DNA of 64,000 bases from Chiridota heheva (taxonomy: Eukaryota; Echinodermata; Holothuroidea; Apodida; Chiridotidae): positions 700,501 to 764,500 of the forward strand of contig JAIGNY010001798.1 of NCBI GenBank assembly GCA_020152595.1. The letters are read 5' to 3'. The notes under the pieces were generated by a model, which did no database searches, was not told where the DNA came from, and was given only the letters and a program-made list of their open reading frames with translations. Positions within the stretch are counted from its first letter, which is position 1, and each line of letters opens with the position of its first letter. The position numbers and the translations under genes were made by a program. Positions 1-64,000 of the stretch are shown here, piece after piece.

Positions 1-560
1 ACATGATGTCATAACGTGCAGATGATGTCATGTTCTAGTGAAATTTATCAACCATTTATGACTTCCAGTGTTAGAAGAAGGGGGCTTCCATTTTAATTGT
101 ATCAGACTGATTAATGTCTGTATGTATATAATATGTAATTTATTGATAGCTGCTGAAAAATTTGTGTTATTCAGAATGTATGGTTGCCACATAAAACAAG
201 TACTACCTATGGTATTTGAAGTGTGTGGGGACGGGGCGAGGGAGGAATTATTTTGCAGGCTAGAAAAAGTATAAGCTGGTTAAGATATAACAGGTCAATT
301 TATTAGATAGGAAATGCTGTTTGATTTTTCTTAGGTTGAAGAGCACTTTTGAGTTTTTAGTATATTAGGTACAACACTCCAAAAAAACAGCTAATATTTG
401 TCATGTATATCTCTACGCAATGATGTATCAACTTGATTCAATGTCAGTTACTTTCAAAGAAGCTCCCCATGCAAGGCATTATCAACAAATGAAAAATACT
501 ATTCTTCCACAACAAAATTATTCCTTCTCTCTTTGAAAATTTGTGCAATTACCTTAGGCT
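1..560. other. AT-rich sequence, nothing recognised
   Basis: No gene, no clear repeat. The 68-codon frame at 68-274 has no recognisable motif. Confidence 0.5.
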
Positions 561-609
561 GTGGTTTCAAAGGTAAATCAGTACAAATCCTTTCAAACTG
601 CATCAGTAA

Positions 610-966
610 GGACCATGTATCATGCAGACCATGGCATCATGGCACCATGCAGACCATGGCACCATGAATCCTGCAGACCATGGCGTCATGCGGATCATGG
701 CGTCCTGCGGACCATGGCGCCTTGCGGACCATGGCGCTATGCAGGCCATGGCATCATGCAGGCCATGGCGCCATACCGGCCATGGCACCATGCGAGCCAT
801 GGCAGCATCATGTGGGCCATGGCAATCATGCAGACCATGCATCATGCGGACCATGTATCATGCAGACCATGGCATCATGCGCATCATGCAGATTATGGCA
901 CCATGCATCATGCGGACCATGGCACCATGCGGACCATGGCACCATGCAGACCATGGCACCATTGGT
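610..966. repeat. 17-bp minisatellite (CCATGG-containing)
   Basis: Unit approximately atgcagaccatggcacc, about 20 diverged copies. Open frames on both strands here (HADHGTM-type peptides) are translations of the array. Confidence 0.9.
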
Positions 967-1226
967 CTCAGAAAAAATTTCAGATCTCCAGAAAGAAAGA
1001 AAAGGAGGGAAAGAAAAACATGAAAGAAAAAGATAGGAAATGAAGGGAATGGAGAATCAATGTTTCCTGTTGGAATTAAGCATTCAGTTTTGTTATTGTT
1101 GTGGTATACTCACAGAAATGTTTTTTTTCAAGACTTTTTATGGTCCGGTTTCATTGATTAACTAAATAGGAACCCTGTAATGTCTGACTTGGGATTACTT
1201 CACCCTTGTAATTCATACTCTCTTTT

Positions 1227-1292
1227 CCCTACATTTAAAAGTTTGAAAAATGAAATAATCCCTACATTTAAAAGTTTGAAAAATGAAATAAA
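1227..1292. repeat. 33-bp direct duplication
   Basis: ccctacatttaaaagtttga and the following 13 bases occur twice in tandem. Confidence 0.9.
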
Positions 1293-1310
1293 CTTTTTCA
1301 AGGATTTCGT

Positions 1311-1427
1311 TAAGCATTTCTTTCAAGGATAAGCATTTCTTTCAAGGATAAGCGTTTCTTTCAAGGATATGCATTTCTCTCAAGGATAAGCATTTCTTTC
1401 AAGGATAAGCATTTCTTTCAAGGATAA
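1311..1427. repeat. 19-bp minisatellite
   Basis: Unit aagcatttctttcaaggat, about six copies. Confidence 0.92.
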
Positions 1428-1739
1428 GTGTACTATGCTTTGAAATGATTTAAGCCTCATTATTATTAGAATAGGATCAGACACATTAAACTAATAACAT
1501 ATGAATGGTCTCACTATATTGCTCTTGATCCAGACCCCTAGCCTGAACCATAAAGTTACAGGGTGGCAAGAACAAAAAAGGCATTTACAAGGACCATATC
1601 AGACAGGGATCAATAAGTAATGTATCTGCATATTTGTATTGGGAAAGTGTAAATAGAATCCAAAAAAGATAAAGCAATTTTCAAAGTACAATTTTCTTGA
1701 AAATGTAGATGATTTGTGAAAAAGAGAAAGGTGAAGGAA

Positions 1740-2668
1740 AGTAGAGGCAAGTGGGAGACACTAGGGGCAGGGTGGAGAAACTAGGGGCAGGGTGGAGAAA
1801 CTAGGGGCAGGGTGGGAGAAACTAGGGGCAGGGTGGGAGAAACTAGGGGCAGGGTGGGAGAAACTAGGGGCAGGGTGGGAGAAACTAGGGGCAGGGTGGG
1901 AGAAACTAGGGGCAAGGTGGGATAACCTAGGGGTAAGTAGGAGAAACTATGAGCAGGGATAACCTAGGGGTAAGTAGGAGAAACTATGAGCAGGGTAGAG
2001 ATACTAGGGGCAGGGTGGGAGAAACTAGGGGCAGAGTGGAGAAACCAGAGGCAGGGTGGGCCAAACAAGGGGCAGGGTGGGCCAAACTAGGGGCAGGGTG
2101 GAGAAAATAGGGGCAGGGTAGGCCAAACTAGGGGTGGGAGAAAGTAGGGGCAAGTGGGAGACACTAGGGGCAGGGTGGAGAAACTAGGGGCAGTGTGGAG
2201 AAACTAGGGGCAGTGTGGAGAAACTAGGGGCAGGATGAAGAAACTAGGGGCAGGGTTGGAGAAAGTAGGGGCAGGGTGGGAGAAACTAGGGGCAGGGTGG
2301 GAGAAACTAGGGGCAGGGTGGGAGAAACTAGGGGCAAGGTGGGATAAACTAGGGGTAAGTAGGAGAAACTATGAGCAGGGTAGAGATACTAGGGGCAGGG
2401 TGGGAGAAACTAGGGGCAGAGTGGAGAAACCAGAGGCAGGGTGGGCCAAACAAGGGGCAGGGTGGGCCAAACTAGGGGCAGGGTGGGCCAAACTAGGGGC
2501 AGGGTGGAGAAAATAGGGGCAGGGTAGGCCAAACTAGGGGTGGGAGAAAGTAGGGGCAGGGTGGAGAAACTAGGGGCAGGGTGGAGAAACTAGGGGCAGG
2601 GTGGGCCAAACTAGGGGAAAGGTGGGAGAAACTAGGGGCAGGGTGGAGAAAATAGGGGCAGGGTGGAG
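1740..2668. repeat. 20/21-bp purine-rich minisatellite with 385-bp higher-order repeat
   Basis: Unit ggagaaactaggggcagggt (one extra g in many copies), about 45 copies. Marked variants recur 385 bp apart (cagggtagag at 1991 and 2376; gaaaccagag at 2041 and 2426). Confidence 0.92.
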
Positions 2669-2669
2669 C

Positions 2670-3446
2670 TCTCTGTAAAAGTCTAACTAGGTTCCTGTGA
2701 TCCCACTTTATATACTTGATAAAACAAAAACATAATGCAGTATGTACTACTTTTGATTCCTCTCTAATATATGTTTAAAGTGCCCCAAAACTCATACAAG
2801 ATTATTTGTGTATGGAGTTTCGTTTTGTTCTGCAAAGTGCAGAGAACCTTGGGATTCTGCACTATATAAGTACCCAGGAATTTAGTGCATTATGGACTAA
2901 TTTCAAACTGATTTTTCTAGAAAGTAGCTTTATTATGTGTTATTTTGGTGTGCAAATAGTCTTTCGATACACCATTATTCTCATTTTGTTTACTCAAGAT
3001 ATCTATATCTGACATTTAGATTATGCACATCTTTTTTATACCAAACTGTCTTCTGTAGAACATTTGTCATTTGCTGTGTCCTTTCTATTTCCTTAATTTT
3101 CATGATCACGTAAGTTACTTACGATCATAGATGCTACTCTTCTATCATATCAAATTCTTAATTAACCTGACCAGTTTTTTTAACGATCTTCGGTTTTTGA
3201 TAATTGGGATCTTGAATGTAATTTAATGTAAGTACTGCCCAAATTATTTTAGAGGACTGAAAATCATAACTGCCAATTTCTTTAAAACAGTATAGTTTGT
3301 TTTCTATTAAAAGATTTCCTACCTCAATTTATGATATTGACATCATGCATGATTTCAGAGAACAACTGTTTAAAGTTTGAAATTTAAAATATAGTTTGGA
3401 AGGGTTGAATCCATTTTGAAAAAAGAAGCTATTAAAAGTAGATTAG
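2670..3446. other. AT-rich sequence between arrays, nothing recognised
   Basis: Short frames only, no motif, no splice-bounded exon. Confidence 0.5.
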
Positions 3447-3719
3447 TGAAGTATGGATATCAGTGAAATATGGATATCAGTAAAGTATGGATATTAGTGA
3501 AGTGTGGATATCGGTGAAGTGTCGGTGAAGTGTCGGTGAAGTATGGATATCAGTGAAGAATGGATAAGGGTGAAGTATGGATAACAGTGAAGTATGGATA
3601 ATGGTGAAGTATGGATAACGGTGAAGTATGGATATTGGTGAAGTATGGATATTGGTGATGTATGGATATTGGTAAAGTATGGATATCGGTGAAGTATGAA
3701 TATCGGTGAAGTATGAAAA
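3447..3719. repeat. 17-bp minisatellite
   Basis: Unit ggtgaagtatggatatt with variants, about 16 copies. Confidence 0.9.
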
Positions 3720-3796
3720 GTTAGAAACATTATTTTTGAATTAAAAGGCAAATCCCTTGACAATGTTAAACAAAATAAGGACTCCTTTCCTTTTGA

Positions 3797-4306
3797 TTCC
3801 TAGCATTGCTGTACCTGCACCGGTACCTTTCTGTGACTGTTGATTCCTAGCATTGCTGTACCTGCGCCGGTTCCTTTTTGTGACTTGATTCCTAGCATTG
3901 CTGTACCTGCACAGGTACCTTTCTGTGACTGTTGATTCCTAGCATTGCTGTACCTGCACCGGTACCTTTCTGTGACTGTTGATTCCTAACATTGCTGTAC
4001 CTGTGCCGGTACTTTTCTGTGACTGTTGATTCCTAGCATTGCTGTACCTGCACCGGTACCTTTCTGTGACTTGATTCCTAGCATTGCTGTACCTGCGCCG
4101 GTACCTTTCTGTAACTGTTGATTCCTAGCATTGCTGTACCTGCGCCGGTACCTTTCTGTGACTGTTGATTCCTAGCATTGCTGTACCTGTGCTGGTACCT
4201 TTTTGCGACTGTTGATTCCTAGCATTGCTGTACCTGCACCGGTACTTTTCTGTGACTGTTGATTCCTAGCATTGCTGTACCTGCACCGGTACTTATCTGT
4301 GACTGT
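3797..4306. repeat. 47-bp minisatellite
   Basis: About 11 copies of a unit starting gattcctagcattgctgtac and containing caccggtacc; some copies are 44 bp after losing tgt. Confidence 0.93.
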
Positions 4307-4579
4307 TCGCAAAGTTAAAGACTCTGGTAAAGTTAATGTTGTTGTTCTGTGAATAAAATTATAAAATGCTGGTGTTGGTCGGTTGAAAAAAGCTGTCTCA
4401 TTGCATTCTATGTCATGTGACACTGGTTATCATGTGCAAATAGTTATGCAATTCTCAGTGGGGGGAATTGTGCTTGGCACAGGGGAGGGGCCTTTAAAAT
4501 TAGGAAAGAGAGATGCACGTTGCAGCAACCTCATACTGTCTATTTTTAGTTCCGTTTTTTACCTGCATGCATGTGTTTT

Positions 4580-5423
4580 TGAGATACCCCCAGGCTTGCA
4601 TTGGCTTTCCACGTCCCGATACCTCCAGGCTTGCATTGGCTTTCCACGTCCCGATACCCCCAGGCTTGCATTGGCTTTCCACGCCCGATACCCCAGGCTT
4701 GCATTGGCTTTCCACGTCCCGATACCCCCAGGCTTGCATTGGCTTTCCACGGCCTGATACCCCCAGGCTTGCATTGGCTTTCCACGGCCCGATACCCCCA
4801 GGCTTGCATTGGCTTTCCACGTCCTGATACCCCCAGGCTTGCATTGGCTTTCCACGGCCTGATACCCCCAGGCTTGCATTGGCTTTCCACGGCCTGATAC
4901 CCCCAGACTTGCATTGGCTTTTCACGGCCTGATACCCCCAGGCTTGCATTGGCTTTCCACGGCCCGATACCCCCAGGCTTGCATTGGCTTTCCAGCGTCC
5001 CGATACCCCCAGGCTTGCATTGGCTTTCCCGTCCCGATACCCCAGGCTTGCATTGGCTTTCCCGTCCCGATACCCCCAGGCTTGCATTGGCTTTCCACGT
5101 CCCGATACCCCCAGGCTTGCATTGGCTTTCCACGGCCTGATACCCCCAGACTTGCATTGGCTTTCCACGTCCCGATACCCCCAGGCTTGCATTGGCTTTC
5201 CACGGCCTGATACCCCCAGGCCTGCATTGGCTTTTCACGGCCTGATACCCCCAGGCTTGCATTGGCTTTCCACGGCCTGATACCCCCAGGCTTGCATTGG
5301 CTTTCCACGGCCTGATACCCCCAGGCTTGCATTGGCTTTTCACGGCCTGATACCCCCAGACTTGCATTGGCTTTTCACGGCCTGATACCCCCAGACTTGC
5401 ATTGGCTTTCCACTGCCCGATTC
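4580..5423. repeat. 35-bp minisatellite
   Basis: About 24 copies; unit core cccaggcttgcattggcttt followed by ccacgtcccgatac or ccacggcctgatac. Open frames on both strands (QACIGFP, SQCKPGG) are array translations. Confidence 0.94.
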
Positions 5424-5656
5424 TGTGACATGGTTCATCTTACTCGTTAGGATCCTTGGAAGTTGAACTGCATTTTCAATTTGCTCGCTCTTTTTAGATG
5501 CTTGAAAGATTACAACTTTGAAAGATTATGTAGATAAATATATTTTAGAATGTACTATTAATGCCAAATGTCAAAAAATTCCTTTCTTGTAAATTGATTG
5601 GTCGTTTGTACGGTAGATGTTAAAAGCCTTTTGTAGAATTGTAATGACAAAACCCA

Positions 5657-7277
5657 TGCAGCAGTGGTGGCATGCTGTAACGTGACCTATGCAGTAGTGG
5701 TGACATGCTGTAACGTGACCTATGCAGTAGTGGTTACATGCTGTAACGTGACCTATGCAGTAGTGGTGACATGCTGTAAATGTGACCTATTCTGTAGTGG
5801 TGACATGCTGTAACGTGACCCATGCAGTAGTGGTGACATGCTGTAACGTGACCTATGCAGTAGTGGTGACATGCTGTAAATGTGACCTATGCAGTAGTGG
5901 TGACATGCTGTAACGTGACCCATGCAGTAGTGGTGACATGCTGTAACGTGACCTATGCAGTAGTGGTGACATGCTGTAACGTGACCTATGCAGTAGTGGT
6001 GACATGCTGTAACATGACCTATGCAGTAGTGGTGACATGCTGTAAATGTGACCTATGCTGTAGTGGTGACATGCTGTAAATGTGACCTATGCAGTAGTGG
6101 TGACATGCTGTAACGTGACCTATGCAGTAGTGGTGACATGCTGTAAATATGACCTATGCTGTAGTGGTGACATGCTGTAACGTGACCCATGCAGTAGTGG
6201 TGACATGCTGTAACGTGACCTATGCAGTAGTGGTGACATGCTGTAAATGTGTCCTATGCTGTAGTGGTGATATGCTGTAACGTGACCCATGCAGTAGTGG
6301 TGACATGCTGTAACGTGACCTATGCAGTAGTGGTGACATGCTATAACGTGACCCATGCAGTAGTGGTGACATGCTGTAACGTGACCTATGCAGTAGTGGT
6401 GACATGCTGTAAATGTGACCTATGCTGTAGTGGTGACATGCTGTAACGTGACCTACGCAGTAGTGGTGACATGCTGTAACATGACCTATGCAGTAGTGGT
6501 GACATGCTGTAAATGTGACCTATGCTGTAGTGGTGACATGCTGTAACGTGACCTACGCAGTAGTGGTGACATGCTATAACGTGACCCATGCAGTAGTGGT
6601 GACATGCTGTAAATGTGACCTATGCTGTAGTGGTGACATGCTGTAAATGTGACCTATGCAGTAGTGGTGACATGCTGTAAATGTGTCCTATGCTGTAGTG
6701 GTGACATGCTGTAACGTGACCCATGCAGTAGTGGTGACATGCTGTAACGTGACCCATGCAGTAGTGGTGACATGCTGTAACGTGACCTACGCAGTAGTGG
6801 TGACATGCTGTAACGTGACCTATGCAGTAGTGGTGACATGCTGTAAATGTGACCTATGCTGTAGTGGTGACATGCTGTAACGTGACCCATGCAGTAGTGG
6901 TGACATGCTGTAACGTGACCTACGCAGTAGTGGTGACATGCTGTAACGTGACCTATGCAGTAGTGGTGACATGCTATAACGTGACCCATGCAGTAGTGGT
7001 GACATGCTGTAATGTGACCTATGCTGTAGTGGTGACATGCTGTAACGTGACCCATGCAGTAGTGGTGACATGCTGTAGCGTGACCTATGCAGTAGTGGTG
7101 ACATGCTGTAACGTGACCTACGCAGTAGTGGTGACATGCTGTAGCGTGACCTACGCAGTAGTGGTGACATGCTGTAACGTGACCTACGCAGTAGTGGTGA
7201 CATGCTGTAACGTGACCCATGCAGTAGTGGTGACATGCTGTAAGGTGACCTACGCAGTAGTGGTGACATGCTGTAAA
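5657..7277. repeat. 33-bp minisatellite
   Basis: About 49 copies of gtaacgtgacctatgcagta plus gtggtgacatgct. A 34-bp variant (gtaaatgtgacctatgctgt) is interspersed. Because 33 is divisible by 3, long artefactual frames run through it. Confidence 0.95.
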
Positions 7278-7765
7278 CTTATACATACTGCAGACAAAGT
7301 GCAGCGTCAAATAGTTGCAATAGTTTAAAGGTTTTTTATTTTAAAAAATATACGTTTTCTTTTAAATAAAGAAGTACTTATTTAGTCAAGTGTTAATTTT
7401 TTACATCATTCCATTAGTTCAGTGGGCTTTCAAAATTATTGTCTTTGATGTTGTATGTATGTTTACTCTCTTTTTCAACGTGCCAGTGCAATGTTTCAAG
7501 TGATATTTGACGATGGGTCTTAAAGATTTGATTGTGTGGGAAAGAGCAACTTAAGGTTTGTCTTGTCTCTGGAAGTCAGAAATAATACGCATCAAGTAAC
7601 CACCAGAACTAACCCTAACCCTAGTCTTTTATGCAGTCAAAAACATTACACCTCAAGTAATTTTAGCCACCAGAAATATTTAGCATCAAGTTGCTTAGGC
7701 CATCAGATATATTTAGCACCAAATTTTATTTGGCAAGCATTGCGCCAGTTTGACAGTCACATACA
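7278..7765. other. AT-rich spacer
   Basis: Contains a two-unit aaccctaaccct stretch at 7612-7623 and weakly repeated catcaagta/ccaccaga words; no gene. Confidence 0.5.
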
Positions 7766-7877
7766 GTGTAAAACTTGTAGTTTAGCATTACATGTCAAAA
7801 CTTGTAGTTTAGCATTACATGTCAAAACTTGAAGTTTAGCATTACATGTCAAAACTTGTAGTTTAGCATTACATGTC
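7766..7877. repeat. 27-bp minisatellite, four copies
   Basis: Unit gtcaaaacttgtagtttagc plus attacat. Confidence 0.9.
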
Positions 7878-7972
7878 ATTGCATGTCAAACCATCTCTTA
7901 AGAAGGGATTCCAAATCAATCAAAGCTATTTAAAGTTTATTTCCGAAAAGTGGAAAGTGTTTAGTTATACAT

Positions 7973-9070
7973 GAGCGTCTGTTTAACAGATTAGGCGTCT
8001 GTTTAACAGATTAGGCGTCTGTTTAACAGATTAGGCGTCTGTTTAACAGATGAGGCGTCTGTTTAACAGATGAGGCGTCTGTTTAACAGATGAGGCGTCT
8101 GTTTAACAGATGAGGCGTCTGTTTAACAGATGAGGCGTCTGTTTAACAGATGAGGCGTCTGTTTAACAGATGAGGCGTCTGTTTAACAGATGAGGCGTCT
8201 GTTTAACAGATGAGGCGTCTGTTTAACAGATGAGGCGTCTGTTTAACAGATGAGGCGTCTGTTTAACAGATGAGGCGTCTGTTTAACAGATGAGGCGTCT
8301 GTTTAACAGATGAGGCGTCTGTTTAACAGATGAGGCGTCTGTTTAACAGATGAGGCGTCTGGTTAAGAGATGAGGCGTCTGGTTAAGAGATGAGGCGTCT
8401 GGTTAAGAGATGAGGCGTCTGGTTAAGAGATGAGGCGTCTGGTTAAGAGATGAGGCGTCTGGTTAAGAGATGAGGCGTCTGGTTAAGAGATGAGGCGTCT
8501 GGTTAAGAGATGAGGCGTCTGGTTAACAGATGAGGCGTCTGGTTAACAGATGAGGCGTCTGGTTAACAGATGAGGCGTCTGGTTAACAGATGAGGCGTCT
8601 GGTTAACAGATGAGGCGTCTGGTTAACAGATGAGGCGTCTGGTTAACAGATGAGGCGTCTGTTTAACAGATGAGGCGTCTGTTTAACAGACGAGGCGTCT
8701 GTTTAACAGACGAGGCGTCTGTTTTACAGACGAGGCGTCTGTTTTACAGACGAGGTGTCTGTTTAACAGATGAGGCGTCTGTTTAACAGATGAGGCGTCT
8801 GTTTAACAGATGAGGCGTCTGTTTAACAGATGAGGCGTCTGTTTAACAGATGAGGCGTCTGTTTAACAGATGAGGCGTCTGTTTAACAGATGAGGCGTCT
8901 GTTTAACAGATGAGGCGTCTGTTTAACAGATGCGTCTGTTTTTAACAGATATTGATGTGCGTCTGTTTAACAGATGAGGCGTCTGTTTAACAGATGAGGC
9001 GTCTGTTTCTGAAGCAAACAAAGGAATATTGATGTGATGTAAATTTTACATGAGCGTCTGTTTAACCGAT
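7973..9070. repeat. 20-bp minisatellite built on a near-palindrome
   Basis: Unit gcgtctgtttaacagatgag, about 52 copies, almost perfectly regular. Each unit contains TCTGTT-T-AACAGA. Variants occur in blocks: attag, atgag, ggttaagag (eight), ggttaacag (seven), acgag. The right edge decays into two copies of a tctgaagcaaacaaaggaat module. Confidence 0.96.
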
Positions 9071-10419
9071 GAGGCATCTTCTGAAGCAAACAAAGGAATA
9101 TTGATGCGATGTAGTAGTAATATAGGTGTTACTGAAAAATGATTACTTACAAAAATCATGTTTGAGTAAATTTAAACTTAATATACATATAATGTAAAGA
9201 TATTGCTTTTTACAGTTGTAAACTTTCTAAAGATTGTCTTTCACACAAATAGGGGTATCTGGTACTTAATTCACATCCCTTTAATAGACTTATGTATGTA
9301 TATATATATATATAGTGTAATCTTGTTTATGATGGAAAGTGATTTGATTCATTTATACATATGGTATTTTTTTATCTTCCATGATAATGATTGCATTACT
9401 TATTTTTGTAGAAAACCAAAAGTGGATTTGGAGAGAACAGGTTTGTAGAAAAAAATATAATTAATTTGTACTTAAAATTTTGGATTATCAATTATTGTGT
9501 TATATGGAAGAGGGCAAATCTTGTGAATAAGGAAGAAGGAAATTAAATGTGTAATTTTAGTTGAAAAATTGATGAGAGAGAAGTATTATTTTATACCGAT
9601 CTCTGGTCATATATAATATCAATAACAGATGTAATTCATGTTGGAGAGGGGGTGTTAGGGGGACTTACTGATAAAGTACCATGGTAGGTCCGAATTTGGT
9701 AGGTCCGAATTTTATTGACCACTTAAGAACTTAATTTCAATCCTTTTCATTGATATTGAAAAATTGTCATTTCAAAAGACACATGTAAGATTTCTAGAAA
9801 TTACCTTTTTTACATTGAGGATTAATTCATTGAAATTCAGTGTTTTATTATCAAACCATTCCTTAAAAGAGTGATGAGTTATGTTCGATTTGAGAACTCC
9901 GCAGCTGTCCTGAATTTTAAACACTGTGTGTTAAATATGCCTAATTACCCAACAGAGGTACCAGTAAAACATAAATGTCTGATCGTTGTTACTGGCTGAG
10001 ATGAACTTCTGTAAGTTGTTATTCTAAAACAGCACAATTGAAGTATGAAACCTCTTATTAGTGAAAATGGTGATAAATTAACAACTGGTAATCATAACAA
10101 TTTTGTCAAACTTTGCTATTAAAGGTGGGATAGTGGTTAAGGGAGTTGACATTCAGGACACTCACCACTATACATGGATTTTGAAATAACTATAGCTCTA
10201 CAAGGATTAAATTTCTGTTGTACAATTTATCTGCTATAATTGAGCACATTTGTGATATTTAGATGGTGTGTATTAATCAGTGTCATGAAATAATCTGATT
10301 TAAATGAAGTTATGACATAGAACCCTTTTGTTGCAAGTTAAACAGCCACTACTGCCCTCACATTGTATTGGTCAGTTGTTTACCAAGCAATTCTGCAAAA
10401 CTAAATGGTTTTATGGGCA
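9071..10419. other. AT-rich spacer, nothing recognised
   Basis: A (TA)n patch near 9299-9313 and a short direct repeat (ggtaggtccgaat, about 9684-9712). No coding motif. Confidence 0.5.
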
Positions 10420-12005
10420 TCCAGATTGATGCTGTACTCATCAGATTGATGCTCTACTCATCAGATTGAAGCTGTACTCATCAGATTGATGCTCTACTCC
10501 TCAGATTGATGCTGTACTCATCAGATTAATGCTGTACTCCTCAGATTGATGCTCTACTCATCAAATTGATGCTGTACTCATCAGATTGATGCTCTACTCC
10601 TCAGATTGATGCTGTACTCCTCAGATTGATGCTGTACTCATCAGATTGATGCTCTACTTCTCAGATTGATGCTGTACTCATCAGATTGATGCTGTACTCC
10701 TCAGATTGATGCTGTACTCCTCAGATTGATGCTGTACTCATCAGATTGATGCTCTACTCATCAAATTGATGCTGTACTCATCAGATTGATGCTCTATTCC
10801 TCAGATTGATGCTGTACTCCTCAGATTGATGCTCTACTCCTCAGATTGATGCTGTACTCATCAGATTGATGCTGTACTCATCAGATTGATGCTGTACTCC
10901 TCAGATTGATGCTCTACTCCTCAGATTGATGCTCTACTCATCAGATTGATGCTGTACTCCTCAGATTGATGCTCTACTCCTCAGATTGATGCTGTACTCA
11001 TCAGATTGATGCTGTACTCCTCAGATTGATGCTGTACTCCTCAGATTGATGCTGTACTCATCAGATTGATGCTCTACTCATCAAATTGATGCTGTACTCA
11101 TCAGATTGATGCTCTATTCCTCAGATTGATGCTGTACTCCTCAGATTGATGCTCTACTCCTCAGATTGATGCTGTACTCATCAGATTGATGCTGTACTCA
11201 TCAGATTGATGCTGTACTCCTCAGATTGATGCTCTACTCCTCAGATTGATGCTCTACTCATCAGATTGATGCTGTACTCATCAGATTGATGCTGTACTCA
11301 TCAGATTGATGCTCTACTTCTCAGATTGATGCTGTACTCATCAGATTGATGCTGTACTCATCAGATTGATGCTCTACTCCTCAGATTGATGCTCTACTCC
11401 TCAGATTGATGCTGTACTCCTTAGATTGATGCTGTACTCATCAGATTGATGCTCTATTCCTCAGATTGATGCTCTATTCATCAGATTGATGCTCTACTCC
11501 TCAGATTGATGCTTTACTCCTCAGATTGATGCTTTACTCATCAGATTGATGCTGTACTCATCAGATTGATGCTGTACTCATCAGATTAATGTTTTACTCA
11601 TCAGATTGATGCTCTACTCCTCAGATTGATGCTCTACTCATCAGATCGATGCTCTACTCATCAGATCGATGCTCTACTCATCAGATCGATGCTCTACTCA
11701 TCAGATCGATGCTCTACTCATCAGATCGATGCTCTACTCATCAGATCGATGCTCTACTCATCAGATCGATGCTGTACTCATCAGATCGATGCTGTACTCA
11801 TCAGATTGATGCTGTACTCATCAGATTGAAGCTGTACTCATCAGATTGATGCTGTACTCATCAGATTGATGCTCTACTCATCAGATTGATGCTCTACTCA
11901 TCAGATTGATGCTCTACTCATCAGATTGATGCTCTACTCATCAGATTGATGCTCTACTCATCAGATTGATGCTCTACTCATCAGATTGATGCTCTACTCA
12001 TCAGA
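10420..12005. repeat. 20-bp minisatellite with 320-bp higher-order repeat
   Basis: Unit tcagattgatgctgtactca, about 79 copies. 10661-10940 and 10981-11260 carry the same order of variants, a 16-unit offset. A run of tcagatcgat variants lies at 11641-11800. Confidence 0.95.
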
Positions 12006-14075
12006 TACTATAGTATTTTGTATTTGATAAAAAGAGTATTTTGATTGGTACCATTTTTTGAAGTGTTGAAAATTATGTAAAAGAATCTTGCCACAATACC
12101 GCTTGATGATTTGACAATTTTCTACATATAATAGACCATCATTCATACCTAATTATATCTGAAAATGTCAGACAAAACTTGCATTTTTTTTTCTTCTTCT
12201 TTTTTAGTCCTGGAAATTGGTAGTATGTATATTCCAGATTTGCAGTTTATACTGCCATTTAATCCTAAATTTGTCATCTGAGTGTCAACTTTAAAAACCT
12301 TTCCAGCTATCATTCATATTCAAGAATTGTATGAAAACATATATAGTTGGTTATGCTGGTATGGTAATAAAATGATTGACCAGTGCTGCTGGCCAGTAGA
12401 AGTTGCTGGCCAGTGTTATGCTCTTAATACAACTCTCCCACTGTTGTCTTTTGTATAGACTAATTCAAGTTGTACAATTTAAAAGTTAGTGAGAAAATTA
12501 TTTTTTTATTCTCCAGTTTATGAGGGTAAAATGACACTTGAAGATGCCCAAGTGATTTCAATAATTTGTATTTTCTTTTGTGGAAGCAACTCACTTTTAT
12601 AGTATTTCATTGTGTATATGCTATTCGTGACCTGTATGGAACGTTTAAGGCAAAGTATAAGTTTGATAGTGGTGGCCGTCTTTCATCCTCATCAATATTG
12701 CCATGTCATATATAAAGATAAAGCCAAAATTGTATATTTTTGTCATTGTGTTATAACCATATAAAATTATGTAAATAGATTAGGCCAGATATAAAAATTG
12801 AATGCAACGTTGATTTGCAGGATCTTTTCACATTAAGATGGGGAAGCTATTTAACTGCCTTAAAGGGGTTTTGTCAATGCTAGAAGTATCTTTATTTAGG
12901 AGGTAAATCTGTTGATATTATTAACTTCTCAAATAAGATTGATTGAGTTAAGATGTATGAATAATGTTTACATGATACTTAGATGTAGAGATTCTCCAAT
13001 GTTGAGTACCAGCCTATTAACCATGTTAAGTACCAGCCTATTAACCCTTAAACGCCTTGTGCGTAAAAACCTGACAAAAGTTTTCTGGATTTTTTTTTTT
13101 AAATTAATTTTCACAACTTTCCTTTCATTATCTATTACTACAAGTTTGGTTTATATCAATGCTAAGACAAAAATTGAAATAAAGAAAATATTGACATAAA
13201 TTAGGCAAATGTTTTTGAGCTTGTATTCTTATGAATAACAAAAATGAACGATTTTTTTTACATGGATTGTTTGTGAATTATCGCAAGACTAAACAATTAA
13301 TTATCATCGCTGTAATTACTTGCGAAAAACAAAGCCGTGCACACGGCCAGTAATTGAATTTGGGACGTGTGCTTTGCCTAGCTTGATCACTATCCGCTAC
13401 ACCAGAACACATATGCTTCAGTATAATGGCATGAAGGAAGAGGGGGTAGTTGCTTTTTTTCTTTTCAATTGAAAGTATGTAAAGTAAGCTTCATCAAAAT
13501 ACTTTTGGCATGTGGTAAGTGTTACTGCAATCCAGAGTTATGATTTTTATTCTTCAAAAAATTTGTCTCAAAAAGGCTAAAAGTCATACAATTTTGCACA
13601 ACTTTTGCCCAAAAAAAAAAAATATTTTGATGATTGACTGGAATTGGTTACTTTGATGTCTTTGATAGTTCTTCACGGCTTTTCAAGTTTTCTGGAAGTA
13701 TAGCAAGTAAGCTTTTGAGAGAGAAAAATCCCCCATCAAAAAGTTACATTTTCTGAAAGAACTATGTGAGCTCTTTCAAATTGATATTAGGTTTACGTTT
13801 ATATCACGTTGTTAAGTTACCCAAATAATTGGGCGTGCCACGACCGGTTTGGGTATTTAAGGTTTAAAGTGTTTGTAGTTTATTGATTGGTTGTTTATTG
13901 CAATGGGGTGGGATGTATATGATGCGGCTCAGACAAAGTTATGTATATTCATTTATTCGACCTTTTTAGTTACTCAAGAGCTTTGGATGAATCATGTGCC
14001 ATTCATGCAAAAAATTAAATATATCAGAGAGATTCAATCCTGGATGTGTGTGGGGTTTTTTTTACTTCGTGTTGC
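12006..14075. other. AT-rich spacer with a tRNA-like relic
   Basis: A small duplication (atgttgagtaccagcctattaacc-like, 13000-13047) and the relic at 13338-13410. No gene recognised. Confidence 0.5.
13338..13410 (-). pseudogene. tRNA-like relic, probably SINE-derived
   Basis: The minus strand has CTGGTGTAGCGGATAGTGAT (A-box-like) and, about 35 bases on, an AAATTCAATTA B-box-like stretch. Too degenerate for an identity; similar in layout to the relic at 19601-19675. Confidence 0.3.
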
Positions 14076-14174
14076 ATTTTAGTGTCTGTGTTTTAGTGTC
14101 TGTGTTTTAGTGTCTGTGTTTTAGTGTCTGTGTTTTAGTGTCTGTGTTTTAGTTTCTGTGTTTTAGTTTCTGTG
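14076..14174. repeat. 14-bp minisatellite
   Basis: Unit ttttagtgtctgtg, about seven copies. Confidence 0.92.
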
Positions 14175-14429
14175 TTACGTTACCATTTAGACCATGAAAA
14201 AACAGATCTTGGAACATTTTTAGGCATCTGTGATCTATGAAGTGGTACACAGACTCCTTTGAGGTTATCCAATGTTATTAATTATTTCAGCTTTGTTTTG
14301 GTACCATTACTTTTAACTCTCCACCCTAATTCTTGTTCGGGAGGGAGGCAGACTTTTGAAGGAGACGAAATGATAGCATCCTAAAATGAGGAAACTTGTT
14401 TTACATACCCTGGCGTTTTGTTTATATTC

Positions 14430-15621
14430 CAATGAGGGTGGTGGGGGTGGCAGAGGGCGGCGGGGGTAGCAGAGAGGCGGCGGGGCCCGTGAGAGGGCGG
14501 GGGGCCGTCAGAGGGCGCCGGGGCCGAGAGGGGCCCGTAGAGGGGGCCCGAGAGGGCGAGAGGGGCGGGGCCCGGAGAGGGGGCGTGGGGCGGGCCCGGG
14601 GCGGGGACCCGTGAGGGCGGCGGGGACCCGAGAGGGGGGACCCGAGAGGGCGGGCCCGTGAGAGGGGGCCCGAGAGGGCGGCCCGTAGAGGGCCCGTAGA
14701 GGGCGGCCCGAGGGGGCGAGGGCGGCGAGGGCGGCCGTGAGAGGGGGCCCGTGGGGGGGGGCCCGAGAGGGGCGGGCCCGGGGAGGGCGGGCGTAGAGGG
14801 CGGCGGGGGCCCGTAGAGGGCGGCGGGGCCCGTAGAGGGCCCGTAGAGGGCGGCGGGGCCCGTAGAGGGCGGGGGGCCCGTAGAGGGCGGCGGGCCCGTA
14901 GAGAGGGCGGGGGCCCGTAGAGGGCGGCGGGGCCCGTAGAGGGCGGGGCCCAGAGGGCGGCGGGGCCCGTAGAGGGGCGGGGGCCCAGAGGGCGGCGGGG
15001 CCCGTGAGGGCGGCGGGGCCCGTGAGAGGGCGGCGGGGCCCGTAGAGGGGGCGGGGCCCGGAGGGCGGCGGGGCCCGTAGGGCGGCGGGGCCCGTAGAGG
15101 GCGGCGGGGCCCGTAGAGGGCGGCGGGGCCCGTAGAGGGCGGCGGGGCCCGTAGAGGGCGGCGGGGCCCGTAGAGGGCGGCGGGGCCCGTAGAGGGCGGC
15201 GGGGCCCGAGGGGCGGGGCCCGTAGAGGGCGGCGGGCCCAGAGGGCGGCGGGGCCCGTGAGGGCGGCGGGGCCCGTAGAGGGCGGCGGGGCCCGTAGAGG
15301 GCGGCGGGGCCCGTAGAGGGCGGCGGGGCCCGTAGAGGGCGGCGGGGCCCGTAGAGGGCGGCGGGGCCCGTAGAGGGCGGCGGGGCCCGAGGGGGCGGGG
15401 GGCCCGTAGAGGGCGGCGGGGCCCGTAGAGGGCGGCGGGGCCCGTAGAGGGCGGCGGGGCCGTAGAGGGCGGCGGGGCCCGTAGAGGGCGGCGGGGCCGT
15501 AGAGGGCGGCGGGCCCGTAGAGGGCGGCGGGCCCGTAGAGGGCGGCGGGGCCCGTAGAGGGCGGCGGGGCCCGTAGAGGGCGGCGGGGCCCGTAGAGGGC
15601 GGCGGGGCCCGTAGAGGGCGG
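14430..15621. repeat. 19-bp extremely GC-rich minisatellite
   Basis: Unit cggcggggcccgtagaggg, about 62 copies, degenerate at the left and regular at the right. All G runs are on the + strand. Long proline-rich minus frames (378-427 codons) exist only because of the repeat. Confidence 0.95.
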
Positions 15622-15649
15622 GTGTGTATGAGAGGTACATACATTCCTC

Positions 15650-16950
15650 AGGTATAGAAAGCAAAGGAATGACAATTAATTCCTAAATCTATCAGAAGGA
15701 CAGGTATTGAAATTTTCATAACGAGTGATGACCTTTTGACTTTAATAAGTCAAGAACGGTATATGGGTTATTCAATTGTTTTCCTTTGTTACGTACGATT
15801 GGGCATATCTTGGCTACGTTCTGTGCAATTTTCAACTAGGTTGGGGTAATAGGGGGGCTACGGTAACCGATTCAAAGGGTCAATCAACATTTTTGTAATA
15901 AATTTGCGCAATTCTAATACATATTGGATACATGCGTGTAAAAATCATTTTAGTACAGTAAAGTATATCTATGAAATCGTTTTATTTCGAAAACAAAAGT
16001 AGCTAGCTACCACCTACTTTCTTTTTTCGTTTTTTAAGGCAGAGGGTTTTCAATTATTTCCTAAATTTATCAGGATAGGTTTTGAAACTCAAAGGTATAT
16101 GGTCGCTCAAATTGTGAACACACTTCCAAAAAATTTCTAAACGGGTGATGACCTTTGACAAGTCAAGAAAGAACAGTCAATGAGTTAGGCCCTATTCAAA
16201 TTTCTTCTTCAGTAACAATTGAGCATGACTTGGCTATGTTCTGTGCAATTTTTAGCTAGATTTGAGGCACTAGGAGGGCTACACCAACCGATTCAAAGGG
16301 TCAACTTTTTTTATAAATTGTGCAATTCTAATACGAGTGATGATCTTTGACCTCTCACATATCGAGGACGGTACATGAATCATCTTAATTTTCTTTAGTA
16401 ACAATTGGGCGTGTCTTTGATGCGTACCGTGCAAATTTCAGCCAGATCGGGGCACTACAGCAACCGATTCGAAGGGTCAACTTTTTTGACATGTTGGATA
16501 ATGCGTATAACAATCATTTTAGTAGTTTAAAATCCTCATTTTAGTAGTTTAAAATCCTCATTTTAGTAGTTTAAAATCCTCATTTTAGTAGTTTAAAATC
16601 CTCATTTTAGTAGTTTAAAATCCTCATTTTAGTACAGTTTAAAGTACCTCTAGAAATCTTTATTTTCAAGCAACCTACTTTCTTTTTTTAAACGCAAAGG
16701 AATGACAATTATTTCCTTAAAGGTATATGGTCGCTCAAATGTTGACCGCACTTCCGAAAATGAGTGCTGATTTTTGACTATTTAACCTTTAATAAGTCAA
16801 TAACAGTAAATGTCATTCAAATTTCTTCTTCAGTAACGATTGAGCATGTCTTGGCTACGTTCTGTGTAATATTCAGTTAGATTTGGGCACTAGGGAGGCT
16901 ACGCCAACTGATCTAAACGGCCATCTTTTTTTTAATTCTGTCATTACGTA
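15650..16950. repeat. Four diverged copies of a dispersed repeat
   Basis: Paragraphs sharing gagtgatgacctttgac, aagtcaagaac, ttctgtgcaattttca and accgattcaaagggtcaa recur with anchors at about 15866, 16287, 16461 and 16903. Non-coding; family not identified. Confidence 0.75.
16505..16640. repeat. 22-bp minisatellite
   Basis: Unit cattttagtagtttaaaatc plus ct, about six copies, inside the third dispersed repeat copy. Confidence 0.93.
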
Positions 16951-19806
16951 TTGTTTTTTTCGAGACGTAAGGATTGGGCAGTATCGTCATGTTATTCACT
17001 CAGATTGCATGACACAATGGTATGATGTAAAAATTCGCCATTAACTTTCCCCAATCGTTTACTCACTCAAGAAATGAAGCATAACTTTTTAATATTACGT
17101 TTATCGGTACCATTTTTGTACAATCGTTTCTACGGATTCTTAATTTTGTTCCAAAAATGGTTGTATACACAGTGTAGGCTACCAAACCGTAATACTTACA
17201 GCCTAGTGAGTGTAACGAGTGGAGTTGGTCGATCATAAAGAATTTAACTGGAACTTCAATCGATATTTCTTCTTTATCCACAATAAAATGTCACAAAATA
17301 TGATAAGAACATTCGTAGTTCAAGTTTAAGCGATATTTTGCTGCCTGATGCAATAAAACTGACGTAGCATGCCAATACGGCTGACAGATCAAGAGTGACA
17401 CACAGTACAGGGAAAGCTATGCATTGTAGCGCTGGTTAAAGCCGTGTCCTTATTCTTACGTCATCACACGCCTTTCTTCTTTTTTTTAATAGTGGAAGTC
17501 CAGCCATTTCTTAGGGCTTAAGTTTTTACTTTTTTGCGAATGTCTCAGAAACGAGTAAATGTTTTTGAAAGATTATATGTTAATACAATGTTCAGAATAT
17601 AAAGAGGAACATTTATGGCAAAATCTCTACCTGTCCATATACCTTAAACTAAAAAAATATTTCATGTTAAAAATTGCAGAAACTACCGTAATTTTTAAAC
17701 TAAAACGAGAAAGGCAGTAGTTTTTACAGAAAATGTAATACTTAACATATATAATACATGTATAAAATCTTGAGAAACGATCTTCCAGTTTAAAACTATG
17801 GATTCGACAGTGAATATCTCGTTGAATTATGTCTTGTGGTGGGGTCTTGATTAGCATGTTCGACGATGAATAAATTATATGGTAAAGCTCAAAATAACTC
17901 TATATTTTCATAATTTACTTTTATTAACTTTGTTAATAAATATATGAAATTTGGTTTTATTCACCTTTTAGATTGCTTTTACCCTCTTTGGTATCTTTTC
18001 ATTCCTAAATTAGGCATGAAAATCAATTTAAAAGAACAGATTTGATTATTTTTGACCATCCCATTAAAATCTACGTACCACAATTGACCTACATACCAAT
18101 TTTCAGGTCAATCTGAGGTGGTCGAAAAAATTTCGTTTGTGGTAAGTGTTGCACAAATGAGAAAATCGATAACTTTTGATAGAAACATTCATTACACCGC
18201 AATTCTAAGGACATATCCGTTATCACCAATGAAAACTACATTACACGTGTTATTTTGAGGACAAAACTCAAAAAGAACATTTTTGGGCCAAAAAAATGTC
18301 AAGTACCGGTACATGACATTTTTTAAGGGTCAAAAACTTTTGAGGGGGCGGGGGGGGTCAAAAACTTTTTTTCGCGTTAGATATTACAAATAACATTTAT
18401 TATGTAGATTTTAATGCTAATCAAAAATCTGCCCTTAGATCTTAGGTACGATGTTCTTATCAAAAGTTATTAACGAATTTCGGACGATTTTGTAAAATTC
18501 GGAACTCGATGACGTCATCATCCAAACTTTAATATATCAGCTTTATATCTCCTTGTCTGAATGGCGTAGAACGATTCTGATTGCAGATTCAGAATCTACG
18601 CTTCGTATCCTATCCTATCCATTTTTTTTTTTTTTTTATTTTAAGTTTTGAAAAAATGATACCCCTTCCCATACATACAATAAGGAAAATGGGGGAAGGT
18701 AGGGGTAGCAATAAAAGAATATTAAAAAAACATCATTGATGTAGTAGCTCAACATATAGTTTGGAGTGGGTATAAGCCTGTTTTCATGAGTGGTTTGTTA
18801 ATTTTAGTAGGCTGGGGTTGTTGGGAATAGGCCTACACGTCACTGTCGTCGAAAGCAAGGGGGCGGAGGTGGAGCTTCAGCCCAATAATTTGCAGACCTC
18901 TAATCAACACAAATTGGTGCCGTATTTTCCCTTTTCGTCATTGCAAATAATCAAACTGCTTGCTCCCCGGCCTGGTGACCCACCATACAACTGCACATGT
19001 ACATTACTAAGGACTTTAGATTGGGAGTTGAATTCACTCAGCCCAGTGATTTTTCTTCGATTGATTAGTTGACGATAGTAAATTTAAACGGGTAGCCCAT
19101 ACTGTTAAGTATCTTTCAATCGAATACTTCTGTCCATGTGCAATGGACAGAACATGTGCCAATAAAGTCTAGCAATCAGGGTTACAAAACCAATGCATGT
19201 GGTGGTAGTTTATAAATTTACTGCTCCTTTAATGAAAACGAAATTTCCTTTAAATTTAAATCAGACTAATTGTGATGCCATGGCCTCAGATTCCCCAGTC
19301 TTTATGTCTTCTATCATATTTTGTCATGCTTAAAATTTGTTGCTTAAAAACCATTCGATATGTCAAAAAAGTCGTAAAGCAATTCTAGGAAGGGTATTTA
19401 TGATTTACCACCTGAAAAAGTTCCAGGTAAATAATTTAACTAGTGAAAAAATAAAGAAACTTTCTTTAAAATACACTAACAATTGTTAAGAATGTGAGGA
19501 TGAAGACGCCAACCTAATGTTGACTTACTACACCAGTCATTTCTACACAGTTAAGACAAGAGCTTTAAACTTGAATATCTCGTTAACGGAAAAACATTTT
19601 TCCCAACCCATGATTGTAGCCATGGCCTCGTGGTCTGTAGACAAATATGATAACCGCTACACCACAGTAGGTTGATATACTGTATACCGACGCTGTTTAA
19701 TCATAGATTAATACCTCAAAGGGATTTAAATACCCCAAGAAGTGGAAATGGATTTAAAGCCAAACACAAACCAGCTGTATTATATAACAAACTTTGATTT
19801 ATTTCA
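16951..19806. other. AT-rich spacer, no gene recognised
   Basis: Contains a G run near 18345-18357, an (atcct)-like patch near 18609 and the tRNA-Val-like relic at 19601-19675. Frames of 60-84 codons show no family motifs. Confidence 0.5.
19601..19675 (-). pseudogene. tRNA-Val-like relic (pseudo-tRNA or SINE head)
   Basis: The minus strand reads GTGGTGTAGCGGTTATCA, nearly identical to the D-arm (A box) of animal tRNA-Val. A loop containing TAC follows in the anticodon position, and then a T-arm-like CCATG, 8-base loop, CATGG. The anticodon stem and acceptor stem do not pair, so it is not a functional tRNA. Confidence 0.45.
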
Positions 19807-22800
19807 AGCTATGATGCTAGACGTGATACATGATGCTAGACGTGATACATGATGCTAGACGTGATACATGATGCTAGCCGTGATACATGATGCTAGACGT
19901 GATACATGATGCTAGACGTGATACATGATGCTAGACGTGATACATGATGCTAGACGTGATACATGATGCTAGACGTGATACATGATGCTAGACGTGATAC
20001 ATGATGCTAGACGTGATACATGATGCTAGACGTGATACATGATGCTAGACGTGATACATGATGCTAGACGTGATACATGATGCTAGACGTGATACATGAT
20101 GCTAGACGTGATACATGATGCTAGACGTGATACATGATGCTAGACGTGATACATGATGCTAGACGTGATACATGATGCTAGACGTGATACATGATGCTAG
20201 ACGTGATACATGATGCTAGACGTGATACATGATGCTAGACGTGATACATGATGCTAGACGTGATACATGATGCCAGACGTGATACATGATGCCAGACGTG
20301 ATACATGATGCCAGACGTGATACATGATGCCAGACGTGATACATGATGCCAGACGTGATACATGATGCCAGACGTGATACATGATGCCAGACGTGATACA
20401 TGATGCCAGACGTGATACATGATGCCAGACGTGATACATGATGCCAGACGTGATACATGATGCCAGACGTGATACATGATGCCAGACGTGATACATGATG
20501 CCAGACGTGATACATGATGCCAGACGTGATACATGATGCCAGACGTGATACATGATGCCAGACGTGATACATGATGCCAGACGTGATACATGATGCCAGA
20601 CGTGATACATGATGCCAGACGTGATACATGATGCCAGACGTGATACATGATGCCAGACGTGATACATGATGCCAGACGTGATACATGATGCCAGACGTGA
20701 TACATGATGCCAGACGTGATACATGATGCCAGACGTGATACATGATGCCAGACGTGATACATGATGCCAGACGTGATACATGATGCCAGACGTGATACAT
20801 GATGCCAGACGTGATACATGATGCCAGACGTGATACATGATGCCAGACGTGATACATGATGCCAGACGTGATACATGATGCCAGACGTGATACATGATGC
20901 CAGACGTGATACATGATGCCAGACGTGATACATGATGCCAGACGTGATACATGATGCCAGACGTGATACATGATGCCAGACGTGATACATGATGCCAGAC
21001 GTGATACATGATGCCAGACGTGATACATGATGCCAGACGTGATACATGATGCCAGACGTGATACATGATGCCAGACGTGATACATGATGCCAGACGTGAT
21101 ACATGATGCCAGACGTGATACATGATGCCAGACGTGATACATGATGCCAGACGTGATACATGATGCCAGACGTGATACATGATGCCAGACGTGATACATG
21201 ATGCCAGACGTGATACATGATGCCAGACGTGATACATGATGCCAGACGTGATACATGATGCCAGACGTGATACATGATGCCAGACGTGATACATGATGCC
21301 AGACGTGATACATGATGCCAGACGTGATACATGATGCCAGACGTGATACATGATGCCAGACGTGATACATGATGCCAGACGTGATACATGATGCCAGACG
21401 TGATACATGATGCCAGACGTGATACATGATGCCAGACGTGATACATGATGATGCCAGACGTGATACATGATGCCAGACGTGATACATGACATGATGCCAG
21501 AGATACATGATACATGATGCCAGACGTGATACATGATGCCAGACGTGATACATGATGCCAGAGATACATGATGATACATGATGCCAGACGTGATACATGA
21601 TGCCATGATGCCAGACGTGATACATGATGCCAGACGTGATACATGATGCCAGACGTGATACATGATGCCAGACGTGATACATGATGCCAGACGTGATACA
21701 TGATGCCAGACGTGATACATGATGACATGATGCCAGACGTGATACATGATGCCAGACGTGATACATGATGCCAGACGTGACATGATGCCAGACGTGATAC
21801 ATGATGCCAGACGTGATACATGATGCCAGACGTGATACATGATGCCAGACGTGATACATGATGCCAGACGTGATACATGATGCCAGACGTGATACATGAT
21901 GCCAGACGTGATGCCAGACGTGATACATGATGCCAGACGTGATACATGATGCCAGACGTGATACATGATGCCAGACGTGATACATGATGCCAGACGTGAT
22001 ACATGATGCCAGACGTGATACATGATGCTAGACGTGATACATGATGCCAGACGTGATACGTGATACGTGATACATGATGCCAGACGTGATACATGATGCC
22101 AGACGTGATACATGATGCCAGACGTGATACATGATGCCAGACGTGATATGATGCCAGACATGACATGATGCCAGACGTGATACATGATGCCAGACGTGAT
22201 ACATGATGCCAGATGCCAGACGTGATACATGATGCTAGACGTGATACATGATGCTAGACGTGATACATGATGCTAGACATGATACATGATGATGACGTGA
22301 TATACATGATGCTAGACGTGATACATGATGCTAGACGTGATACATGATGCTAGACGTGATACATGATGCTAGACGTGATACATGATGCTAGACGTGATAC
22401 ATGATGCTAGACGTGATACATGATGCTAGACGTGATACATGATGCTAGACGTGATACATGATGCTAGACGTGATACATGATGCTGATGCTGATGACGTGA
22501 TACATGATGCTAGACGTGATACATGATGCTAGACGTGATACATGATGCTAGACGTGATACATGATGCTAGACGTGATACATGATGCTAGACGTGATACAT
22601 GATGCTAGACATGATACATGATGCTAGACATGATACATGATGCTAGACGTGATACATGATGCTAGACGTGATACATGCTGCTAGACGTGATACATGATGC
22701 TAGACGTGATACATGATGCTAGACTTGATACATGATGCTAGACGTGATACATGATGCTAGACATGATACATGATGCTAGACATGATACATGATGCTAGAC

Positions 22801-22860
22801 ATGATACATGATGCTAGACATAATACATGATGCTAGACATGATACATGATGCTAGACATG
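19807..22860. repeat. 19-bp satellite, left block
   Basis: Unit gatgctagacgtgatacat, about 160 copies. The centre (about 20271-22020) is the gatgccagac variant, nearly identical over dozens of units; the flanks carry gatgctagac. Indel-scrambled patches appear from 21447 on. Minus-strand open frames of 589 to 658 codons in all three frames are artefacts. Confidence 0.97.
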
Positions 22861-23278
22861 CCTCACCCTTGCTCAACAAATTGCATTGGCTCCCTGTGTC
22901 ACAGCGAATTTAATACAAAACATGTCTTATTGTCTACAAATCCCTGGTACATCAATCACCTGAATACATATCCAACAGTCTGAAACTTTATACACCAGCA
23001 CGATCCCTTCGCTCCTCTTCTGAAAACTTCCTGACTGAACCCAGAACTAACACCAAAGCTGGTTCTAGGGCTTTTTCAGCTGCAGCACCCCATGTTTGGA
23101 ACTCTTTGCCTTCACACATTCGCCATGCCTGTTCACTTGGACAGTTCAAAACACGTCTCAAGACTTTTCTTTTTTAATCATGTATTACTTACTGAACTTT
23201 AGGGCAGCATTCTGGGCGCTTTGTATCCTATGGAAAAGGCGCCCACTACAAATGAACATGGATGGATGGATGGATGGA
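22861..23278 (+). mobile_element. L2/CR1-like LINE 3' end inserted in the 19-bp satellite
   Basis: 22863-23177 reads as the C-terminal end of a CR1/L2-type reverse transcriptase in one frame: LLNKLHWLPV, KTCLIVYKSL, PARSLRSSSENFL, SRAFSAAAPHVWNSLPSHIR, FKTRLKTFLF, then TAA at 23175. One internal TAA near 22909 breaks it. The 3' UTR has a gcgctttgtat ... ggcgcc stretch and a (ggat)n tail at 23260-23278. Satellite units resume at once; gacatg lies on both sides and may be the target duplication. Confidence 0.88.
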
Positions 23279-24672
23279 CATGATACATGATGCTAGACGT
23301 GATACATGATGCTAGACGTGATACATGATGCTAGACGTGATACATGATGCTAGACGTGATACATGATGCTAGACGTGATACATGATGCTAGACGTGATAC
23401 ATGATGCTAGACGTGATACATGATGCTAGACGTGATACATGATGATGCTGAGCTAGACGTGATACGATGATACATGATGCTAGACGTGATACATGATGCC
23501 AGATGATGCATGATGCTAGACGTGATACATGATGCTAGACGTGATACATGATGCTAGACGTGATACATGATGCTAGACGTGATACATGATGATGCTACAT
23601 GATGCTGACGTGACGTGATACATGATGCTAGACGTGATACATGATGCTAGACGTGATACATGATACATAGACGATACATGATGCTAGACGTGATACATGA
23701 TGCTAGACGTGATACATGATGCTAGATGATGATACACATGATGCTAGACGTGATACATGATGCTAGACGTGATACATGATGCTAGACGTGATACATGATG
23801 CTAGACGTGATACATGATGCTAGACGTGATACATGATGCTAGACGTGATACATGATGCTAGACGTGATACATGATGCTAGACGTGATACATGATGCTCGA
23901 TGATACATGATGCTAGACGTGATACATGATGCTAGACGTGATACATGATGCCAGACGTGATACATGATGAGACGTGATACATGATGCTAGACGTGATACA
24001 TGATGCTAGACGTGATACATGAGACATGATGCTAGACGTGATACATGATGCTAGACGTGATACATGATGCCAGACATGATGCTAGACGTGATACATGATG
24101 CCAGACGTGATACATGATGCCAGACGTGATACATGATGCCAGACGTGATACATGATGCCAGACGTGATACATGATGCCAGACGTGATACATGATGCCAGA
24201 CGTGATACATGATGCCAGACGTGATACATGATGCCAGACGTGATACATGATGCCAGACGTGATACATGATGCCAGACGTGATACATGATGCTAGACGTGA
24301 TACATGATGACGTGATACATGACGACGTGATACATGATGCCAGACGTGACATGATGCCAGACATGATGCCAGACGTGATACATGATGCCAGACGTGATAC
24401 ATGATGATGCCATGATGCCAGACGTGATACATGATGCCAGACGTGATACATGATGCCAGACGTGATACATGATGCCAGACGTGATACATGATGCCAGACG
24501 TGATACATGATGCCAGACGTGATACATGATGCTAGACGTGATACATGATGCTAGACATGATACATGATGCTAGACATGATACATGATGCTAGACATGATA
24601 CATGATGCTAGACATGATACATGATGCTAGACATGATACATGATGCTAGACATGATACATGATGCTAGACGT
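23279..24672. repeat. 19-bp satellite, right block
   Basis: The same unit as the left block, about 72 copies, more rearranged, with gctag flanks, a gccag core (24061-24520) and an acatg variant at the right edge. It was contiguous with the left block before the LINE insertion. Confidence 0.96.
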
Positions 24673-24677
24673 AAGAT

Positions 24678-24688
24678 ACGCAAACGAG
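24678..24688. repeat. Left target-site duplication of the 24689 LINE
   Basis: acgcaaacgag, only a few bases after the end of the 19-bp satellite; identical to 26492-26502. Confidence 0.85.
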
Positions 24689-26491
24689 TAAGGTAGCCAA
24701 TACTGTAAATCAGGGTGTATTGTCCATTCAAACGAATATTCATATTTGCTACATGTGCCAAATGGGCACTCTGGCTATTTTAGTATTACAGCTGAGTATC
24801 TAACAAGCAGTTTTTCAGCGTTTTCACAGAAGAAGATGCCTCTCAAATCCCTGTAACTAAAGTACTCACCACCAACAAAATAAACCAACTTATAATCACT
24901 CCAGAAGGTGTCAAAAAGCAAGTGCAAAACCTAAACCCAAACAAAGCCTCAGGTCCTGATTACATACCACCATGGTTCTTGAAAACACATGCAGAAGACC
25001 TTTATGAAATCCTAACTTATTCTTTCCAAACCTCTGTAGATAACGGTACTATCCCAAACAAGTGGAAAGAAGCAAACATATGTAGCGTTTAAAAAAAAAA
25101 GGTGACAAACACGACCCAGCTAATTACAGACCAGTCTCTCTTACCTGCGTGTGTAGTAAAATCCTTGAGCATATAATCCACTTCCATGTGATGAAATTCC
25201 TTGAACAGTTGATTAGCATAATATCTTAAGTGATCTCCAAACATGGCTTTCGAGCAAAAAGATCAAGTGAAACACAACTTCTTTTAATAATAAATGATAT
25301 TTCTTAACAAATTGACCAAAACAGTAGCATCTCTATGGCTATGCTCGACTTTTCAAAAGCGTTCGATAAAGTCCCACACCAACGTCTGTTATCTGAACTT
25401 TCCGCATATGGCATTAATGGAAATCTACTGGCCTGGTTTGCATCCTTCCTCAGCAACCGCATTCAGCGTGTTGTCTGTGATGGCGAAATCTCAAATCCTT
25501 AACAAGTTCTATCTGGTGTACCACAAGGTACTGTTTTAGGTCCTTTACTCTTCCTTCTATATGTCAATGACATCCCTGATAATATAAACAGCAGGTTAGA
25601 CTGTTTGCTGATGATTGTCTTGTGTATAGAACAACTGATAAACCCTCTTGACCAATAAATCCTGCAAGATGATCTAAATAAACTTGAACAATGGCAAAAT
25701 AAATGGCAAATGAATTTCAACCCCTCTAAATGCTACATCCTCTCAATATCTCCTGGAAAATGCTATAAATCACCAGTTTATACCTTGTGCAACCAGCCGC
25801 TAAAACATGTCAACTCCCACCCGTACCTAGGTTTTGAAATTGATAATAAACTCAGATGGGATAAACATATAAACGACATCACCAACAAAGCAAACTCTGT
25901 ACTTGGCCTATTAAGACGTAACCTCTCAAACTGCCCCACTGACTGCATATAAAGCTCTAGTTAGGCCAGTACTTGAGTATGCATCAGCAGTTTGGGACCC
26001 CCATCACCAGTGCGATGTAGATAAGCTTGAATCAATTCAACGGAGAGCAGAGAGGTTCTGTATGGCAGACTACTCTTATAAATCCAATGTCACTAGCAGG
26101 CTTTATAAATTAGATTGGCCCCTGCTAATAACAAGAAGGAACACCCGTCTAAAAATGCTATATAAAATCAATAACAGTCTTGTCGCCATTGATAATGATA
26201 ACCTGATCCCAAACGCAAGAATTAATACAAGAAATAACCATGATCTGAATTTCCACGTTCCTTATGCTAAAAAGAATATTCATAAATACTCCTTCTTTCC
26301 TCAAACACAAAAAGATTGGAATGCTTTACCATCGGACATTGTACATGCACCAAGTCTAAACTGTTTCAAGGCTAAACTTGCTAAGCTTGTTAATTGATTT
26401 TTTTCTTCTTTTTTTTTGCTACGCTCGGTTGGCGTTCATGTGCTCTAAAAGGATTTTTACCGACTTGCCCTATTCAGATTCAGATTCAGAA
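24689..26491 (+). mobile_element. Jockey/CR1-type LINE, 5'-truncated, with 11-bp target-site duplication
   Basis: A degraded reverse transcriptase can be followed through several frames: NKQFFSVFTEED, NPNKASGPD (to 24960), KGDKHDPANYRPVSLT, MLDFSKAFDKVPHQRLLSEL (25341 on), [20 protein letters not shown] (about 25510-25570), the active-site FADD (about 25603), WQMNFNPSKC, YLGFEIDNKLRWDKH, and a C-terminal domain ending NCFKAKLAKLVN at about 26394. The (attcag)n tail ends at 26491. acgcaaacgag flanks the element at 24678-24688 and 26492-26502. The endonuclease part is missing. Internal stops (for example gtttaaaaa at 25087) and frameshifts show it is inactive. Confidence 0.9.
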
Positions 26492-26502
26492 ACGCAAACG
26501 AG
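26492..26502. repeat. Right target-site duplication of the 24689 LINE
   Basis: acgcaaacgag directly after the (attcag)n tail. Confidence 0.85.
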
Positions 26503-27219
26503 CTATCAACTGTAATTACTATACCCTAATTTGGCTATACTGTGGGACAAATCCTAAACGGGATATTATAGCCCAATTGGCACATAAAAACAGTGTTCTT
26601 TATTTTCGGAAATGTTCGGTGGCTCTTCCGAGTCAATGTTATTATATATGTTAAATTCATTAGGATCGCGCCAAGTGTTGTTGCATCCATGGATCTATGT
26701 AAGACAAACATGAACAAAAGTGTTGAAGAAACGCTTAGGATTAGATAAACGCTGCAAAACTAACACTCGCATCTGAATGAAAATCGAATTCAGTTGGGCT
26801 AGCCTTGCTTAAGCTCAAAATCCCTTAAAGAGATGTTGAGCCAAAAACTAGAAAAGTTACAAGACTGAAATTGTGGCATGATTCCGATGCTACAAGACGA
26901 TATTAATATATGATTAATTGGTGGCGTCCGTTATAAACAAAATCCAAACAGCCATAGCTTTACTTAGCAAGATGCTATGGGTCTGGATGGGGGTATCAAT
27001 ATATTGGTCTTAAAAATATGGCTTAGGTAGCGCGCCCTCTATTTCTAAAAACAATTTGTCGGCCATTTTATGTTGATAACTTCCGGTGCTTTTGACCGAT
27101 TTGAATTGTTTTCATATCGCATCTCCAAAAATACCAAAATATATAGTTTGTTATGCTTTGAGAAAGAAAAAAAATGAGCACCTAGCTTAGCTTGTTCAGT
27201 AGCCTCAAATACATATATT

Positions 27220-28247
27220 TATCGATTTTCGAAGCAAGATGCTTTTTCAGTGAACGGAAAGGAGGTTTGTTTGTTTGTTTGATAAGTGTAACGGCACCCC
27301 AACAGCAAGGGTCAAATTGTGCCTGAGAGGTTAGATCATTCTAGAGGTAGAAAGGAGGGTAAACAGGGGGAGATTGAGAGAAACACGAGAACTAAAAGCC
27401 AAAAAGCTTGAATCGAGAAAGGAGGTGTATGGGTGGAAAAAATAATGTACAGAGAGAGGGGGTGGGGAAGGAGGACTAAACTTTGGTTGTAGAGGGAAGC
27501 ATTATGAAGGAATGAGCTCATTTTATCCGGATTTTTTTTTTTTTTTTTTTGGAAGAGCTCTGGGAAGGTTGTATAGGGGGCGAGCAAAGAGAATGTGATG
27601 GACGGAAAGGAAGTGGATAACATTAATGAATTCGCATACTTAGGAGCCACCCTGACGAAAGATGGCGGAACAGTGATTGACATAAGGAGAAAAATAGGCA
27701 AGGCTGTAAACACTTTTATCACCTTAAACAACATTTGGAAATCTAACAACTACAGAATTAAAAAATATTTCAAACAACTGTTATGTCTGTGCTTTAATAC
27801 GGATCATGCACATGGAGAATGAATGATGGCGACAATAAACAATATTTAAAAAGTAGATACATTCCAACGAAACTGCCTAGGCAAAATATCAAATATCCGA
27901 TGGCCAGCAGTAATTCTAAATAACGACTTATATAGAAAGACAAAGATAGTACCAACAAGCATAACAAATCGTGAGAGAAGATGGAAAGAATTCATACATA
28001 TTTTACATAGAGATGCAAGCAATTATCAAAGGGTGGCTTTGACCTGGACACCAAATGGGCGAAGAAAAAGAGGCAAGCCAAAAACAACTTTTGAGGCAAA
28101 TGGTACAAAAGGAGAGAGAGATGCTCGGATGGGGGAGCTGGAACCAAGCAAGTGAAGTGGCACAAAACAGGAAAAGATGGATCTCTATGCTCAAGGACTC
28201 AATTTCCACTAAAGGAAAAGGGAGCAGTGAGTGAGTGAGTGATTATT
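27220..28247 (+). mobile_element. RTE-like LINE 3' end, interrupted by an I-like LINE
   Basis: After the nested I-like fragment the + strand reads DGKEVDNINEFAYLGATLTK, the C-terminal part of an endonuclease-reverse transcriptase. Later, in shifted frames, come VALTWTPNGRRKRGKPKTTF and a WNQASEVAQNRKRW-like end. It finishes with an (agtg)n tail at 28227-28244. Left of the I-like fragment, the bases before acggaaagga can be read as FSVNGKEV, which fits the same protein. The left limit is a guess. Stops and frameshifts make it a pseudogene. Confidence 0.7.
27264..27601 (-). mobile_element. I-like LINE 3' terminal fragment, nested
   Basis: Closely resembles 40511-40865, the 3' end of the I-like LINE: tttgtttgtttgtttgat tail, aacggcacc, attgtgcctgagaggt, gtagagggaagcat, ttttatccgga. 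A T tract at 27532-27551 interrupts it. It is flanked by acggaaagga at 27254-27263 and 27602-27611, read as a 10-bp target duplication. Only the last approximately 330 bp of the element are present. Confidence 0.75.
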
Positions 28248-28249
28248 CT

Positions 28250-29014
28250 ACACATATTAAAGTGCTTATCACCCAAAATGAATAAAAAATTAATTATTTT
28301 GGAATTTCACAATCCCTGTACGAGGGGGCGTAAATTTTCATAATAACAGCTAAGCTCATGGCCTCATTACAATATTTACATATTATGTTAGCCTGATATT
28401 CATGCATAATGTACTAAAATATTAAGCCAATTAGAAAAGTAGTTTTCAAGTTATTAAATACAGTTTCTTTACTTTAACCCCTGGTGCAGAGGGGCGCACG
28501 GAAAACGCCTGTAACTTTTTATTGCAATGTCCGATTTTGACGGGACCGTTGGAAAGCTCTCGTCGAACTCTATCTTATGACCATCCGACCTAAAACTGTA
28601 AAACAGAAATTTTCGATATTTCACAGAAATGATGCATAAGGATGTGCAACCCTAGAAATCTAATTCATTTTTTGAGATTTAAGAAACCTGATTTGGGATC
28701 AATGATCTTCAAATACTCTTTGTGAAGGGCTTATTCACCCCCACATCTGACTGAAATGACCCATCCCTCACTCCCAGGGGGATAACCGAGAATTTTTGCC
28801 TCTAGGCGGACGTGAGGGTATTTTCGGAGATTACTTCCGGTGTGAATAGACGTTTTAACTTAGATTGTACAAGCAAAAATTATCTTCGAATGATGTATGA
28901 CACTTAACCTTTGGAGACCCCTAGCATCCTAGGGGTCAAATCTGTATTCCAAAGCATCATGTGGGACGTCAGTCATGGGTCCATAATACGACTTTTGGGA
29001 CCCATAGACCCTAA
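28250..29014. other. Spacer, nothing recognised
   Basis: AT-rich between the RTE-like end and the 56-bp array. Confidence 0.5.
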
Positions 29015-32000
29015 TTTGGGTTTAGGTTATGGTTTATGGTTAAGGTATCACCCAACATAGGGCAAAGAATTATGGATCTAGGTTATGGATTTAGGTACAG
29101 GTACAACCCATTATGGCAGAGGAAATTATGGGTCTGGATAATTGTTTTAGATACAGGTATACTACCCATTATCACGCAGGGAATTATGGGTCTGGATTAT
29201 GGTTTATGGTCAAGGTACAACCCATTATGGCACAGAGAATTATGGGTCTAGGTAATGGTTTTAGGTATAGGTACAACCCATTATGGCACACGGAATTATG
29301 GGTCTAGGTTTTTGTTTTAGGTACAGGTACAACCCATTATGGCACAGAAAATTATCGGTCTGGATTATGGTTTATGGCTAAGATCCCACCCAATATAGGA
29401 TAGGGAATTATGGATCTAGGTTATGGTTTTAGGTACAGGTACAACCCATTATGGCACAGGGAATTATGGGTCTGGACTATGGTTTCTGGTAAGGATCGCC
29501 CCCAATACAGGACAGGGAATTATGGGTCTAGCTTATGGTTTTAAATACAGGTACAACCCATTATGGCACAGGGAATTATGGGTCTGGATTATGGTTTTAC
29601 GTATAGGTACAACCATCTATTATGGCACAGGGAATTATGGGTCTAGATTATTGTTTTAGGTACAGGTGCAACCCATTATGGCACAGGGAATTATGGGTCT
29701 GGAATATGGTTTATGGTTAAGGTACCACCCAATATAGGACGGGGAATTGGGGGTCTAGGTTATGGTTGTAGATACAGGTACAACCTATTATGGCACAGGG
29801 AACTATGGGTCTGGATTATTGTTTCTGGTAAAAATCCCACCCAATATAGGACAGGGAATTATGGGTCTCGGTTATGGTTTTACCTATAGGTACAACCCAT
29901 TATGGCACAGGGAATTATGGGTCTAGATTATTGTTTTAGGTACAGGTGCAACCCATTATGGCACAGGGAAATATGGGTCTGGAATATGGTTTATGGTTAA
30001 GATCCCACCCAATATAGGACAGGGAATTATGGGTCTAAGTTATTGTTTTAGGTACAAGTACAACCTATTATCACACAAGGAATTATGGGTCTAGGTTATG
30101 GTTTTACTTGTAGGTACAACCCATTATGGCAAAGGGAATTATGGGTCTAGATTATTGTTTTAGGTACAGGTGCAACCCATTATGGCACAGGGAAATATGG
30201 GTCTGGAATATGGTTTATGGTTAAGGTACCACCCAATATAGGACAGGGAATCATGGGTCTGGATTATGGTTTTAGGTAAAGATCCCACCCAATATAGGAC
30301 AGGGAATTAGGAGTCTAGGTTATGGTTTTAGGTACAGGTACAACCCATAATGGCATAGGGAATTATAGGTCTAGGGTATGGTTTTAGGTACAGGTACAAC
30401 CCATTATCACACAGGGAATTATGGGTCTAGATTATGATTTCTGGTAAATATCCCACCCAATAAAGGACAGGGAATTATGAGTCTAGATTATGGTTTTAGG
30501 TACAGGTACAACCCATAATGGCATAGAGAATTATAGGTCTAGGGTATGGTTTTAGGTACAGGTACAACCCATTATCACACAGGGAATTATGGGTCTAGAT
30601 TATGGTTTTAGGTAAAGATCCCACCCAATATAGGACAGGGAATTATGAGTCTAGGTTATGGTTTTAGGTACAGGTACAACCCATAATGGCATAGAGAATT
30701 ATAGGTCTAGGGTATGGTTTTAGGTACAGGTACAACCCATTATCACACAAGGAATTTTGGATCTAGATTATGGTTTCAGGTAAAGATCCCACCCAATATA
30801 GGACAGAAAATTATGAGTCTAGGTTATGGTTTCAGGTACAGGTACAACCCATTATCACACAGGGAAATATGGGTCTGGATTATGATTTCTAATAAAGATC
30901 CCCCCCAATATAGGACAGGGAATTATGGGTCTAAGTTATGCTTTTAGGTACAGGTACAACCCATTATGGCACAAGAAATTATGGATCTAGATTATGGTTT
31001 TAGGTAAAGATCCCACCCAATATAGGACTGTGAATTATGGCTCTAGGTTATGGTTTTAGGTACAGGTACAACCCATTATCACACAGGGAATTATGGGTCT
31101 AGATTATGGTTTTAGGTAAAGATCCCACCCAATATAGGACAGGGAATTATGAGTCTAGGTTATGGTTTTAGGTACAGGTACAACCCATAATGGCATAAAG
31201 AATTATAGGTCTAGGGTATGGTTTTAGGTACAGGTACAACCCATTATCACACAAGGAATTATGGGTCTAGATTATGGTTTCAGGTAAAGATCCCACCCAA
31301 TATAGGACTGTGAATTATGGCTCTAGGTTATGGTTTTAGGTATAGGTACAACCCATTATGGCACAAGGAATTATAGGTCTAGATTTTTGTTTTAAGTACA
31401 GGTACAACCCATTATGGCACAGGAAATTATGGGTCTGAATTATGGAAGATCCCACCCAATATAGGACAGGAAATTATGGGTCTAGGTTTTGGTTTTAGGT
31501 ACAGGTACAACCCATTATCACAAAAGAAACTATGGGTTTGTTTTTTGGTTTCTGGTAAAAATCCCACCCAATACAAGACAAGGAATTATGGGTCGAGGTT
31601 ATGGTTTTAAGTATAGGTACAACCTATTATGGCACAAGGAAGTGTGGGTCTAGGTTATGGTTTTAGGTACAGGCACAACCTATTATGGCACAAGGAAGTG
31701 TGGGTCTAGGTTATGGTTTTAGGTACAGGCACAACCTATTATGGCACAAGGAAGTGTGGGTCTAGGTTATGGTTTTAGGTACAGGCACAACCTATTATGG
31801 CACAAGGAATTATGGGTTTAGGTTATGATTTTAGGTACAGGTACAACCCATTATGGCACAGGGAATTATGGGTCTAGGTTATGGTTTTAGGTACAGGTAC
31901 AACCCATTATGGCACAGGGAATTATGGGTCTAGGTTACGGTTTTAGGTATAGGTACAACCCATTATGGCACAAGAAAATAAGGGTCTAGGTTAAGTTTTA

Positions 32001-32215
32001 AGTATAAGTACAACCCATTATGGCACAAGGAATTATGGACCTAGGTTATGGTTTTAGGTACAGGTACAACCTATTATGGCACAAGGAATTATGGGTTTAG
32101 GTTATGATTTTAGGTACAGGTACAACCCATTATGGCACAAGGAATTATGGGTCTAGGTTATGGTTTTAGGTACAAGTGCAACCCATTATGGCACAGGCAA
32201 TTATGGGTCTGGGCT
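29015..32215. repeat. 56-bp array with two alternating unit types
   Basis: About 57 copies. All share gggaattatgggtctag and gttatggttttaggta. Type A continues caggtacaacccattatggc; type B continues aagatcccacccaatatagg. Both are 56 bp. A block of three near-identical units (aaggaagtgtgggtctag) lies at about 31625-31800. Confidence 0.93.
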
Positions 32216-32216
32216 A

Positions 32217-33115
32217 TTCTATGTCCCGAAAGATGCTATTGACGTACTGCATTTTTTCTTCTTCATCTTTTGGAGCGTAAAAAATTAATGCAACATGCGG
32301 GACGTAAAATGCAACATTCGGGACGTGAAATGCAACATTCGGGACGTGAAATGCAACATTCGGGACGTGAAATGCAACATTCGGGACGTGAAATGCATTA
32401 TTAAATGCGACATTCGGGATGTGAAAAGAAAAAAAACGTGCTATTTTGTTATGCATTGACAAGACTCCATTTAAATTTCTAACTTTAAAACTGTAATTAA
32501 ATTTTTGTTGGTGTTGCATTATATGGGACGTGTCAGAAATAATCCGACTTTTGGGACGTAATTAACCTAATTTTCGAAGGATCGATAAAAATCGATTGAT
32601 CAATAAAAATCGATTGATCAATAATGGTGATTTGGGCTACTCTATGTCCCAAAAGATGTTATTGACGTACTGCATTTTTTCTTCTTCATCTTTTGGAGCG
32701 TAAAAAATTAATGCAACATGCGGGACGTAAAATGCAACATTCGGGACGTGAAATGCAACATTCGGGACGTGAAATGCAACATTCGGGACGTGAAATGCAA
32801 CATTCGGGACGTGAAATGCAACATTCGGGACGTGAAATGCAACATTCGGGACGTGAAATGCAACATTCGGGACGTAAAATGCAACATTCGGGACGTGAAA
32901 TGCAACATTAAATGCGACATTCGGGAAGTAAAAAAAAAACGTGTCATTTTGTTATGCATTGACATGACTCCATTCATATTTTTAAATTTAAAACTGTAAA
33001 TAAAATTTTGTTGGTGTTGCATTATATGGGACGTGTCAGAAATAATCCGACTTTTGGGACGTAATTAACCTAATTTTTGGAAGATCGATAAAAATCGATT
33101 GATCAATAATGGTGA
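32217..33115. repeat. Tandem duplication of a block with an internal 21-bp array
   Basis: The block from ctatgtccc through the 21-bp array (unit gggacgtgaaatgcaacatt plus c), gtgttgcattatatgggacg and atcgattgatcaataa occurs twice. Left anchors are 422 bp apart, right anchors 503 bp, so the second array (32712-32930) has about four more units than the first (32290-32400). Confidence 0.92.
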
Positions 33116-35827
33116 CTTGGAACCTTGGGGTTAGCAATGGTAGAGGGGGCGCTGTCTATGGGGCGCACTTCACCTATTGCATTCCTTCTTAACCCTTATT
33201 CCGAACTGTCTTTAACCCGCCGGGTTAGTTCATTTAATTTGGGTTAGGTATTGATACTAATTGCTGATGTCATTATTGATAACTTCCCATTGATATTCTC
33301 AATTTTTCTTGAACGTACTGCATTTTGATAAATCTTTTTTTTTTCGAGGTCAAAACCTAAAATGGTTTCTTGTCAAAACTAATGGGAATCTCGGGTAATT
33401 TGGGGGCTGATTTGAATCTGTCAAATCTTCTCAATTCTTGTCAAAGCAATTTGTAGGTGATATAATTCATAAGTCAAAAAATTGCTCTCAGATTGATCCT
33501 ACCCTTGGATGAACAAATGGAGGCCATTCTTTTTGGTATATTTTTCTATATAAACGCCTATAAATAGAAAATTACTTCAAACATCGCAAAATTAATCTCC
33601 GATTTGAGTTTTTCATGTCAAATTGGCCCTTAGAAATTGATTTTAAACATTAAAACAATTTTGACCACGTGACCAGGTCATGATGACCCAAAATTTAAAG
33701 TGTTGTCAAATAGGCTAAAAATTGTATGTAAATATTTTTCGAATGCCCCAAATCACGTATTAAAATTAGTTTTTGGCTAGCATGCCAAAAAAAAGAAGAT
33801 ATGCCTAGCTTCCCTAATAACTTTAGATATGGGTATCCGATGCGAACATTAAGCCCAGATTCGTGATTTAAGTCAATTTACCTCACATTCAACTGTTTTA
33901 GCTCAAACTTTAAAGGAAAAAATCGCCCTTATGGATTTTTTTCTTCTTCAAAAAGTGTCTCTGATCAACCAATTATTATATCACTGAAAAATCTTGTAAA
34001 CCTAATGTCATGATATTTGGAGCTTTGGTTTACGTTCCGTTACTGAGAAATACGAAGCATTTCTTTGAAAAAAATTAAGCCCCGAGGGTCGAGAGTTGAA
34101 CACCCCTCAATTCAAAACTAAATATCTGTGAGTACTAATTTTCTCACAACTATTTAGAATTTAGGTGTCTTTTCAAACCCTTTATAAATAAATATATTTC
34201 TGTAGTCCTATTTTATTTAAAAGATTTCAAGTTACAATGATACATCAAATTAATTTCCTTTACTTTTTCACTTAGGATGTTGCATTTTAAAAAAAAACAT
34301 GTAAAACGTTAGGCTCCTTGGCTAGGCTCGACGAAATGCGGCTTTCGGGACGAGAGTTTTTTAATTAGGGTCCATGTTTCAAAAGGCGTATTTTTAAGAC
34401 TAAAGCGAGAAAGTTACTTATTTTTACAGAAAATGTAATACTCGACGTACAGAATACACCTTGAAAATTAAAACTAGAAACCATAAAGTTGTGTGGTTCC
34501 GATGCCTTATTTTTATTAGCTGTTGTGGTGCAGGTGGAATGTTAACGTTATTTGATGCTCCTATTAAATGTCATTCCTTACATCATAATTAACATCTGAG
34601 GATATCAATATCTGCTTAATTGCATTTTGTTAATCAGTTAGATCCCCCAGTGATACCCCAAGTCAGTATTTTTCATGGCCCCTTCCATGTCATATGATTG
34701 AAATAATTATGTACAAGGCGACTGTGGAAGAAAAGTATAGAGTTTTGTTTTTATCTATCATGAATTAATAGGTCCTATTTTTTATTGTAGAGGAGAGGGG
34801 CATTCCATCCTCATCCAAATGGCTTGATTAACCCTTGACATCTCTGCACATGCATGCTCTCAAGCTCAATTCATTCAACCCCCTTCCCCCCATCTTCACC
34901 ACCCCACCCCCCACCATGCATATCAATAAATTTGAACATTCTTATGAGCATATACACCCTTCCTACTAACTGAAGTATGCGAAAGAAGGAGCAAAATGAT
35001 TTCTAAAATATGAGCAATTGAAACATTTTACATTTAGCCTCACCCACTATTTTTTTTTTCACTATGATATCCACACCAAAAACAATAGGGCACATCATCT
35101 ACGGACCATGGGCTAATCATCATGGGTAACGATACATTTATGTGCCGAATATGACATGACATGGAAGTACCGCTCCTAAGATATCGTGTTTACAAGCCTA
35201 GCATCACACCCCCTTCCTCTCCACCTCCTTCACACACACACACACACGCACACACACACAAGAAGACTGCTTAGGTTCCTGATGCTGATCACATTGGAAC
35301 CAAAAAAGAGAAGGAAAGAAGAAGACGAGAAAAAAGCTAGTGGATAGATTCTAAACTTTTTAACTAAGGTGAATGAAAATAAGAATGACGAGTAATCTAA
35401 AGGTAAGTTTTTTCCGAAAATTACACGTTTTTGTAGAAATAAGGAAGTGTTGCTCTACACACAACTCACGGTTAATGTCGTAATTTAACACAAACAGGAT
35501 AATTTGTAACAATGAAGTTTCAAAAGATCAGACCAATGAACATTTAATCAGTCTGGCTAATTTCATGAGTTGATAAATAAATGGCAACCTACGCTTTCAA
35601 TTCAGGGGCGTAACCCAGATGATTTTTTCTGAGGGGGGTAAAGGGAGAGGGGTGGGAGGGGGAAACCGCAATTTTGATGGGGCCATTTTTGTTTTTATAT
35701 CATAGCACTAATTTAGTCGTACGTGACATCACGGAGTTTCAGAAGGTAACATAGGAGTATGGCAACTTTGCCGGACGTAATTGCAATTGCTTCAAAATCA
35801 ACAACTAATCCCTTGGGCTCAATGATC

Positions 35828-35828
<1 letters not shown>
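33116..35828. other. AT-rich spacer, no gene recognised
   Basis: 2.7 kb with only short frames; C-rich patches (about 34880-34915) and an AC microsatellite. Confidence 0.5.
35235..35260. repeat. (AC)n microsatellite
   Basis: acacacacac run with one g interruption. Confidence 0.9.
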
Positions 35829-35875
<47 letters not shown>

Positions 35876-36354
35876 ATTTTTATATAGCATTATACCAAAC
35901 GGTCTCAATGCGCTTTACATAAACAAATGTAACATGAGAAAACCTTAAGATACAAACAGTAAGAGAACAAAAAACCATACTTGAAAAGATACAAGCAGGA
36001 TAAAGTTACAAGGTCCAATGAGGGGAACTCATGAAAAGGTGTGTTTTCAATACACTCTTAAAAATATCTAAAGTAGGGGCATTTCTGATGTAGATTGGGA
36101 GAATGATCCAGAGTTTGGGGGCAGCAGATTGAAAAGAACGTTCACCGTAAGTCTTGGTGTTAATTACTCGAAGAAGTATATCCTCGGGGATCAAAGAGTC
36201 GCAAGAAGATACACCCACTAAGAGAAGCAAAACCTCTCACACACTGGTTACCAGAGAATGGTAGTGATGTTATAAGAAAGGAGATGATAAGTGCTGGGAG
36301 AGACATGGTAGCGTTACTTTTCGGCAACGATACTGTCCAAAAGTATGCCGACAA
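35829..36354 (-). mobile_element. L2/CR1-like LINE 3' end, minus strand
   Basis: Minus strand 36230-36006 encodes RVINTKTYGERSFQSAAPKL, then LPIYIRNAPTLDIFKSVLKT and HLF, the standard C-terminus of L2/CR1 reverse transcriptases. The 3' UTR has a GTAAAGCGCATTGAGACC stretch and TATATAAAAATG, and ends in (ATT)n, seen as (aat)n at 35829-35873. A frameshift lies upstream. Left to right on + this is tail first. Confidence 0.82.
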
Positions 36355-36370
36355 TTAGTTATTTTTTGTC

Positions 36371-36748
36371 TGTCACACCGGCGAACAATTAACCTCTCTA
36401 AATACGAAAATTGGCCACGCCCATTTATGGCAATTCTGCGGACATTTAGTTTTTAGCAAAAGGATCAACAAAATTTAGTTTTCCAACTTTTGTGGGTAAC
36501 AGCAGTCAGATTTACCAAACCATTATGCCGTCACTCAGTCTGTGTGTGCTGAAATTTATTTTCTACATTATATTGCATTGACTGCATGAGCGCGCGCCGC
36601 TAGCCAGCTGTACTGTACCAGTACCGCGTAGGATGATTGCCCCACTTAGTTACGCATAATTTGTTGCTAAGCAAATTCATGCGGTGATTGGTTGAAAAAG
36701 CTGTCAATCATTTAACTTAAGAGAGGTTAATTGCATCGGTGTAACGAT
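36371..36748. mobile_element. MITE candidate with terminal inverted repeats
   Basis: The left end (gtcacaccggcgaacaatta then acctctct) reappears inverted at 36714-36746 (agagaggttaattgca, then tcggtgtaac). The enclosed 375 bp have no coding potential and include a GCGCGC patch. No clear target duplication. Confidence 0.5.
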
Positions 36749-36989
36749 AGCACCAGTAAGATTTACCACATGTTTCAATCAACTACACAGACACAGGAAA
36801 CAGTTCTTAACAAGTTAGTCCAGACGTTCATTATCATTTGCCCACATTCAAGGATCGTTGAGAGTTGAGAGCGAACCAACGGGGGAGGAAAACTGCCAAC
36901 CAGTAGAGCGTCTCAGAATATCTCTCAAATCAATGGGTACATGTAACTTCAAACCCTCGCATAGGCAGTGAAACCGGGGGAACAGGGGC

Positions 36990-38110
36990 ACGTGTGTATA
37001 TGTTAGGTGTGGTACACATTGTTGAACTTAAACTTTGCATAGTTTTAGCTGTATATATGTTAGGTGTGGAACACTTTGTTAAATTTGAACTTTGCATAGT
37101 TTTAGCTGTATATATGTTAGGTGTGGAACACATTGATGAACTTGAACTTCGCATAGTTTTAGCTGTATATATGTTAGGTGTGGTACACATTGTTGAACTT
37201 AAACTTTGCATAGTTTTAGCTGTATATATGTTAGGTGTGGAACACCTTGTTGAACTTAAACTTCGCATAGTTTGAACTGTATATATGTAAGGTGTGGAAC
37301 ACATTGTTGAACTTAAACTTTGCATAGTTTTAGCTGTATATATGTTAGGTGTGGAACACTTTGTTAAATTTGAACTTTGCATAGTTTTAGCTGTATATAT
37401 GTTAGGTGTGGAACACATTGATGAACTTGAACTTCGCATAGTTTTAGCTGTATATATGTTAGGTGTGGTACACATTGTTGAACTTAAACTTTGCATAGTT
37501 TTAGCTGTATATATGTTAGGTGTGGAACACCTTGTTGAACTTAAACTTCGCATAGTTTGAACTGTATATATGTAAGGTGTGGAACACATTGTTGAACTTA
37601 AACTTCGCATAGTTTTAGCTGTATATATGTTAGGTGTGGAACACATTGTTGAACTTGAACTTCGCATAGCTTAAGCTGTATATATGTTAGGTGTGGAACA
37701 CATTGTTGAACTTAAACTTTGCATAGTTTTAACTGTATATATGTTAGGTGTGGAACACATTGTTGAACTTAAACTTTGCATAGTTTTAGCTGTATATATG
37801 TTAGGTGTGGAACACATTGTTGAACTTGAACTTCGCATAGCTTAAGCTGTATATATGTTAGGTGTGGAACACATTGTTGAACTTAAACTTTGCATAGTTT
37901 TAACTGTATATATGTTAGGTGTGGAACACATTGTTGAACTTAAACTTTGCATAGTTTTAACTGTATATATGTTAGGTGTGGAACACATTGTTGAACTTAA
38001 ACTTTGCATAGTTTTAACTGTATATATGTTAGGTGTGGTACACGTTGTTGAACTTAAACTTTGCATAGTTCTAGTTGTATATATGTTAGGTGTGGAACAC
38101 ATTGTTGAAC
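36990..38110. repeat. 57-bp minisatellite with 285-bp and 171-bp higher-order repeats
   Basis: About 19-20 copies; unit tgtatatatgttaggtgtgg then aacacattgttgaac and a gcatagtttt stretch. The acactttgtt variant recurs 285 bp apart (37071, 37356); the cttaagctg variant recurs 171 bp apart. 57 is divisible by 3, so both strands look open. Confidence 0.95.
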
Positions 38111-38316
38111 TTGAACCTCGCCTTGAATTCAGGTTTGCTGTTGGAATTCTAAATGCACATACACTGCATATTGTCATCTAAACATATAACTGAGTGCACT
38201 ATATGTACATATACTGATCAGGTAATTATCACGTACCTGTTTTACCCTTTTTCATTGTTGTATTAGGCCAAAGTAGCTTTGAAGGTCTGACATTACTCGA
38301 ACGTAATATGAAACGA

Positions 38317-39167
38317 AATGGAAAGATTAAACGAGAATTCACCTAATTCGAAGTTTGATCTTCATTTTATGAAATAATGGTGAGTGGGAGGTAATGTGCC
38401 CTCCCCCCTTCCCCCACCAAGAATAGAACAGTTAATCTTATCTTACCATATCATTTCATTGTCCTAATGACATTACTCTGCCCTCAAGAAAGGTACTTTT
38501 AAGGCTGACTGGGCATGCGCGAACGGGATCTCAGAATACCTATAACTTACCATTATTTTATAAATTGAAAGGAATATTTCCATGGGATTTCATTTTTTCA
38601 TATATGATAGAGAAAGCTTTTAGAAAGAAAGAGATTAAAAACTATATATCTTATTCCGTTTGGAAGTTACAAAATTTCAAAGTATTTTTGAATTTGGACA
38701 AAAGTGACTGATTGGCAACATCTGTGATGTCATAGAGACAATTTCAACAAAACATCTTTTGTATTTCTATAAAAGTAATTTGGATTTTTTTTTTTCTTTC
38801 AAAATGTGATATACACCAGGAAAAAAACAAAATGTTATCTTGTGAATGATGTATTCCACCCTATCTCTATAATGAACCAAAAATGTTGTTCGATAATGTA
38901 AAAAAAGTGTGATTAAATTAATAAGAAATACATAAGAACTGTGCTGGAATTACTTTGATAACATGACTAAGCTGAAGGACATATACTGTCCGAGGTGTTT
39001 TTAAGAAGATTTTTCTACTCTTAAGATTGTAATAACTTCTACACGGAATACGATATCCTTGTTTCTACAAATGTTCTCTATGATCGAATATGAAAAAATT
39101 AAGATCCATGGGTATATTCCTTAGGATTAAGCTTGAATCAGGTAAGTTCTCGTTTAATCTTTCCATT
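38317..39167. repeat. Inverted repeat pair, possible ends of a non-coding element
   Basis: aatggaaagattaaacgaga followed by a-ttcacctaattc at 38317-38350 is mirrored at 39133-39167. The interior is AT-rich without genes. It may be a MITE-like element or two opposed dispersed repeats. Confidence 0.4.
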
Positions 39168-39921
39168 CTACAGGGAAGAACGCTTTCCACTCCCGCAGCG
39201 CGTTTTTATACGATATGGTCTGCGTTTTTCAGATCTGGGAAACGCAGACCTGGAAAATACAGACCCATTTTTGTGTTTTTTTATGACAACATCGGAACAT
39301 AACAGCTAGTTTTGGTGCGGTACCCTCGTGTCATATTTCACCGGAGAATTTAGGCCATTCGTTATATAGTCGGTGGGCCAACCGTAGACCCCCCTCCCCC
39401 CACTCCCCCCTTAGGGATTTTCATCCACTACACTTTTTAGTTGTTCGCCCCCCTCACATCAATGAAAATTGTATATTTTGCCCCTCAGTCATGAATGTTA
39501 AGTATTATGTAAATTGGGTGTTAAGACCCCCCTCCCCCTCCTCTAATTGAATCCCACACCCGCCACTGGCTGTTGCTATGGCAACGCCAAGATAAACAAA
39601 TGAATTTGAGAAAATGCCATAACATTAATTCATAATACATATGGCCCCTTGATGACGTCATGCGCCACTGCTCAAATCACCTCTTAGACTGGGTACCAGA
39701 TACGTTTGATCTGGCTGCTGCTAAGAAGGCCTACGGAATATTGTGGTCGTATGCAGATCGATTTTGCCATGTCATCATTCGACTGAGGGCATTCCACATG
39801 GCATGTGCATACATCGGTGCATTAGGAAAGTATATGAAAGGGAGTGGATTTGTGCAAGTGCCAGTTGAATCTGCAGTGTGTGCAAGTGGTTCCATCGAAA
39901 AAGTCATGAATGGAAAACACT

Positions 39922-40037
39922 ACAACAGGGCCAGGTATGTTTTTAGAACATCTATGGAAGCTCTAGAACGGCTATTGTGACAACAGGGCCAGGTATGTTA
40001 TCAGAACATCGATGGAAGCTCTAGAACGGCTATTGTG
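39922..40037 (+). repeat. 58-bp tandem duplication inside the transposon gene
   Basis: The stretch starting acaacagggccaggtatgtt at 39922 is repeated at 39980 with few changes. Because 58 is not a multiple of 3, the first copy runs into a TGA at 39978 and the second continues in another frame. Confidence 0.9.
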
Positions 40038-40503
40038 GGCTTCATTTCAAGATGAAGATGGATTAGTCATCGGTGAGCAGGAAATGAAGCTGATGTCAGT
40101 TCTGGCAAAAACATCAAATTCTGAACACTTGTCCGCTGTCAAGCAAAACTCCAAATGGAAGGAATGGATACAGGAGTATGATGGGTACAAAGCGAAGGTG
40201 CGTGCTGGAGAAAAGGGCAAAACGGCACAATTCTGGCTAGGTTACATGGATAGGGCATGGCTCCTAATGTGTTTCTTGAGGGCTACAAAAATCAATGACA
40301 TCACCTTGCACATGGCCTGTCTATATGAAATGCTCCCTTCAATCAAGAGAAGCCAACCTATGCCAGGTATACACCACTATACTTAATCACACTTCTCAAC
40401 CTGCGACACACATCTTGGTGCAATGGAGCTACTTAAGAAGAAAGGAATGAGTGTGAATCGCTCTGCAGTTCCTAACTCTCGCAATGCTGTAGACATAACA
40501 ATA

Positions 40504-41820
40504 GAACAGTTTGTTTGTTTGTTTGATGAGGGCTTAACGGCACCACGACAACGAGGGTAAAATTGTGCCTGAGAGGTCAGATTATTCTAGAGGTAGGAAG
40601 GAAAGGAAACAGGGGGAGAATAGAAAAATTCAAGAACAAAAGGTCAGAAAGCTGTGATCGAGAGGGGAGGTGCATGGTTAAAACAAAAGCAAAGTAGAGA
40701 GGGGTGGAAGAGGAGAATTAAATATGGTTGTAGAGGGAAGCATGATGAAAGAAGGAGATAATTTTATCCGGAGGATTTTTCTGGAAGAACTCAGCAATTG
40801 AGTTGTGGGAAGCGAGGGAAGCTCTGGGAAGTTTGTACAGGGGGCAAGCAAAGAGAACTTGATGGATTGTGAGGGTGCAATGACAATTGTTGCAGAGGGG
40901 TTGAGGGAGCCAATAAGGAGGTGAGAGTGAGTGAGGTGGGTGTGACCAATTCTAAGACGGGTAATATGAACGTTGTCGATACGAGAGAGGTTGTTTATGG
41001 TGGATTTGATCGGAATTGGGGGCTGGATGACATGGAGTTTGTTATCAATTTGGGAGTTCCATGAGGTTTGCCAGCGGTCACCAACAAGGAAAGCGATAAG
41101 CGGTTTGATGTCAGAGAGGGTTTTGGGGAAAGGGGTAGGGAGGAGGTTGAGGGAAAGCTTGGCGGCTGCATCAGCCCTGTCATTGCCAGGAATGCCAACA
41201 TGGTTGGGTATCCAGAAGAAAAGAATACTTTTCCTGCAGAGGGTGGGAGGAAGGAGTTTCCGGATGAGGAGGTGGCATGTGAGGTTATCCCATTTCAGAT
41301 TAAGTAAAGAAGTAAGAACAGCCTTTGAGTCGGAAAAAATGGCAAAGTGGCTGAGCGGAGAGTACTCAATAAAGTTAAGGGCAAGGAGAATGGCTTTAGC
41401 CTCGGCTGAAAAGATGGATGAGTAGTCGGGGAAGTGTTGCCTTCCTTGGAGCCATCAGTATAGATGGAGGTGTAATTTGAGAGTTTGTCTTTGATTTGGT
41501 TGTGGAGATTGATGAAGAGGTTAGGGTGGGTTTGAGTTTTGTGATGAGTGTAGAGGCCGAGGTGGACAGAAGGGAGGGGTGGCCCAAGGAGTAAAAGTGG
41601 GCCAGGAGAAGATGCCGAGAGTGGCGGGGTTGATGCCGAGATGGAAGAGGTCTGATTTAATGCGTAAGCTGAAGAGAGGGGATAGGGTTTTAGTCCTATC
41701 AAAGAGGGTGGAGAAATTGGGGTACCTAATGAGGTTGTAAACAGGGTTCTGGGTGTTGGGTGTCTAAAAGCATAGGAGAGGCTAAGCTTTCTACATCTAA
41801 GTAGAAAGGGGGGTTCGTTG
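40504..41820 (-). mobile_element. I-like LINE (RNase H type), 5'-truncated 3' end, inside the transposon gene
   Basis: Minus-strand reading shows a ribonuclease H domain: YTSIYTDGSKEGN (about 41450-41490), then FSDSKAVL, and WIPNHVGIPGNDRAD (about 41180-41225), followed by a His/Cys-rich C-terminal segment. The 3' tail is (CAAA)n on the minus strand, seen as tttgtttgtttg at about 40510. The reverse transcriptase region is absent. The element interrupts a coding block between ATAGAACAG and about 41825. A target duplication is not visible, so the right edge is approximate. Related ends lie at 27264-27601 and 48874-49729. Confidence 0.82.
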
Positions 41821-43019
41821 GCTTATAAACGTCATGCCAGTGGGCATGGTCCAGGTATTATTGGCTTCAGTCGCAACTTGGCAGCGTACCATAGGTGGAG
41901 TTTTACTCGGCATGCACGAGCTGGCTATCTAGAGGTAAGCATGAGCTAGTGTATCTTATTTTAGGGGTGGTGCAATTGTTCAATTTACATATAGACACGG
42001 GTTCTGTGGCAAGATGGGAAAATAGTCCGGGGCATTGGCAACAATCTTTGCAATGCATTGCTTTCACTCCACGCTTTCACCGGCTGTGATACTATTAGTT
42101 CATTTGTTCGTAAAGGCAAGGTGGGACCCCTGCGTGTGCTGCAAAAAAAAAAAACGCAATATATTCCTGTCTTCACAGGTTGGGTACAAGCTCTACTCTC
42201 AATCCAGGAACGTTTGATGATCTAGAAGCATTTACATGTCTTTTATATGGGGCAAAGACAGGAGTCAAGGACATCAACAAGCTGCGGTATACCATGTTCA
42301 TGACACGTTACACACCAAATAACCAGCTACTGTCCAGTGAAAGTGGCATTGACCTAAGTTTGCTTCCACCCTGCAGATTCTCCTTAAGGATGCATGTTGT
42401 ACGTGCCAATTATCAGGCTCTCATATGGAACCAAGCTGATTTAACATATCCGGGACTGCCAAAGCCCGACGATGGTCATGGATGGGTTCTACGGGGAGAC
42501 AAATTGGAGTACCAATGGACAGAAGATGAAATGCTACCAAAGGAACTGATCGATTTAGTATTGGAGCAGGATCATGAAGAAGATGATACTGAAGCTGACT
42601 ACTATAACATGCAAGAAGATATGTTTGATGATGAGGAGGATGATGATGACTTATATGAATTGTAAGAGAATTGACCTCATGTGGAATACCATTTCATATG
42701 TTTTGGAAAGTAGTATGCAGCATACAGACATTAAAAATTAAGCTTTCTGCTGTCTTTGTGGCTTTTTTCAACATCTTTTAATTAATATATTTTGTGGTGG
42801 ACATTTTTTGGAAAAGCAGAATTGGCATAAAAATCACCATGAACACCTTAATATGCTTCCCTTAGGACCCCAGTTGTCAGTGAACTTACAGATCAGCATT
42901 TGGTCTTCTCAGTCGTGTCAGTATGTAACCAAAAACATGCATGTATCTAAGTAACACATTAAAGTATGTTACAAATATAATAATGGTTTGTAGAATACTG
43001 TAAGACAATTTGATGTAAA

Positions 43020-44090
43020 TGAACATTCCTCTAGGCATTGCGATTAAGCATGACTGTATCTAAGGACCCAGATATTGATTGCAATCAACCGGCTAATCTA
43101 AAATCTATACAGGCCTATACATATATAATTATATTGTGATTTCATATTATATTGTAGCGTATTACAACTAAGAGAAGACCGGGGATATGAAATTTCCAAA
43201 TTGACCAATTTCATTTTTTTTCACACAGTTATCATGGCAACTTTTATGATTGGGCATGATTGTGACCTTGACACTACATCCCTATATGCCTATACACTAG
43301 CATTGTTTACTTAAAAATATATGACAATTTTTCCCTATTTTTATATCACGGCATTGACATGGCAATTGTCCTGATTAGGCATGACCGTGACCTTAAAAGA
43401 CCCAGATCTTGATTGCAATCTAATGGGCAGTTTCAAATATATATACTTAGACACTGGAATGTGTTTTTATGCTGTAAAGTTTCAAAGATATGACCTTTTC
43501 TATCAAATTCAAGCTTTTTGTCACCGAGTTGCCATGGCAACGGTCATGATAAGGCATGATTGTGACCTCAAATGACCTAGATCTTGATTACAACCAATAT
43601 GGCGGCTTCAAATATATATACTTAATTAAACACTACATCCCTATATGCCTATACACTAGCATTGTTTACTTAAAAATATATGACAATTTTTCCCTATTTT
43701 TAATTTTTTATCACGGCATTGACATGGCAATTGTCCTGATTGGGCATGACCGTGACCTTAAAAGACCCAGATCTTGATTGCAATCTAATGGGCAGTTTCA
43801 AATATATATACTTAGACACTGGAATGTGTTTTTATTCTGTAAAGTTTCAAAGATATGACATTTTCTATCAAATTCAAGCTTTTTGTCACCGAGTTGCCAT
43901 GGCAACGGTCATTATACGGCATGATTGTGACCTCAAATGACCTAGATCTTGATTACAACCAATATGGCAGCTTCAAATATATATACCTAATTAAACATAT
44001 ATGTGTTTTAATGTTGTTTAGTTACAAATATATGTCATTTTCTTAAATTCCATTTTTTATCACTTCGTTGCCATGACAACGCCCTGGCGG
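43020..44090 (+). repeat. Decayed sub-repeats (about 175 bp, paired as 365 bp) in the transposon right end
   Basis: Units carry GTTGCCATGGCAAC-like palindromes or catggcaatt variants followed by gcatgaccgtgacctt or gcatgattgtgacct, then gatcttgattgcaatc and a tatatata tract. Anchors lie near 43228, 43353, 43528, 43722, 43893 and 44067. 43381-43620 and 43746-43985 are near-identical with a 365-bp offset. Confidence 0.85.
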
Positions 44091-44476
44091 TCACACCCAC
44101 CATCAGTTTAATGGCAAACAAGCAGAAAATGATTGCTGAGGGTCCAGACTAACTAAAAAGTGTAGTGGTTGAAAATCCCTAAGGGGAGGGGAAGGGGGGG
44201 GGGGTGGTTTCGATATAATGGCCCATAGACTAATATGTATGCTAAGCAACGAGTGACCCGATTTAGTGCATATAATCATTTAGTGTTAGTATTTGGTATG
44301 GGATGGTACCGGTAGCTTTAGGACCAAAATTTAGATTTCCGGTATAAAATGTATAGGCTTACAACATCGAAATATGGCTTAAAAACGTACATAGCTTAAT
44401 ACAGCAATCAAAAGCAATATTCCTGTTCTAGGTTTGAGTGAAATATCATGATTAAGGATATATGTTGGGTTTTTTT

Positions 44477-44494
44477 GTGTGTGTGTGTGTGTGT
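44477..44494. repeat. (GT)n microsatellite
   Basis: Short gtgtgtgt run. Confidence 0.85.
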
Positions 44495-44579
44495 ATAGCA
44501 GAGTTAACACATTTATGAACATTAATTCAAATTATTTAGTCACTTCCTAACTTATATAGGTTGGAGGAGAGGTAGAGAA

Positions 44580-44714
44580 CCAGTGGCGCAACTAGAGTTC
44601 TGGTGCCGTGTGGAATATAGAGCAAACATATCGCAGTGTCATTGCTGGGAGCCCCCAAATCTCGGGGTCCATGTGAGTTTATCCACCCTTTCCATTCTAT
44701 TGTTGCGCCGTCAG
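44580..44714. mobile_element. Small MITE-like element
   Basis: cagtggcgcaac at the left and the inverted gttgcgccgtcag at the right enclose about 135 bp without coding potential. CAGTGGCG-type termini are common in hAT-like and related elements. No convincing target duplication. Confidence 0.3.
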
Positions 44715-46164
44715 GCTGTATAATACATACATAGTATCAAATACACACTGATAGGATAAAGAGCCGAATCCCCCAAGTTGGGAAGTTGCTAACTTTTTCC
44801 AATAAAAACGAGTTTCGATATTTTTCCTTTTTTTCGTGACTGTATGAAAATGATAAATCATTTATCGCCCAGATAATTTAAATGTTATATTTTTTTACTT
44901 TTGACTTGTAAAGTTTGCTCTGCCCTTTAAATTAGCTTATAGCCTATCACCATATAAAAAACAAAAACAATTAGGCCTACACTAAACACTAAGTGAAGAT
45001 ACTCGACTATCTTCGTCCCTGGTATATGATCTATAGATAAATATCATATCTTTGGCTTTGTTTGCATTTATTGTTTACATATTAAGTATGGCATTCTGTA
45101 GTCGGTCAATTTGCCGACTGACGTTGTTTCAAAGTGGACTTTAGTTTGGCTTTGTAGACGAGATGCAATCGATATAAATGGTTATAAACCCGCTTCCTTT
45201 CAACAGTTCGAGACATTTGAATAATCGAGTGATTAAGAGGATGATTGGTAGTAAGGGTGTTAGGCAATATTAATCACAAGAAACCAACATGGGTCGGAAG
45301 ATGTAGGCTATTGCAATTGCTATTGACGCGTCATGCTTCAGCAGTTGAGGTAACTATCTTCACCTACCAGCTGGTTGCTGGTAAGACACGTTATGAATGC
45401 ATGTGTGTTATATATAGTTAACTTTAAAACTTTTTGACAACCGATACATTGTGGCACAACCTTCTGCGAAACAAGACAGATTTCAGCGCCTAAGTAGTGT
45501 TTATATTTTGTAAAAGGCTTATTCAATTTGTAAGTTATTAATAATCAATCAATAATATTTAGCATGCGCAATTTATGACACAGTATACTTAACTGAAGGT
45601 AAGGCGGAGCCAGACGCGAATTTTTCCCCCAAACAGAATACCAATGGTACAAGTTTTCTCTCGTCTGATTGACTTAAATTCTGGACCTTCACCCTAATCT
45701 AACCCTAACTTTAACTCAATTGCCGCATCCTCTTTTGAAAAAAAAGGCCGGTGCGGCGGAACTGGCTTAGTTACACCGTTTGATCACATAGAATGTATTC
45801 TTCATAATTCAGATATCAGGCTTGTTGATTCAAAGTATAACTAAGTTATGACAATCATAGACTGTCCTTATTGTATCCGAAGGGCCAATAGGACAATGAC
45901 CACTAAAGATATGCCAGAAAAATATAAAAAATAATTTCACTATGCCCTGCCCTTTGACTCAACCGGGCCCTGGACCACGCGGCAAAAAAAGCGAGGCGGC
46001 TCGTACATACCTACAGGCGTCTCCAGCATGACATAGCCTAATTCCTCTGGCATTTTTCCTAAAGTTGAGTCCCTTTGTGTAAAATTCTATCCCATTTTTT
46101 TGCAGTTATAAAGGTGCAACAAATTTGTATTAGATTTTGCTTTAGATTTGTGTACTTTGGCGGT

Positions 46165-46660
46165 CAGTAGTGGTGGTGCCTATCGCATACCCGGGCCCCC
46201 TGCTTAAGGGCATGTCAGTGTGGTGGTGCCAATCGCCTATCGCAAACCCGGCCCCCTGCCTAGGGGTATGTCAGTGTGGTGGTGCCAATCGCTTATCGCA
46301 TACCCGGCCCCCTGCCTAGGGGCATGTCAGTGTGGTGGTGCCAATCGCCTACCCGGTCCCTGCCTAGGGGCATGTCAGTGTGGTGGTGCCAATCGCCTAT
46401 CGCATACCCGGCCCCCTGCCTAGGGGCATGTCAGTGTGGTGGTGCCAATCGCCTATCCGGGCCCCCTGCCTAGGGGCATGTCAGTGTGGTGGTGCCAATC
46501 GCCTATCGCATACCCGGGCCCCCTGCCTAGGGGCATGTCAGTGTGGTGGTGCCAATCGCCTATCGCATACCCGGGCCCCCTGCCTAGGGGCATGTCAGCG
46601 TGGTGGTGCCAATCGCCTATCGCATACCCGGGCCCCTGCCTAGGGGCATGTCAGTGTGGT
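46165..46660. repeat. 56/57-bp minisatellite
   Basis: About nine copies of gtgtggtggtgccaatcgcc, tatcgcatacccgggccccc and tgcctaggggcatgtca; some copies lack part of tatcgcata. Confidence 0.94.
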
Positions 46661-48862
46661 TTTGAAATAAAAAATGCGGTTGCGATTAAGCGAGCAAACC
46701 CTACGTAGGGGGTACAAGGGCCGTGCAGGAGAGAATGTAAAAAAAAAAAGTTCAGTATCATGCATGATCCAGGCATTGACCTATTATTGAATCATATCAG
46801 CAAAATTGCACGGGTTATTGAACAAAAGTAATTTGATTAAAGAGAGATTCTCGTCAGGAGAAAATCAATTACATTTCAAGCAATTTATAAGATTTATATG
46901 GAGTATTTGCATTGTCATGACCCGTGCATTAAATCCCCGTAACGCACGACCTTGATTATTTGGCTTAGTCCATTTTTACAGCAGGTGAATTTCTTAACAA
47001 AGCGAAAAAATGTATGTAAACTTTTCTTTCTGTCGTTTTTGTATGCATTTCAAACAATCTAACACGAATTTTTTTTTAAAAGATTAATTTTTTGACATCG
47101 TGTTATATGCGTATTTCATGCACGATTCAAAGGACTTTGCATGCACTCGCAAATGACCCTCCTAAAGTCTGGCCATTCTACTCTTATCAAAGTCCTTTGT
47201 TCCGTGCATTAAATACGCATATAAACACTCCGCCCCAACATTGACCTTTAACTAGCTAATGTTACTTCATGTCCTTCATATCCATGTACATTGGAATTTG
47301 ATAATGGTAACCCGAATAACGAAATGTATTTTCATCGATGCGGTTGGTTTCGCTCAAATGCTCTTTTTATGGACGGAGGAACCCGCTGAAATGCTTGGGC
47401 AGGGAGGGGTCCAGGGGAAGGGGTCTAGGGGAAGGGGTCCAGGGGAAGCTCTCCAATCTATACCATTCCAATTTCATTTTCAGCCTCTTCTAGCCAAAAT
47501 ATAAAAAAAGCGTTTAGTTGACCCGTTTTAGTGAAATTTATTTTTACATCGGATTCATGGGCCCACTTAAGGGCATTGGAAAAAGGATACAGGGCACGAA
47601 GATCCAAGGCAAGCTCTAACATAACATTTCTATTGTTTTGGCCTCTTCTCGACCAAAGAGCAAGAATTTTTCAGCCTGTTTTTCGTGAAATTCATTTTAC
47701 ACATGGTTAGAAGATCACTCAACTGCTCAAGAGCCTTGGGAAGTGGTCCAGGAAACAAAATTTCCGGATATTTTGAAATGGAGGCCTTACTCAGATAGCA
47801 GGCCCACATCGATACGATAAAGTTAAGTTCAGACAGAAAGAGCAACGCAATCATAATCCTTAAATTATTTCAATATTCATTACTATTAAAACGGATAACG
47901 AATCGATATCACCATTAGGCTTAATGTATTTGTAGATGGATCTAGGCCCTTATCTGCCTGTTCACGGTCGGTAGCACCTTCGTTATCGTGGCACATTATA
48001 AAGCATATCAATTTAAAAGGAAGAAACACTGTTTTTTTCTCCCAGAGGCGTGTTTAAGAGGAATTTGGGGGCTTAGCACCCTCCCTCAAATCAATGCCGT
48101 AGTAGAAAACAAGAAAATTGGGTGCTGAAACCTTCTCAAAGCCCTGCAAAAAATGCCCCCTTGTCTTTCTTTTGTCCATCCTTTCAAGCATATCCAGTAA
48201 TCTTTTTTCTTTTGTTCTTCTTCCGCCCACTCCCCCATCCCTTTCATACACAGCTCCCCCTCACGATACGAGTCTGGCATTGTGAAAAAATAATTGTTTG
48301 CATTCTATTTAATCTTAAAAATAACTATCATATATTTGCCAAGGCTTTTCTTCCAGGTAATAGAAATCAATTAGAAAAGAAATATGATTCGGAAAGCATT
48401 TTCTTGTGTGTGTGTGAGGGTGTGTGTGTGTATGTGCGCATGCAATAGGTGCCTTATGGGGTATTTGTACACCCATAATGCCCTTATGGGGAACCAAATG
48501 TGTGTATGTATGTGTGTGTGTGTGTTTCCATGTTATGAAAAAAAACAAAAAACATTTTCAAACAAACTGACAAATGTGAGTACCAGGCCATGGCAAATAT
48601 GGAGACCAGATAAGGTGTCATAAATTGTACAAGTTTGCAATAGGGGATATCCCTCGTCACCATTCGCGGAATACAAACACATCTTGTTTAAAAGGGCTAA
48701 GTCCTGGAATGATGCGATTTCAAGTTGTGACTTATGTTTTATCAGATAAGCGGGCTGTGCTGTAATTACAATGTTTCGGGGTTTTTCCTCCTTTCTGCAG
48801 AATTTCCCCTTTACAATTGATTTATAATTCGTGGAAGCAAAGCCTTGACAAACAATTTGAGA
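46661..48862. other. Spacer, no gene recognised
   Basis: Includes a short three-unit ggggaaggggtccag repeat (47404-47448) and two weakly similar stretches starting at about 47480 and 47638 (cctcttct, gaccaaa, gtgaaatt). Confidence 0.45.
48404..48525. repeat. (GT)n-rich stretch
   Basis: Two gtgtgtg runs (about 48404-48432 and 48500-48523) separated by a duplicated cttatggggta/cttatggggaa segment. Confidence 0.8.
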
Positions 48863-48873
48863 ATTATTTTAAG
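48863..48873. repeat. Left target-site duplication of the 48874 LINE
   Basis: attattttaag, identical to 49730-49740 on the other side of the insertion. Confidence 0.8.
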
Positions 48874-49729
48874 TTTGTTTGTTAGTGTTTAACGGCACCG
48901 CGACAGTCAGAGTCAAATGTGCCAAGATGGTCTCAGTAAACTAAGGTGCAAGAGTTAGGGCGGTATGAATAATAAAGAAGCAAATAGAGGTAAGAAAAGG
49001 GAAGGAGGAATAGGATGGTAGGATAAAAAAGGAAGGGAGTGTGGGTACGGGTTAGATCATGTGGAATAAGTTGCTATTGCGGAGGAAGGTGATGGATGTC
49101 AGAGGAGGGATTGCTCTTGAAGAGATCAGAAATGGATGTGGAGGAGGAGAGGAGAGATCTGGTTTCCGGAATAAGGGGCAGATTAAGAGGATATGCTTGA
49201 GATCAGTGTAGCAAGTAGGGCAGACAGGTGTGGAAGAGCCGGAAGGGTGGAAGGAGTGGGTGAGAAAGGAGTGACCAAGGCGGATGCGGGTGACAACGTC
49301 CTTCATACGATTGCGACTGTGCAGAGGAGGATTGGTCCTGACTTTGGGATTGATAGTGTGAAATTTGTTATACTGGTCTCAAGATTCCAGAAGTCTTGCC
49401 AAGTCTTCCTTAGGTAGCTGGAAAAGGTGAAGCGGAAGTCAAGAGTGCGGAATAAGGATGGGTGAAACGTGGTTAGACAGCGTGTTGTTGGCGAATCTGT
49501 CGGCCCTCTCGTTGCCGGGGATGCCGACGTGGCTGGGATCCAGAAAAATATAATTTTCTTTCCTGATGAAGAGAGAGCGTGGAGTTTGTTTAGGATTTGT
49601 AAGATAAGTGGATTAGACCAGAGCATGTTGAGGATGCCAGTCAGAACTAATTTTGAGTCAGAAAAGATGACAAAGCGGGGGCGGAAGGAGAGTTCTGCGA
49701 AATTTATTTACAATCAAAGATTATTTCAG
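48874..49729 (-). mobile_element. I-like LINE 3' end with 11-bp target-site duplication
   Basis: Minus-strand frames show the RNase H C-terminal motif DPSHVGIPGNERADR, one frameshift after FFW, then RIRLGHSFLTHSF and a Cys/His cluster (CPTC ... HILLICPLF). The 3' tail is seen on + as tttgtttgtt at 48874. The element is flanked by attattttaag at 48863-48873 and 49730-49740, an exact 11-bp duplication. Frameshifted and 5'-truncated, hence dead. Confidence 0.87.
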
Positions 49730-49740
49730 ATTATTTTAAG
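49730..49740. repeat. Right target-site duplication of the 48874 LINE
   Basis: attattttaag, identical to 48863-48873. Confidence 0.8.
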
Positions 49741-50028
49741 ATCGAATAAATTACAACTAATTCTTACCTGGATTTACCTGGACAGCCAATCCATTTCCGG
49801 GCTTCTGCATCCAAGGGTAAAGGAAACCTTCCGGCAAGCCCATATCATACTCTGTAACTGTTAAAAGTCCTTGTTAAATACGATTCACATCTCATTTAAA
49901 CGTATCTCTCATTAAACGTAGGCTTACATGGTCTCTTTCTTAGTGTACGTGAATTTTCTAGGGTTTCGCATACTTTTTTACACTTATCTTGTTATTATTT
50001 CTTATTCAGCACTGCTCTCATCTACCTT
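49741..50028. other. AT-rich spacer upstream of the 18-bp array
   Basis: No gene recognised; lies upstream of the kinase gene. Confidence 0.4.
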
Positions 50029-50502
50029 ACATGCGCCATTAACTGTACATGCGCCATTAACTGTACATGCGCCATTAACTGTACATGCGCCATTAACTGT
50101 ACATGCGCCATTAACTGTACATGCGCCATTAACTGTACATGCGCCATTAACTGTACATGCGCCATTAACTGTACATGCGCCATTAACTGTACATGCGCCA
50201 TTAACTGTACATGCGCCATTAACTGTACATGCGCCATTAACTGTACATGCGCCATTAACTGTACATGCGCCATTAACTGTACATGCGCCATTAACTGTAC
50301 ATACGCCATTAACTGTACATGCGCCATTAACTGTACATGCGCCATTAACTGTACATGCGCCATTAACTGTACATGCGCCATTAACTGTACATGCGCCATT
50401 AACTGTACATGCGCCATTAACTGTACATGCGCCATTAACTGTACATGCGTCATTAATTGTACATGCGCCATTAACTGTACATGCGCCATTGACTGTACAT
50501 GA
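50029..50502. repeat. 18-bp minisatellite
   Basis: Unit catgcgccattaactgta, about 26 almost identical copies, ending about 360 bp before the kinase start codon. The 228-codon + frame and both minus frames are array translations. Confidence 0.96.
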
Positions 50503-50863
50503 ACCACAATGCACAGGGGTCAAACTTTATCCAAAGCGAACAGATACCTCCATTCATAATATTCTATTAGTTTGTAGGGGAAAAGTGGGTGTAATTTCGT
50601 GTGATTCAAGCTGACCCTCGTAGCGTCATCAATAGCTCTCTTGAACACACGTTCACTCTTAACTTAATTCTTCCTATTCATTTTCAATCAGTGATATTAA
50701 TATGATCAGATCATTGGTTATTTTTGCAGATGATCAAGATCCTCAGTGATATTCCGTTTCACAAGATAACTTCATCATCCCAAACAACTAAAGTTTTGTT
50801 GTGACAAAAAAAAAAAAAAACGTCAAACTGTGACGAACTTAAAGCAGTTAATTCTGTGAAGAT

Positions 50864-61209
<10,346 letters not shown>

Positions 61210-61670
61210 TAGTGAATTGCCTCTCATCAACATATCTTAAGCACTGAAGATCGGATGTTGATTTAAATTGGTGTGTGGTTTTGTTATCAGTTAAGAAAGA
61301 AGTGATTAAAATTTGCCCCCGCTACCTACACGTTAACCTTAAATGACCTATATAGTTACAATCTTTCGATCTTTGTTTACCAACATAATCACGACCTTTT
61401 ACCAACCTGTTTTCAAACACTTTTCACGCTAAATAATAGTTTGCATAAGTATTCAACACGTTCAATAGATAATCTCACCCAGCATTACACACGTACTTAT
61501 CTTGCATATTCCCAGGTGAGGTGCAAGAATGTGGTATTCTTTAGATAGTAAAATAACAACTTCTACCTCATTATCCATGTTTAAGAAGAAGCTCAAAACC
61601 CATTTATTATCTTTATACAGGTTTGGCTTGAATATTTTAGTGTTGGAAAATCCACGGGTTTTGAGGTGCA

Positions 61671-64000
61671 TGGTTGAGGTTGGCAGGTCGGTTAAAGTAA
61701 GGTGAGGTTGGCGGGTTGAGGTTGGCGGGGGGTTGAGGTTGGCGGTTGAGGTTGGCGGGTTGAGGTTGGCGGGTTGAGGTTGGCGGGTTGAGGTTGAGGT
61801 TGGCGGGTTGAGGTTGGCGGGTTGAGGTTGGCGGGGTTGAGGTTGGCGGGTTGAGGTTGGCGGGTTGAGGTTGGCGGGTTGAGGTTGGCGGGTTGAGGTT
61901 GGCGGGTTGAGGTTGGCGGGTTGAGGTTGGCGGGTTGAGGTTGGCGGGTTGAGGTTGGCGGGTTGAGGTTGGCGGGTTGAGGTTGGCGGGTTGAGGTTGG
62001 CGGGTTGGTTGAGGTTGGCGGGTTGAGGTTGGCGGGTTGAGGTTGGCGGGTTGAGGTTGGCGGGTTGAGGTTGGCGGGTTGAGGTTGGCGGGTTGAGGTT
62101 GGCGGGTTGAGGTTGGCGGGTTGAGGTTGGCGGTTGAGGTTGGCGGGTTGAGGTTGAGGTTGGCGGGTTGAGGCTGGCGGGTTGAGGTTGGCGGGTTGAG
62201 GCTGGCGGGTTGAGGCTGGTTGGGGTTGAGGCTGGCGGGTTGAGGTTGGCGGGTTGAGGCTGGCGGGTTGAGGCTGGCGGGTTGAGGCTGGCGGGTTGAG
62301 GCTGGCGGGTTGAGGCTGGCGGGTTGAGGCTGGCGGGTTGAGGCTGGCGGGTTGAGGCTGGCGGGTTGAGGTTGGCGGGTTGAGGTTGGCGGGTTGAGGT
62401 TGGCGGGTTGAGGCTGGCGGGTTGAGGCTGGCGGGTTGAGGCTGGCGGGTTGAGGCTGGCGGGTTGAGGTTGGCGGGTTGAGGCTGGCGGGTTGAGGCTG
62501 GCGGGTTGAGGTTGGCGGGTTGAGGCTGGCGGGTTGAGGTTGGCGGGTTGAGGCTGGCGGGTTGAGGCTGGCGGGTTGAGGCTGGCGGGTTGAGGCTGGC
62601 GGGTTGAGGCTGGCGGGTTGAGGCTGGCGGGTTGAGGCTGGCGGGTTGAGGCTGGCGGGTTGAGGTTGGCGGGTGGAGGTTGGCGGGTTGAGGTTGGCGG
62701 GTTGGAGGTTGGCGGGTTGAGGTTGGCGGGTTGAGGTTGGCGGGTGGAGGTTGGCGGGTTGAGGTTGGCGGGTGGAGGTTGGCGGTGGAGGTTGGCGGGT
62801 GGAGGTTGGCGGGGAGGTTGGCGGGTGAGGTTGGGCGGGTTGAGGTGGGCGGGTGGAGGTGGGCGGGTGGAGGTGGGCGGGTGGAGGTGGGCGGGTTGGA
62901 GGTGGGCGGGTGGAGGTGGGCGGGTGAGGTGGGCGGGTGAGGTGGGCGGGGTGAGGTGGGCGGGTGGAGGTGGGCGGGGTGAGGTGGGGGGGTGGAGGTG
63001 GGCGGGGTGGTGGGCGGGGTGGAGGTGGGCGGGGTGAGGTGGGCGGGGTGAGGTGGGCGGGGGTGAGGTGGGCGGGGTGAGGTGGGCGGGGTGAGGTGGG
63101 GGGGGGTGGGGTGGGCGGGGTGAGGTGGGCGGGGCTCAGGTGGGCGGGGTGAGGTGGGCGGGGTGAGGTGGGCGGGTGGGTGGGGGTGAGGTGGGCGGGG
63201 TGAGGTGGGCGGGATCAGGTGGGCGGGATCAGGTGGGCGGGACGAGGTGGGCGGGATCAGGTGGGCGGATCAGGTGGGCGGGATCAGGTGGGCGGATCAG
63301 GTGGGCGGGATCGAGGTGGGCGGGATCAGGTGGGCGGGATCAGGTGGGCGGGATCAGGTGGGCGGGATCGAGGTGGGCGGGATCAGGTGGGCGGGATCGA
63401 GGTGGGCGGGATCAGGTGGGCGGGATCAGGTGGGCGGGATCGAGGTGGGCGGGATCAGGTGGGCGGGATCAGGTGGGCGGGACGAGGTGGGCGGGATCGA
63501 GGTGGGCGGGACGAGGTGGGCGGGACGAGGTGGGCGGGACGAGGTGGGCGGGACGAGGTGGGCGGGACGAGGTGGGCGGGACGAGGTGGGCGGGACGAGG
63601 TGGGCGGGACGAGGTGGGCGGGACGAGGTGGGCGGGACGAGGTGGGCGGGACGAGGTGGGCGGGACGAGGTGGGCGGGACGAGGTGGGCGGGACGAGGTG
63701 GGCGGGACGAGGTGGGCGGGACGAGGTGGGCGGGACGAGGTGGGCGGGACGAGGTGGGCGGGACGAGGTGGGCGGGACGAGGTGGGCGGGACGAGGTGGG
63801 CGGGACGAGGTGGGCGGGACGAGGTGGGGGGCGAGGTGGGAGGTGGGCGGGACGAGGTGGGCGGGACGAGGTGGGCGGGACGAGGTGGGCGGGACGAGGT
63901 GGGCGGGACGAGGTGGGCGGGACGAGGTGGGCGGGACGAGGTGGGCGGGACGAGGTGGGCGGGACGAGGTGGGCGGGACGAGGTGGGCGGGACGAGGTGG
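61671..64000. repeat. 15-bp G-rich array in kinase intron 9, open at the window end
   Basis: At least 2.3 kb. The unit changes along the array: gttgaggttggcggg, then gttgaggctggcggg, gtggaggtgggcggg, gatcaggtgggcggg and finally gacgaggtgggcggg. G runs stay on the + strand throughout. Confidence 0.95.

Follow-up and report, generated by a model that had tools for sequence, protein, structure and literature searches.

The nuclease of AcademX, one lineage of the Academ superfamily of DNA transposons, is XPG-like. Academ lineages differ by the helicase or nuclease that they encode, and AcademX insertions have target-site duplications of 3 or 4 bp, according to the passages of PMC10045372 cited here. 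Passages in other reports count Academ among the DDD/E superfamilies (PMC9587614), describe amplified Academ elements of bivalves that average 5565 bp (PMC10294476), and give the Repbase rule for non-autonomous elements, which for Academ means a terminal alignment from position 1 to 11 (PMC4455052).

The locus described here lies in a 64-kb window, a single stretch of genomic DNA from the holothurian Chiridota heheva. The window contains a transposon at positions 39367-44232, one insertion of 4866 bp, whose tips and duplications were compared with those of other copies. We consider it likely that this insertion is a non-autonomous member of a cut-and-paste family in which longer relatives encode a single large protein, and that the family is most likely Academ, of the nuclease-bearing lineage (AcademX).

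Boundaries, ends and subterminal repeats

The features of the window copy are given below. Reference sequences are L032, a longer copy of the same family (family 1), and L029, from a second family (family 2).

39364..39366, no strand: left 3-bp target-site duplication ATA (same letters as 44233-44235; 4 bp not possible)
39367..44232, plus strand: entire element of 4866 bp, a non-autonomous family-1 copy (tips and duplications common to other copies)
39367..39456, plus strand: left terminal inverted repeat, outer part (arm complementarity and gapped alignment of the ends)
39572..39585, plus strand: subterminal palindrome GTTGCTATGGCAAC (palindrome search of the window)
39702..40509, plus strand: coding block 1, the TFDL ... 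D-TIE region (tblastn with the L029 protein, residues 146-399; BLASTP)
40510..41820, minus strand: RNase H-bearing fragment in antisense, probably from a LINE truncated at its 5' end, within the coding sequence (RNase_H match; empty site in L032)
41843..41938, plus strand: short coding block 2, NRHASGHGPGIIGFSRNLAAYHRW... (collinear with L032 4285-4362)
42016..42150, plus strand: coding block 3, HAFTGCDTISSFVRKGK (tblastn with L029, residues 856-900)
42183..42665, plus strand: C-terminal coding block with a stop codon at its end (ORF 42114-42665; tblastn with L029, residues 927-1032)
43062..44080, plus strand: repeat units of the right subterminal region, with palindromes at 43228, 43528, 43893 and 44067 (repeat and palindrome search)
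44137..44232, minus strand: right terminal inverted repeat, outer part (arm complementarity and gapped alignment of the ends)
44233..44235, no strand: right 3-bp target-site duplication ATA (pairs with 39364-39366)

A preliminary description of this DNA had proposed a DNA transposon with long inverted ends at 39362..44240. Those coordinates fall within 8 bases of the exact element, and the proposal is borne out by the 3-bp duplication ATA and by tips common to other copies. The inverted copies that it reported almost 5 kb apart are real and lie about 4.8 kb apart. Without gaps, 81% of 69 nt are complementary between the arms at 39388-39456 and 44137-44205, and 78% of 50 nt between those at 39572-39621 and 44031-44080. 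When the element ends are aligned with gaps the score is 156; the highest value was 55.5 among 500 shuffles and 95 among 1000 random window pairs. The inverted ends read TAGTCGGTGGGCCAA and TAGTCTATGGGCCA, and their tips are not identical (TAGTCGG and TAGTCTA). Approximately 450 bp of the left repeat are gone at 39440 in the window copy, a loss not seen in the other copies with a left tip.

Both inverted matches previously taken for two separate anchors are genuine, but the GTTGCTATGGCAAC block is one of several subterminal palindromes inside repeat units of ~175-190 bp rather than a second terminal anchor. All five of its matches in the 64-kb window (at most two substitutions) are within the element. 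The right subterminal units of the window copy also contain a 365-bp tandem duplication (43271-43997). The palindromes on both sides are probably binding sites for a transposase. Family 2 lacks palindromes of the GTTGCTATGGCAAC type and carries CCAAAATGGCG-like repeats in their place.

The genome search for copies with the same ends that had been suggested earlier yielded 19 both-ended family-1 sequences, window included, when laxer tip patterns were applied to 27 sequences, and 18 of them have an exact 3-bp duplication. With strict tip patterns, applied to the 20 first-set copies plus the window, the duplication is exact in 12 of 12 both-ended sequences. No family-1 duplication extends to 4 bp in the 27 sequences checked. 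The sole both-ended copy without an exact duplication, L028, has a left end that matches poorly; a further eight of the 27 sequences miss one or both ends, some since the fetched stretch stops earlier. Among the 18 exact duplications, eleven read TTA or TAA, and the other seven are CCA, TAT (twice), TTG, ATT, TAC and ATA.

Decay of family 1 and the ownership of the gene

The three coding blocks recognized in the preliminary description are remnants of one gene, which the antisense fragment at ~40510-41820 interrupts. The window copy is non-autonomous: it has lost an N-terminal exon and ~1.9 kb of nuclease core, has gained the antisense fragment in its coding region, and could have moved only in trans. 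The frame of block 1 is broken, and the block holds a tandem duplication of 58 bp (39922-39979/39980-40037) that is also present in L009. Block 2 gave no match in the window by tblastn with the L029 protein and was recovered via L032 alone, in which positions 4285-4362 match L029 up to residue 430 (tblastn). Block 3 sits just past the core-deletion junction at 42024-42026, and the deleted part corresponds to L032 4461-6407. The RNase_H match in the antisense fragment, at 23.8 bits, is slightly below the curated cut-off of 25.8, and the fragment is probably a piece of a LINE.

We searched the genome (1.10 Gb, 3744 contigs) and examined the window copy together with 26 others, comprising 20 top DNA matches, taken after the best 40 of 119 first-look candidates had been scored, and six lower-identity protein matches. 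Coverage is at least 85% for block 1 in all 26 fetched copies and for the C-terminal block in 24. At least half of the antisense fragment is covered in 24 of 26, with L032 and the truncated L024 lacking it. By anchor search, both junctions of the fragment were found, at the same site, in 17 of the 20 first-set copies and in the window. Mean pairwise divergence among copies is 0.043-0.058 over four segments (range 0.011-0.097), and the copies are therefore fairly young and derive from an ancestor that was already damaged.

L032 is 7251 bp long, and window positions 40509 and 41850 are 4 bases apart in it. In this alignment, L032 represents the unoccupied insertion site of the antisense fragment. 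It is also the one copy of 26 that keeps the N-terminal exon with WDNFD. In L010, L017 and L033-L036 the fragment is present, the N-terminal exon is absent and the nuclease core is kept; seven of the 26 copies, L032 among them, retain the core. L037 has the core-deletion junction of the window copy, and the first-set copies align straight over that junction. The window lineage is shown to have multiplied after loss of the N-terminal exon, insertion of the fragment and loss of ~1.9 kb of core. The copies trace a decay in steps, from the full gene, through N-terminal loss with an inserted fragment, to loss of the nuclease core. That the family kept multiplying while decaying makes it a clear example of mobilisation in trans.

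Family 2 shares ~36% protein identity with family 1, and its locus L029 has an uninterrupted reading frame of 1067 residues. Its inverted repeats are ~475-500 bp long with tips TAG[AT]CGG, and in the two of five fetched loci where both ends were seen (L031 and L092) the element is flanked by a 3-bp ATA duplication. Window segments 39702-40509, 42016-42150 and 42231-42560 are collinear with the family-2 protein, as are the additional exons of L017 and L010. In L091, also of family 2, a 778-residue frame and an adjoining 421-residue frame together span ~1,200 residues, and its N-terminus is 33% identical to that of L032 over 160 residues (E 4e-22). No single unbroken frame of ~1,200 residues occurs among the family copies inspected, and no second long coding sequence was found in the longer relatives or in the frame list of the family-2 elements.

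The gene is the element's own, a possibility raised earlier, because the longer relatives and family 2 have this same sole long coding sequence between long inverted repeats. The protein type is present many times over in the genome, which agrees with the earlier impression of a protein highly multiplied in marine animals: a query with the core protein gave 801 first-look candidates, of which the best 150 were scored. The scored set holds further groups beyond families 1 and 2, with roughly 33-48% identity and open frames of at most 768 residues. One 799-residue open frame (C1382) belongs to family 2, and among the further groups L093 is 43-52% identical to L096-L098. Boundaries, duplications and gene layout are now fixed for a protein group missed by Pfam and NCBIfam, whose members genome projects would probably label as many uncharacterized genes.

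Replacement/silent ratios are 1.02, 0.51, 0.87 and 1.51 in four family-1 coding stretches, and 0.57-1.04 in shifted frames of the first three. In three family-2 copies they are 0.83-1.03, with 0.49-0.85 in shifted frames. Copies of both families show no sign of selection. This is the result expected of copies that drift once they have inserted and that are moved in trans, and it does not demonstrate a living source.

The encoded protein

Three acidic motifs (WDNF, TFDL and D-TIE) are conserved in the N-terminal part of the element protein and could form a DDE set. The C-terminal part contains D, D, EE, D.D and D in FEN/XPG motif order, with spacings of 37/101/1/26/2/57; the spacings in FEN1 are 52/72/2/19/2/52. 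These C-terminal motifs recur in the further protein groups. We aligned a profile of the element protein with a FEN-1 profile built from 22 archaeal proteins (26 taken of 53 loci, four with stops dropped). The match is weak, with an HH probability of 2.1% and a P of 0.023, and is equalled by 4 of 200 column shuffles. A narrower first profile gave no significant match to FEN-1 (21 of 200 shuffles as high; 19.75 vs 15.7 reversed). The best profile alignment brings the last acidic motif and a glycine-rich helix motif into register, setting GCD...GKGK of the element protein on GTD...GIG of FEN. Homology of the C-terminal part to FEN/XPG nucleases is suggestive only.

Searches with the window blocks, the L017 and L010 exons, L029 and L091 gave no credible Pfam match to the transposon protein; the N-terminal region scanned was the L091 counterpart of the L032 exon. 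NCBIfam and PDB likewise returned nothing credible for sequences including L029, L091 and L093 or for profiles A2 and A4. Weak Pfam matches to DUF1254 (0.089), PRK (0.19) and RLMM_N (0.068) were judged to be chance, as were a Tc-toxin domain match (0.015; 14.8 bits, cut-off 25) and two PDB matches (0.51 and 0.12). The sole real domain match is the RNase H within the antisense fragment. The phages and viral contigs searched contained no relatives of the element protein.

Alternative readings and comparison with known transposons

In the explanation we favor, the N-terminal part (WDNF, TFDL, D-TIE) would be a transposase domain of DDE type, responsible for cutting and joining at the TAGTC tips with a stagger of 3 bp. 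The C-terminal part would act as a FEN/XPG-like nuclease, trimming flaps or junctions in excision or repair, the subterminal palindromes would be bound by the transposase, and an intact relative, none seen here, would have supplied the protein in trans.

An ordinary host gene is ruled out, as the unit recurs, flanked by target duplications, at many loci. The preliminary description had allowed that two independent MITE insertions might flank an unrelated gene by chance, which would suit ends that are just ~80% alike and tips that differ (TAGTCGG and TAGTCTA). We reject such a coincidence as extremely improbable: 18 of 19 both-ended copies repeat the unit together with a 3-bp duplication, block 1 is in 26 of 26 fetched copies, and these copies carry the ends, gene blocks and antisense fragment together. 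It is also unlikely that the gene is a captured passenger of a transposon moved by an unrelated transposase. Family 2 (~36% identical) has the same gene enclosed by long inverted repeats of its own, which carry TAG[AT]CGG tips and are flanked by 3-bp duplications, and its frame list holds no other long coding sequence; the passenger reading draws instead on the non-autonomous state of the window family and on replacement/silent ratios that scatter about 1 in the coding blocks, with 0.57-1.04 in shifted frames.

A superfamily separate from Academ, sharing with it merely the 3-bp duplications and a nuclease-like part, would fit a protein that is abundant in the genome yet covered by no Pfam or NCBIfam model. 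The duplication length and nuclease-like part nevertheless agree with AcademX as printed in the cited passages (PMC10045372), and bivalve Academ elements, at an average of 5565 bp (PMC10294476), are of similar length. Being missing from Pfam is, moreover, not being missing from Repbase, and we hold a separate superfamily to be improbable. We are similarly doubtful that the protein represents a large unmodelled animal transposon group apart from Academ, a ~1,200-residue cut-and-join enzyme with a FEN-like flap nuclease; if it did, the transposon would supply its own junction-processing enzyme.

PIF/Harbinger duplications are 3 bp of the form TWA, and EnSpm/CACTA elements have CAC-type tips and a 3-bp duplication. 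We rejected PIF/Harbinger since 7 of 18 exact duplications are not TTA or TAA and neither L029 nor L091 has a Pfam transposase match, and EnSpm/CACTA since the tips are TAGTC, again with no Pfam transposase match. The element protein resembles FEN/XPG nucleases in the order of its acidic motifs and in its glycine-rich motif, and differs from them in its spacings, its weak profile score and its place in a transposon protein. KolobokE and KolobokP pair a DDD/E transposase with an extra nuclease, as the element would, whereas Kolobok has TTAA 4-bp duplications and other nuclease types in the passages cited (PMC9587614). Kolobok was rejected on the duplication, as no family-1 copy reaches the 4 bp of TTAA that it needs (PMC9587614).

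The earlier suggestion of a group without a known transposase is not upheld: the 3-bp duplications, DDE-like acidic motifs and FEN/XPG-like part fit Academ (AcademX) as described. Because of the 3-bp duplications and the nuclease-like part, judged against the printed description of Academ, we file the window element as a probable non-autonomous, AcademX-like member of the Academ superfamily. The window copy is unlike AcademX in being without its N-terminal exon and nuclease core. The element is like AcademX in its 3-bp duplications, which fit the printed 3 or 4 bp, and putatively in the nuclease-like part of its protein (PMC10045372, as cited), and like Academ more broadly in a length near the bivalve mean of 5565 bp (PMC10294476).

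Rearranged and related genomic copies

The genome locus L025, a family-1 copy, contains a rearranged copy in tandem at 1499-8958 (in gene orientation), in which the left end and block A, a segment of the element's copies, are each present twice and the antisense RNase H-bearing fragment is present three times. L032, the copy that lacks the antisense fragment, carries a MITE-like insertion at 2974-3485, in the region of the N-terminal exon. The inverted ends of this insertion are approximately 146 nt long and match at 84%, and a similar sequence occurs at 8479-8907 of L027, another family-1 copy.

The large protein of the transposon also has additional groups, represented by loci L093, L094 and L096-L098. 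These groups carry the EEADTR, RSPDTDV and TGCD..GKGK motifs, and their open frames exceed those of the window family in length.

Repeats elsewhere in the window

The 3' part of the antisense fragment has a second copy, 75% identical, at window positions 27265-27602, and the match begins at 40509, the insertion boundary of the fragment in the element. Outside the element, 12 strong tandem arrays cover much of the window, with units of 14-57 bases and multiples thereof:

1737-2666, 4583-5421, 5652-7276, 7971-9008, 10422-12006, 14792-15621: first six arrays
19811-24672, 29013-32217, 36993-38116, 51088-52291, 55505-56092, 61703-64000: last six arrays

Frames of at least 170 residues elsewhere in the window are mostly simple or tandem repeats.

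Subterminal palindromes

All five palindromes in the window that resemble GTTGCCATGGCAAC are located within the subterminal repeats of the element:

39572, 43228, 43528, 43893, 44067: matches to the motif with at most 2 substitutions

GTTGCCATGGCAAC is similar to the RFX X-box, so transposon family 1 might disperse sites of this type genome-wide.
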